Positions 1 to 44,138 of a stretch of DNA of 44,138 nt are shown here, piece by piece (the first letter of the stretch is position 1; every line of letters begins with the position of its first letter). This stretch comes from a virus. The stretch spans positions 1-44,138 of IMG/VR virus record IMGVR_UViG_3300008267_009701. The stretch is one strand, 5' to 3'. The translations under genes were made by a program, and so were the position numbers. The notes beneath the pieces are model-generated. The model was not told where the DNA came from, did not search any database, and was given only the letters and a program-made list of their open reading frames with translations.

Positions 1-188
1 GTGAAGAAGCTGGAGGTTTTGGAGGCGGTGAAGAAGCCGGTGGTGTTGGTGAAAGTTTTAGAGGTGATGAAGATATTATAGATAGATTACTTTTAGAGGG
101 TAAAAAGAAAAATGAAGACATCCTTAATATGACTAAAGGAATAGATTTATTACTTAATAAAGAAAATAGCGAAATACTTAGTGACTAG
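1..188 (+). CDS. C-terminal end of a phage protein, possibly the portal (gp20-like)
   Basis: Only the last 61 codons are present, in the frame starting at base 3, ending with TAG at 186-188. The visible part opens with a Gly/Glu-rich linker (EEAGGFGGGEEAGG) and ends in a charged helical tail (ILNMTKGIDLLLNKENSE). The other two forward frames are closed early. It lies just upstream of the head cassette, where T4-like phages carry the portal gene 20, and Gly/Glu-rich portal tails occur, so portal is the best guess. That identity rests on position only; no portal core domain is visible. Confidence 0.55.
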   Translation, partial: EEAGGFGGGEEAGGVGESFRGDEDIIDRLLLEGKKKNEDILNMTKGIDLLLNKENSEILSD

Positions 189-189
189 A

Positions 190-199
190 GCATATTTAT
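190..199 (+). promoter_or_regulatory. Late promoter element (GCATATTTAT)
   Basis: CATATTTAT ends 15 nt before the ATG at 215. It can fold with the leader: 191-196 pairs with 212-217, which includes the start codon, and 197-201 pairs with 205-209. The motif matches ten other sites in the window. Confidence 0.6.
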
Positions 200-214
200 T
201 TTAAAAATACTGAT

Positions 215-1009
215 ATGAATTTTGGTACATTAAAAGATATATTCACAGAGAAATTGGTAGAATCTTATACTTCTGACAATAAAGAAGGTAAAGATTTGTA
301 TAAAAAATTTCTAAAAATATTAAAAGAAAATGAAACATTAAGAACCACTTTTATTGTTTACAAAAACTTGGAGACGAAAACAATAAAAAGTGAAATAGCT
401 GCCAATGATTATATTAAAGAATCTATTTCTTTATTAGAAAATTTTAGAGGTGAAAAATCTATAAATACACAATCTAAAATCTTGGTTAGGTTATTAGAAG
501 ATAGTGGTGTGAATATTAGTGATATAGAAACTAAAAATTTACATAAATCTATACATAATTTACTAACTACTAAAAAATCTATTTCAACAATAGATAAAAT
601 ACAAGAATCAAAACAAGATTTAGTTAATTGGTTAATGTCTGATAAAGAAGTTATCACAGAAGATAAATCATATGTCAACACAAATGTCAACCCAAGTAAG
701 TTTTTAGAAATAGCTACAAATAAATTTAATGAAAAATATAAAGATACTCTAACAAAAGAAGAGAAAAATATTTTAAAAGTTTTACGTGAAAATAATGAAG
801 AAAACACTAAAACTTTAGTATCTAAATTAGTAAAAGAAACTATAGAACTTGTTAATAAACATATAGAGTTATATGGTGAAAATACTACAGTAAAATCAAA
901 ATTATTAGAAACTAAAGATGTTATATATAAAATGATAGAAAATAACGACAGTTCTAGTAGTAAAATTTTAAAACTGTATGAATTAAAAAACAACCTAAAA
1001 AATGATTAG
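215..1009 (+). CDS. Conserved phage protein of unknown function, head region
   Basis: 264 residues, almost entirely predicted helix, Lys/Glu/Asn-rich, with no membrane segment or recognisable catalytic motif. It occupies the portal-to-protease interval where T4 carries small core proteins (gp67, gp68), but no real similarity to those is visible. The N-terminus (LKDIFTEKL) is a short amphipathic helix followed by an acidic residue, loosely like the N-terminal signature seen in other proteins here. It has its own late-type promoter element 15 nt upstream of the ATG, and its end overlaps the holin-like gene by 8 nt. A virion or assembly role is inferred from promoter and position. Confidence 0.7.
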   Translation: MNFGTLKDIFTEKLVESYTSDNKEGKDLYKKFLKILKENETLRTTFIVYKNLETKTIKSEIAANDYIKESISLLENFRGEKSINTQSKILVRLLEDSGVNISDIETKNLHKSIHNLLTTKKSISTIDKIQESKQDLVNWLMSDKEVITEDKSYVNTNVNPSKFLEIATNKFNEKYKDTLTKEEKNILKVLRENNEENTKTLVSKLVKETIELVNKHIELYGENTTVKSKLLETKDVIYKMIENNDSSSSKILKLYELKNNLKND

Positions 1010-1556
1010 TAGATTTTTAAACCACTTTGTTAGTTGCTTTGGTTTTGAATGTAAACAAGACTTTAATGACTCAATAGTACACGCTAATTTATTAACAATA
1101 ACACTACCTGTAGCAACTATTTCAGGTTTTTTAGAATCTTTAATGGGTTTACATGGTTTGACCGTATTATCTTTTGTTATTTTGGTGATATTAGAATTAA
1201 TTACTGGTATATCTGCCGCTAAATCAAGAGGTGAAAAAATTGTTTCACATAAATTTAGTCGTTTTGGTTTAAAAGTTTTTGTTTGGATGACTCTACTATT
1301 CATAACAAATAGTTTAAAATTAGAGTATATAAATGAAAAAGATTTTTTATCGATAATAAGTGCTGGTTTTTTTGATTGGTTACATGGTTCTCTTTTTGTA
1401 TATATAACTTTAGAATATTTAATTTCTGTCTTAGAAAACTTAGGTTCATTAACAAATGAAAAAAGTAATAAAACTTTAATTAACGCAATAATAAATAAAT
1501 TAAATAGTTTCCTTAATCTTGAAAAATCTGAAAAAAAATCTGATGAAAATAATTAA
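1002..1556 (+). CDS. Holin-like membrane protein (phage_holin_4 type)
   Basis: 184 residues with about four hydrophobic segments (roughly 30-48, 52-71, 88-105 and 113-135) and a charged C-terminal tail. The stretch between segments 2 and 3, LELITGISAAKSRGE followed by SHKFSRFGLKVF, matches the pattern of the toxin-secretion/phage-lysis holin family (E/D-x-x-TG-x-x-AA, then G-x-K after a basic turn). Holins of this family oligomerise in the inner membrane and release or activate the endolysin. The gene overlaps its upstream neighbour by 8 nt and its downstream neighbour by 14 nt, so the three are probably translationally coupled. The lysozyme gene in the window (40908-41900) is far away. Confidence 0.7.
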   Translation: MISRFLNHFVSCFGFECKQDFNDSIVHANLLTITLPVATISGFLESLMGLHGLTVLSFVILVILELITGISAAKSRGEKIVSHKFSRFGLKVFVWMTLLFITNSLKLEYINEKDFLSIISAGFFDWLHGSLFVYITLEYLISVLENLGSLTNEKSNKTLINAIINKLNSFLNLEKSEKKSDENN

Positions 1557-1806
1557 AGACATTTTGATGGAAAAAGGTAAATGGTCTCAAGGTAGAATTT
1601 ATCTTTTTTGGTCTATATTAGCTTATTATGTAACTTTAGGTATTTTAACTTGTACTGGTATGACTAAAAAAGCCAATATAGATATGAATAATTTTAAAAA
1701 TATTATAGATGCCTTAGAATATTCAATGACTTTATTTGCAGGTTATGTGTTTGGTAATAGATTTTTAGAGGTGGTTAAATTTTTAAAATCCGATAAAACT
1801 AGTTAA
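1543..1806 (+). CDS. Small membrane protein next to the holin
   Basis: 87 residues from the ATG at 1543. An ATG at 1567 is also possible, and a TTG further upstream is less likely. There are two hydrophobic segments, about residues 19-38 (YLFWSILAYYVTLGIL) and 58-75 (YSMTLFAGYVFGNRF), with short basic ends. It overlaps the end of the holin-like gene and is followed at once by a terminator, so it is the last gene of the promoter-190 unit. It could be a second holin, an antiholin or another lysis accessory; nothing in the sequence decides between these. Confidence 0.6.
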   Translation: MKIIKDILMEKGKWSQGRIYLFWSILAYYVTLGILTCTGMTKKANIDMNNFKNIIDALEYSMTLFAGYVFGNRFLEVVKFLKSDKTS

Positions 1807-1830
1807 AAAAAATATTAATTTTAATGAAAA

Positions 1831-1858
1831 GCCTCCTAATTTTAGGGGGCTTTTTTTT
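1831..1858 (+). terminator. Rho-independent terminator
   Basis: GCCTCCT (1831-1837) pairs with AGGGGGC (1844-1850), with one G-T wobble and a 6-nt loop, followed by eight T. It closes the unit 215-1806. Confidence 0.85.
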
Positions 1859-1897
1859 GTTTTAACAATTTACTATATTTTGGTAAAATAGTTGTAT

Positions 1898-2089
1898 ATG
1901 AATAAAAAATTATTAAAGTACTTTTGGTTAGATAGTCACCAATTAAAAAAATTGTATAATCAAAAACATATTAAAGTTTATGATAATTTAAACTTATCTA
2001 AACCATATCAAATTGTAACTCTTATATGTTCTCATATAAAAAGTTATACACTACATATAACACGGTTTTTAACACCGGAGTCGATATAA
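1898..2089 (+). CDS. Small protein of unknown function
   Basis: 63 residues from the ATG at 1898 (a TTG six bases upstream is less likely). Basic and aromatic-rich, with several Tyr, Lys and His; no motif recognised. It stands between two terminators together with the gene at 2100-2537, with an 11-nt gap, so the two form a small unit. The leader carries an imperfect hairpin (CTATATTTT/AAAATAG, 1873-1891) and no clear promoter. Coding status is less certain than for its neighbours. Confidence 0.45.
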   Translation: MNKKLLKYFWLDSHQLKKLYNQKHIKVYDNLNLSKPYQIVTLICSHIKSYTLHITRFLTPESI

Positions 2090-2099
2090 CTTTTTAAAA

Positions 2100-2537
2100 A
2101 TGAAGAGAGGTAAGGAAATTAAAATAGGAACACCATATCAATATAATATTGTAATTGGTACGGTAGATAATAAAACCCCTAAATCCGTTTACATTCAAAT
2201 ATCTGCTTGGGGTAAACCTAAAGAGTATGGTATAGAAGATTATGATTCTATCATTAAAAGAAAATCTAAAAGAGTTAAAAGTAAGTTATACGAAATTTTA
2301 GATGATAAATACTTTTATAGAACAAAAACTATAGTAGATTTTAATATGGCATCTTCTGGTATTAACTATGATAAAAGAAGTTTTATGTCGGTTGAATTGA
2401 CTTTATTTAAAAAGGAACCTTTATTACCCATTAATTCAGACGAAATGAAATATAGAATAGAATATATATCGGAAAGAATTATTAGAGATGTTTTTGAAAA
2501 GGATGAAAACTTTGAATTTTTTAAAACTAAATTATAA
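2100..2537 (+). CDS. Conserved phage protein of unknown function
   Basis: 145 residues, predicted alpha/beta with alternating hydrophobic strands near the N-terminus (YQYNIVIGTV, SVYIQISAWG) and a charged helix at the C-terminus (EYISERIIRDVFEKDE). The lysine-rich middle (KRKSKRVKSK) could bind nucleic acid, but no family was recognised. It follows the 63-residue gene by 11 nt and ends 4 nt before a terminator. The lack of a late element in front of the pair suggests different timing from the flanking head genes. Confidence 0.65.
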   Translation: MKRGKEIKIGTPYQYNIVIGTVDNKTPKSVYIQISAWGKPKEYGIEDYDSIIKRKSKRVKSKLYEILDDKYFYRTKTIVDFNMASSGINYDKRSFMSVELTLFKKEPLLPINSDEMKYRIEYISERIIRDVFEKDENFEFFKTKL

Positions 2538-2541
2538 ATGG

Positions 2542-2567
2542 TAGGGAGTTAATCTCCCTATTTTTTT
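2542..2567 (+). terminator. Rho-independent terminator
   Basis: TAGGGAG (2542-2548), loop TTAAT, CTCCCTA (2554-2560), then seven T. It separates the 1898-2537 pair from the protease unit. Confidence 0.88.
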
Positions 2568-2585
2568 GCTTTAAACATTAGGTTA

Positions 2586-2614
2586 GCATATTTATATTAA
2601 AAACTATAAATATG
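2586..2614 (+). promoter_or_regulatory. Late promoter element inside a start-codon hairpin
   Basis: GCATATTTAT (2586-2595) ends 16 nt before the ATG at 2612. CATATTTATA (2587-2596) and TATAAATATG (2605-2614) form a perfect 10-bp inverted repeat with an 8-nt loop. The right arm contains the start codon of the protease gene and the left arm is the promoter element. Confidence 0.7.
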
Positions 2615-3367
2615 AAAATATTAAAACCTGGTGAAGAAGGTACTGGATTTTTAGTAGAATATGATTCGGGCTACATTAGTCCTGAATTAACTTGTCCTGA
2701 TGGAGTTTGTTCAAATAAAAATTTAATAAAAGAATTTAAATCAGGTACAAATTTAACTTTAGACGGACCATTACCCGAAAAAATAGAAATATATGCGGTT
2801 CTCCAAAAATGGGGGGTTGAAAATAAAAATGGTAGGGTATATCCTGAAGAAATTCTTAGAAGAGAAGCTAAAAGATACCAAGAGTTTATTGATATGGGTA
2901 CTTCTCTTGGTGAATTAAATCACCCTGAATCTTCTATTATTGATGCCGACAGAGTATCTCATAGAATTACTGAAATTTGGTGGGAAGGTAGGACTCTTAT
3001 GGGTAGAATGGAATTAGATACAACACCAGGTTATCATAAAATGGGTATCATATCTTCTGTTGGAGATAAAGTTCTTAATATGATAAGAAAAGGTTGGACT
3101 GTGGGTATATCTTCTAGAGGTGTAGGTTCACTTAAGAATGAAGGTGGTAAAAATGTAGTACAAAATGATTTTGAATTAATTTGTTGGGATATAGTAACTT
3201 CCCCATCAACTCCTGGTTCTTGGATATCTACAGATGAAAAAGATTTAAAACAATATACAGAATCTATAGAAAATAAAAATCCATTATTAGATGTTAAAAA
3301 TAATGAAAAATTTATATCTGAAAATGAAAATAAATTATTACAAAATTTAAATAGATTCTTATTATAA
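2612..3367 (+). CDS. 21: Prohead maturation protease (T4 gp21-like, family S77)
   Basis: 251 residues. The domain from about 60 to 205 matches the herpesvirus-assemblin-like phage prohead proteases. ELNHPE (about 109-114) carries the catalytic His, and the stretch with GISSRGVGS (about 165-173) carries the nucleophilic Ser. WEGRTLMGRMELDTTPG and the domain end DIVTSPSTPGSW are also typical. The protease sits inside the prohead and cuts scaffold, major capsid protein and internal proteins, usually after I/L-x-E. The N-terminal ~50 residues (with CPDGVC) and the tail after ~205 are outside the core. The gene starts at an ATG buried in a hairpin with a late promoter element and lies upstream of the scaffold and capsid genes, as in T4. 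Confidence 0.92.
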   Translation: MKILKPGEEGTGFLVEYDSGYISPELTCPDGVCSNKNLIKEFKSGTNLTLDGPLPEKIEIYAVLQKWGVENKNGRVYPEEILRREAKRYQEFIDMGTSLGELNHPESSIIDADRVSHRITEIWWEGRTLMGRMELDTTPGYHKMGIISSVGDKVLNMIRKGWTVGISSRGVGSLKNEGGKNVVQNDFELICWDIVTSPSTPGSWISTDEKDLKQYTESIENKNPLLDVKNNEKFISENENKLLQNLNRFLL

Positions 3368-3375
3368 AAAAAATA

Positions 3376-3444
3376 ATGCGCAAGCTGCTGCAGCTTAAGC
3401 AGCATAGCAAGCAGCAAAAGCAAGCAGCAAAAATAATAAAATAA
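3376..3444 (+). other. GC-rich GCA/GCT/CAG-repeat patch between genes
   Basis: A 50-nt island of GCA, GCT and CAG triplets in an otherwise very AT-rich leader. It includes a near-palindrome (AAGCTGC-T-GCAGCTT) and three copies of AGCAGCA. One frame gives a 22-residue ORF from ATG 3376 (MRKLLQLKQHS...). The frame through 3381 reads as an Ala/Gln-like run broken by TAA and TAG. It may be an RNA structure, a degenerate Ala-rich tail of a lost core protein, or slippage-grown repeat. Confidence 0.4.
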
Positions 3445-3459
3445 TAATAAAAAAATAAA

Positions 3460-3750
3460 ATGGAAAAAAGAATTGTAAGATTAACAGAATCCGATTTGGA
3501 GAAACTTGTTAAAAGAATTATTAAAGAAGAGGGTGAAGAATCAGAACCAATTGAAAAAAGAATAAGTTCATCTGATCTATCTAAACAAGGAAGAGAAAAT
3601 TCTAGGTCAATGGGAGGTTTAACAGGACAAGAAAATATAGCTGTACAAAAATTAAATGCTATAATAAATAAATTAAAAGGCTCAAGTAATGAAGTAACAG
3701 GTACGAAAGCACAAGTTCTTGGGAGATTATTTAAAGAATTCGGTGTTTAA
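3460..3750 (+). CDS. Small protein with putative capsid-targeting N-terminus
   Basis: 96 residues. The first ~27 form a basic amphipathic helix (RIVRLTESDLEKLVKRIIKE) followed by EGEE. Nearly the same segment opens the protein at 11143-11556. The remainder is polar and low in complexity, ending in a helix (VQKLNAIINKLKG). It lies between protease and scaffold, where T4-like phages encode prohead core components, on the late transcript started before 2612. The IIKE|E junction would suit the gp21-type rule (I/L-x-E), so this may be an internal head protein trimmed during maturation. No known family was recognised. Confidence 0.7.
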   Translation: MEKRIVRLTESDLEKLVKRIIKEEGEESEPIEKRISSSDLSKQGRENSRSMGGLTGQENIAVQKLNAIINKLKGSSNEVTGTKAQVLGRLFKEFGV

Positions 3751-3762
3751 TTTTTTAATGTA

Positions 3763-4287
3763 ATGAATATTCGTAGAATCATAAAAGAAGAAATACTAAA
3801 AGAAATTGCTGCGGGTTATGATGACCCAACAGTAATGGGACAACATGCTGGTCAAACTATTGGTATTATGTCTAACGCTTATGCTGAATTAATAAATGTA
3901 GTTTCTGGTTTAGCAAACGCTCTAGCTGATAATCAACCAAAAAATGATATCTTAATTTATTTAGATGAATTTCTTAATGAAATTTTAATTTTTACTAACC
4001 ACCTAAAACTTTCTATTGAAGATTTCACAGAAAAAGAAGTAGTAGATGAAACACAAAAATTAATAAAATTATTAAAAAGTTTAGAAAATAAAATTAGGGT
4101 TTTGATTGGTATGTCTTCAGATTTTAGTAATGATATGTTTAATAGTAAAGTTAGATCAATTTTAACAGAACTAATGCCACCAATACAAAAATGGGGTGAT
4201 AAATTGAATAAATCTAATAAAATGTTTATGGGTAGATTAACAGGTAGAAATAGAGGTGCTTTTGGTGCTGGATTTGATATGTTTTAG
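3763..4287 (+). CDS. Putative internal head protein with I-x-E N-terminus
   Basis: 174 residues. It begins NIRRIIKEEILKEIAAG, the short form of the recurrent N-terminal signature, with possible cleavage after IIKE or ILKE. The body (about 25-150) is helical with a long hydrophobic-repeat stretch (LINVVSGLANALADN, LDEFLNEILIFTNHL), and the tail is Gly/Arg/Phe-rich (GRLTGRNRGAFGAGF). It follows the 96-residue gene by 12 nt in the protease-scaffold interval. Late expression and packaging in the prohead are inferred from position and signature. No enzyme motif is visible. Confidence 0.7.
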   Translation: MNIRRIIKEEILKEIAAGYDDPTVMGQHAGQTIGIMSNAYAELINVVSGLANALADNQPKNDILIYLDEFLNEILIFTNHLKLSIEDFTEKEVVDETQKLIKLLKSLENKIRVLIGMSSDFSNDMFNSKVRSILTELMPPIQKWGDKLNKSNKMFMGRLTGRNRGAFGAGFDMF

Positions 4288-4358
4288 CACTTCACAAATC
4301 AAAACATTTTTTTTATCATTAACCTATCAATAATTATTAATTTTAAAACGTTTTAAAA

Positions 4359-4592
4359 ATGGGAGACCAAACATTAAATTTTTTCCTTGTTAAAGTTGAA
4401 TTCGAAGATGTGAATGAAGAGACAGGAAAAGTAAAAAAAATAAAAACTCAATATCTAGTTGATGCCATGACTTGTACTGAAGCTGAAGCTAGAACACATG
4501 AGTATTTAAAAGGTACTGTATTTGATTATGAAATTGTATCAGCAGTAAAATCACCGATTGAGGATGTTATTAAGTCTGAAGTTACAGCTTAA
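4359..4592 (+). CDS. DUF4494-like small protein
   Basis: 77 residues. The pattern FFLVKVEFEDVNEETGKVKK, then YLVDAMTCTEAEAR, then a strand with DYEIVSAVKS, matches my recollection of DUF4494, a family of short Bacteroidota proteins (Y-x-V-D-A-x-x-x-T-E-A-E-A-R core). Its function is unknown. The gene is last in the protease-region unit, 71 nt after its neighbour, and is followed by a terminator. If the family match holds, it points to a Bacteroidota host. It lacks the IIKE N-terminus, so it is not an obvious packaged protein. Confidence 0.65.
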   Translation: MGDQTLNFFLVKVEFEDVNEETGKVKKIKTQYLVDAMTCTEAEARTHEYLKGTVFDYEIVSAVKSPIEDVIKSEVTA

Positions 4593-4614
4593 TCTTTTTC
4601 AAATAAAGAAATTA

Positions 4615-4646
4615 AAAGATTCACAGAAATGTGGGTCTTTTTTTTT
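4615..4646 (+). terminator. Rho-independent terminator with GAAA tetraloop
   Basis: AAAGATTCACA (4615-4625) pairs with TGTGGGTCTTT (4630-4640), with two G-T wobbles, around a GAAA loop, followed by a T run. It closes the unit starting at 2612. Confidence 0.8.
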
Positions 4647-4651
4647 AATAA

Positions 4652-4671
4652 TATATTTATAATTAGAAATG
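4652..4671 (+). promoter_or_regulatory. Late promoter element (TATATTTAT)
   Basis: TATATTTAT (4652-4660) is only 8 nt from the ATG at 4669 and directly follows the upstream terminator. A weak hairpin (TATTT 4654-4658 with AAATG 4667-4671) again includes the start codon. Confidence 0.5.
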
Positions 4672-5046
4672 AGAAATCTTATTAAAAAAATATTAAAAGA
4701 AAATATCAATAATGACCCTGATTGGTCTTTTGTTAATTTTGAACCTTCTGAAGAATTATTTTATAATGCTACTGAAGTAAACAATGGGTATCATTGGAGT
4801 ATAGATAATTTTAACGATTGGAAAAATTTATATGACGGACTTACTTATTTTAGAGGGGTAAAACTAATATGGGAGATTAATCCATATATGCCACAAGCAG
4901 AACATTGGTTTAATCAATATCTAAAAAAGGCTGGAAATTTGAACGTATTATTAACCTACGATAAAGAAAATGTTTATGGTTGGTTTGATACAATGTCAAA
5001 TGCTTATAATAAAAACAATAATTTAGTACCTAAACCAATAATTTAA
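4669..5046 (+). CDS. Putative internal head protein with I-x-E N-terminus
   Basis: 125 residues beginning MRNLIKKILKENINND, the short basic-helix signature with a possible I-L-K-E cleavage site. The rest is Trp/Tyr/Asn-rich (NGYHWSIDNFNDWKNLYDG, AEHWFNQYLKKAG), predicted compact alpha/beta, with no recognised family. It has its own late-type element and stands alone between a terminator and the convergent metalloprotease gene, whose end it overlaps by 4 nt. An inhibitor or partner of the neighbouring protease is conceivable, but nothing shows it. Confidence 0.65.
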   Translation: MRNLIKKILKENINNDPDWSFVNFEPSEELFYNATEVNNGYHWSIDNFNDWKNLYDGLTYFRGVKLIWEINPYMPQAEHWFNQYLKKAGNLNVLLTYDKENVYGWFDTMSNAYNKNNNLVPKPII

Positions 5047-5459
5047 TCTCTATACTTTTCAGGTAGACCAACTTTATCCGCTATCTTATCAAATAAACCA
5101 TCATGTTCTTTTGAGTGGGATAAATTTTTTCCAACAGCCGCATGAATTAATTCGTGTGTTATTACCCATCTAAGATATTCAATATCATCTAAGGCTTTTG
5201 ATTTAATACCCATTAAACCATTTTTACCATCTTGTGGATGGTCAAATCCAGCTATTTTACCATCAATTATATTATCATCTATCTTAATTTCTATTGTAGG
5301 TAGATTTAATTCTTCACCCTTTATATCAAAATAGGCTCTTTTTATTTCCTTTTCTATATGATTTTTAAGTGACTTAATTTTTCTCAAATCATCATCCCCC
5401 TCATTTAATAAAGGTTTTTTCACTCTTTCAGAAATAATTTCTTTAATAATATTTGACAT
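5043..5459 (-). CDS. SprT-like HExxH zinc metalloprotease, putatively head-packaged
   Basis: 138 residues from the ATG at 5459; an ATG at 5471 is a second choice. The motif THELIHAAVG (101-110) holds the HExxH zinc site and catalytic Glu. A third ligand (H115 or H119) is followed by LFDKIADKVGLP, resembling the SprT-like pattern H-x-x-x-F-x-x-x-x-x-x-x-G-L. The N-terminus is SNIIKEIISERVKK, the recurrent basic helix with I-I-K-E and I-I-S-E. The gene runs against the head genes and has its own late-type element. Head packaging followed by action in the newly infected host, or in the virion, is inferred. SprT membership is by motif only. Confidence 0.75.
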   Translation of the reverse strand: MSNIIKEIISERVKKPLLNEGDDDLRKIKSLKNHIEKEIKRAYFDIKGEELNLPTIEIKIDDNIIDGKIAGFDHPQDGKNGLMGIKSKALDDIEYLRWVITHELIHAAVGKNLSHSKEHDGLFDKIADKVGLPEKYRD

Positions 5460-5490
5460 AAAATAATTCATACAATAATAAATATCAAAT
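5451..5490 (-). promoter_or_regulatory. Late promoter element inside a start-codon hairpin
   Basis: On the minus strand GATATTTAT (5486-5478) precedes the ATG at 5459 by 18 nt. ATTTGATAT (5490-5482) pairs with ATGTCAAAT (5459-5451) over 9 bp with one G-T, covering the start codon. This favours 5459 over 5471 as the start. Confidence 0.6.
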
Positions 5491-5539
5491 TTTTTTAAAT
5501 AATCTTTTTTAAAAAAATAAGTTTTTTCCACATCTATAA

Positions 5540-5548
5540 CATATTTAT
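5540..5548 (+). promoter_or_regulatory. Candidate late promoter for scaffold and capsid genes
   Basis: CATATTTAT lies 60 nt before the scaffold ATG, a longer leader than at the other sites. A separate hairpin (AAAAACAT/ATGTTTTT) follows it in the leader. Confidence 0.45.
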
Positions 5549-5608
5549 TTGAAAAACATGTTTTTAATGCAATGTTTTTTAATAATAAAAACCAAAAAAT
5601 AATAAAAA

Positions 5609-6920
<1,312 letters not shown>

Positions 6921-8702
6921 ATGGGATATTTATTAAAATCTGGTGAAGTAGGTAATATTGGATTGAAACACCAAAAAGCTATCCGTGAAGCAACGGTAAA
7001 TAAATGGGGTGACTTAGGATTCTTAGAAGGATTAGATGGTCACGTAAGAGAGAACATCGCTTTGTTATATGAAAACCAAGCATCTGTTCTTATTAATGAA
7101 ACTGATACATCTGGTGGGGCTTCAACAGGTTCTTTCGAAACTGTAGTTTTCCCTATCGTTAGACGTGTATTCTCTAAATTATTAGCAAATGACATCGTAT
7201 CTGTACAAGCATTAAACTTACCTATCGGTAAATTATTCTACTTTGTACCTAAAATCTCTGATAGAATTGGTGATTTAGCTGCTGACGGTGATACTTCATC
7301 TCATGGTGAACCATTTGTTACTACTTGTGTTGATTCAGGTTGTGATACAACAACTTATGATGCTTGTGGTAAAAATCTTTACGATAGATTCTATAACGAT
7401 GGTTTATATGACCAATCAAAAGGTAAAATCACTTTAGTTGTTACTAACGCAACTCCAGTTATTTGGTCAGCAACATGTGCTGAGTTTGCAGCTGGTGTTT
7501 CTCCTTTCGCTGGTGATGGTTCTGTTAGAACTCAAATCCTTGAAGTTTCTGGTTTTGAATCAGCTGGAGCTGGTAGACTTTTAGGTCCTGATGGAAATGA
7601 AATGGATACTGAAGCTTTCTTAGCTTCTTTAACTGTTACTCCTACTGGAACACTTAAAGATAAAGATGGTAAAGTTATTGCTGTATCTGGTGATGAATTA
7701 CCTGTAAGAGTTGTTACTCAAAAATACGGTAAAGGTATCGTTAAATATGATGATATTTGTACACCAGCAGGTAAACTTTATTTAGAAGTTGATTTAACTC
7801 ACCCTGTATGTGTTGAGTGTGGTGATGGTACTTTTGATGGTTATATCGGAGCTCAATCTGGTACTACAGCTATCGTACCTGGAGCTGGTGTAGCTAACTT
7901 AGGTGGTGTATCATTCGCAGTTGCTTATAGAACATACGATGATTTAGAACTTGAATCTCAAATGGGAGAAGTTTCTTTCGAATTGGATTCTGTAACTGTA
8001 TCTGTAACTGAAAGAAAATTAAGAGCTACATGGACTCCTGAATTAGCTCAAGATGTATCAGCATTCCATAATATCGACGCTGAAGCTGAATTAACAGCAT
8101 TATTATCTGAGCAAGTTGCAGCAGAAATTGACCGTGAAATCTTACGTGACTTACGTAAAGGTGCAGCATGGCAATTACGTTGGGATTACAACGGATGGAA
8201 GAGATTACCTAACAACAATGGTTACACTCAAAAAGATTGGAACCAAACATTGGTAACAGCTATCAACCAAATCTCAGCTCAAATCCATAAATCTACATTA
8301 AGAGGTGGAGCTAACTTCGTAGTAGTATCTTCTGAAGTATCAGCTATTTTTGATGATTTAGAGTACTTCCACGTATCTAACGCTTCTCCTGAGCAAGATC
8401 AATATAACATGGGTATCGAAAGAGTAGGTTCACTTTCAGGAAGATATACTATCTACCGTGACCCTTACGCACCAGCGTACTCAGTGTTAATCGGACACAA
8501 AGGTAAGTCATTATTAGACACAGGTTACATCTACGCTCCGTATGTACCTTTACAATTGACTCCTACAATGTACAATCCATTTAACTTTGTACCTGTTAAA
8601 GGTATCATGACTCGTTACGCGAAAAAAATGGTCAATAACCGCTTCTACGGGCATATCCGTGTAGATGGTTTACGTACATTCGATGTAAGAGAATTAAGAT
8701 AA
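6921..8702 (+). CDS. 23: Major capsid protein (T4 gp23-like)
   Basis: 593 residues. The N-terminal ~60 residues form a helical pro-region ending ENQASVLINE, followed by T61 and FETVVFPIVRRVFSKLLANDIVSVQ, which corresponds to the T4 gp23 cleavage site and the start of the mature chain. The C-terminal half carries gp23-like segments (LDSVTVSVTERKLRATWTPE, AEIDREILRDLRKGA, GHIRVDGLRTFDVREL). A Cys-rich insertion-like region (about 135-320) may be a surface domain. The HK97-fold subunit builds the head. It follows the scaffold gene by 22 nt with an A-rich leader and is closed by a strong terminator. Its codon choice suggests high expression. Confidence 0.95.
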   Translation: MGYLLKSGEVGNIGLKHQKAIREATVNKWGDLGFLEGLDGHVRENIALLYENQASVLINETDTSGGASTGSFETVVFPIVRRVFSKLLANDIVSVQALNLPIGKLFYFVPKISDRIGDLAADGDTSSHGEPFVTTCVDSGCDTTTYDACGKNLYDRFYNDGLYDQSKGKITLVVTNATPVIWSATCAEFAAGVSPFAGDGSVRTQILEVSGFESAGAGRLLGPDGNEMDTEAFLASLTVTPTGTLKDKDGKVIAVSGDELPVRVVTQKYGKGIVKYDDICTPAGKLYLEVDLTHPVCVECGDGTFDGYIGAQSGTTAIVPGAGVANLGGVSFAVAYRTYDDLELESQMGEVSFELDSVTVSVTERKLRATWTPELAQDVSAFHNIDAEAELTALLSEQVAAEIDREILRDLRKGAAWQLRWDYNGWKRLPNNNGYTQKDWNQTLVTAINQISAQIHKSTLRGGANFVVVSSEVSAIFDDLEYFHVSNASPEQDQYNMGIERVGSLSGRYTIYRDPYAPAYSVLIGHKGKSLLDTGYIYAPYVPLQLTPTMYNPFNFVPVKGIMTRYAKKMVNNRFYGHIRVDGLRTFDVRELR

Positions 8703-8723
8703 TAAATCTTAAAACCATACACT

Positions 8724-8754
8724 AAAGAGGGACTTCGGTCCCTCTTTTTTTTTT
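8724..8754 (+). terminator. Strong terminator with TTCG tetraloop
   Basis: AAAGAGGGAC (8724-8733), loop TTCG, GTCCCTCTTT (8738-8747), then a T run to 8754. It closes the scaffold-capsid unit. Confidence 0.92.
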
Positions 8755-8771
8755 ATGGCTATTTACAATAA

Positions 8772-8801
8772 CATATAATATGGTTATATTTATATTATAT
8801 G
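8772..8801 (+). promoter_or_regulatory. Late promoter element in a start-codon hairpin before the HNH gene
   Basis: TATATTTAT (8785-8793) lies between the arms of a perfect 10-bp inverted repeat, CATATAATAT (8772-8781) and ATATTATATG (8792-8801), overlapping the right arm by 2 nt. The ATG at 8799 is the end of the right arm. Transcripts entering from upstream would hide the start; transcripts begun at the element would be nearly leaderless. Confidence 0.65.
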
Positions 8802-9482
8802 AAACGTAAAGAATTTTCTGAAGAAGAGTTAAATAAAATTATTAAAATGTATACCGAAGAATATAAAGGTACACCTACAATATGCCAAGAATTTAATTGT
8901 TCTAAAGCAATAATAAATCGTGTATTACGTGAAAACGGTATAAAATTAGGTCCTTCTGGTCGTAAATGGACTGGTGGTAAAGAAGTTGCTGATAAAAAAT
9001 GGAGAGAGAAGAATAAAGAAAAATTAGACCAATATCACAAAGAATGGTCAGAAAAAAATCGTGAACATCGTAAAGAGTATCATAAAGAGTGGAGAGAGAA
9101 GAATAAAGAGTATTATCAAAAATATCGTAGAGATTACGAAAAAACCAAAAAAGACTCTGACCCTAAATATAGATTAGCTAGTTATACAAGAACAGCAATA
9201 TATACTTGTTTAAAAGAAAGAAACGTATCTAAATATAGTAATACATTTGATTTATTGCCTTATACATTGGAGGAGTTGGTTTACAGATTGGAATCACAAT
9301 TTAAAGATGGTATGACATGGGAAAACTATGGTGAATGGCATGTTGATCATATTAAACCAATGAGTTCTTTTAATTTTGAATCCCCTGAAGATGAATCATT
9401 TCAGGAATGTTGGTCCTTGGGTAATCTTCAACCCCTATGGTCAAAAGATAATCTTTCTAAAGGGGCTAAATACATTAATTAA
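8799..9482 (+). CDS. HNH homing-type endonuclease
   Basis: 227 residues. The N-terminal part (about 5-45) is a helix-turn-helix-like DNA-recognition segment (ICQEFNCSKAIINRVLREN). A long Lys/Glu/Tyr-rich helix with repeats of KEWREKNKE and KEYHKEW spans about 65-125. The C-terminal HNH nuclease (about 175-227) shows WHVDHIKP, then CWSLGNLQPLWSKDN and the closing LSKGAK. Such free-standing enzymes nick or cut at a target site and spread their own gene. It sits just after the capsid terminator, a usual landing place, with its own late-type promoter hairpin. It converges on the next minus-strand gene with an 8-nt overlap. Confidence 0.9.
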   Translation: MKRKEFSEEELNKIIKMYTEEYKGTPTICQEFNCSKAIINRVLRENGIKLGPSGRKWTGGKEVADKKWREKNKEKLDQYHKEWSEKNREHRKEYHKEWREKNKEYYQKYRRDYEKTKKDSDPKYRLASYTRTAIYTCLKERNVSKYSNTFDLLPYTLEELVYRLESQFKDGMTWENYGEWHVDHIKPMSSFNFESPEDESFQECWSLGNLQPLWSKDNLSKGAKYIN

Positions 9483-9918
9483 AATCGTATTTTAATTTTT
9501 TATTACAATTATTAAAATTATAACAACGAACATGACGAGGTTCACAAATATACTCCACATTAGATTCTATACACCTAATAGTATGTTGTGATTCATTAAT
9601 TATATCGATGATTTCAAATTCTTTACCAACAAGTCCTTCTTTAAATTCTATCATATCTAAAGGGTCATTTTTTAAAAAAAATTTATTACCTACAATTAAA
9701 AATTTATTACGTAATAATGCATTAAAATTATAATCCATTAAATCATATTTATTTTTATGTTTTTCTAATTCATTTTTTAAATTATAATTATCCAACTCTA
9801 ACAGTTGATTTATTTCAAGAAAAGAATTGGATAATTTTTTAAAATGATTTACCTCTTTAACTAACATAAAAATAGTTAAAAATAATACAGTTATTAAAAT
9901 TATAGATAAAAAAATCAT
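9475..9918 (-). CDS. Membrane-anchored coiled-coil protein of unknown function
   Basis: 147 residues. An N-terminal hydrophobic segment (about 2-20, FLSIILITVLFLTIFMLV) is followed by a coiled coil (about 25-60, Leu/Asn/Glu-rich) and a C-terminal beta-like domain with four Cys (IRCIESNVEYICEP, VRCYNFNNCNKK). One anchor plus a periplasmic coil resembles an inner-membrane spanin in topology, but no outer-membrane lipoprotein partner is next to it and the C-terminal domain is unusual. It overlaps the gene at 9915-10232 as ATGA, so the two are coupled. Confidence 0.6.
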   Translation of the reverse strand: MIFLSIILITVLFLTIFMLVKEVNHFKKLSNSFLEINQLLELDNYNLKNELEKHKNKYDLMDYNFNALLRNKFLIVGNKFFLKNDPLDMIEFKEGLVGKEFEIIDIINESQHTIRCIESNVEYICEPRHVRCYNFNNCNKKLKYDFN

Positions 9919-10232
9919 AAAACATCGGTATTTCTTTCATTCAATATTTCCCTCACACGTTCTTCAACAATCTCCCTTACTCTATCTTCTGTTACCAGTT
10001 CTTGATCATAATAGACAACTCTATCTTCGTCCACTCTAAAAATAATATCCCCTTGAGCATTATTCAAAGTTATTTGTGGCCTAAAATTTGTTGTGTTGTA
10101 ATTTATAACATAATCACCCAAAAGAGTGGTAACATTATCTACATTTAAAATCTCGTTTGGAAAAGGTATTTCATATTGTAGAACAGGTCCACCCATTAAG
10201 AAATCATGTCTTTGTATTTGTTTTTTTATCAT
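9915..10232 (-). CDS. Protein of unknown function
   Basis: 105 residues. The centre is predicted beta (LLGDYVINYNTTNFRPQITL, GDIIFRVDEDRVVYYD), and the C-terminus is a charged helix (EDRVREIVEERVREILNER) that could oligomerise. No family was recognised. It begins 10 nt beyond the T-tail of the terminator of the upstream 246-residue gene, so its own promoter or read-through is needed; none is evident. Coupled by ATGA to the membrane protein downstream. Confidence 0.6.
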   Translation of the reverse strand: MIKKQIQRHDFLMGGPVLQYEIPFPNEILNVDNVTTLLGDYVINYNTTNFRPQITLNNAQGDIIFRVDEDRVVYYDQELVTEDRVREIVEERVREILNERNTDVL

Positions 10233-10242
10233 AAAGATATAA

Positions 10243-10273
10243 TAAAAATGTGGGGATTTTTTGAAACCCCCAC
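10243..10273 (-). terminator. Terminator of the 246-residue gene
   Basis: On the minus strand GTGGGGG (10273-10267) pairs with CCCCAC (10255-10250) around an A/T loop, followed by ATTTTTATT. It lies 9 nt past the stop codon at 10282. Confidence 0.75.
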
Positions 10274-10281
10274 TAATGGTA

Positions 10282-11022
10282 TTAATCTTTAATACCTTTT
10301 TTCATTGCTGCATCTCTATTGGTAGGTCCATTCTCAAGTCTATCGTTAATAATATTCATGATATCACCACCCAACATACTATAAACTTTCATGGCGTTGC
10401 TAACATTCATTTGAGAGTCAATAACATCCCAAATTGTAACACCATCTTGTTTATTACGGTCATTATGGAAGGCCACTTTTGAAAAGATATTATTTTTAGC
10501 TTCACTCTCTTTAACAGATTTATCGATGACATAAACTAAGACACCATTCTCAGTATATTGTTTGAAATATTTGCCATAGTTGTGGTCTTCACTCGCAACA
10601 CACCATTTAGTTGCTTTACCGTATAAATTAGAACTACGTGTAGATAAAGGGAACACTACTAACCAACGGTCATCTTCATAAAGAACTTCAGTTTCTTTTT
10701 TCTTAACCTCAGAACGAGTGATTTTTTCTTTAGCTGTTTTAACAGCTTCGATAATATCTTGATTGGATTCATATGAATAGATATCTTTATTATCCAATAA
10801 GTTTCTTTGTGAAAGTTCTTCAAAGTCTTTAATTACTTCGAACATTTCTTTGAAGGTTTCATTACGTAATTCATTGTTAATCCACTCAACCCATTCTGCC
10901 GTACATTTAATCATGAATGGGAGGTATTTATTGGACTTTGATGGGTCCATGCTAGCCAACACGTCAATAACATCTATTACGTAACTTGGATTTTGCGTCT
11001 TTAAATCTTTAACTTTTGCCAT
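10282..11022 (-). CDS. Conserved phage protein with TKWC motif, early-type
   Basis: 246 residues. The N-terminal half is helical and charged. The central block, RWLVVFPLSTRSSNLYGKATKWC followed about 20 residues later by VLVYVIDK and FSKVAFHND, matches a pattern I recall from many uncharacterised phage proteins (YG-x-x-TKWC, then a Y-x-x-D strand). The function of that group is unknown to me; the conserved Trp-Cys suggests a small active or metal site. A Bacteroidota-type promoter lies just upstream on the minus strand, so the host RNA polymerase probably transcribes it early, in contrast to the late genes around it. Confidence 0.65.
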   Translation of the reverse strand: MAKVKDLKTQNPSYVIDVIDVLASMDPSKSNKYLPFMIKCTAEWVEWINNELRNETFKEMFEVIKDFEELSQRNLLDNKDIYSYESNQDIIEAVKTAKEKITRSEVKKKETEVLYEDDRWLVVFPLSTRSSNLYGKATKWCVASEDHNYGKYFKQYTENGVLVYVIDKSVKESEAKNNIFSKVAFHNDRNKQDGVTIWDVIDSQMNVSNAMKVYSMLGGDIMNIINDRLENGPTNRDAAMKKGIKD

Positions 11023-11055
11023 ATTTAAATTTTTATTTTCTAAACGTTAACAAAA

Positions 11056-11087
11056 CAAATATATGTATATTTTTTTAATCTATCAAA
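11056..11087 (-). promoter_or_regulatory. Bacteroidota-type sigma promoter
   Basis: On the minus strand CTTTG (11088-11084) is followed after 20 nt by TATATTTG (11063-11056), matching the Bacteroidota -33/-7 pattern TTTG...TAnnTTTG. It points at the gene starting at 11022. Confidence 0.6.
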
Positions 11088-11117
11088 GAGATTGGGTAAA
11101 ATTTTTATCATTTTATG

Positions 11118-11145
11118 GATATTTATATGTAAAACATATTATATG
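11118..11145 (+). promoter_or_regulatory. Late promoter element with start-codon hairpin
   Basis: GATATTTAT (11118-11126) ends 16 nt before the ATG at 11143. ATAT (11119-11122) pairs with 11141-11144, and ATATG (11125-11129) with CATAT (11135-11139), so part of the start codon is in the stem. Confidence 0.6.
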
Positions 11146-11556
11146 AAAAAAGTGGTTAGATTAACTGAAAACGATATAGAAAAATTAGTTAAAAAAATTA
11201 TAAAAGAAGAGGGTGAAGAAAAACAAAATAGTGCTACAATGACTAAACACCCAGCGTATTCTGTTATAGATGATTTAGGTTCAAAATTAGAAACTTTAAA
11301 GGATGACTTTAAAAAAGGTATTGCTAATTCTGTTTCTGGTTCAGATGGTTATCATAGTGAGATAGATAAATTCTCTAGTGAATTTACAAACTTCATTGGT
11401 AAATTAGAAAAGTTAAAAACAAAAATTAATGATTACCAAGAAGTGGAGAATAAAAAATATGAGGCCGAAAAAAGAAAAAGAGCTGAAGAAGAGAGAAAAA
11501 TGAAAACTCAAAAAAGATATCAAGACCACATGAGTGGTAGAAATTATTCTTATTAA
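11143..11556 (+). CDS. Small protein with putative capsid-targeting N-terminus (relative of 3460-3750)
   Basis: 137 residues from the ATG at 11143. Residues 1-26 (KVVRLTENDIEKLVKKIIKE then EGEE) match the start of the protein at 3460 at 19 of 22 positions, while the codons differ at many synonymous sites. The body is helical with a C-terminal coiled coil (about 75-125, LKTKINDYQEVENKKYEAEK, Lys/Glu/Arg-rich). No enzyme family was recognised. It is a one-gene late unit with its own promoter element and terminator, far from the head genes. Packaging into the head is inferred from the shared N-terminus. Confidence 0.7.
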   Translation: MKKVVRLTENDIEKLVKKIIKEEGEEKQNSATMTKHPAYSVIDDLGSKLETLKDDFKKGIANSVSGSDGYHSEIDKFSSEFTNFIGKLEKLKTKINDYQEVENKKYEAEKRKRAEEERKMKTQKRYQDHMSGRNYSY

Positions 11557-11560
11557 ATAA

Positions 11561-11587
11561 AAAAGGTCTGATAAATCAGACCTTTTT
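11561..11587. terminator. Bidirectional terminator between convergent genes
   Basis: AAAAGGTCTGAT (11561-11572), loop AA, ATCAGACCTTTTT (11575-11587). T runs occur on both strands, serving the plus gene ending at 11556 and the minus gene ending at 11592. Confidence 0.9.
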
Positions 11588-11591
11588 TATT

Positions 11592-13094
11592 TTAACACCA
11601 TTCTTTTTCGGATACTATTTGAAATTCAATTATATCATGGTAAGTTCTTATTTCACTACCAGATTCAATTTTAAGTTCTAAATAATAATCATTGGGTATA
11701 AACCATGAAGTATCTATAAAAAAGAAATTACTGTCTTCGGTTCTATTTATCTCATGCCAATCAACGTATTCTAATTGTGTTTCACCTTCTTTAATGTATA
11801 TTCTATAATACATTTTATCCACTGGTTTAAAATTAGATGTAAAAGGTATTTTAGCATCAACATTTACCCTCCTAGTATCACCACGTTTTATTTTTTCTTT
11901 TCTTTGTATTCCACTAAAACTAAAATGGTAATCATAAATAGGTATATTGTTTGAATTACCAACACCTCTACCACTCTTATCACTAGAACCTACATTATAA
12001 TAAGATTCTTTACCTTGTATTATAAAATCTAATTCTACATCACCAATATTACTACCGTTTATTGTAACGTTTTGCCATACATCTCTAAATTGTATATTAT
12101 CACAATAACCACTAATAGGACTAGAACTAACATTTAATTCTACATAATAAACACCAGTTGTTGTTTGTTTAATTTCAGATGAAGGTATAATACTATGAAC
12201 ATTATTATTTTGATCATAAATAGAAACTGATGATATATCAGCATTAACTCTTTCACCACCAGCATTAACAAACAAATACAATCTATTTGTTTTATCTAGA
12301 TAAAAATTATTTCTATCATCTTTAATTAAATCGTTATGAACACTTTCCATAAAAGGTTCGTATACTGTTTGAGTTTCTCTTGTAAAAAAACCTACATAAC
12401 AAACATCTTCTTGTGGTGCTGATTCTAGACTAGGATTGAAAGCTATACCCATAGTACAAGCTGTTACCCCACTTAATATTAAATTGTTAACATAATTAGT
12501 TACATCAACACAAAAATTTTCATTACCTTTATCAAAATGTTGTTCACCTTTAACTAAATTTGTGGTAGTACCTGTATAACCACTTGTACCACCAGAATAC
12601 CACATATAAGGGTCAGTGTATATTCCTTGGTGTGACCAATTATTTAAAGTAGTTCTATCAATCCAATTAACAGCTGTTTCACAATAATTTTGGTCTCCCA
12701 AAGTACAACCTAAAGAAACTGATTGTACATAATCATAACCATTACCTTCATCCCAAAATTCTGGCACTTCAAATAATATTAAATCAAAACTTACAGCTCT
12801 TTTAACTTCACCACAAGAACTTACCACTGTTTTACAATATAATTCTTGGTCAAAACAAGAAGTATTGGTTAAATTTATTTTGTGTGTTAAATTACTTAAA
12901 TTATATTCTTTACTATTAACTTTTGTTATCATATCAGATAAATCTAGGTTAAAGATATATCTAGAAAAAGTTAAATCATTAATATTATTAGATCCACCGT
13001 GGAAAAGTTCTACAATAGGATTCCTACCTGTATTAACACAAGAATTCCTAACTATAACAGCATCTTTATCAAAATAAGTTCTGTATATACTCAT
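11592..13094 (-). CDS. Virion adhesin/fibre-like protein with DNRLRE-like N-terminus
   Basis: 500 residues, predicted mainly beta, Asn/Tyr/Ser-rich. The N-terminal ~230 residues (NTGRNPIVELFHGG then SRYIFNLDLS, later FCVDVTNYVNNLI and MGIAFNP) recall the DNRLRE-type beta-sandwich found in surface proteins. The following stretch (LDKTNRLYLFVN, SVSIYDQNNN, TGVYYVELNVS) resembles repeated immunoglobulin-like domains of phage surface proteins. Several Cys are present. It has its own late-type promoter hairpin and follows the baseplate genes. A tail- or baseplate-attached structural role is likely; the receptor is unknown. Confidence 0.65.
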   Translation of the reverse strand: MSIYRTYFDKDAVIVRNSCVNTGRNPIVELFHGGSNNINDLTFSRYIFNLDLSDMITKVNSKEYNLSNLTHKINLTNTSCFDQELYCKTVVSSCGEVKRAVSFDLILFEVPEFWDEGNGYDYVQSVSLGCTLGDQNYCETAVNWIDRTTLNNWSHQGIYTDPYMWYSGGTSGYTGTTTNLVKGEQHFDKGNENFCVDVTNYVNNLILSGVTACTMGIAFNPSLESAPQEDVCYVGFFTRETQTVYEPFMESVHNDLIKDDRNNFYLDKTNRLYLFVNAGGERVNADISSVSIYDQNNNVHSIIPSSEIKQTTTGVYYVELNVSSSPISGYCDNIQFRDVWQNVTINGSNIGDVELDFIIQGKESYYNVGSSDKSGRGVGNSNNIPIYDYHFSFSGIQRKEKIKRGDTRRVNVDAKIPFTSNFKPVDKMYYRIYIKEGETQLEYVDWHEINRTEDSNFFFIDTSWFIPNDYYLELKIESGSEIRTYHDIIEFQIVSEKEWC

Positions 13095-13119
13095 TAGCTT
13101 TTATTTACTAATAAATATC
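13087..13119 (-). promoter_or_regulatory. Late promoter element inside a start-codon hairpin
   Basis: On the minus strand GATATTTAT (13119-13111) ends 16 nt before the ATG at 13094. ATATTTATTAG (13118-13108) pairs with CTAATGAGTAT (13097-13087) over 11 bp with two G-T wobbles and a 10-nt loop; the ATG is inside the right arm. Confidence 0.7.
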
Positions 13120-13136
13120 CAAAAAAAAGATATAAT

Positions 13137-14519
13137 TTAAAAAACTTTAATCTCATTTAGCTTTGGTATATATACGTCATTTAACGGTATATTTTTTTCT
13201 GCTAAATAATTTTTTAGAATTGTTACAACGTTTTGGTAAGCGTCATTTTCATTTACTCCAGTACCATCTAATTTAACTATAATATCACCATTCGAATTGT
13301 TTATAATATCAAAATCTACTTTACAAATAGTGCCATCACATACTTTAACAGCGTCAATAGATATTAAAGAAGATAATGCATCACTAACTCTAGTTATTGA
13401 AGAATTATCTCTAATAACCTCTTCACCAACCAGTTTACCACCAATATCTGATGTACCAGTACCTCTAGAATTAGCTAATGTTATTTTAGCTTGTAATGAT
13501 TTAGTACTTTCAAAATCACCACCAGCAAATATATTTTTACTATTTAATTTAGGGAATTCTTTAGTTTTCCAATCTTTTAAATCTTTTAAAGCTTGGTCCC
13601 CTTCATTTGGTGGTTTACCATGGTAAGGGTGTACATGACTATTAATCCATTTATAAAGTAATTCTATAAAATCTTGTAATATATCACCATATACTATTGG
13701 ATGTAATTTATCTTCTATATTAACCTCTTCTTCTTCATTAAAATAAGGTTTAATAATAGATGAATTATCATCCCTACCAATTAAATAAATTTTATTACTA
13801 ACTAAATTTATATCAGTTCTAATTTTTTGACCATTTTCATTATTCAACAGATTCTTAAATTCAGTATTTGTTGTAGATTCTATTTCTTTAGTAATATTAA
13901 ATTTACCTGGTGTTATAGTTTTTAATTGTATATAACCAGGGTTAATGTCATTTCTTACTGTTGGTTGGTTTGGTAAAAATTTTGATGTTCTGATTAAAAC
14001 TTCTGATGGTTTAAATATTATATCAGTATTATCCCTACCTTGAATAGCTATTTCATCTTTTTTTGGGTATACCCCTTCAGCCGTAACTATTTTATTTATC
14101 GATTGTTCATAACCTAAACTGTAGTCAGGCCTACCTCTTCTAGCATCAGGAAAATTAGGAGACTCTTTTAATTTATCACCTAATTGTGGTACTAATGGAC
14201 CGACATATTCCCTAACATATTGGTCATTTCTTATATCAAATAAAATTACTTTGGCAGTTTCCCCTTTTTTAGGTATTATATTAATATGTAAAGGTAGAAA
14301 TGGGAAACAAACCTGTGAATCTTCTTTTGACCATGGTTTTGGTGGGTTATCTAAAGGTTTATCATCAAAACCTTTTATTCTAACACGAATTCTAGAGGCA
14401 CCAGATGGATCATCAACATCAATAACTTCAGCTAAAAAGATTATTGGTTGTTTGCCTCTAGATTTTATTCTATTATCACCTCTTGCTCCTTCACCTAAAG
14501 ATTCATTCCTTACTGACAT
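13137..14519 (-). CDS. Baseplate central spike protein (gp5-like, OB-fold)
   Basis: 460 residues. The N-terminal part (about 25-125) is an OB-fold-like beta domain (IIFLAEVIDVDDPSGASRIRVRI, then VCFPFLPLHINIIPKKGETAKVILFD, then REYVGPLVPQ), as in the gp5/VgrG spike group. A beta-rich middle and a conserved segment HPIVYGDILQDFIELLYKWINSHVHPYHG (about 275-305) follow; Asp/His-rich stretches like this occur in phage spike proteins. No lysozyme domain interrupts it, unlike T4 gp5. It sits at the end of the operon that starts at 17119 and overlaps the small gene upstream by 17 nt. Confidence 0.72.
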   Translation of the reverse strand: MSVRNESLGEGARGDNRIKSRGKQPIIFLAEVIDVDDPSGASRIRVRIKGFDDKPLDNPPKPWSKEDSQVCFPFLPLHINIIPKKGETAKVILFDIRNDQYVREYVGPLVPQLGDKLKESPNFPDARRGRPDYSLGYEQSINKIVTAEGVYPKKDEIAIQGRDNTDIIFKPSEVLIRTSKFLPNQPTVRNDINPGYIQLKTITPGKFNITKEIESTTNTEFKNLLNNENGQKIRTDINLVSNKIYLIGRDDNSSIIKPYFNEEEEVNIEDKLHPIVYGDILQDFIELLYKWINSHVHPYHGKPPNEGDQALKDLKDWKTKEFPKLNSKNIFAGGDFESTKSLQAKITLANSRGTGTSDIGGKLVGEEVIRDNSSITRVSDALSSLISIDAVKVCDGTICKVDFDIINNSNGDIIVKLDGTGVNENDAYQNVVTILKNYLAEKNIPLNDVYIPKLNEIKVF

Positions 14520-14688
14520 CTACTCCTCTATTTTTTAATTCTTCACAAATTGCTTTATAAACTCTTTCAATGGCCTTCATATGGTCATATTTTTTAATAG
14601 TATCTTCTTTTACTTTATAAAAATCTTGTGCCAAATTATATCTAAGTTCTAGTAATTGTGAGTTACTTTTTTTATCTAATCCTTTCAT
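14503..14688 (-). CDS. Small helical protein in the baseplate operon
   Basis: 61 residues from the ATG at 14688, which lies 2 nt after the upstream stop; a longer reading from a non-ATG codon is unlikely. It is nearly all helix with heptad-like spacing (LLELRYNLAQDFYKVKEDTIKKYDHMKAIERVYKAICEEL). It overlaps the start of the spike gene by 17 nt, implying translational coupling. No family was recognised; it may be a chaperone or small baseplate part. Confidence 0.6.
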   Translation of the reverse strand: MKGLDKKSNSQLLELRYNLAQDFYKVKEDTIKKYDHMKAIERVYKAICEELKNRGVDVSKE

Positions 14689-14690
14689 AT

Positions 14691-15137
14691 TTAAAACATT
14701 TGTCCATGACCACATGATGTACTAATTAAAGTACCAAAAACTTGTATAGGTCCACCAGCGTTACCACCTGTTGCCTGTAATTGTGTTCCAGCTCTAGTAC
14801 AAACATCTATTCTCGCATCTTGTTGTAAAGCTTTGATAATTTCTTCCATCCTTATTTTTTCCATAATTTCGTCTGGAGCTGTTTGTCCACCAGGTAATGG
14901 ACCAACAGGTAAACCTGCTTCTGATTTTCTTCTTATAATTCTAGCCGCAATTTTATCTGAATCCATACCAGGTTTTAAATTACCTGTATAAGCTAAAAGA
15001 CTAGCCGGTACTAAATCACTACTCGGTATTACCGGTATTTTGAATAAATTTTTTAAAGCTTTTAAAACCGAATTAGAACTTCTAAAATTTATTTCACCAG
15101 ATTTTTGACTTTCTTTACATTTATCAATATTACCCAT
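14691..15137 (-). CDS. Virion/baseplate-region protein of unknown function
   Basis: 148 residues. A helical N-terminal part (VLKALKNLFKIPVIP) is followed by DLVPASLLAYTGNLKPGMDSDKIAARII and a Pro/Gly-rich linker (PVGPLPGGQTAP). The C-terminus (IDVCTRAGTQLQATGGNAGGP, FGTLISTSCGHGQMF) is Gly/Thr-rich with two Cys. Position between the 535-residue gene and the spike gene in one operon points to a baseplate component. No homologous family could be named from sequence alone. Confidence 0.65.
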   Translation of the reverse strand: MGNIDKCKESQKSGEINFRSSNSVLKALKNLFKIPVIPSSDLVPASLLAYTGNLKPGMDSDKIAARIIRRKSEAGLPVGPLPGGQTAPDEIMEKIRMEEIIKALQQDARIDVCTRAGTQLQATGGNAGGPIQVFGTLISTSCGHGQMF

Positions 15138-15161
15138 TTTAAATAAATTATATTTTTATTA

Positions 15162-16769
15162 TTAAGTAACTAATGACTCTGGTTGTGGTAAAGATGTTAA
15201 TAAACCTTCAGTTTCCCCACCAGTAGTTTCTTTAGTATAACTTTTAATTATATCAGCTTTTTTCTTAGCTATTTTTTTAATAATTTTTTTAACAATTTTT
15301 TTAATTAATTTTAAAATCTCTCTTTTTAAGATTGAGAATAATATCTCAACTAATACAGCCCAAGACTCCCTCACTATATATTCAAAAAATGACCTATTAA
15401 ATATAGCGAAATCAAAACTAGTTTCTTGTAAAGTTTTATTTAAAGTTGTTATATAATTAGCCATATTAGTTATAGCGACTACTGTAGGTTTATTAAAACT
15501 ACTTTTAACTAAAGTTTTTGGTAATTCTTTTATTAAATCTTTGTTAAATTTATCTTTGATTGATTCAGCATTTTTAGGTGATTTTTTAGAAGCAATATCA
15601 TCAATTTTATTTAATATTTCTAAAGTTTTTCTTTCTTGTAAAGACGGATTATATTTATTGTCTTTCATTTCATTTAAAAGAGTGAATAATTCAGGTGATT
15701 CTGTAGCTAAATCAAATTCATATACACCACAACCTAAATCCAATTCCATTATACCTAATTTTCTACCGATAGCATTTTTTTCTATATCAGATAATTCATC
15801 ATCATTAAAAGTAAAAAATGAGTCATCATAAACTATTTCATCATAACAAGGGTCTACATCTAATATTTTTTTACTCAACTTATTAAGTTTTTCATCATCA
15901 ATTAATTGATCTTTTGTTACTTCAGTTCTTGATGATATAATACCAAAAACACCTTCTAATAAAGTAGTCATAAACTGTTCTTTACTAAAAAGTTCTATAC
16001 TAGACATAAAATCTAATAAAAATTTAGAAAAACTTTTATTATCGTAATTAGAGTTTATTTTAAAATCAATTTTATTAGATTGTGTTGTAGTACTAGTGGA
16101 ACCACTAACATAACCATAAAAAGTTAAATCTATTAGTGGGCCATCTGGACCGTCCCATGTATTAGTTGTGTTAGGTGTTCTGATTGTATCGAAAATAAAT
16201 TTATCAAAATCTTTATCTGATCCACTAAATAGAAGAGTTGAAACACCGTTATCTGGGTCATTTTTAAATTGATTAACAAAATCTATTTGTGAAATCAACA
16301 TACCTAAACTTTGGTTAGGTGGTATTGCAAAATCTGAGGAACATGAATTAGATTCTAATATCCCATTAATTATCGCGTCTTTTAGAATTGATTTAAATCT
16401 TGGGAAGAATTTATTAAAAATTTCTATTAATAATTTTCCAGCATAACTTCTTTTTTTAGGATCTTCCTCTTCTTCTTTTTTTTCTTGATTTTTTTCTTTC
16501 CCTCTATTTGTTAATTTACCTTTACCAGGTAAATCAAAACTAAAACCCCTATCTACATTTTTTTGTTTTTTAGAGTCTTCTTCTTTTTTTTCATCTTCAT
16601 TACTATCAGTAACTACACTTAAAAAATCTAATAAAAAGGGTATTATGTCCTTGGATTTTTCATCGGCAGACTCAAAAGAAGATGTTTTTTTTGTATCTGG
16701 TAAATCATTTAAAACTTTAAGTATACCAGTTTCTTCTAATAATAAATTTTTTTCTTCAATAAAACCCAT
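15162..16769 (-). CDS. Large baseplate-operon protein with cationic C-terminal helix
   Basis: 535 residues. The first ~110 residues are charged and low in complexity, with Lys/Glu/Asp runs. The region 120-470 is mixed helix and strand (PPNQSLGMLISQIDFVNQF, a Gly/Ser/Thr loop with DGPLIDLTFYGYVSGST). Near the C-terminus a striking amphipathic Lys/Ile helix (LKLIKKIVKKIIKKIAKKKADI, about 490-512) looks able to bind membrane or polyanion. It lies within the baseplate operon and overlaps the 116-residue gene by one base (ATGGG start next to its stop). Probably a virion structural protein; identity unknown. Confidence 0.65.
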   Translation of the reverse strand: MGFIEEKNLLLEETGILKVLNDLPDTKKTSSFESADEKSKDIIPFLLDFLSVVTDSNEDEKKEEDSKKQKNVDRGFSFDLPGKGKLTNRGKEKNQEKKEEEEDPKKRSYAGKLLIEIFNKFFPRFKSILKDAIINGILESNSCSSDFAIPPNQSLGMLISQIDFVNQFKNDPDNGVSTLLFSGSDKDFDKFIFDTIRTPNTTNTWDGPDGPLIDLTFYGYVSGSTSTTTQSNKIDFKINSNYDNKSFSKFLLDFMSSIELFSKEQFMTTLLEGVFGIISSRTEVTKDQLIDDEKLNKLSKKILDVDPCYDEIVYDDSFFTFNDDELSDIEKNAIGRKLGIMELDLGCGVYEFDLATESPELFTLLNEMKDNKYNPSLQERKTLEILNKIDDIASKKSPKNAESIKDKFNKDLIKELPKTLVKSSFNKPTVVAITNMANYITTLNKTLQETSFDFAIFNRSFFEYIVRESWAVLVEILFSILKREILKLIKKIVKKIIKKIAKKKADIIKSYTKETTGGETEGLLTSLPQPESLVT

Positions 16770-17119
16770 TATTCATCTTTTTTACCAAACATGTCCCTCA
16801 ATAAATCCATATCTTCGGGAGTTAAAGAACCGTCAGTTTTTGTTTCTGAACTATCACCTTTAAAAATTAATGTACTCATTAATTTAACTAATGATAATTT
16901 TTTATCAATTGTACTATCTACTAATTTTAATAAATCAGTGTTAGCTTTATTTAAATTAACTAGGTCATGCATATCATCTACTTCAACCTTCTTTTTGTTT
17001 TCGTTAATTTGTCTAATAGCTGTAGTACGTTGTTCCACAAGTTCGTTATAAGCTTCTTGTGCCATACCTAAAAAACTGTCAGTACTTAATCTTACTTCTT
17101 TTTTCTTTGGTCTTCCCAT
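16769..17119 (-). CDS. Small helical protein, first gene of the baseplate operon
   Basis: 116 residues. A basic start (GRPKKKEVRL) is followed by long helices (about 14-90, AYNELVEQRTTAIRQINENKKK, KANTDLLKLVDSTIDKKLSLVKLM) and an acidic end (LTPEDMDLLRDMFGKK). Position just after the gp55-like gene and the short hydrophobic-acidic tail raise the idea of a gp33-like late coactivator (T4 gp33 is 112 residues). However, its own late-type promoter and place at the head of a structural operon fit a virion or packaging role equally well. No family assigned. Confidence 0.6.
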   Translation of the reverse strand: MGRPKKKEVRLSTDSFLGMAQEAYNELVEQRTTAIRQINENKKKVEVDDMHDLVNLNKANTDLLKLVDSTIDKKLSLVKLMSTLIFKGDSSETKTDGSLTPEDMDLLRDMFGKKDE

Positions 17120-17133
17120 TTTAATATTTTCTT

Positions 17134-17142
17134 ATAAATATC
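17134..17142 (-). promoter_or_regulatory. Late promoter element (GATATTTAT)
   Basis: On the minus strand GATATTTATAAG ends its 9-nt core 14 nt before the ATG at 17119. ATATTT pairs with AAATAT in the leader (6 bp), just ahead of the start codon rather than over it. Confidence 0.6.
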
Positions 17143-17155
17143 TTTTTATTTAATT

Positions 17156-17938
17156 TTAAAAAGATTCTTCTCTTAATACATTATAAATAACACGATACCT
17201 TTTCATTGCATTTCTAATATCTTTTGTTGTTAGGGAAGTGATTTCCCTCATATAATATAGTATTAAGTTTTTATTGAATTTATTTTTACCAGGGACGTTA
17301 TCATCATCAAATAAATTTTCCCACTCATCTAAAATGGAAGTTAAAGCTTTACCAACCTTTAATTCATTTTCAGACAAAACTTTGTTTTCCATTTCTTTTT
17401 TTATACTATTAGATATATCCTCTATTAATTGGATTAAGTCATTATTTGTCTCATCTATATAGTAAGCCATATTTTCATCTTCCTCGATTAAAGGAGCAAA
17501 ATCATCATAACTTAAATTCTGCTTTAACCTTTTATCTTCTTTAATCATTTTACCTAGAAGGTAATGTTTACAAACAGTACCATAATAAGAATATGATTTC
17601 TTATTTTTTAAAGGTTTAAATTTATGGAATTTTATATGTAAAAAACTTAAAGTATCTGAATGAAGGTCTTCAAACTCCATTGTTTTAGAATAGAGTTTGT
17701 ACCTTCTAATAATACTTTCAATCATTTTGTTTAACGGGGCTTTGAGTTGTTTACTATAGATTCTATTTCTAAGTATATCCTCTTCTGTCGTACCAGTCCA
17801 TCTATACCCCTCTTGTGTAGAGGGGTCTTTAATTAATTTACCAAGTTCAAGATATTTCTTTACTGCTTCTTCCTCTTCTGGACCAAAGTAAGGTTTTTTA
17901 TTTGGTTTTCTACCCCTTTTCTTTGGTTCATCTTGCAT
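17156..17938 (-). CDS. 55: Late-transcription sigma factor (T4 gp55-like)
   Basis: 260 residues. After a basic N-terminus (KKRGRKPNKKP), residues about 75-150 look like sigma-70 region 2: YKLYSKTMEFEDLHSDTLSFLHIKFHKF, then KNKKSYSYYGTVCKHYLLGKMIKEDKRL, in the order seen in T4 gp55-type sigma factors. The segment after 150 is acidic and the last ~40 residues are helical and basic. There is no clear region 4, as expected for gp55. It would direct the host RNA polymerase to phage late promoters; the ATATTTAT elements in this window are natural candidates. The gene lies at the downstream end of the long minus-strand early/middle block, 3 nt after the glycosyltransferase gene. Confidence 0.75.
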   Translation of the reverse strand: MQDEPKKRGRKPNKKPYFGPEEEEAVKKYLELGKLIKDPSTQEGYRWTGTTEEDILRNRIYSKQLKAPLNKMIESIIRRYKLYSKTMEFEDLHSDTLSFLHIKFHKFKPLKNKKSYSYYGTVCKHYLLGKMIKEDKRLKQNLSYDDFAPLIEEDENMAYYIDETNNDLIQLIEDISNSIKKEMENKVLSENELKVGKALTSILDEWENLFDDDNVPGKNKFNKNLILYYMREITSLTTKDIRNAMKRYRVIYNVLREESF

Positions 17939-17941
17939 ATT

Positions 17942-18754
17942 TTAGACTGTATGTTCTTCTACGTTATATGTCATTCCCCTATCTTGTTTAAAATAACATT
18001 CTTTTTTAGCTGTATTAAACCACCATTTTGCTTCAAGAGGATTCATTTTCTCTTCACCATTATAATATTCAAAAAATAATGATGATGGTCTCATATTAGT
18101 TTTTTTGTAACCAATTTTAGGGATTGTCATGATTTTTTTATCGTAATAAGTCATTCTTAAGAAAAACTCATAATTAAATTGTAATTTAATACTTGGTTTT
18201 AATTTACCTACAGATTCAAAAGATTCTTTTCTTATAACCGAACCAGATAATTGGAAACTAGGGTAGTTTAATAAAGCGTCATTATCTAACATACCGATTT
18301 TATCTGAAAAATCTTTAGCCCAAACAGGTTCATTAGTAAAATGTAAAAATCTACCTTCAGTATTAGCATCTAATACAATTGGTAAAAATACATCAACCTC
18401 ATCGTAATAATTAGAATATTTACTGAAATTACTAAACCAAATTTTAGAATACTCATCATCCATTTCTAAAATAGAAAACCATTCAGTCTCAACTTTAGAA
18501 ACACCGTAATTAATTTGGGAACAAAAATCTGTTTCACCATCATTTTCCACTATTTCTAAAATAGATTTTATTTTATCATCATATTCAAAAGATTCTACCG
18601 TATTTTTAACTTCACTACCTTTAGGTACTACAACCAATAATTTAGTAGGTAATTCTTGTTGTTCTCTAATACTAGCTATAGCTTTAGCGAAATAATCTTT
18701 TTCTTCTTCGTTAATTCTATGTACCGGTAAAATAACTGTTACTTTATTATCCAT
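17942..18754 (-). CDS. Family 2 glycosyltransferase
   Basis: 270 residues with a GT-A fold start (VTVILPVHRINEEEKDYFAKAIASIREQ) and an acidic metal-site motif ILEMDDEYS at about 96-103. Later SGSVIRKESFESVGKLKP and YEFFLRMTYYDK match the acceptor side of GT2 enzymes. It would transfer a sugar from a nucleotide donor; donor and acceptor are unknown. It overlaps the upstream GT-B gene by 8 nt and is the last sugar gene before the sigma factor gene. Confidence 0.82.
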   Translation of the reverse strand: MDNKVTVILPVHRINEEEKDYFAKAIASIREQQELPTKLLVVVPKGSEVKNTVESFEYDDKIKSILEIVENDGETDFCSQINYGVSKVETEWFSILEMDDEYSKIWFSNFSKYSNYYDEVDVFLPIVLDANTEGRFLHFTNEPVWAKDFSDKIGMLDNDALLNYPSFQLSGSVIRKESFESVGKLKPSIKLQFNYEFFLRMTYYDKKIMTIPKIGYKKTNMRPSSLFFEYYNGEEKMNPLEAKWWFNTAKKECYFKQDRGMTYNVEEHTV

Positions 18755-19844
18755 TGTTTTCTTCTGTTTTTGTTTCTGTTGTTATTGTTAAATCATATTG
18801 TTCTAAACTCTTCTCAAACTCTGAAATTATTTTTTTAGTTAAATTTTCAAAATAATTTTTAATAGTTTCTTTTTGTTCTTCGGGTTTATATTTTGTACTT
18901 GTTTCATCCATTTCTGTGTACAATTCTTGTGGTTCTAAATCTTCTAACCAAGCTTGTAAGTAATTACCCAAAATATCTACAATGTTATTAACATTATTAG
19001 TCCACATACCATTTCTATCTGTCATCCATTCAGGTACCATATTAGGTACTTTACCAATAACAGGTACACCACATCTCATAGATTCTAAAGGGAAAGTACC
19101 AAAACCAGAAACATCATCAATCCAAACTGAAACACAAGATTCAGCTAAATTTTCAGCAAATTTCTCTCTAGACATACCTCTTAAATCTCTAAAAGAAATC
19201 CATTTTAAATGAGGGTATTTAACATAAAATGTTTTAAATATTTTTAGAGTATCTCTTTGGTCTCTAGTATAAATTGTTACGATTGGTTTTTTAGGTTCTT
19301 CGGATTTTTTGAAGTACTCTGGGATTGATATTGATGTTACCCCTACTTCCATTAATGGATTTGAAAATAAATTTTCAATATATTCTTTTTGTGTTTCAGA
19401 GGTTGTGATAACGTCTCTTACTTTGTAATCGGACCAATTTTTACCAGGTTCTAACATTTCAAAAATATAATCATATGCTTGTGACATAACCATTTTTCTA
19501 CAAGGTAAACCTTTAATTTGTTCTAGAACATTACCAAAAATTTCTGGTATAATAACCAAATCAACACCACTAACTTTTAACTCATTTCTTTCAATTGATA
19601 AATGTGGTAAATTACCGTATTCTTCTCCTAACCAAGATGAAGCGTTTACGTAATCATTTTTTTCATGTAAAATATATGCTTTATAACCTAATTCAGTCAA
19701 AACTTTTACATGTTCATAAACGTTAGCTACACCAGCTGTAGGTGTACCTTTAGTATCCATAGTAAAAAAATAAATACCAAAGTCTTTTTTTGATATTTTT
19801 TCAATGTTGGACTCGATTTGTTTTACAATTTCTAGTTTTTCCAT
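18747..19844 (-). CDS. GT-B glycosyltransferase (GT4-like)
   Basis: 365 residues. The N-terminal Rossmann-like half contains GTPTAGVANVYEHVKVLTELGYKAYILH, the usual GT4 start. The C-terminal half has SVWIDDVSGFGTFPLESMRCGVPVIGKVPNMVPEWM (about 240-275), which carries the GT4 donor-binding E and the G-x-P-V-I pattern. The C-terminal ~60 residues are a charged helix rich in Glu and Thr. It lies 2 nt from the upstream small gene and overlaps the GT2 gene. The substrate is not predictable. Confidence 0.8.
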   Translation of the reverse strand: MEKLEIVKQIESNIEKISKKDFGIYFFTMDTKGTPTAGVANVYEHVKVLTELGYKAYILHEKNDYVNASSWLGEEYGNLPHLSIERNELKVSGVDLVIIPEIFGNVLEQIKGLPCRKMVMSQAYDYIFEMLEPGKNWSDYKVRDVITTSETQKEYIENLFSNPLMEVGVTSISIPEYFKKSEEPKKPIVTIYTRDQRDTLKIFKTFYVKYPHLKWISFRDLRGMSREKFAENLAESCVSVWIDDVSGFGTFPLESMRCGVPVIGKVPNMVPEWMTDRNGMWTNNVNNIVDILGNYLQAWLEDLEPQELYTEMDETSTKYKPEEQKETIKNYFENLTKKIISEFEKSLEQYDLTITTETKTEENNG

Positions 19845-19846
19845 TT

Positions 19847-20200
19847 TTAACTTCTGTTTCTTTTTATTAATTTATTTTTTATTAAAGTGTTAAACGCCAA
19901 TTTAAAAGGTATACTTAATTGGTCCTCTAATTTTTGCACTCCCATAGCTTCATCAACAATACTATTTTCAGTGAGTATCGCTTCTATTAAACCTTTAGTT
20001 ATTTCCCATTTTGCTACATCGACCATAGGTCCTTGTAAATCTAAAACAGAAATTTCTTCCTCTTTAGTACCTTCAGTACCATCTTCTTTTTCTAGTAAAT
20101 CTTTTAGATTTCTAGGATCTTCTTCTTCTACTTTAACAAAGTCTGTAATAGCTTTTATGTCTAAGTAATATTGCTCTCCGGCTATACCAAATAATTCCAT
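19847..20200 (-). CDS. Conserved small phage protein
   Basis: 117 residues from the ATG at 20200 (a TTG two codons upstream is less likely). A short N-terminal part (ELFGIAGEQYYLDIKAITDFV) is followed by an acidic linker and a helical C-terminal domain (VAKWEITKGLIEAILTE, LEDQLSIPFKLAFNTLIKNKLIK). It looks like a compact binding or regulatory protein. No family was recognised. It stands in the same-direction gene train between the HAD-like gene and the GT-B gene. Confidence 0.6.
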   Translation of the reverse strand: MELFGIAGEQYYLDIKAITDFVKVEEEDPRNLKDLLEKEDGTEGTKEEEISVLDLQGPMVDVAKWEITKGLIEAILTENSIVDEAMGVQKLEDQLSIPFKLAFNTLIKNKLIKRNRS

Positions 20201-20236
20201 AATCAATTATTAATAATAAATTTTAATATGTAAACT

Positions 20237-20932
20237 TTAAAGGACCCATTCACCCTCACCTCCATCAAAAATACTTTTAATTGAGTTTATAGTAAAGCTA
20301 TCAATTTCTTTAATTGTTTTAATATTTAAGTCTGATTGAGTCATTAGTTTATTGTATTCTTTTTCAACCCTAACACAAATTTTATTTTTAGGTTTAGTTT
20401 TTATAATTGTAGGATGGTCGGTAATCATAACATCAACATGGTCCCAAACTTTTTCATATTCTGTAACAAATTTTATGTTAGGACACATCGATTTAGTTTT
20501 TGATAAAAAGAATAATGTTGATGGTATTGCTAAACCTCCTTCTCTTGTTATTATAATAAATTCATGTTCAGGATTCTCTAATATTAAATTATTTAAAGTT
20601 TCTATAGCGGAACTAACAATTTCATTAGCATAACCAAAAATTTCTAATGTACATTTTTCGTACATAAATTCTTCTAAAGTAACTTTATTTTTAACATTTA
20701 ATAATTTAGTTTCTTCTTTTGAATCAAAAAAAGAATCTTCATTAAAATTAGGGTTAAACTCTAATTCTGCTTGTACAATTTCTTCTTCAGGAAAAGTAAT
20801 CCAATTTTCTAAATCATAGTCTTTTATTTCTATTGGTTCATCCTCTTCATTAGCAAAGTATTTTTGGAAAGTATTTTCTATTTGACCAAAGTAATCACGT
20901 AAAACATTATCTATTGAAACTCCTATTTTCAT
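20237..20932 (-). CDS. HAD-like / 5'-nucleotidase-like protein
   Basis: 231 residues. The start KIGVSIDNVLRDYFGQ resembles HAD motif I as found in phage and deoxy-nucleotidase relatives (hydrophobic-D-x-D/N-x-V), although the first Asp of the usual D-x-D pair is replaced by Ser. A second strand, HEFIIITREGG (about 128-138), fits motif II with Thr, and VDVMITDHPTIIKTKPKNKICVRV (about 167-190) fits the motif III/IV end. With the altered motif I, catalytic activity is doubtful. It lies 13 nt downstream of phoH. Confidence 0.45.
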   Translation of the reverse strand: MKIGVSIDNVLRDYFGQIENTFQKYFANEEDEPIEIKDYDLENWITFPEEEIVQAELEFNPNFNEDSFFDSKEETKLLNVKNKVTLEEFMYEKCTLEIFGYANEIVSSAIETLNNLILENPEHEFIIITREGGLAIPSTLFFLSKTKSMCPNIKFVTEYEKVWDHVDVMITDHPTIIKTKPKNKICVRVEKEYNKLMTQSDLNIKTIKEIDSFTINSIKSIFDGGEGEWVL

Positions 20933-20945
20933 ATAAAATATTTTT

Positions 20946-21701
20946 TTAATTTTTTCTTTTAGTATTAGGAATTTTACCAGCAGCTAAAGCCATTTCATAG
21001 TTATCGATAATCTTTATAAGTAATGGGTCCCTAACAATATCCGCTCTCTCAAATTTAAAATGAAACATCTGTTCATCATTACCTAAAATATCGTTTATAA
21101 AGAAATCTAATGCAACATATTTTTCGTTAATATCATTTTGCCTTGAGTCACCAATAATAGCTATTTTAGAACCTTGTCCAAACCTAGTAATAGTAGTCAT
21201 TAATTGTTTGATGTCAGCATTTTGCATCTCATCACAAATAATAAATGAATTTTTGAATGTTCTACCTCTCATGTAAGCGATAGGTTGCATTTTAATAGTA
21301 CCATTATCCAACCACATTTTAAGTGTTTTAGAGTCTACCATTTCAGTTAAATTGTCCATGAAAGATTCAAAGAAAGGTGCTATTTTATCTTTTTCAGTAC
21401 CAGGTAAAAAACCTAAATCCTCACCTGAAGTCTCTAAAGGTTTAACTAAAACAATTCTCCTAACTTCATTTTTTTGTAAGGCTTTAACTGCTGCATAACA
21501 AGCAGTAAATGTTTTAGAAGTTCCTGGAGGACCTACAATACTTATTATTCTAGCGTCTTTAATACCATTATAAAGTTCGTATTGTTTTTCGGATAATTTA
21601 ACGGATAAATAATTAGAAAATTCTTTATTGACTTGTTCATTTTCTAAGTATTCGTCATAAGATTCTTGTACATTTATCTTATTTTTTCTTTTAGTCATCA
21701 T
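20946..21701 (-). CDS. phoH: PhoH-like ATPase
   Basis: 251 residues. Walker A GPPGTSKT (57-64), the PhoH block VLVKPLETSGEDLGFLPGT (84-102), Walker B FIICDEMQN (153-161), and the sensor GDSRQND (184-190) are all present and well spaced. PhoH proteins are RNA helicase-like or nuclease-linked ATPases common in large phages; their phage role is not settled. The N-terminal ~40 residues are a charged extension. It is the most secure early/middle-type gene in this part of the operon and lies between an SDR gene and the HAD-like gene. Confidence 0.92.
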   Translation of the reverse strand: MMTKRKNKINVQESYDEYLENEQVNKEFSNYLSVKLSEKQYELYNGIKDARIISIVGPPGTSKTFTACYAAVKALQKNEVRRIVLVKPLETSGEDLGFLPGTEKDKIAPFFESFMDNLTEMVDSKTLKMWLDNGTIKMQPIAYMRGRTFKNSFIICDEMQNADIKQLMTTITRFGQGSKIAIIGDSRQNDINEKYVALDFFINDILGNDEQMFHFKFERADIVRDPLLIKIIDNYEMALAAGKIPNTKRKN

Positions 21702-21721
21702 AGTTTATTTTTATTAAAATA

Positions 21722-22576
21722 TTAATAATTGTTCTCGATTAAAAAATTATTTTGGAATAATTTTTTTGTAAAATCAGACATTTCTTTAATTTGTGTATCT
21801 AAATTTGGTATTTTGAATTTGGCTAGGTTATCCAAATATATAGTGGATAAACTACGGTCTACTTTAGTATTAACAGATACCGGTGTTATATCTATGCCCA
21901 AATTAAAATGTTTATTAATTAATGAAGATAATTCATACTTATTTAAGGTATCTGAATGCAAATGTTTTATACCCGACCAATATAAATTATTGTCTATCAT
22001 AGCTTCAACAATTTTAGCAAACTGTAGACAAGTAACACCATTCCATTTATGATTTAAATAACCATTTATTTTACCATCTTTATTAGATTTAATCCATTCA
22101 ACTAAAGATCTACCATTACCAACCTCTTCACCTATAATAGAAGTTCTAATGACCGTACAATTTTCAGGTTCACCTAAAGATTTTGTTCTACCATAAACAT
22201 CACTAATGTCATGTGAATCTTTTTCATCGTACTGACCCTTATCACCTGTATAAACACAGTCTGTTGTTGGGTGAATCATTCTTACACCCATATTTTGACA
22301 AACATTTGCCAATATTCTAGGGAATACTGAATTAACCTGTATAGCGTTTAAATCACCTAAAGAGTCTACCATAGGTTTAATAGTACCGATACAGTTAATT
22401 ACTATATCCCCTTCTTTTAAACCTAGATGAAATAATTTAGCTTGTAATTCTTCTTGACGTACACTAGATGCGTCAATTTCATTTCTAGTAATATCTACTA
22501 CTGTATATCGATTTTTTAAATAGGTAGAAACATATCTACCTAACATCCCATTTGATCCAAAAACAAAAATTTTCAT
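21722..22576 (-). CDS. SDR sugar-nucleotide reductase (RmlD/CapF-like)
   Basis: 284 residues. The nucleotide-binding start is IFVFGSNGMLGRYVSTYL (G-x-x-G-x-x-G). TTDCVYTG (about 103-110) carries the catalytic Ser/Thr position, and DVYGRTKSLGE supplies the Tyr-x-x-x-Lys pair. These are typical of extended SDR enzymes of the dTDP-4-dehydrorhamnose reductase type. It would reduce a 4-keto sugar nucleotide. It lies 3 nt downstream of the cupin gene. In bacterial CapF a similar SDR is fused to a cupin, so the two genes may act together. Confidence 0.8.
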   Translation of the reverse strand: MKIFVFGSNGMLGRYVSTYLKNRYTVVDITRNEIDASSVRQEELQAKLFHLGLKEGDIVINCIGTIKPMVDSLGDLNAIQVNSVFPRILANVCQNMGVRMIHPTTDCVYTGDKGQYDEKDSHDISDVYGRTKSLGEPENCTVIRTSIIGEEVGNGRSLVEWIKSNKDGKINGYLNHKWNGVTCLQFAKIVEAMIDNNLYWSGIKHLHSDTLNKYELSSLINKHFNLGIDITPVSVNTKVDRSLSTIYLDNLAKFKIPNLDTQIKEMSDFTKKLFQNNFLIENNY

Positions 22577-22579
22577 ATT

Positions 22580-22996
22580 CTATCTATAATCTTCTTCCCA
22601 GATATTCCATCTGTCATGTTCTTCTCTAATATCATCACCTAAACTTTCTTCTAATGTGGATGTAGAGAAAAATATTATTTTAGTATTTTCTTCTAATGAT
22701 TTAAACCCATTATAGTTACCTGGTGGTATCCATAAAATTTTAGGTAATTTATCACTTAATATAAATTTAGAAATTTCTTCGGTTTTTATGTTAACAACAC
22801 CTATTAAAGCTGACCCACTCGCAACATATACATATTTACCTTCTTTTTCGTGTCCATGCCAAGCTCTAATAAAACCTCTTTGATGGTTTTCAACTTGATA
22901 AAATCTTTTTACGCCATCAAAATTAAAGTCATTAACAAATCTCACTGAACCTCTATCATCTATAGATAATCCACCACTTAAAACTTTTATCTCCAT
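22580..22996 (-). CDS. RmlC-like cupin, sugar-nucleotide epimerase/isomerase
   Basis: 138 residues, a single cupin domain. RFYQVENHQRGFIRAWHGHEKEGKYVYVASGSALIGVV contains the RmlC-like core with RAWHGH (metal or catalytic His), followed by KILWIPPGNYNGFKSLEE. These enzymes epimerise or isomerise 4-keto sugar nucleotides, or serve as the cupin half of CapF. The gene overlaps the SDR gene upstream by one base and is 3 nt from the SDR gene downstream, making a three-gene sugar cassette. Confidence 0.78.
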   Translation of the reverse strand: MEIKVLSGGLSIDDRGSVRFVNDFNFDGVKRFYQVENHQRGFIRAWHGHEKEGKYVYVASGSALIGVVNIKTEEISKFILSDKLPKILWIPPGNYNGFKSLEENTKIIFFSTSTLEESLGDDIREEHDRWNIWEEDYR

Positions 22997-23958
22997 TAAA
23001 TAAGTTCGTTTTTTTCTTTTTTATTCTTTAAATAGGTACCATTATGATACACTTTATCTTCAGGATTTTCAACCCTATTCTCATTAAATAATTTTAACAT
23101 ACGATTAACCTCATCTTCAACGGTTACTCGTGGTTTGTATTTAAAGGTATTTAAAGATTTGGTATTATCTACTCTATAATTTCTAGCGTCTTGGAAAGAT
23201 ATTTCTGTGTAATTTATTTTAGTGTTGGGTATTAATTTAGCTACTCTTTCACCAAGTTCTTTAATGATAACATTTTCTTTAGCTAAAACAAAAATACCTT
23301 CATATTCTTCTTTACAAGTCTCAGTTACATATTCAGCAATATCCTTAACAGCTATAATAGGTCTCCATTGTTCACCACCATTAATAGTTATTTCATTATC
23401 TTTAACAGCTTTCATTGTTAAAACGTTAACTACTAAATCCATTCTTAAACGTGAATAAGTGTCACCTAAACCAAAAACAGTACCTAACCTAAATATAGTA
23501 CCACCTTTTTCTAATATATGTTTTTCAGCTTCTAATTTTGTTGACGCGTAAGACGATAAAGGATTTGTATCACTTTCTTCATTTAGTAATCCGTCTTGAG
23601 CACCATATACTGAACAAGTAGACATAAAAACTAAGTGTTTAGAAGGTGAAACAACATCACAGAAATCTTTTATGGCTTTATAATTTATTTCTTCTGTTAA
23701 TTTATTATCAACACTACAAGCTGGGTCACCAACTAAAGCTGACATTAATACTATAACATCAAAATCTTTTGACACATTATAGAGTTTTTCAGTATCTCTA
23801 ATATCACCATATATAAAAGGTATTTCTTTTAAAAACCTATTCTCATATAATAAATTATCATAAACAGTCACATCAAAACCATCTCTTATCAAATAATCAC
23901 AGGTTAAACCACCAATATAACCAGCTCCACCACATACTAAAACTTTTTTATTTCCCAT
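22996..23958 (-). CDS. NAD-dependent sugar-nucleotide epimerase/dehydratase (SDR)
   Basis: 320 residues. The Rossmann start VLVCGGAGYIGGLTCDYL (GGAGYIG) is clear. MSTCSVYG (about 111-118) and SSYASTKLEAE supply the Ser and Tyr-x-x-x-Lys catalytic set. FRLGTVFGLGDTYSRLRMDLV and GGEQWRPIIAVKDIAEY are typical of UDP-hexose 4-epimerase/dehydratase relatives. The product sugar cannot be fixed. It is the first gene of the three-gene SDR-cupin-SDR cassette and follows a methyltransferase gene by 7 nt. Confidence 0.85.
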   Translation of the reverse strand: MGNKKVLVCGGAGYIGGLTCDYLIRDGFDVTVYDNLLYENRFLKEIPFIYGDIRDTEKLYNVSKDFDVIVLMSALVGDPACSVDNKLTEEINYKAIKDFCDVVSPSKHLVFMSTCSVYGAQDGLLNEESDTNPLSSYASTKLEAEKHILEKGGTIFRLGTVFGLGDTYSRLRMDLVVNVLTMKAVKDNEITINGGEQWRPIIAVKDIAEYVTETCKEEYEGIFVLAKENVIIKELGERVAKLIPNTKINYTEISFQDARNYRVDNTKSLNTFKYKPRVTVEDEVNRMLKLFNENRVENPEDKVYHNGTYLKNKKEKNELI

Positions 23959-23965
23959 AAATTTA

Positions 23966-24499
23966 CTATTTTAAAAATTTATTAACTCTTTTGTCGGATT
24001 TTCTTTTAACTATTGTTAATCCGGCTTGAGTTAAGGGTAATGTCATAACATCAAAATCTGTATAGTTTTCTCTAATCCATGTATCCATTTTATATGAATC
24101 ACCACAATAACCATGGTCTAAATACATTTCTTCCATTGGGTCTGTGTCATGTAAGATTACCATACCAAACTCATTTAATAATTTTATAGAATTCATAAAA
24201 TCTTTTTTAACAGACTCAAAATTATGGTCTGCATCAATAAAAACAACATCAACCTTTTCATTAAAATGTTCAAAAAAGCTATCTGTTGTTTCTAAATAGA
24301 ACTCACCTATTTTCCATTTTCTTACATCTTTAATATCAACACTTATTATTCTATCCACAAAAGGTTGTACTAATGATAATGTAATACCATCATATATACC
24401 TAATTCTAAATAAGTTTTACAATTTATCTGTTTAACTAATTCAGCTATAAAATGTGAGTGGTTATATTTAAAACCTGGGTAACCTAATTTATCTTCCAT
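23966..24499 (-). CDS. Class I SAM-dependent methyltransferase (Methyltransf_24-like)
   Basis: 177 residues. TYLELGIYDGITLSLVQPF (about 34-52) is the SAM-binding strand-loop, DRIISVDIKDV the next acidic strand, and VDVVFIDADHNFESVKKDF (about 83-101) the motif found in small-molecule O-methyltransferases with a D-x-D-H metal site. Such enzymes often act on sugars or sugar-linked substrates, which fits the surrounding glycan genes. It overlaps its upstream neighbour by one base. Confidence 0.78.
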   Translation of the reverse strand: MEDKLGYPGFKYNHSHFIAELVKQINCKTYLELGIYDGITLSLVQPFVDRIISVDIKDVRKWKIGEFYLETTDSFFEHFNEKVDVVFIDADHNFESVKKDFMNSIKLLNEFGMVILHDTDPMEEMYLDHGYCGDSYKMDTWIRENYTDFDVMTLPLTQAGLTIVKRKSDKRVNKFLK

Positions 24500-25392
24500 T
24501 ATATAATACTTTTAATTAATTTATTCCATTTATTCATACAACTAGATTTATCATAACCTAAATCTAAAAAATGTTTTCTAGGTGAAAAATTACCTAGATT
24601 ATTCATAACATATTCTATTTTATTTTTAAAATTACCATCCAAAACCCTAACACCCCATTCACCATCTTCCTTATCATAGTACACACCAACATTTGTTGTT
24701 ACTAAAGGTAAATTACATGCAGCTGCCTCAATACCTGATAAATGTTGGGTTTCTACGACAGATGTACAAATAAGTAATGAACAAGAATTTATAACTTTAA
24801 TTAATAAATCATGTGGGATACGATTAAATACTTTTACTCTTGGGTGGTCTATACTAAAGTCGTCTTTCATAACTAAACAAAAATTATAATTAGTTGTATT
24901 TATTAACTCTAATACTCTATCAAACCCTTTTGGGTGGTTTTGACTAGAACCAATAAATAAAATAGAATTATCTAATATATCTAACTCATCTTTAAAACTT
25001 TTGTTTGGTTTAAAAATATTAAAATCTACACCTAAAGGTATTATTTCTGTCCTACAATTAACTTGTGGGTAATTAACTTTTGTATATAATGAATTAAAAA
25101 CTACCACAGATGAGTTATTACATACATCCATTCTTCCGTGACCTAAATCTTGTAACAAAGAAATTGTTGGTACATTTAAAGGTATGGGTGGGAAAAATGA
25201 ACCGTTTCTTATGATATAATCAGGTTTACCTTCATTAAGACTATACTCCAGTATTTTATCACTTAAAATATTATATGATGTATAACCATTACATTTATCT
25301 TCTAACCCATTTACATTTTCTAATAAATCATGCCAAAAAGTCTTAGTACCTGGTATACAAGTTAAAGTATCGTTCACTAACCAACCCCTCAT
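24499..25392 (-). CDS. GT-B glycosyltransferase (GT4-like)
   Basis: 297 residues. The middle shows the linker ending in IIPLGVDFNIFKPN (about 126-139), a GT4 hallmark, then SILFIGSSQNHPKGFDRVLELI (about 150-170). Donor-site VVETQHLSGIEAAACNLPLVTTNVGVYYD follows (about 222-250). The N-terminal domain is short (~125 residues) compared with usual GT4 enzymes. It adjoins a methyltransferase gene on each side. Confidence 0.8.
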   Translation of the reverse strand: MRGWLVNDTLTCIPGTKTFWHDLLENVNGLEDKCNGYTSYNILSDKILEYSLNEGKPDYIIRNGSFFPPIPLNVPTISLLQDLGHGRMDVCNNSSVVVFNSLYTKVNYPQVNCRTEIIPLGVDFNIFKPNKSFKDELDILDNSILFIGSSQNHPKGFDRVLELINTTNYNFCLVMKDDFSIDHPRVKVFNRIPHDLLIKVINSCSLLICTSVVETQHLSGIEAAACNLPLVTTNVGVYYDKEDGEWGVRVLDGNFKNKIEYVMNNLGNFSPRKHFLDLGYDKSSCMNKWNKLIKSII

Positions 25393-25393
25393 T

Positions 25394-26089
25394 TTATTTT
25401 TTCATTACGATTTTAAAGTGACTCCCATGAGTCTTATTTATGAAATTATTAACATTTTCATCTAATAATTTAGTATTATCATAATATTCTATAGACACTA
25501 AATTATTTTTATATCTAATTTTAAACTCCTCAAAAAATTTATTGGTTAAAATACCTACATGACCTCTTTCATTATCACTAAATGTTTGTTCATTTGGGGT
25601 ACTAATAAATAACAAACCCTCTTCGTTTAAAGAAGACAAACATTTATCTATTAATTGATAATGAAATCTATGTTTAATATGTTCCAATGTTTCTACTAGA
25701 AATATATAATCAGAATTTATTAAATCATTTTTTAATATATCTTCACAAAAATATTTAGTATTATTATTTGTGTTATATGTTAAACAAAATTCTATAGACT
25801 CTTTGTCTATATCATAACCATAAACAACACTTTTTTTAAAAATATCTGAAATATTTATTGTACAAAATCCAACACCACATCCTAAATCTAATATAGTAGA
25901 TTCATCTTTAACATCATTTAAAAATGCTCTATATAAACCCCAATGTTCATTAGCCCATTTACTATATTTTTTATGTTCGTCAACATCAGTTTCAGCTAAA
26001 CCAGGGCCTACCCATACTGGTCTAACATCACCATCATGAAAAATAATATTTTTCATGTCATTCAATAATTTTAAATCATTTATTACCAT
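25394..26089 (-). CDS. Class I SAM-dependent methyltransferase
   Basis: 231 residues from the ATG at 26089, 2 nt after the upstream stop; a GTG at 26107 inside the preceding gene is an alternative. STILDLGCGVGFCTINISD is a textbook SAM motif I (DLGCGVG), YGYDIDKESIEFC motif II, and IFLVETLEHIKHR with SLNEEGLLFISTPNE motifs III-IV of UbiG/Methyltransf_23-like enzymes. The substrate is unknown, probably a glycan or its lipid or sugar precursor given its neighbours. Confidence 0.82.
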   Translation of the reverse strand: MVINDLKLLNDMKNIIFHDGDVRPVWVGPGLAETDVDEHKKYSKWANEHWGLYRAFLNDVKDESTILDLGCGVGFCTINISDIFKKSVVYGYDIDKESIEFCLTYNTNNNTKYFCEDILKNDLINSDYIFLVETLEHIKHRFHYQLIDKCLSSLNEEGLLFISTPNEQTFSDNERGHVGILTNKFFEEFKIRYKNNLVSIEYYDNTKLLDENVNNFINKTHGSHFKIVMKK

Positions 26090-26090
26090 A

Positions 26091-26822
26091 TTAACTATCT
26101 TTTTCACCTTCTTGTATATGATATACTAATGAATCAAATACTGTTATATGTTTCATACCATATTCATTCTCTAATTTTTTAAAATACCAATCATCACCAC
26201 TTTGAATTACTCCGTTTGGGTGAAGGGTACCGATACCGTCCATATAGATATTACCTTCAGGGTATAAACCACTTTCTATAAATTTATTTTTTTCAAAAAT
26301 ACAAGGCATAAATAAACCACCTTCTCTTACTTCTTCAGTTTTTATTTGTTTTGAAAAATTATCCCATAATTCATAATTTATTTGTTTAGGTGACCTGCCA
26401 CAATTAAAAGAAACACCGTGAGTACCACTCAACATTTTACCACTTTCAACTAATCTTGATGTTGGTATATTTGTTCCGTCATGATGTTTTAATAAATTAC
26501 TTAACCAATTTTCACTAAACACCATATCAGAATTTACAAAACAAATATTATCATATTCACTAGTAATACCAGCATGGTTCCAACAACGATAAACTCTATT
26601 TAAATAATAATCACTTGGTTTAGGGTCATTATAAATTGTGTATTTTATATCTAATGTTTTTAGTTTATTAATCACCTCATCTGTAGCATCATTAGCAACA
26701 ATACGAACACCAATATCCCAACCCTCTACTTTACATTTATCACTTTTTAATTCGTTATATATTAATTCTAAATAATCTAACGACTTAAATATTAAACTTA
26801 TAATTTCTATATTTTTATTCAT
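26091..26822 (-). CDS. GT-A glycosyltransferase (GT2-like)
   Basis: 243 residues. The order is strand start IEIISLIFKSLDYLELIYNELKSD, VRIVANDATDEVINKL, then DNICFVNSDMVFSENWL (about 88-104), whose N-S-D is the metal-site position. GGLFMPCIFEKNKFIESGLYPEG and SGDDWYFKKLENEYGM supply the acceptor-side acidic pair. It fits GT2-like enzymes. It lies between the methyltransferase gene and the broken GT17 gene. Confidence 0.75.
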   Translation of the reverse strand: MNKNIEIISLIFKSLDYLELIYNELKSDKCKVEGWDIGVRIVANDATDEVINKLKTLDIKYTIYNDPKPSDYYLNRVYRCWNHAGITSEYDNICFVNSDMVFSENWLSNLLKHHDGTNIPTSRLVESGKMLSGTHGVSFNCGRSPKQINYELWDNFSKQIKTEEVREGGLFMPCIFEKNKFIESGLYPEGNIYMDGIGTLHPNGVIQSGDDWYFKKLENEYGMKHITVFDSLVYHIQEGEKDS

Positions 26823-26823
26823 A

Positions 26824-27048
26824 TTAATTTTCTTCGTAAAAAAAATGTGGGTATTTTTTTAAAAATGTATCCATCATTTTAGGTTTATTATCAGTAATAT
26901 TCACAATTTTCTTTTGTGCATAATCCTCAGTTCTGTTCCACAAATCTTTTTGTGATTCCATTTTTTCTTTAATATTATCTACGTCACCGATTTCATCAAT
27001 AATATAATGAGATTCAGCTATACTGTTGTGGTGAACTAAAAGTACCAT
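26824..27048 (-). pseudogene. C-terminal fragment of a broken GT17-type glycosyltransferase
   Basis: The frame holds 74 codons to the stop at 26824. Its readable part (IIDEIGDVDNIKEKMESQKD ... NKPKMMDTFLKKYPHFFYEEN) looks like the C-terminal end of a family 17 glycosyltransferase (the x-G-G/D-x-E/D-x-I-K-x-K segment and the final P-x-x-x... F). It is in another frame from the N-terminal piece at 27014-27508, with a 35-nt overlap. The G-W-H-F segment that family members carry just before this point is absent, so a small deletion with a frameshift is likely. Re-expression from the internal ATG is possible but would give no fold. Confidence 0.6.
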
Positions 27049-27508
27049 AAGAGGCCATTATAGGCCCATTCCATTCACAATTTTGTTCACAATTAACATA
27101 ATAATAGTATAATTTTTGTTTAAAAGTCACCCATCTATTATCTGTTAAATTTTCTTTAATCGTTTCAGGATTTGGTATTTCGTCTATATCTGAAACAATA
27201 ATTTTATCACCATTTTCAGCATAATCTACTAATCCTCTCATAATACAATTTCTTTGATAATTTTCTGCTGTCCATATATCATTTTGAGAATAGGGTGGTA
27301 AATCATCTACTTTGACATGGATTATTTTATTCAAATAATCTTTAAACATTTCTTTATTTTCCTCAAAAATATAAGGCTTTTCTTTTCCTGTGTGTGTTTT
27401 ATTTGCTTCAACTAAAACAAAATAATCAACAACATCATTTAACTCCATTAACCTAAGTTCTAACAACTCTAATTCGTTAAAGAATTTAAAACAATCAAAT
27501 ATTTTCAT
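27014..27508 (-). CDS. N-terminal part of a GT17-type glycosyltransferase, truncated by frameshift
   Basis: 164 residues. KIFDCFKFFNELELLELRLMEL, then VDYFVLVEANKTHTGKEKP, then YAENGDKIIVSDIDEIPNP (about 98-116, with the D-x-D of the active site) is the standard start of family 17 (beta-1,4-N-acetylglucosaminyltransferase-like) enzymes, usually ~280 residues. It stops soon after WNGPIMASYGTF, and the remainder is in another frame downstream. The donor site is intact but the C-terminal part is lost, so the enzyme is probably inactive unless a frameshift restores it. Confidence 0.7.
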   Translation of the reverse strand: MKIFDCFKFFNELELLELRLMELNDVVDYFVLVEANKTHTGKEKPYIFEENKEMFKDYLNKIIHVKVDDLPPYSQNDIWTAENYQRNCIMRGLVDYAENGDKIIVSDIDEIPNPETIKENLTDNRWVTFKQKLYYYYVNCEQNCEWNGPIMASYGTFSSPQQYS

Positions 27509-27514
27509 AATTTT

Positions 27515-28294
27515 TTATTTGTTAACTTCCCAAGTACTTTCTTTCATGGTTTTATTATATAATAAATCTCTATTTTTATTTATTAATTCTGTAGTGTTTA
27601 AGTGACTATAATTATTACTAGAATAATGCCATTGGTGAACAACAAATGGGTTATTAATAAATTTAGTTTTTAAACCCATTCTATCTATTCTAATCAAAAT
27701 TTCATTATCATCATAAGCAATACCATCAGCATACCTTTCATCAAAACCACCTAACTTATCTAAATCTGATTTTTTTATAGCTGAGGTAAAATGAAATCTA
27801 ACAGGTCTATATAAACTATGGTTATACCAACCGTTATCACCATCGTGTGTAACGGATTTTGGTTCGGGGTTTATAACATTTAAAATATTATCTAATGATA
27901 AGTCAACTTCTTTTAAATTATCAGTTTTTTCTTTACTTATAGAGTAACAACCAAAACTATAATATTCACCCTCTTTTATTGATAAAGAACTTTTTAATAC
28001 ATCACCTACATGTAAACATTCTGGATTTTGTATAATTATTATATCACCTTTAGCCTCTTTAAAACCTATATTAAAAGGAATACAAGGGTTTATATACCAC
28101 TTATCTTTTTTTTCCAATCTAATAATTTTTAAAAATTTAAATTCATCTAATAATGATTCTAATCTGTGTTCCTCATCACTATAATCATCTACAACTATTA
28201 CTTCGATATCTTTAATTTCTGAATTAGAAATACTTTTTAAAGTATTATAGAATTGATTTTTTCTATTATGAAAAGCCGTTACTATAGATATCAT
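27515..28294 (-). CDS. Family 2 glycosyltransferase
   Basis: 259 residues. The start ISIVTAFHNRKNQFYNTLKSI and IEVIVVDDYSDEE (about 31-43) are classical GT2. NIGFKEAKGDIIIIQNPECLHVGD replaces the usual D-x-D with N-P-E, and GGFDERYADGIAYDDNEILIRIDRMG supplies the acceptor-side ED-like pair. Probably active on a nucleotide sugar, but the altered metal site is noteworthy. It overlaps the 2-epimerase gene by 4 nt. Confidence 0.85.
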   Translation of the reverse strand: MISIVTAFHNRKNQFYNTLKSISNSEIKDIEVIVVDDYSDEEHRLESLLDEFKFLKIIRLEKKDKWYINPCIPFNIGFKEAKGDIIIIQNPECLHVGDVLKSSLSIKEGEYYSFGCYSISKEKTDNLKEVDLSLDNILNVINPEPKSVTHDGDNGWYNHSLYRPVRFHFTSAIKKSDLDKLGGFDERYADGIAYDDNEILIRIDRMGLKTKFINNPFVVHQWHYSSNNYSHLNTTELINKNRDLLYNKTMKESTWEVNK

Positions 28295-29355
28295 AGTTTT
28301 TCTTTTAAAATATTAATTATTTTTTCTGATGTTGTACCGTCACCTAACCAAGTCACATCCCTTTTATTACAATTTAATAATAACCAACTTTCACTATGAG
28401 TCCATGTTCTATCCATTTTATTATTAACATTTATCATAAATGAACAATTATTTTCTACTGATTCTGGTCTTTCAGTAAAATCTCTCGGTACTATTACTGG
28501 TGTGTTAAGTAAAGACGGTTCTTCTTGTGCTGTACCAGAATCAGATATTATGAATTTTGAGTGGTGGACTTCATTTATATATTTTTTAAAAGGCAATAAA
28601 TCAATAACTTTTATATTACCTAAATCTATATTATATTCTTTTATATAATCTAATGTCCTTTTAAATCCTAACATATATACAGGTAAATCGTACAATTGAC
28701 CCATATTATTTGAATATTTAATAATATTTTCTAATCTATTTTTATATTTGAAATTTTCAGGTCTATGTATATCTAAAATGATTCTATCATTTTTTTTAAC
28801 TTCTAAAGGTTTAAATTTTTTAACTACCTCAACTATAGTATTTCCGACTACATGTATAGATTCGTTTGGTATATTTTCTTTTAAAGCTTTATTTTTATAA
28901 TTTTCATGATAAACAAAAAGAAAATCACTACAATGGTCACAAACAATTCTATTAATTTCTTCTAACATTCTTTTATCATATGAACGCATTCCAGCTTCAA
29001 TATGACCTATTTTATATCCTTCTTTTTTAAGAGATACGGCAGAAGTAACAGAATTAGAATCTCCTAAAAAAATAATAATATCGGGGTTTAAATTTTTAGA
29101 TCTTATTAATTCTATTAATTTTACCGATAAATCTGCTGTTTGGTGAAAATGTTCTTTTCCTACACCACCTATTTCCAAATTATAATCAGGTTTTCTTATT
29201 TCTAATTCATCGAAAAAAACATCGGATAATAGTTTATCAAAATGTTGTCCTGTATGTATTAATACGTGATTAAAATTTTGATCTAATTTTTTAAAAATCT
29301 CAGACATTCTAATAAAATCAGGTCTTATACCTGTTACTGTTAAAACTGTTTTCAT
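28291..29355 (-). CDS. wecB: UDP-N-acetylglucosamine 2-epimerase family (WecB/FnlC-like)
   Basis: 354 residues. The full family signature is present: VTGIRPDFIRMSEI (7-20), HTGQHFDKLLSDVFFDEL (35-52), FLGDSNSVTSAV (~95-106), HIEAGMRSYDKRMLEEINRIVCDHCSDF (~117-144), DIHRPENF, and ISDSGTAQEEPSLLNTPVI near the C-terminus. The fold is GT-B-like. It converts UDP-GlcNAc to UDP-ManNAc or acts on a related UDP-6-deoxy sugar. IRM and IRKPDYNLE lean slightly to FnlC/CapG-type, but WecB-type is equally likely. It overlaps both neighbours by 4 nt. Confidence 0.9.
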   Translation of the reverse strand: MKTVLTVTGIRPDFIRMSEIFKKLDQNFNHVLIHTGQHFDKLLSDVFFDELEIRKPDYNLEIGGVGKEHFHQTADLSVKLIELIRSKNLNPDIIIFLGDSNSVTSAVSLKKEGYKIGHIEAGMRSYDKRMLEEINRIVCDHCSDFLFVYHENYKNKALKENIPNESIHVVGNTIVEVVKKFKPLEVKKNDRIILDIHRPENFKYKNRLENIIKYSNNMGQLYDLPVYMLGFKRTLDYIKEYNIDLGNIKVIDLLPFKKYINEVHHSKFIISDSGTAQEEPSLLNTPVIVPRDFTERPESVENNCSFMINVNNKMDRTWTHSESWLLLNCNKRDVTWLGDGTTSEKIINILKEKL

Positions 29356-30131
29356 ATTTCTATGTTAAATCTATTACCTATTTCTATTAATTTATATCTA
29401 CCTGGTGGTTTACCTGGCATTAAAGCATCATCCCCCTCACTCCAATTATTAAAATAATCTAAAAATTCAGGTATCCATGACTCAAAATTAACTTTAGCTG
29501 ACGAATTTTTTAATTTTTTCTCAATATCTTTTCTAACATAACTCATATGATGCATCTCAATTTCATTACGAGTAAAAATTTTACATTTACCATATTCAGT
29601 TCTTCTTGTTGGGTCTACTAATACTGGAAATGGGTGTCCAAAAATAAACTCTCTACCTTGTTTTATTTTAAAAGGTAGAGTTACGTAATATTCTTCTTTT
29701 GGTTCTAATCTAAATTTAGGTGATTTATAATACGTAGTCATCTGACAAGCCGATGAATCATAATTTTCATCTTCTATTATTTTTTTCATATTCCTAAATT
29801 CCTCAATATCATAATATTCATCGGAATCCATGGCCATATGATGAGTACAACCTTTACCTTCAGAAAGTGATAAACCAATATTTCTTTTAGTTATTTCGTT
29901 AAAATGACCACCTTTATTTATTTTTGGATTATATTCAAATAATTCATCCACCAAACCCTCATCCTTTAATCTATTTAATAAAGGTATTAACTCCTCACCA
30001 CATTGGTTACCAAAATTAGAAACTGTTTGATAGACTACTGATATATAATCTACTTCAGACCTTATGCATTTTATAGAGCCTTCTAATAATTCTTCCCCAT
30101 CAAAAGTATTATAACTTACACCTAATCTCAT
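29352..30131 (-). CDS. GT-A glycosyltransferase-like protein
   Basis: 259 residues. GVSYNTFDGEELLEGSIKCI and VDYISVVYQTVSNFG form a GT2-like start, and HHMAMDSDEYYDIEEF (about 97-112) carries a D-S-D-E metal-site motif. The C-terminal half is less typical (EIEMHHMSYVRKDIEKKLKN with two His, followed by GDDALMPGKPPGRY). It resembles phage and bacterial GT2-like enzymes of unknown donor. It is coupled by 4-nt overlaps to genes on both sides. Confidence 0.7.
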   Translation of the reverse strand: MRLGVSYNTFDGEELLEGSIKCIRSEVDYISVVYQTVSNFGNQCGEELIPLLNRLKDEGLVDELFEYNPKINKGGHFNEITKRNIGLSLSEGKGCTHHMAMDSDEYYDIEEFRNMKKIIEDENYDSSACQMTTYYKSPKFRLEPKEEYYVTLPFKIKQGREFIFGHPFPVLVDPTRRTEYGKCKIFTRNEIEMHHMSYVRKDIEKKLKNSSAKVNFESWIPEFLDYFNNWSEGDDALMPGKPPGRYKLIEIGNRFNIEI

Positions 30132-31687
30132 TGTACTACACTTTTCATTGTATTATTAATTAAAAATTTTAAATCTTTAGAGGAAATATTATCAAAATAG
30201 TTATAACATTTTTCATTATCAATAATATAAGGTATTATTCTTTTTGTATAATCCTCAGATTCTCTTTTTAATTTTTCCGAATCTTTATTTCTTGTTTGAC
30301 TCTCGTAATGATAACAAACTGCGTCAGACACAAAATAATTTTTTAAATTCCTAGTTAAACAATCAATGTTTAATTCCACATCTTCAAAACATTCTTTATA
30401 TCCCTGATTAAAACCACCTATTTTATTAAAGATGTCTTTTTTAATCATCATAAATGCTGCTGTATTACCAAAAACCTCTTTAGTTTGGGTATGGTAATTA
30501 TAATAAGATTTTAAACCTTTATGTGATAAATGTATTCTTCTATCTTGTCCTAAAAATAATATGATACCAGAATGTTGTATAGTATTATCACTAAAATGTA
30601 ATCTAGCACCAACTGTGCCAACTCCTTTGTTGTTAATTAAAACATTAACCATTTTAGTTATAGCGTTATTAATTAACTTAACATCATTATTACAGAATAA
30701 TAAAACCTCTACATCATCACTAACATGATTCCATACAACATCATTATTTATTTTAGCGAAATTATAGTAATCATACTCAATTAATTTTATATTTCTTAGT
30801 CTATCAGAATGTACTGAATGTTTAGATATTAATTCTTTAATTTTTTCTTTTTCCTCATCAGTAGAACCAGTATCAGCAATATAAACTGTGATTAATGGAT
30901 ATTTGTCTTGTTCCCATATAGAATTAACACATTGTGTTAATAATTCAACATTACCTTTAGTGGGTATTATAACTCCAATATGAGGCAGTTTTTTCAGTTT
31001 AGGGATTTCATTATCAAAAATGATTTCACCTTTTATTTTATGAGGTAAATTACTATTATATTTTTCTATAAATTGTAATCTATTATCTTCCCATTCTTGA
31101 TTAGTCATCCCAATAGATTTATGTGTTATTCTAATATTAGATATAACACCAACCTTAACATCTTTTAAATGATTATTAAAACAAAAATCAATTTCATAAA
31201 AATGGAATCCTTTAAATGATTCATCAAAATTAGATTTTATTTTATCTTTATTTACAGCAAAAAATAAACCATCAACAATAATTGATTGTAATATTTTTTC
31301 ACCAAAATTTGAACAATAGATTGAATCCCACGATTTACCTTGATGTTGGTGTCTTACTTGCCCCATCATTTTAGTGTTGTCTTCCCACCATCTTCCACTT
31401 TCAGATAAATCAGTAGTTCCAGCAACACCTATTATACCATAATCTGAATTATTAAAATGGTTTAATATTTTTTTACCCCAATTATTGGTATTAAAAATAA
31501 TATCGTCATGACAAAAAATTAATATATTATTTTTAGATTCTGTTAAACCTTTATTATAGAATTTAGTTAAAGATTCACCATGATTTATATATTCAATAAT
31601 TTCTATATCTTTTATACCAGAACTTTTTTTAATATGTTCTATATGTTTAGGGTTATGTTCTCTAGTACAATAAACAATACTAATCAT
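30128..31687 (-). CDS. Two-domain GT-A glycosyltransferase
   Basis: 519 residues with two catalytic-type modules. The N-terminal module (about 1-215) has ISIVYCTREHNPKHIEHI, NNILIFCHDDIIF (H-D-D) and GFHFYEIDFCFNNHL. The C-terminal module (about 230-500) is a standard GT2 domain: IGVIIPTKGNVELLTQCVNSIWEQ, VYIADTGSTDEE, LFCNNDVKLIN, EVFGNTAAFMMIKKDIFNKIGGFNQ and CFEDVELNIDC. Two modules in one chain suggest successive transfer of two sugars. It is the first gene in the main sugar cluster by transcription order. Confidence 0.85.
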   Translation of the reverse strand: MISIVYCTREHNPKHIEHIKKSSGIKDIEIIEYINHGESLTKFYNKGLTESKNNILIFCHDDIIFNTNNWGKKILNHFNNSDYGIIGVAGTTDLSESGRWWEDNTKMMGQVRHQHQGKSWDSIYCSNFGEKILQSIIVDGLFFAVNKDKIKSNFDESFKGFHFYEIDFCFNNHLKDVKVGVISNIRITHKSIGMTNQEWEDNRLQFIEKYNSNLPHKIKGEIIFDNEIPKLKKLPHIGVIIPTKGNVELLTQCVNSIWEQDKYPLITVYIADTGSTDEEKEKIKELISKHSVHSDRLRNIKLIEYDYYNFAKINNDVVWNHVSDDVEVLLFCNNDVKLINNAITKMVNVLINNKGVGTVGARLHFSDNTIQHSGIILFLGQDRRIHLSHKGLKSYYNYHTQTKEVFGNTAAFMMIKKDIFNKIGGFNQGYKECFEDVELNIDCLTRNLKNYFVSDAVCYHYESQTRNKDSEKLKRESEDYTKRIIPYIIDNEKCYNYFDNISSKDLKFLINNTMKSVVQ

Positions 31688-31689
31688 AT

Positions 31690-31899
31690 TTAATCTTTAT
31701 TTTTTAATTTATAAAATTCTTCCTCTGTTAATTCAAATTCTGGTATAAATTCAGTTATTAAATTAGAACCTTTATTATCTGAAACAATATTAAAATATTT
31801 ATTATTAACTTTAATATTAACACCAGGTCTAGACTTTAAAGAAAACTCAAATAAAGTTTCTTCAGGTATCTCAAAATTGTTTTTTCTTAATAATTTCAT
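31690..31899 (-). CDS. Small protein of unknown function
   Basis: 69 residues, predicted alpha/beta (KRNNFEIPEETLFEF-like start, VNIKVNNKYFNIVSD) and ending FELTEEEFYKLKNK. It lies between the Ntn hydrolase gene (7 nt) and the large glycosyltransferase (2 nt), in one direction. No family recognised. Confidence 0.55.
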   Translation of the reverse strand: MKLLRKNNFEIPEETLFEFSLKSRPGVNIKVNNKYFNIVSDNKGSNLITEFIPEFELTEEEFYKLKNKD

Positions 31900-31906
31900 T
31901 TTTTTT

Positions 31907-32398
31907 TTATTTTTCTATTTCAATAATATTGATAGGTTCTTCACAGTAAACTGATAAATGACAAGAAGCTTTGATAGCTTCTTTAACTGAATTACCTAAA
32001 TATAAAGCTGCTAATGCGAAATCCATTCCAGCTCCAATAGCGGTATAATCTGTAACTTCTTTACACCAAAAACCTTCCATTACAAAAGCTTTACCATCAA
32101 ATACAATAACATACTGATTACTTAATTTTGGTTCTTCCGTTTTATTTCTATACCAATCTTGGAATTCTGACATAAATTCAACCAAAGCATCTACAGAAGC
32201 CTCTCTAGGTTTTCTTGTTTTACAATAAATTAAAAATAATCCACCTTCCTGTGCATCACCACAATCACCAATAACCATACCATTAACTTCATTAAGTTTG
32301 GCTAATTTATCTTTTTCTTGTGTCCAACCAGATACTAAAATACTATCAGCACCTATTGTTATTTTTTTATTTGTTACTTTTACTGCTACTACTGACAT
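31907..32398 (-). CDS. Proteasome/HslV-like Ntn hydrolase with Ser nucleophile
   Basis: 163 residues, the length of a bare HslV/proteasome beta domain. After Met removal the chain starts SVVAVKVTNKKITIGADS. S1 stands in the Thr1 nucleophile position, D17 and K33 (KLAKLNEV) fall exactly at the proteasome-family catalytic positions, and AIGAGMDFALAAL (119-131) matches the HslV AIGSGG region with Ala for Ser. The end (SCHLSVYCEEPINIIEI) also fits HslV. No HslU-like ATPase gene is in the window. A Ser nucleophile would be slower than Thr in proteolysis, so self-processing or a non-degradative role is possible. Located in the early/middle block before dUTPase. Confidence 0.75.
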   Translation of the reverse strand: MSVVAVKVTNKKITIGADSILVSGWTQEKDKLAKLNEVNGMVIGDCGDAQEGGLFLIYCKTRKPREASVDALVEFMSEFQDWYRNKTEEPKLSNQYVIVFDGKAFVMEGFWCKEVTDYTAIGAGMDFALAALYLGNSVKEAIKASCHLSVYCEEPINIIEIEK

Positions 32399-32402
32399 TT
32401 TT

Positions 32403-32747
32403 TTAAGCTTTTGTTGTTATATTATAAACTCCGTTATTTAAAGTTAAATTAAATTCCCCAACAATATCGGTATTTGATGTTGTATACCAAATTTGTGGGT
32501 AGGTCGGTGGATATGGATTTGTGTATGGACTTGTATTTGGTTCAATTGGTGCAAAAGGGTTTATTGGTGTGTGTGGTGTTACAGTTATGGGGTTAACCCA
32601 TTCCCGTATTTTCCCAACTTTTAATGTAAACTCTCTCCATAACCCACCTGGTAAAATACTATTTATTTGTTCATAGAATTCATGAAGATTAACATCTTCT
32701 TCTATGGTAATAGTTTTATTTTCTGTATCTAATTGTAATTTCATCAT
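32403..32747 (-). CDS. Protein with proline-rich middle, unknown function
   Basis: 114 residues. The N-terminal ~45 residues form a beta-alpha start (KLQLDTENKTITIEEDVNLHEFYEQI). Residues 55-85 are a Pro/Asn/Thr-rich linker with many P-x-x-P steps (TPHTPINPFAPIEPN, YPPTYPQIW), and the end is a short beta part (GEFNLTLNNGVYNITT). Its start overlaps the dUTPase stop as ATGA. No family recognised. Confidence 0.6.
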   Translation of the reverse strand: MMKLQLDTENKTITIEEDVNLHEFYEQINSILPGGLWREFTLKVGKIREWVNPITVTPHTPINPFAPIEPNTSPYTNPYPPTYPQIWYTTSNTDIVGEFNLTLNNGVYNITTKA

Positions 32748-33340
32748 CCTCTACCTGTAGAACCAAATCCTCCCTCACCACGTTCAGATTCGTTTATTTC
32801 AGTTACCTCAATTAAATCACCGTAATCAGAACTTATTCTATGAGCAATTACACCTTGAGCTATTCTTTCTCCTTTATCCCAAGTAAAATCCTCATTACTT
32901 AAATTAACTAAAAGTACCTTAATTTCACCTCTATACCCAGTATCTACTGTACCAGGTGAATTTAAAACTGTTATACCATGTTTATAAGCTAAACCACTTC
33001 TAGGTCTAACTTGTAATTCATATCCATTTGGTAATTCAAAAAATAAACCCGTACCGACAAGTGCTCTTTCTAAAGGTTTTAAAGTTCCTCTTTCATTAGC
33101 TCTTAAATCAAATCCTGAATCACCTTCTTTAGCATAAACAGGGTTTTTATTATCCGATTTATTAATATATTTAATTTCTATTCTATTATTTTCTTTTTTA
33201 ACATTACTTTCATTGTCGTATTCTTGAACAGATTCAGCTAACTTGATGGCTGTTAAAATATCTTGCCTCGTATCTTCAGGTAATATATCCATCTTCACTA
33301 ATTCTTTTAATTCGGCTATTTGTTGTTGAATTTCCCCCAT
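32744..33340 (-). CDS. dut: Deoxyuridine triphosphatase (dUTPase)
   Basis: 198 residues. All five trimeric dUTPase motifs are present in order: AKEGDSGFDLRA (70-81), RPRSGLA (112-118), GTVDTGYRGEI (130-140), GERIAQGVI (157-165) and RGEGGFGSTGRG (187-198, the P-loop-like tail). The first ~50 residues are an extra helical extension not needed for catalysis. It hydrolyses dUTP to dUMP and keeps uracil out of phage DNA. It overlaps the exonuclease gene by one base and is coupled by ATGA to the next gene. Confidence 0.95.
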   Translation of the reverse strand: MGEIQQQIAELKELVKMDILPEDTRQDILTAIKLAESVQEYDNESNVKKENNRIEIKYINKSDNKNPVYAKEGDSGFDLRANERGTLKPLERALVGTGLFFELPNGYELQVRPRSGLAYKHGITVLNSPGTVDTGYRGEIKVLLVNLSNEDFTWDKGERIAQGVIAHRISSDYGDLIEVTEINESERGEGGFGSTGRG

Positions 33341-34071
33341 TATTTTAAATTATTTAATTTTGTTATTATATCCACAAGAGCTTTAACATCTCTTTCACAA
33401 TATTCTTTAATTTCTTCATGATTATTATCCCAGTAATTACGATTTACATTATCACCTTTAACATCACCATTTTTTGGTGATTCGATATCTAATACAGAAC
33501 AAATTAAATCTAAAGAACCTAAAGACCAATTATTACCAAATTGCCAAATTTCTTTAGTGTCGACTACCCTTAAATCCCAAGGTTTAGTTTCATGTGTTGG
33601 GAACAATTTGGGTGGTTTTAATCCATTTATAAAATACCTTTTACCTAAGAAAGGGATATCAAATATTTTAATACTTTGACCACATAAATCAAACCCAAGT
33701 GATTCAATCTTATCAAATATTTTTCTAGTTTCTGTTAAAATACTAATTTCATCTTCACCATAAAAAGATTCAAATCTAACTTCACCATTTTTAGTTACAA
33801 ATGCCATAGAAACACAAGCTACTTTACCAAATTCAGGGAAAAATGCTGCTGTCTGTCTATATACTTCTCTATAAACTTCTTTTTGATAATTTTGCCCTAA
33901 AACAATATCTTCTTGTTTTGGTATCATAGATTCGTCAGTAACTTTTTTACGAAAAGATTCATAATAAGATTCCCACATTTTTAATTTATTTTCGGGCATA
34001 TCATATAAATCTTTATATTGACTTACACTCTCAATATCAAAAAATAATAATTTATCAATATTAAACTTCAT
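33340..34071 (-). CDS. PolB-type 3'-5' exonuclease (DnaQ-like, DNA_pol_B_exo2)
   Basis: 243 residues. LLFFDIES (8-15) gives the exonuclease I D-x-E; CGQSIKIFDIPFLGKRYFINGL (about 127-148) gives motif II with Asp; EIKEYCERDVKALVDII (about 220-237) gives motif III with the last Asp. WDLRVVDTKEIWQFGNNWSLGSLDLICSVL is typical of this family of predicted PolB exonuclease-related proteins. It would trim 3' ends in replication or repair, separately from the exonuclease domain inside the polymerase. It overlaps the glycosyltransferase gene by 11 nt. Confidence 0.85.
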   Translation of the reverse strand: MKFNIDKLLFFDIESVSQYKDLYDMPENKLKMWESYYESFRKKVTDESMIPKQEDIVLGQNYQKEVYREVYRQTAAFFPEFGKVACVSMAFVTKNGEVRFESFYGEDEISILTETRKIFDKIESLGFDLCGQSIKIFDIPFLGKRYFINGLKPPKLFPTHETKPWDLRVVDTKEIWQFGNNWSLGSLDLICSVLDIESPKNGDVKGDNVNRNYWDNNHEEIKEYCERDVKALVDIITKLNNLK

Positions 34072-35377
34072 TAGTATGTTCTATTAATTGTTCAACTTCT
34101 TTTTGGTTATCTTTTAAAATACTTTTATAAAAAGATGCTCTAGTATGTGTAACAGTATCAATATGGTATTTATCCTTAACAGTCTCATAAAGATTATGTG
34201 ACAACAACTCAATAAGAGTAGGATTTTCTTTTAATTTTTTCAATGCCTTATACCAATCTTTATGGTTTTTAGAGGTATCAATTAAAATAGCATTACCTTT
34301 TTCATTAATACCACCACCGTATTCAAATAAATTTACACAATCAATCTGATAAGGACCAAAATTTTGTGCTATTAAAGCTTTCTTATGGAAACCAGCTTCA
34401 ATAACTTTTAATTGTGACTTAACTTTATTAAACATATGTTCTTTTAAAGGTGCCATTGACACATCAAATAAATTATAATTAGATGCGTAAGTAGTTATAG
34501 GTTTAGTCCAAACTCTTCTATATAATTCATTTAAATTGTTATATTTTTTATCACCACTTTCATCATATTTCTTTAAATGTTTTTGGTACTCTTCCGATAA
34601 TAATCCGTATTGTTTTGTAAACATTTCCTCATATCTAGCCCAAATACTTTCAATTGGTTCTATTTTTCTAGTTCTTTGTTGTCCTGTGTTTCTATCTATT
34701 TCAGTTACATTACCTCTAGTATCAAAACCACACAAAACCATTTGTGATTCAGTTTTATTTTCACCTAAAAATCTACTTACACTATCACCGATAATTTTTA
34801 AATCATGAAAATGTGAAGAACCACCTAACCAACCAAAACGTAAAGTTTTTTCATTAATCTCTGTGTTAGGTGTGAATTGTTTTTCTGATGGGTCAATTGC
34901 ATTAGGTAAAACAATAACATTTTCATTTAATCTACTAATTTCTTTAGCAAAAATAGGTGTTGTTGTTGTCACATAATTAACCCTTTTTATATTTTCTTTT
35001 ATTTTTTGTGGTAAATTATCATTAATAATCATTTGATGTGCAGGGTGTTCTTTAGATGGTTCCCAGTAATCATCCAAGTCCATAATTGTTATAATACCCA
35101 TAGAATGTATTTTATCTAAAAGAGAAAACATATCTTCCATATAAACTTGTCTTAAAACACCGTCTTTTACCATAGGTAATGTTCTATGGAAGTGGATTAT
35201 ATCAAATTTTCTTAAAAAACTTTCATCGTAACTAAAATTATCAGTACCAGCTGTGATGATTTCGATATAAAAATCATCATTGTATAATTCCTGTAATTTC
35301 ATGTGTGGTTCTACTGAACGGAATTTAGAAACACCCGTTCTATCAGAAGGAAAAACTAAAACATTTATTTTGCTCAT
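34061..35377 (-). CDS. GT-B glycosyltransferase-like protein
   Basis: 438 residues. NVLVFPSDRTGVSKFRSVEPHMKLQ, FDIIHFHRTL and IITIMDLDDYWEPSKEHPAH (about 95-115) form the N-terminal GT-B half often seen in phage glycosyltransferases with the D-L-D-D-Y-W motif. VIVLPNAIDPSEKQF then RFGWLGGSSHFHDLKII begins the donor half, and SQLKVIEAGFHKKALIAQNFGPYQID matches the GT4 donor site. An insertion (about 215-285) is Lys/Glu-rich. It is the first gene of the long minus-strand block and starts 45 nt past the terminator of the previous operon. Confidence 0.75.
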   Translation of the reverse strand: MSKINVLVFPSDRTGVSKFRSVEPHMKLQELYNDDFYIEIITAGTDNFSYDESFLRKFDIIHFHRTLPMVKDGVLRQVYMEDMFSLLDKIHSMGIITIMDLDDYWEPSKEHPAHQMIINDNLPQKIKENIKRVNYVTTTTPIFAKEISRLNENVIVLPNAIDPSEKQFTPNTEINEKTLRFGWLGGSSHFHDLKIIGDSVSRFLGENKTESQMVLCGFDTRGNVTEIDRNTGQQRTRKIEPIESIWARYEEMFTKQYGLLSEEYQKHLKKYDESGDKKYNNLNELYRRVWTKPITTYASNYNLFDVSMAPLKEHMFNKVKSQLKVIEAGFHKKALIAQNFGPYQIDCVNLFEYGGGINEKGNAILIDTSKNHKDWYKALKKLKENPTLIELLSHNLYETVKDKYHIDTVTHTRASFYKSILKDNQKEVEQLIEHTNEV

Positions 35378-35422
35378 AATTTATATTTTGTAATAATATA
35401 AACTATTTAAAAATCATAGTAA

Positions 35423-35450
35423 ATAAAAAACCCGACATTAAGTCGGGTTT
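35423..35450 (-). terminator. Terminator of the small late operon
   Basis: On the minus strand AAACCCGAC (35450-35442) pairs with GTCGGGTTT (35436-35428), loop TTAAT, then TTTTTTATTT. It lies just past the 17-residue ORF. Confidence 0.88.
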
Positions 35451-35454
35451 AATA

Positions 35455-35508
35455 TTACTTCTTAGGTGTACCTTTTTGTCCTTTACACCCACATCCTTTA
35501 GTTCTCAT
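35455..35508 (-). CDS. 17-residue Cys-Gly-Lys microprotein (MRTKGCGCKGQKGTPKK)
   Basis: The ORF runs ATG at 35508 to TAA at 35457-35455. The peptide is very basic with a C-G-C core. It stands between the 189-residue gene (24 nt upstream) and the operon terminator (5 nt downstream), exactly where a last small gene would be. The leader is A-rich like those of other genes. Regular composition (no random hydrophobics) and position argue for a real gene, but its length means chance cannot be excluded. C-x-C could bind a metal. Confidence 0.45.
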   Translation of the reverse strand: MRTKGCGCKGQKGTPKK

Positions 35509-35532
35509 TTTTAAAGTGTTTATTTATTGTTA

Positions 35533-36102
35533 TTACTGCCTTTTTGTTTTATTTGTTAATACTCGTAACATTTTAACGTTTTCTTGTATCATTTTTTTAT
35601 CGAAATACTTTTCTACTATATTAGGTAAGACTTTAGCAATTTCCTCAGCTATCATTTTTCTAATGTTATTATCACTAACTTCAGATGTTTTATTAGTTAC
35701 AATTCGATTTTGTTTTACATGTCTTTGTTCATTCATAAAATCAATCTCATCATCCTCAGAATAATAATTCTCATCAACAGAATTATATTTAGGATTTATT
35801 TCTCTAATATCATCTTCTTCCATTGAAAACGTACCTGGTGTGTCCGGTTGTGGGATAGGATTTTCTAACATTGCCCTTTGTATTTCTGGTGGTAATTTAG
35901 ATTCCTTAACCCTTTGTTTATAAGTTTCACTACCCACATCTAACTTCTGTGTTGGTTTTGATTGTGGGGTAGATTCATTTAATCCAGATTTTCTACTAGA
36001 AACATTTGATTCTAATGTGGCTGTATCCACATTATCGTACTTTTTAGCTCTTTCGTCTATAGCTTTAGCTTTTTGTAATATTGCTTTTAACCTTTGGTCC
36101 AT
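35533..36102 (-). CDS. Late-operon protein of unknown function
   Basis: 189 residues. A helical N-terminal part (QRLKAILQKAKAIDERAKKYD) is followed by a disordered Ser/Thr/Pro/Gln region, EIQRAMLENPIPQPDTPG (about 73-90), an acidic stretch (EEDDIREINPKY, YYSEDDEIDF) and a C-terminal helix (IRKMIAEEIAKVLPNIVEKYFDKKMIQE). The architecture suggests a virion linker or assembly factor. It lies in the late unit transcribed from 37894-37902. Confidence 0.65.
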   Translation of the reverse strand: MDQRLKAILQKAKAIDERAKKYDNVDTATLESNVSSRKSGLNESTPQSKPTQKLDVGSETYKQRVKESKLPPEIQRAMLENPIPQPDTPGTFSMEEDDIREINPKYNSVDENYYSEDDEIDFMNEQRHVKQNRIVTNKTSEVSDNNIRKMIAEEIAKVLPNIVEKYFDKKMIQENVKMLRVLTNKTKRQ

Positions 36103-36107
36103 AAATT

Positions 36108-36473
36108 TTAAAATTGTGTTATTTTATAAACTTTTTTCATACTTTTATCACCTGAAGGATTAAACAATGGTCTAGGTTCTTTAAAAGTACCACCTAAAAC
36201 AGTAAATCCATCGATTCTGTCTACTCTAAAAGTTTTCCATCCAGGTTGAATAGTTTTTGTATCACCACCAACTTGATAGACTCTTATTATATCATTGTCA
36301 GCTAGTGAACTACCATAACAATAAATTTCCACCCATCTTAGTCCTTTACCTCCAGGGTCTTCTTCATCATCATATCGTAGACTAACAATCCTACGATTAT
36401 TCATAGCAAATTCAATATCTGATTTACTAGCTTCTTCTAATATAATATTTTCTAATAGAGAGTAAAGTTTCAT
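36108..36473 (-). CDS. WYL-like domain protein
   Basis: 121 residues from the ATG at 36473, 2 nt after the upstream stop (an upstream TTG is less likely). KSDIEFAMNNRRIVSLRYDDEED, then GLRWVEIYCYGSSLADNDIIRVYQVGGD and KTFRVDRIDGFTVLGGTF, follow the WYL pattern (strand V-x-L-R-Y, then E-x-Y-x-x-x, then F-R-x-D-R-I). WYL domains bind nucleic acid or nucleotides in regulators and defence proteins. The N-terminus (KLYSLLENIILEEASK) ends I-I-L-E, a looser version of the putative capsid-targeting signature. Domain call by pattern only. Confidence 0.55.
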   Translation of the reverse strand: MKLYSLLENIILEEASKSDIEFAMNNRRIVSLRYDDEEDPGGKGLRWVEIYCYGSSLADNDIIRVYQVGGDTKTIQPGWKTFRVDRIDGFTVLGGTFKEPRPLFNPSGDKSMKKVYKITQF

Positions 36474-36475
36474 TT

Positions 36476-36850
36476 TTACCAATATTGTTCACCAAATGTG
36501 TAAGTATAGTAATTACCACCTGAAGCACCTGGTTTATATTTATTACCTGATGAATAAAGTAAGAAATTTTTTCTTTGTTCATCGTTAAGTGTACCTACAC
36601 CACCTCCTGGTGTAACTTCACCTCTACCGTAATCATCACCTGTGTGTTGTGCGTTAGGGTGTTGGGCATCATATTTTTGCCCGTTAACATTTTTGTAAAC
36701 ATTAAAAGAAGTGTTAGCTTGTCTAGTCACTTCCCCTTGTACTTTTAGTGATGGTAATTGGTTTGTAACCCCACCCCCATTTGGGTTTAACTCATCAACA
36801 GACGCATTATCTGTTAAAATAGGTGCGACTGATTGTGCTGGTCCTGGCAT
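36476..36850 (-). CDS. Gly/Asn-rich late protein, probable virion part
   Basis: 124 residues, low in hydrophobics. It starts PGPAQSVAPILTDNASVDELNPNGGG, has a Gly/Asp-rich centre (HTGDDYGRGEVTPGGGVG) and ends with Tyr/Gly (GASGGNYYTYTFGEQYW). Composition fits a disordered or beta-type virion protein. It begins inside the end of the upstream gene (37-nt overlap, different frame) and is followed 2 nt later by the WYL-like gene. Confidence 0.62.
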   Translation of the reverse strand: MPGPAQSVAPILTDNASVDELNPNGGGVTNQLPSLKVQGEVTRQANTSFNVYKNVNGQKYDAQHPNAQHTGDDYGRGEVTPGGGVGTLNDEQRKNFLLYSSGNKYKPGASGGNYYTYTFGEQYW

Positions 36851-37335
36851 AATTTTTTGTTTTTATCAAAAATTGTTATTAGGTTTTCTAGTAACCTCAT
36901 ATTATAAATACCTTCTTGTCTTAAAATTTTATTTGTTTCGGTATCATGTTCTTTATTATCTATTCTAACATTAGGGACTTCTACTTTACCAGGGATACCA
37001 ATGTTATCCATAGAATCTTTAGTACCTTTAATTTTTTGTCTAGCGTTACTTAAAATATCCTCAACCCAATTTTTCATTAAAGTACCACCATTTAACAAAT
37101 AAGGTGTGTCTTTTTTATTACCTGTATATGAATCAAAAAAATTTTTCATTAATTTTAATTGTTCATAACTAATATGATTATTATCTTTGGATTCTATCTT
37201 ATTAATTAATTCTTCTAATCTTTGATAACCCTCAGCATTTTTAGGTCCTTTATAAGCTTTAAAAATTTTATTTAAATGCTTAATAATATCTTCAGATATT
37301 TCAAAGTATTTGCCCTGTAATTCTGAATTAGCCAT
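36814..37335 (-). CDS. Helical late-operon protein of unknown function
   Basis: 173 residues, helical (EISEDIIKHLNKIFKAYKG, EGYQRLEELINKIESKDN, EQLKLMKNFFDSYTG), with a middle block LLNGGTLMKNWVEDILSNARQKI. The C-terminal ~15 residues lie in the overlap with the next gene. No family recognised. It is one base from its upstream neighbour. Late expression is inferred from the operon promoter. Confidence 0.65.
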   Translation of the reverse strand: MANSELQGKYFEISEDIIKHLNKIFKAYKGPKNAEGYQRLEELINKIESKDNNHISYEQLKLMKNFFDSYTGNKKDTPYLLNGGTLMKNWVEDILSNARQKIKGTKDSMDNIGIPGKVEVPNVRIDNKEHDTETNKILRQEGIYNMRLLENLITIFDKNKKLCQDQHNQSHLF

Positions 37336-37877
37336 TATATAATCTTCTTTTTAAGTTCGTTCTTATATTCTGTTGGAATATCTGACATATTAATACTTAA
37401 TAGATAATTTAACATTATAGCCTTTTCTTCACCAGTAGCTTCACCCTTCTCAATTAAATCTTTTAAATTTTGTACTTTTCTGATTAAGATTGGATTTGTG
37501 TCTTTTATTGTATCTATTTCTGGGATAGCGTTTAACTTTAAATCGGATTTATTTTTTTGTACAAATTCTTTGTCAAAATCTTTTTTTGTGAAAATATCTT
37601 CTATTAAAGAATTCATTTTGTGTCTAGATACTTCTTCTAAATTAACATTTTCATTATTTTTAGAATCATCTTCTTCCTCCTCTTCTTCGTCTTCACCTAA
37701 ATAAGTTACTCTACCATAATTATTATACTGATTCCATCCATTTTGTCTGGTCATTTGTATTTTATCATCGGTAGTATATTTTGATGCTGTGGCATTATTA
37801 GATTGGTCGATACGTTCATCACCCCTTATTTTAACACCATTTTTATTTACAAGTTCACTTAAAAATAAAATATTCAT
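37335..37877 (-). CDS. First gene of the small late operon, unknown function
   Basis: 180 residues. The N-terminal ~70 are polar (FLSELVNKNGVKIRGDERID, QNGWNQYNNYGRVTYLG), followed by an acidic run of Asp/Glu and a helical C-terminal half (HKMNSLIEDIFTKKDFDKEF, RKVQNLKDLIEKGEATGEEK, IPTEYKNELKKKI). No family recognised; a virion or assembly role is inferred from promoter and neighbours. Its start codon is in the right arm of a 15-bp inverted repeat. Confidence 0.65.
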   Translation of the reverse strand: MNILFLSELVNKNGVKIRGDERIDQSNNATASKYTTDDKIQMTRQNGWNQYNNYGRVTYLGEDEEEEEEDDSKNNENVNLEEVSRHKMNSLIEDIFTKKDFDKEFVQKNKSDLKLNAIPEIDTIKDTNPILIRKVQNLKDLIEKGEATGEEKAIMLNYLLSINMSDIPTEYKNELKKKII

Positions 37878-37921
37878 AGATTACTTTTTTCTTATAAATA
37901 TCAAGCAATCTATGAATATTT
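37868..37921 (-). promoter_or_regulatory. Late promoter element in the loop of a 15-bp start-codon inverted repeat
   Basis: AAATATTCATAGATT (37868-37882 on the plus strand) and AATCTATGAATATTT (37907-37921) are perfect inverted copies with a 24-nt loop. The loop holds GATATTTAT (minus strand, 37902-37894), 16 nt before the ATG at 37877, which lies in the downstream arm. RNA reading through from the polymerase gene would bury the ATG; RNA started at the loop would not. Confidence 0.72.
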
Positions 37922-37928
37922 AAAACAT

Positions 37929-40811
37929 TTAGAAATATTCCTTTTCTGTTTCTTCTTCTTCAAATCTATCTTTTACCATGTATTCTGAAGATATACCTTT
38001 CATCTTCCAAAAACGCATTTCTTCATCACTCATAGTCATCAACTCTTCTAAACTATCTTGGTCTCCATCTTCTGAAGGTATACCAGATACTAATTCTAAT
38101 TCAGTTCTTGTAAAGAATTGTTTGTTGGTTGGGTCTGTAATTAATAAAGATTCTCTGATATGTTTATTAAAAACAACTAACAAAGGTTCAACCTTTTTAT
38201 TAAAAGCATCTATATATTTAGGTACATTATAATCACCCTTCATATTAGGGTTTTTTTCCATTTTTTCAGATGTGATTAAGTAAGAATTAAAAACTAAAGT
38301 ACCTTCAGGTGGGTCGTTTTTAGTTTTTTTAACTTGTATATCACCATGTGATTTTCTGGTACCATTATTAACATAATAAACATGGTCACCTAATTGTGGG
38401 TCTAAACCTTCCTTAATTAATAATTCCATGTGTGCTTGTCTAGCTAAATCTTTACCATTTTTGTCAGTACCCCTATTTAGATATTGTTTAATAGTTTTTT
38501 TAACTTTAGCTTTATTCGCTATATCTGCTAATGGAATATCTTTATTATAAATTTTTTCAAGATATTCGTTATAATAATCAACAAATTCTTTACCCTTACC
38601 ATCCAATAACATTTTAATACCATTATTCAAAAATGTTTTAATATATTTTTGAATCATCTTACCTTTAATGGTATTACCTGTTAATTTAATCTTACCATTT
38701 GGTTTTAAAGTCGCGTAATTCTTACGAGATAAATTAATTGTTGCTGGCCAAACCTCATCAATATCAAGACCCATCGCCTCATACATATATCGGTCATTAT
38801 ACTCCATTACATCAGCCTCAATACCTTTATATTCTTTACCCTTTTCAACAAATCTATGATAACCTCTACCAATGTAAGTATGGTTCTCAACCACTTCATC
38901 ATATGAAAAGTTTACACCATCCGTATCTAATACCAAAGGTTCATAACCCCTTTCCATGAAAAATTTAATCATATGTCTAAGATATTGTCTACCAGTACAA
39001 GTAATAGTTTCACCAATATCAATATCACCCCAAGGGAAAATATATGGAGCTGAAATAGAACCAAAAGCGGAGTTATTAAATATTTTAATAGGTAATTGTT
39101 TCTTATCAAATTTACCAGCTAATTTTTCATCACCCTCTTCTTTGTATTTGTTAGCTAAATACTTATACTCATTACGTGTATCCAAAAGATATTTTAACAT
39201 CGCTCTTAAAGCACCAGAAACATCTACTTCAGGAAAAACTTCATGAGTTAATTGTATAGAAGGATATAGTGAAGCGTAGTCAAACTTAGCGATATTTTTA
39301 CTATAACCCAATTTTAATAATCTAGATAAACCACCAACAAAATCTCTTTTTGGTGAAATGTCTGGTAATGCTAATTGGTTTTCATAAGACCATGCCATCA
39401 TTAGGGTTTTCCACATTGTAGCGGTACCCATAGTAATTGACCTAACAAAGTTAGTTGGTACTAATGCTGCGGTAAGGAATCCAGCTTGAGCATATATATC
39501 ATCAACCTGTTCGGTTTCCCAAAGGTCATCATGAAGATATTCTTTAATTAAAAATTGTCCGTCAACAATTTCCCATATATCCTCATACCCTTTTATTATT
39601 TCACCGTCAATTTCTTTAGGGTTAGGTTTTTGACCATCTAGATTATACCATTGACCACTAGTTTTATTATAATAATATTTTTTATTTTCAATCCAAATTT
39701 TACCTAATTGATTACCGTCAACATAAACACGATTATTTCTTTCGACTTTAGATTCTTTAGCAATATATTTCAAACCACCTTCTTGTAAATTAGAATTCAA
39801 AGCCATCGCCTGCCTAACCCTGTGATATGTATCCATTATATTATAACCCCAAAATTGAGTTTGTTCATACTCTTCAGTTTCAGCACCTAATTTTAAACTA
39901 GATTTTTTTCTAGTTGCTTTAATCATTGGGTGTTTAGTTTTTATAATATCATCAGTACTCATACCCAAAAGTTGGACTCTACCAGGAATAAGTTTTTCTT
40001 TTACCTCAATTTTTTTGGTTTTTGGGTGTTTTACTTTTATTTCTTCTTTTTTACCAATAAGGTAAGTCCAGTCAAAGTTTTCGGAGTTATAACCAATTAT
40101 AATTGTTGGTTGTAATTCATGGATTATTTCAAAAAACTCCTTAAGCATTTCTCTTTCACCATCTTCCGTATATTCACCATTTTCATTGTAAGCGGTAAGT
40201 AATTTTTGAAAACCACGATTATCTTTAACCCCAATCATAAAAGCGTGACCTTCTGATGGGTCTAAACTCGTGGTCTCAATATCGAAAGTTAATTTATGGA
40301 CTTCAGTATAGTCTTCATAACCTTTAAATAATCTTTTACCTGTTTGAATCATGAATTGTTCTACAGGTGGTAGTATTTGAATTAATCTTTTATCCCTATC
40401 CCAAGGATTAATACCACCTTTTTTAAAGAAATTAACTAAATCCCTATATGTACCACTAGTTTTAACTAAAAATTTAAACCCATCTTCCAAACGTTCATTA
40501 TCACCTGTTTTTAATTTTTGTGTTTGGATTCCGTATTTTTTAGCTTCACGTTTAATAACTTCTAAATCATCACCATAAAAACCACTACCACGTAATGATT
40601 TTGTCCAACAAAAAGGTGTGAATTTTTGTACTTTTATTTTTTTACCTTTAACAGGGTCATCAATAATTAAATAGACTTTATTGGTTTCATCTATTGACCA
40701 ATCATCTGTTTGGTCCAACTCAACTGATACTATGTATTTTTCAGGGTCATGTCCTTCTAAAAATATTTTAATGTCTTCAGGAGTAGCTTCTTTAATAACA
40801 TCTTTACTCAT
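37929..40811 (-). CDS. 43: Family B DNA polymerase (T4 gp43-like)
   Basis: 960 residues. Exonuclease motifs: LTFDIETTSL (174-183, D177 and E179) and IIIGYNSENFDWTYL (237-251). Polymerase motif A is KFDYASLYPS (509-518), motif B KIFNNSAFGS (576-585), and motif C LVLDTDGVN (627-635) with the two metal-binding Asp. The whole protein is slightly longer than T4 gp43 (~900); the stretch about 375-435 looks like an insertion (KKYYYNKTSGQWYN onward). It replicates and proofreads the phage genome. No late element lies upstream. The 96-nt leader has weak hairpin potential. Confidence 0.96.
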   Translation of the reverse strand: MSKDVIKEATPEDIKIFLEGHDPEKYIVSVELDQTDDWSIDETNKVYLIIDDPVKGKKIKVQKFTPFCWTKSLRGSGFYGDDLEVIKREAKKYGIQTQKLKTGDNERLEDGFKFLVKTSGTYRDLVNFFKKGGINPWDRDKRLIQILPPVEQFMIQTGKRLFKGYEDYTEVHKLTFDIETTSLDPSEGHAFMIGVKDNRGFQKLLTAYNENGEYTEDGEREMLKEFFEIIHELQPTIIIGYNSENFDWTYLIGKKEEIKVKHPKTKKIEVKEKLIPGRVQLLGMSTDDIIKTKHPMIKATRKKSSLKLGAETEEYEQTQFWGYNIMDTYHRVRQAMALNSNLQEGGLKYIAKESKVERNNRVYVDGNQLGKIWIENKKYYYNKTSGQWYNLDGQKPNPKEIDGEIIKGYEDIWEIVDGQFLIKEYLHDDLWETEQVDDIYAQAGFLTAALVPTNFVRSITMGTATMWKTLMMAWSYENQLALPDISPKRDFVGGLSRLLKLGYSKNIAKFDYASLYPSIQLTHEVFPEVDVSGALRAMLKYLLDTRNEYKYLANKYKEEGDEKLAGKFDKKQLPIKIFNNSAFGSISAPYIFPWGDIDIGETITCTGRQYLRHMIKFFMERGYEPLVLDTDGVNFSYDEVVENHTYIGRGYHRFVEKGKEYKGIEADVMEYNDRYMYEAMGLDIDEVWPATINLSRKNYATLKPNGKIKLTGNTIKGKMIQKYIKTFLNNGIKMLLDGKGKEFVDYYNEYLEKIYNKDIPLADIANKAKVKKTIKQYLNRGTDKNGKDLARQAHMELLIKEGLDPQLGDHVYYVNNGTRKSHGDIQVKKTKNDPPEGTLVFNSYLITSEKMEKNPNMKGDYNVPKYIDAFNKKVEPLLVVFNKHIRESLLITDPTNKQFFTRTELELVSGIPSEDGDQDSLEELMTMSDEEMRFWKMKGISSEYMVKDRFEEEETEKEYF

Positions 40812-40907
40812 ATAATATTTAGATTTTTGGAACGGGATAAATCATAACCTCTCGTTGTTAATAATGATTAACTATAATCAATATTCTTTAAAAATTAAAT
40901 AAGCTAA

Positions 40908-41900
40908 TTAAAATTCTTTTGGTATTTTGAACATTTCAGATTCTTTAGCTCTTCTTTTTATTAAACCTGGATATTCATCAAATTTATTACTTGATATTTG
41001 TTTAATCGATTCTTTAGCCTTTTCTAATTCACCTCTTTTTACATATTGAATAAAATCACTCATCCTTAAATTACCCACACCAAAATTATATGCTATTGAG
41101 ACCATGGCATCATACATACCTTGTGTTAACCTAGGTTTTATATTTTCCATTTCCCAATCATCTAATATTTTGTTTACACCGTCTATAGACTTTTTTACAT
41201 CATCACGTAATAATTGTTCGGCTTGAGCTTTTGTTATTCTGGTTATCTCTTTATCAGGGTTATTTCTATCATAAGTTATTATATCTTCATAATTAGGAAC
41301 AAATGGATAATCTCCACCTGTACTACCTCTTTTTGGATTTGAAAAAACTGCGTGACCATAACCTGTAGTATAAGCCCCATCTTTAATATCATAAAAATAT
41401 AAAACAGGTTTACCGTTTATACCCTCTTCTTTTTTTAAAAAATTAAAAAGATTTTCACTAGGTTTCCTAATTTTTTTAACAGTATCTTTTTTTATTTTAT
41501 TTGTTTTATCTATACTATTACTTATATTAGATGATACTTTATTATATAAATCATTTATTTCTTGTAAAGAAAGGATACCAATAAAAGAATAAAATATGTA
41601 TTTTATTAATCTTTTTTTAAACTTTGGTGGTAAACTTTTTGTTTCTTCTAAAAAAATTTTTACATATTTAATAACATCGTTTTTTGTTTTAACCCATTTT
41701 CTAGACTGTTTTAAATCTTCTTTTACTTTTTGAGTTAAATCCCACTGATAGGTTGGACTTGGTTCATCTTTAATCCATTCATTTTCATTAATCAATGAAA
41801 TATCATTAACAACTTTTTTTAAATAATATTTTGTTTCTAAAATATTATCATAATCAATAGATTTATTAATCTCTTCTTTTATTATTAGTTTGATGTTCAT
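40908..41900 (-). CDS. GH24 (T4-type) lysozyme with N-terminal extension, putatively head-packaged
   Basis: 330 residues. The GH24 domain spans about 148-325. By alignment with T4 lysozyme E159 (KKEEG), D171 (LYFYDIKDG) and T178 (AYTTGYGH) are the catalytic set. SIAYNFGVGNLRMSDFIQYV and YPGLIKRRAKESEMF are further family marks. The first ~147 residues are extra; they begin NIKLIIKEEINKSI, the recurrent I-I-K-E signature, and contain another L-I-N-E at about 36-39. It follows the DHH gene with a one-base overlap under the same late element. Packaging in the virion rather than, or beside, a role in lysis is inferred. Confidence 0.88.
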   Translation of the reverse strand: MNIKLIIKEEINKSIDYDNILETKYYLKKVVNDISLINENEWIKDEPSPTYQWDLTQKVKEDLKQSRKWVKTKNDVIKYVKIFLEETKSLPPKFKKRLIKYIFYSFIGILSLQEINDLYNKVSSNISNSIDKTNKIKKDTVKKIRKPSENLFNFLKKEEGINGKPVLYFYDIKDGAYTTGYGHAVFSNPKRGSTGGDYPFVPNYEDIITYDRNNPDKEITRITKAQAEQLLRDDVKKSIDGVNKILDDWEMENIKPRLTQGMYDAMVSIAYNFGVGNLRMSDFIQYVKRGELEKAKESIKQISSNKFDEYPGLIKRRAKESEMFKIPKEF

Positions 41901-43321
41901 TATTTACTAGAATCTATTTTAGTTTTTAATTGATTAATAAATTCCTCAGAGAATTTCTTTAAAAAAGGTACACCATCTTTTCCGAAATACATTAAACCCG
42001 ATATGTTAGTGATACATTTATGACCACCACTATTAGATTGAATCATATCCCAACCTGTAATTTTTAACATTTTAAGAGCTTTAATTTCTCTTTCTGTTAA
42101 ATCACTGTAAGATTTTGACATAACTTTTTTAATGGCATTTTGCCATCTATCAATAGTATAATCTTCACTTGAGCCTTTCGGTAATGTATTTAAACCTATA
42201 ACACCATTATCACTATCTTCAAACATAGCTACCATATCATTATAACTAAAACCTACCGATTCTTCATTAAAATCCTTACTTTTTTCAGCGAAATATTTTA
42301 TAGTATCCACTGTTATTATTTTATTTTCTAATTCAGATTTATAAACATTTAAAACATCTTGTGCTATCTCACCTAAATTAACACCTTTAAGTTCTCTACT
42401 AGTTTTAAAAGGATTACAAGAAGCTTGTAATAAACCTAGAGGCCATGTTATAACTAAAAAGTTTGCTTCAGGATATAATTTAAATGGTACATATCTATCA
42501 TATGAACCAGGTTTAAACATTGAACCTCCTCCATATTGTGAAATTATACCATATTCTTCATCATAATTTACGTCTTTACTTTCAGATTGTTTTTTAATAT
42601 AATCTGCTACATTTTGTTTCATCTCTAAAGATGAAGTGTATCCCTCTTCTTTAGCTAATTTAACAATATTTAAATAAATGTTTAAAAGTGATGGTGTAGA
42701 ATCTAAAACAAGTCTTTCTAAAAATTTTGGTTTATTTTTATAGGCCAATAACAATTTATTTGTTACTAATGCCATAGCTATTTTATTATTAACAAATTCT
42801 TTTGTTTTATTTAATTTAAAAATGTAATTCATTACATCATCAGGTGTAATACCTAATCTTGCGTAGTCAGCACTATCTATTGTAGATATCATCATAATAT
42901 CACTTGAAGGAAAAATATCTTGTGGTGACAATACCTGTGAAATAGTTTCTACATTTGAACGAGAGTGTCTAAAGGATGTTGATGTACTTTTTTCCACCCC
43001 CACCTGTGAATCGTGGTGGTCTGTATGTATAACAAACATTGGTTTACCATGAGCAAAGTCAACCAACACTGGCATTATTTCACCACTAGCATCAGGTTTT
43101 TTAATAGAAAATTCTTTATCTCCATATTGGATTACTTCGGTATCGACTGTTTTAATACCGTATTTTTCAAGATAGTCTTTCATCGCAATAGCGGTAGTAA
43201 CTCCATCAAGATCCTGGTGAAAGTAGATTTTGGCCTTTTTATATCTTTTAGCTAATTTATTTATATTTTGTATACCACTTTCGGATATAATTTGTTTAAT
43301 AGAATTTTCAGTAATAATCAT
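41900..43321 (-). CDS. DHH-family phosphoesterase, putatively head-packaged
   Basis: 473 residues. IYFHQDLDGVTTAIAM (32-47) supplies the D-x-D metal ligands, VLVDFAHG (85-92) the next Asp, and HTDHHDSQ (99-106) the D-H-H motif. SGGHKCITNISG (about 431-442) matches the DHHA1 G-G-H substrate site. These proteins cut single-stranded nucleic acid (RecJ-like), short oligonucleotides (NrnA-like) or cyclic dinucleotides. The start IITENSIKQIISESGI follows the packaged-protein pattern with I-I-S-E. It is first in a late pair with the lysozyme. A DHH enzyme delivered with the DNA could remove nucleotide signals in the host, but this is speculation. Confidence 0.82.
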   Translation of the reverse strand: MIITENSIKQIISESGIQNINKLAKRYKKAKIYFHQDLDGVTTAIAMKDYLEKYGIKTVDTEVIQYGDKEFSIKKPDASGEIMPVLVDFAHGKPMFVIHTDHHDSQVGVEKSTSTSFRHSRSNVETISQVLSPQDIFPSSDIMMISTIDSADYARLGITPDDVMNYIFKLNKTKEFVNNKIAMALVTNKLLLAYKNKPKFLERLVLDSTPSLLNIYLNIVKLAKEEGYTSSLEMKQNVADYIKKQSESKDVNYDEEYGIISQYGGGSMFKPGSYDRYVPFKLYPEANFLVITWPLGLLQASCNPFKTSRELKGVNLGEIAQDVLNVYKSELENKIITVDTIKYFAEKSKDFNEESVGFSYNDMVAMFEDSDNGVIGLNTLPKGSSEDYTIDRWQNAIKKVMSKSYSDLTEREIKALKMLKITGWDMIQSNSGGHKCITNISGLMYFGKDGVPFLKKFSEEFINQLKTKIDSSK

Positions 43322-43345
43322 TTTATTTATTTTCCAATAAATATC
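43322..43345 (-). promoter_or_regulatory. Late promoter element in leader hairpin
   Basis: On the minus strand GATATTTAT (43345-43337) ends 15 nt before the ATG at 43321. TATTTATT pairs with AATAAATA (8 bp) around a GGAA loop, 3 nt ahead of the start codon. Confidence 0.62.
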
Positions 43346-43583
43346 ACTGATTTTGATTCAATTTAGATTTAAGTTGATCAATGTGATGATTTAAATACCA
43401 AGAGGCCTTATTTAAATCCTCCAATTCTTTATTAGGGTCTTTTTTTCCTGCTCTTGAAATGTATTTTACGGTGTTACCTAGAGAGAAACCTAATTCCCAT
43501 GCATCAATAACTTTTATTGCCTCATATAAATTTTCTTCACCTCCATAATGTTTTGGGTGATTAACTTGTTCTTTATTTTCCAT
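43344..43583 (-). CDS. DUF3310 family protein
   Basis: 79 residues. VNHPKHYGGEENLYEAIKVIDAWELGFSLGNTVKYISRAGKKD, then LEDLNKASWYLNHHI, covers the entire DUF3310 pattern (H-P-x-H-Y near the start, G-N-x-V-K-Y-I-x-R). The family is common in phages, sometimes annotated as a nucleotide kinase-like or MazG-like helper, and its role is unproven. It is transcribed toward the DHH gene from the divergent region 43584-43636. No late element precedes it, so early or middle timing is likely. Confidence 0.82.
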   Translation of the reverse strand: MENKEQVNHPKHYGGEENLYEAIKVIDAWELGFSLGNTVKYISRAGKKDPNKELEDLNKASWYLNHHIDQLKSKLNQNQ

Positions 43584-43587
43584 TATT

Positions 43588-43617
43588 TTTGTTTTTAATT
43601 AAAAATACTTATATTTG
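43588..43617 (+). promoter_or_regulatory. Bacteroidota-type sigma promoter
   Basis: TTTG (43588-43591) and, 18 nt later, TATATTTG (43610-43617) match the TTTG...TAnnTTTG pattern. The ATG at 43637 is 19 nt further on, giving a short leader. Confidence 0.65.
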
Positions 43618-43636
43618 TGGTAATAAAAAAGAGTGT

Positions 43637-43987
43637 ATGAAACATAAAAAAATAAAATTTGGTAGTTTAAATGATTATAGGTTGAAGAGGTTGTATTCCA
43701 AAATTTTAAAAAAAGAAACTAATCTTAGAAAATCATTAAGACCACTCCAACATATATTATCTAAAGAACAAAAATTAGATATTAAAAATAAGTTAGATTA
43801 TTATTTATCAACGAGAGCTTCAATTGGTGCTGAGATTAATCACCGTAATCTTTTAAAAAGTAAAAAATTAAAACCTAATAGGTTGGAGGTAATCGATAAA
43901 AATGGTAGAATGTACGTAAATATGAATTGTACATTTGAATTGAATTATCAGGATGAGGGTAAAACATTAAAAATTTTTGTGAAATGA
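43637..43987 (+). CDS. Small early-type protein of unknown function
   Basis: 116 residues from the ATG at 43637; reading further upstream would run through the promoter. It is very basic. The first half is helical (LNDYRLKRLYSKILKKETNLRKSL, LSKEQKLDIKNKLDYYLST) and the second half holds short strands (RLEVIDKNGRMYVNMNCTFELNY). No family recognised. A host-type promoter sits directly before it, so it is likely expressed early. It overlaps the next gene as ATGA. Confidence 0.65.
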   Translation: MKHKKIKFGSLNDYRLKRLYSKILKKETNLRKSLRPLQHILSKEQKLDIKNKLDYYLSTRASIGAEINHRNLLKSKKLKPNRLEVIDKNGRMYVNMNCTFELNYQDEGKTLKIFVK

Positions 43988-44138
43988 AAATAAATGATGA
44001 AAAAGAAAAACTTACTGTTTTAGAAAAAATTAGATTGTGGTGGAAGTTTGAAGGTAAATATTATCACAAAGATTTAATTCAAGGGATTAAAAACCTATGG
44101 AAATGGTTTCCTACTATTTGGAAAGACCGTGATTGGGA
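43984..44138 (+). CDS. Start of a conserved phage protein (cut by the window edge)
   Basis: The first 51 codons are visible, coupled by ATGA to the previous gene. The sequence is Trp-rich with IRLWWKFEGKYYHKDLIQG and KNLWKWFPTIWKDRDW. The W-F-P-x-I-W-K-D-R-D-W run is a pattern I recall from many uncharacterised phage proteins in which it is followed by D-H-Y. Function unknown. Confidence 0.65.
   Translation, partial: MKINDEKEKLTVLEKIRLWWKFEGKYYHKDLIQGIKNLWKWFPTIWKDRDW

Follow-up and report, generated by a model that had tools for sequence, protein, structure and literature searches.

We found that the glycan gene island of this phage combines a conserved framework of glycosyltransferases (GTs) with a cassette that related phages exchange as a unit. 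Only positions 21,702-31,042 of the island (17,942-31,687 of the window, by which we mean the whole 44,138-nucleotide stretch analyzed) belong to the exchangeable cassette, a division that is new in this analysis. We consider it reasonably probable that sugar donors are made and a virion protein is glycosylated in the cytosol by enzymes of the cassette and its framework, and that the outer sugars of the glycan are swapped as a block.

Gene content and lineage

The island is a dense run of genes on the minus strand (Table 1; genes are named by their lower coordinate), with intergenic gaps of -35 to +30 bp. ATG-started open reading frames of at least 130 amino acids cover 13,086 of its 13,746 bp, compared with 0 in 100 shuffles. 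By Pfam, PHROG and fold evidence, the island holds seven intact GT genes (eight modules), and 34061, the first gene of the run, is an eighth. About eight intact GTs had been claimed in the initial annotation, a count that is right for genes once 34061 is included, the island proper having seven. Family matches bear out its two SDRs, RmlC-like cupin, UDP-GlcNAc 2-epimerase and two methyltransferases, and we likewise recovered the single direction with tiny gaps and the broken GT17 gene, which appears as two overlapping reading frames (27014 and 26824). Its view of the run as one glycan island stands only in part: the run is dense, but PhoH (20946), the NT5C-like gene 20237 and gene 19847 (without assigned function) are non-glycan genes of the conserved phage backbone, to which GTs 17942, 18747, 34061 and the N-terminal half of 30128 also belong.

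The run, which the initial annotation took for part of an early/middle operon, extends on the same strand into baseplate-type genes, among which 13137 has a weak match to a family of baseplate hub proteins. The hairpin upstream of 34061 is likely the end of the previous transcript. Sigma-70-like promoters were not commoner between 17 and 36 kb than in shuffled sequence, the Rfam and tRNA scans returned no match, and neither did a DNA-level near-search against annotated phages.

The phage is a member of a large myophage lineage of freshwater type. Moraphages are large aquatic phages of Bacteroidota with genomes of up to 307 kb, and their core includes PolB, PhoH, dUTPase, a prohead protease and four putative GT orthogroups (Perez-Hernandez et al. 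2025, PMC12619734). The window has a polymerase, PhoH, a prohead protease (PF03420), a phrog_138 major capsid protein, four backbone GTs (set beside the four core orthogroups by number, not by orthology) and, by sequence motifs only, a dUTPase; TerL falls outside it. Variable islands were seen in moraphages and not analyzed, and that paper describes neither an exchangeable glycan cassette at a fixed site nor the enzymes of one (PMC12619734). The bS21 gene was rejected as a lineage marker: it lies beside head genes in the relatives G016, G009 and G013, was found neither in G005 nor in the window, and with such mixed presence does not place the window.

Table 1. Features of the window with coordinates, strand and supporting evidence
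Feature	Coordinates	Strand	Evidence
Major capsid protein, candidate acceptor	6921..8702	+	phrog_138 2e-62
GT2	17942..18754	-	PF00535 5.5e-7
GT (GT1/GT4-like, weak)	18747..19844	-	PF00534 7.5e-4, under Pfam cut-off
PhoH, non-glycan, cassette right edge	20946..21701	-	PF02562 3e-56
RmlD-like SDR, Y128xxxK	21722..22576	-	PF04321 2e-18
RmlC-like cupin	22580..22996	-	PF00908 5e-9
SDR, motifs Y137xxxK, GGAGYIGG	22996..23958	-	closest solved 6vo6/6vo8 E 1e-44
SAM methyltransferase (Methyltransf_24)	23966..24499	-	PF13578 4e-9
GT4-like	24499..25392	-	PF13692 5e-8
SAM methyltransferase	25394..26107	-	PF13489 3e-11
GT, NSD motif	26091..26822	-	predicted GT-A fold
GT17, C-terminal remnant	26824..27048	-	matches C-terminal part of intact GT17 in L032, L037
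GT17, N-terminal part of disrupted gene	27014..27508	-	PF04724 1e-26
GT2	27515..28294	-	PF00535 8e-12
Non-hydrolysing UDP-GlcNAc 2-epimerase family	28291..29355	-	PF02350 9e-66
GT2-like, DxD-type motif DSD	29352..30131	-	weak PF00535 9e-3, under Pfam cut-off
Two-module GT2	30128..31687	-	PF13712 2e-34, PF00535 6e-18
GT, GT-B fold (GT4-like), first gene of run	34061..35377	-	phrog_7162 glycosyltransferase E 5e-41
Terminator-like hairpin just upstream of 34061	35428..35450	-	9-bp stem, 5 GC pairs, T-rich tail

Cassette edges and replacement among relatives

DNA homology to the two closest relatives, G008 and G005, is ~64-90% up to both edges of the cassette and then stops, ending at 21,681/21,702 and restarting at 31,043 in both. 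A putative GDP-fucose-type cassette takes the place of the window's genes there. PhoH, at the right edge, is 78-85% identical to its counterparts in relatives that carry differing cassettes. The left edge falls inside GT gene 30128, whose N-module is retained as backbone and whose C-module is exchanged (boundary at about nt 31,043); homology of the protein to G005, G008 and G016 ends at aa 228-231. The distant phage G016 presents the mirror image, with a median identity of 43% for core proteins and 73% for the cassette (Mann-Whitney, P = 9e-4).

On sequence comparison, four GTs (34061, the N-module of 30128, 18747 and 17942) make up the conserved backbone of the lineage. Gene 34061 is found in nearly all relatives; its Pfam search gave no hit, and the best PDB matches of its AlphaFold model (pLDDT 79) in Foldseek are GT4-type enzymes (E 8e-11). 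Genes 18747 and 17942 are kept together beside PhoH in syntenic relatives, and 17942 is 45-89% identical to its counterparts.

Every syntenic relative that was fully read at this site carries a dense glycan cassette. The 15 cassette stretches compared contain 149 genes in 80 clusters, 55 of which are singletons, and the alternative sets again consist of GTs, methyltransferases and sugar enzymes. One set comprises GMD, a GDP-fucose-synthase-like gene, GT10 and GT11; others include DegT aminotransferases and sulfotransferases, among other genes. GMD (E about 1e-125) is present in six distinct close relatives, none of them of the SDR-cupin-RmlD type; the alternative cassette L008 matches TIGR01472 with 409 bits (cut-off 415), PF16363 at 1e-123 and NF047922 at 7e-70, below cut-off. 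The initial annotation had proposed a maintained multi-step pathway to a methylated glycan, against which scattered loss among close relatives would speak. The pathway is well supported as a kept function by the dense cassettes of syntenic relatives, but its genes are not maintained: since 11 of 11 cassette genes are absent from G008 and G005, with another set instead, scattered absence applies to genes and not to function.

Within the cassette, 29352 has homologues in four relatives. Gene 26091 gave no Pfam hit; its AlphaFold model (pLDDT 70.5) has Foldseek matches to GT-A folds (E 2e-6), and the protein shares ~40% identity with one module of the giant GT proteins found in Ignavibacteriota. 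GT17 is uninterrupted in L032, L037 and L015, the last being otherwise 100% identical to the window, and we therefore conclude that the window's copy lacks ~0.1 kb. The disruption means that the pathway tolerates the loss of one step or more, unless it is an assembly or population variant.

A probable rare-sugar pathway shared with bacteria

Three cassette genes encode, judging from sequence, a probable nucleotide-sugar C4-dehydrogenase/epimerase (22996), a probable 4-keto-sugar 3- and/or 5-epimerase (22580) and a probable 4-keto reductase (21722). Gene 22996 resembles Cj1427 of Campylobacter in relationship, NAD motif and YxxxK, and the next best solved structure after Cj1427 matches only at 5e-13. 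In the Cj1427 pathway the order C4-dehydrogenase, C3/C5-epimerase, C4-reductase is proven (PMC10680097), and the Cj1427-Cj1430-Cj1428 route to GDP-heptose shares with the window the logic of a C4-dehydrogenase, a cupin C3/C5-epimerase and a C4-reductase (PMC10680097). Unlike Campylobacter, other organisms usually add a WecB-like enzyme, and sequence does not fix the substrate in the window. The window's enzyme of this family, 28291, scores 199.1 bits against the WecB/MnaA equivalog TIGR00236, below the curated cut-off of 210.15, and its closest solved structures are 4neq (2e-51) and CapG (7ya2, 4e-46). UDP-L-FucNAc synthesis (CapE/F/G) was rejected as the exact pathway. Because the best hit of the SDR lies outside Polysacc_synt_2 and it carries TCS instead of the TDE motif of RmlB, we do not assume a 4,6-dehydratase.

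The SDR-cupin-RmlD(-WecB) set is widespread in bacteria as a pathway unit: in 80 cellular loci surveyed with the SDR, the cupin accompanies it in 75, nearly always directly downstream, RmlD in 68 and WecB in 61. It is conceivable, though doubtful, that the sugar is a Campylobacter-like GDP-heptose and not an N-acetylhexosamine. The sole strong solved relative of the SDR is indeed a GDP-heptose C4-dehydrogenase (PMC10680097), but similarity at such depth leaves the substrate unfixed, and the WecB-like epimerase of 61/80 cellular loci belongs to a family that acts on UDP-HexNAc-type sugars.

The counterparts sharing most genes lie in flagellin glycosylation islands, beside FliW, MotA/B, flagellin and FliD. 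In those of Stygiobacter/Melioribacteraceae (L126, L139 and L142), WecB, SDR, cupin and RmlD stand in the window's order; a methyltransferase is also present, and so are GT modules akin to 26091 and 24499. These islands differ from the cassette in being bacterial, in their fused giant GTs with TPR and in their place beside flagellin and FliD, and identity is only ~25-56%; none of the window proteins that were scanned is flagellin or flagellar. Flagellin islands are one setting of the unit among several, since it also occurs in non-flagellar loci with multi-TM proteins (e.g., L107, L111 and L136). The WecB tree alone sets phage copies beside Ignavibacteriota. The cassette is a mosaic, because the SDR tree does not join the window copy to that group, and Ignavibacteriota were dropped as donor of the whole cassette, phage SDRs sitting at three places in the tree.

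Target of the glycan

We propose that a common stem is most likely laid down and lengthened by the four backbone GTs. One or more rare nucleotide sugars would be made by the cassette in the cytosol: the SDR would oxidize a nucleotide sugar at C4, after which the cupin would epimerize C3 and/or C5 and the RmlD-like enzyme would reduce C4; the 2-epimerase may act on the same or on a separate UDP-HexNAc. Because no nucleotidyltransferase (NTP_transferase, PF00483) was found in 14 relative records, the donors would start from host sugar nucleotides. Outside the stem, cassette GTs would attach the rare sugars, which the two methyltransferases would then methylate. Recombination at two points, the PhoH edge and the interior of gene 30128, would let relatives exchange the cassette in its entirety, so that related phages would display different sugars, much as bacteria of different serotypes differ in O-antigen.

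Capsid or tail proteins, DNA and the host surface had all been listed as possible targets in the initial annotation; among them, the lack of membrane machinery and the flagellin-island counterparts favor a virion protein. We infer that the acceptor is most likely a capsid or tail protein that receives its sugars in the cytoplasm, in the manner of flagellins. No multi-TM protein occurs in the 15 cassette stretches and no Wzx-type flippase (PF13440) in the 14 relative records, a pattern consistent with the cytosolic GTs of phage virion glycosylation, which work without lipid-carrier/flippase machinery, and not with gtrABC-type serotype conversion (flippase GtrA, bactoprenol GT GtrB). A flippase lost to elsewhere in the genome found no support in the PF13440 search. 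The major capsid protein, a candidate acceptor, has a variable region at aa ~100-350 (identity 54-82% to G005 and 32-54% to G016, versus 94-100% and 68-94% outside it).

Virus-coded glycosylation is itself already known from cyanophages, moraphages, mycobacteriophages and giant viruses. In mycobacteriophages, proteins of the capsid and tail receive sugars from phage GTs (Freeman et al. 2023, as cited in PMC12619734), the F1 example having two putative GTs in the account of PMC11256854. Megavirinae fibril clusters, as presented in the available text of PMC10117803, comprise 6-33 virus genes with multi-domain GTs and methyltransferases, place their product on the virion and make clade-specific rare amino sugars via dehydratase, 4-reductase and 2-epimerase. 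They differ in belonging to eukaryotic giant viruses and in starting with a 4,6-dehydratase, and that text describes no conserved-edge cassette exchange.

The cassette is unlikely to build or alter host LPS or capsule sugars during infection, which would exclude competitor phages or change host identity. Iyer et al. so read the polymorphic clusters of jumbo cyanophages (PMC7824862), and the bacterial loci in which the four-gene SDR-cupin-RmlD-WecB unit stands with multi-TM proteins would agree. The P-SSM2-type clusters have 15 genes, among them SDRs, isomerases of the cupin type and GTs from several families, and are polymorphic between related phages (Iyer et al. 2021, PMC7824862); they also hold sugar kinases and nucleotidyltransferases, and of the latter the family PF00483 was not found here. 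Against this reading, neither flippase nor multi-TM protein was found in the records and stretches above, nor any recognized GtrA/GtrB-like gene, host export machinery would need borrowing, and the gene run leads into virion genes.

We regard it as quite unlikely that the GTs glycosylate modified phage DNA bases and so block restriction. Base glycosylation by phage GTs is known (work cited in PMC12619734), genes of DNA metabolism (polymerase, exonuclease, dUTPase-like) are close to the cassette, and 34061 matches T4 alpha-glucosyltransferase (1y8z) in Foldseek at E 1e-7, among many other GT-B enzymes. A thymidylate-synthase/hydroxymethylase-type gene (PF00303), however, was not found in the 226-, 229- and 249-kb relatives (it is present in 3 of 22 records), and two nucleotide-sugar pathways plus many methyl-, sulfo- and aminotransferases exceed the needs of base protection. 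Neutral gain and loss of the sugar genes as passing cargo, without stable phage function, is very improbable: the broken GT17 and the high turnover would fit it, but a dense intact cassette is retained by every syntenic relative, all other reading frames are open, base composition fits the phage (23-30% GC) and the lineage as a whole has kept four GTs.

Beyond glycosylation of a virion protein with block exchange of outer sugars, we tentatively suggest that the site may be a phage serotype locus, in which a flagellin-type cytosolic system makes species-specific virion glycan coats, the block of outer sugars is swapped at two fixed edges and the uncharacterized rare-sugar pathway is shared with many bacteria and archaea. 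Because one edge lies within a two-module GT gene, stem and outer enzymes would be re-fused at every swap. The analogy to serotypes leaves the selective cause aside.

Glycan clusters of phages tend to be catalogued as auxiliary genes without known target. A conserved GT framework with a cassette that is exchanged as a block at a fixed site makes for a concrete claim, namely, that particle sugars would differ between related phages, and the nearest multi-gene bacterial counterparts of the cassette glycosylate a cytosolic structural protein. The cassette also points to an uncharacterized rare-sugar pathway common to many bacteria. For the phages themselves, differing particle sugars may be relevant to escape from binding, grazing or sticking in lakes.

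Gene content of the minus-strand run

We analyzed a single metagenomic record from its sequence, a linear viral entry of 44,138 bases and 28% GC. The moraphage paper and capsid matches to Flavobacterium phages suggest a Bacteroidota host, and the freshwater label rests on related literature rather than on a record field. The + strand carries head genes, among them those for a prohead protease (PF03420) and a major capsid protein (phrog_138), and a long − strand run leads from a polymerase gene (37929, assigned from distant matches to DNA polymerase) through the glycan island to baseplate-type genes. Within 17942-31687, ORFs that begin with ATG and encode 130 aa or more cover 13,086 of 13,746 bp (reached by 0 of 100 shuffles), and intergenic gaps range from −35 to +30 bp; by the shuffle comparison, this gene-dense run is not due to chance.

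Based on Pfam, PHROG and predicted folds, seven intact glycosyltransferase (GT) genes with eight modules lie in this range, plus one at 34061; the initial annotation had correctly placed a GT at 34061 and had counted about eight intact genes in the range. Genes 26091 and 34061 lack Pfam matches, and models of moderate confidence predict GT-A and GT-B folds, respectively. The GT17 gene, described earlier as broken, is indeed interrupted (split ORFs 27014 and 26824), whereas it is uninterrupted in two relatives and in a contig 100% identical over the remaining overlap; the interruption could reflect either variation in the population or faulty assembly. The range also holds non-glycan genes, namely PhoH, an NT5C-like gene and a small gene of no assigned function.

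A short N-terminal peptide of the "VRLTExDLEKLVKRIIKEE" or "MNIRRIIKEE" type is common to unrelated window proteins and also occurs in the related phage G005. It is similar to a capsid-targeting sequence of the T4 type, has an [IL]xE site at which the prohead protease (2612) would cut, and is enriched at N-termini relative to internal pieces (6/59 versus 2/206 in the window; 7/262 versus 6/1095 in G005). Its bearers, one of them lysozyme-like, are suggested to be internal head proteins. The gene for ribosomal protein bS21, whose position beside head genes has been described for freshwater Bacteroidetes phages (PMC9723584), is found in the relatives G016, G009 and G013, was not detected in G005 and was not seen in the window.

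Coordinates of peptide-bearing genes and other features
Genome	Position	Feature	Observation
Window	3460-3750	Short N-terminal peptide	
Window	3763-4287	Short N-terminal peptide	
Window	4669-5046	Short N-terminal peptide	
Window	11092-11556	Short N-terminal peptide	
Window	40908-41900	Short N-terminal peptide	
Window	15162-16769	Baseplate-region protein	Identity 22-66% versus 43-95% in adjoining 16769; much faster divergence
Window	31907-32398	HslV-family peptidase-like protein (phrog_1040, 1e-20)	Adjoins dUTPase-like gene; up to 98% identity in relatives with more variable other genes
Window	41900-43321	DHH-family phosphoesterase-like protein	Kept throughout lineage
G016	59820-59969 (−)	bS21	Directly adjoins head genes

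Probable exchange of a glycan cassette

Relatives were gathered from both sides by scans with PhoH, exonuclease and 2-epimerase. Almost the entire window is syntenic with G008 (94 kb) and G005 (226 kb), and core proteins are mostly 54-97% identical. DNA homology ends at window position 21,681 (G008) or 21,702 (G005) and restarts at 31,043 in both; 0 of the 11 cassette genes (21722-30131) are present in these genomes, which carry nine (G008) and ten (G005) replacement genes at the site. The left edge falls inside 30128, whose N-terminal module (to aa 228) is kept in both genomes and whose C-terminal module is exchanged; full-length matches to 30128 occur in other relatives (e.g., L017, L018, L028 and L032). 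G016 (229 kb) is the mirror image, with a median identity of 43% for core proteins versus 73% for seven shared cassette proteins (Mann-Whitney, P = 9e−4), including the SDR (89%), cupin (79%) and WecB-like 2-epimerase (78%). The simplest reading of these alignments is that the cassette moves as a block between phage backbones.

Across fifteen cassette stretches, 149 genes fall into 80 clusters, 55 of them singletons. The G005/L008 cassette encodes GT7C-, GT2-, GT11- and GT10-family GTs, FkbM and other methyltransferases, GMD (PF16363, 1e−123) and a GDP-L-fucose-synthase-like SDR, a predicted GDP-fucose module with two fucosyltransferase-family enzymes. GMD is found at ~1e−125 in six distinct close relatives; in the same comparison, the SDR-cupin-RmlD cassette type gives weak SDR matches alone (~1e−15 to 1e−20). 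Further cassettes carry aminotransferases, sulfotransferases, C-methyltransferases, UDP-glucose dehydrogenase and GT25. The predicted "glycan" function is retained at the site while the predicted sugar differs.

Four backbone GTs (34061, the N-terminal module of 30128, 18747 and 17942) recur through the lineage, with identity down to 45-53%, and would be the stem builders. Four putative GT orthogroups belong to the moraphage core genome, for which variable islands were left unexplored (PMC12619734). Phage SDRs fall at three places among cellular SDRs, and phage 2-epimerases form one clade beside Ignavibacteriota and Cloacimonadota. Judging from these trees, the cassette appears to be a mosaic put together more than once; its base composition equals that of the phage.

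Predicted sugar pathway and candidate target

The sole strong solved relative of the SDR (22996) is 6vo6/6vo8 (1e−44; next, 5e−13), which the database titles merely a putative sugar-nucleotide epimerase/dehydratase and which we take to be Cj1427. Cj1427 is the C4-dehydrogenase, followed by a C3/C5-epimerase and then a C4-reductase (PMC10680097). Among 80 cellular relatives sampled by SDR similarity, 75 have the cupin, 68 the RmlD-like gene and 61 the WecB-like gene, and SDR-cupin-RmlD(-WecB) is therefore a widespread functional unit. This unit of three to four genes is conserved across many phyla (L126, L139, L142 and other cellular loci), in some cases adjoining giant multi-GT proteins and flagellar genes. 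It is possibly an uncharacterized rare-sugar pathway, whose likely logic would be C4 oxidation, C3/C5 epimerization and C4 reduction of a putative nucleotide-sugar substrate, with C2 epimerization on the same sugar or another. Because a nucleotidyltransferase was found in none of 14 relative records, the activated sugars are probably host derived.

The cellular loci with most genes in common with the cassette (WecB, SDR, cupin, RmlD, a methyltransferase, and 26091-like and 24499-like GTs) are from Ignavibacteriota, and sit between MotA, MotB and FliW at one end and flagellin with FliD at the opposite end (L126: flagellin, 1e−16, and FliD, 8e−13; L142: FliW, 2e−23). The L142 contig has flagellins at both locus ends, and two Paenibacillaceae have flagellins ~19 kb from the SDR. 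O-glycosylation of flagellin takes place in the cytosol. Given also that no multi-TM protein occurs in the fifteen cassette stretches and no PF13440 in the 14 relative records, these observations point to a virion-protein target; against it, multi-TM proteins are present in other SDR-cupin-RmlD-WecB loci. The capsid protein, variable at aa 100-350, is a candidate glycan acceptor.

Glycan clusters of phages and viruses are already known as a kind: cyanophage sugar clusters have been interpreted as tools acting on the host surface (PMC7824862), giant-virus fibril glycosylation clusters are another kind (PMC10117803), and virion GTs are known in mycobacteriophages (cited in PMC12619734). The best matches in isolated or named phages reach 32% for the SDR, 33% for the 2-epimerase and 34% for 34061. 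The new elements are cassette exchange at fixed edges in a framework of GTs, the edge within a fused gene and the flagellin-type pathway.
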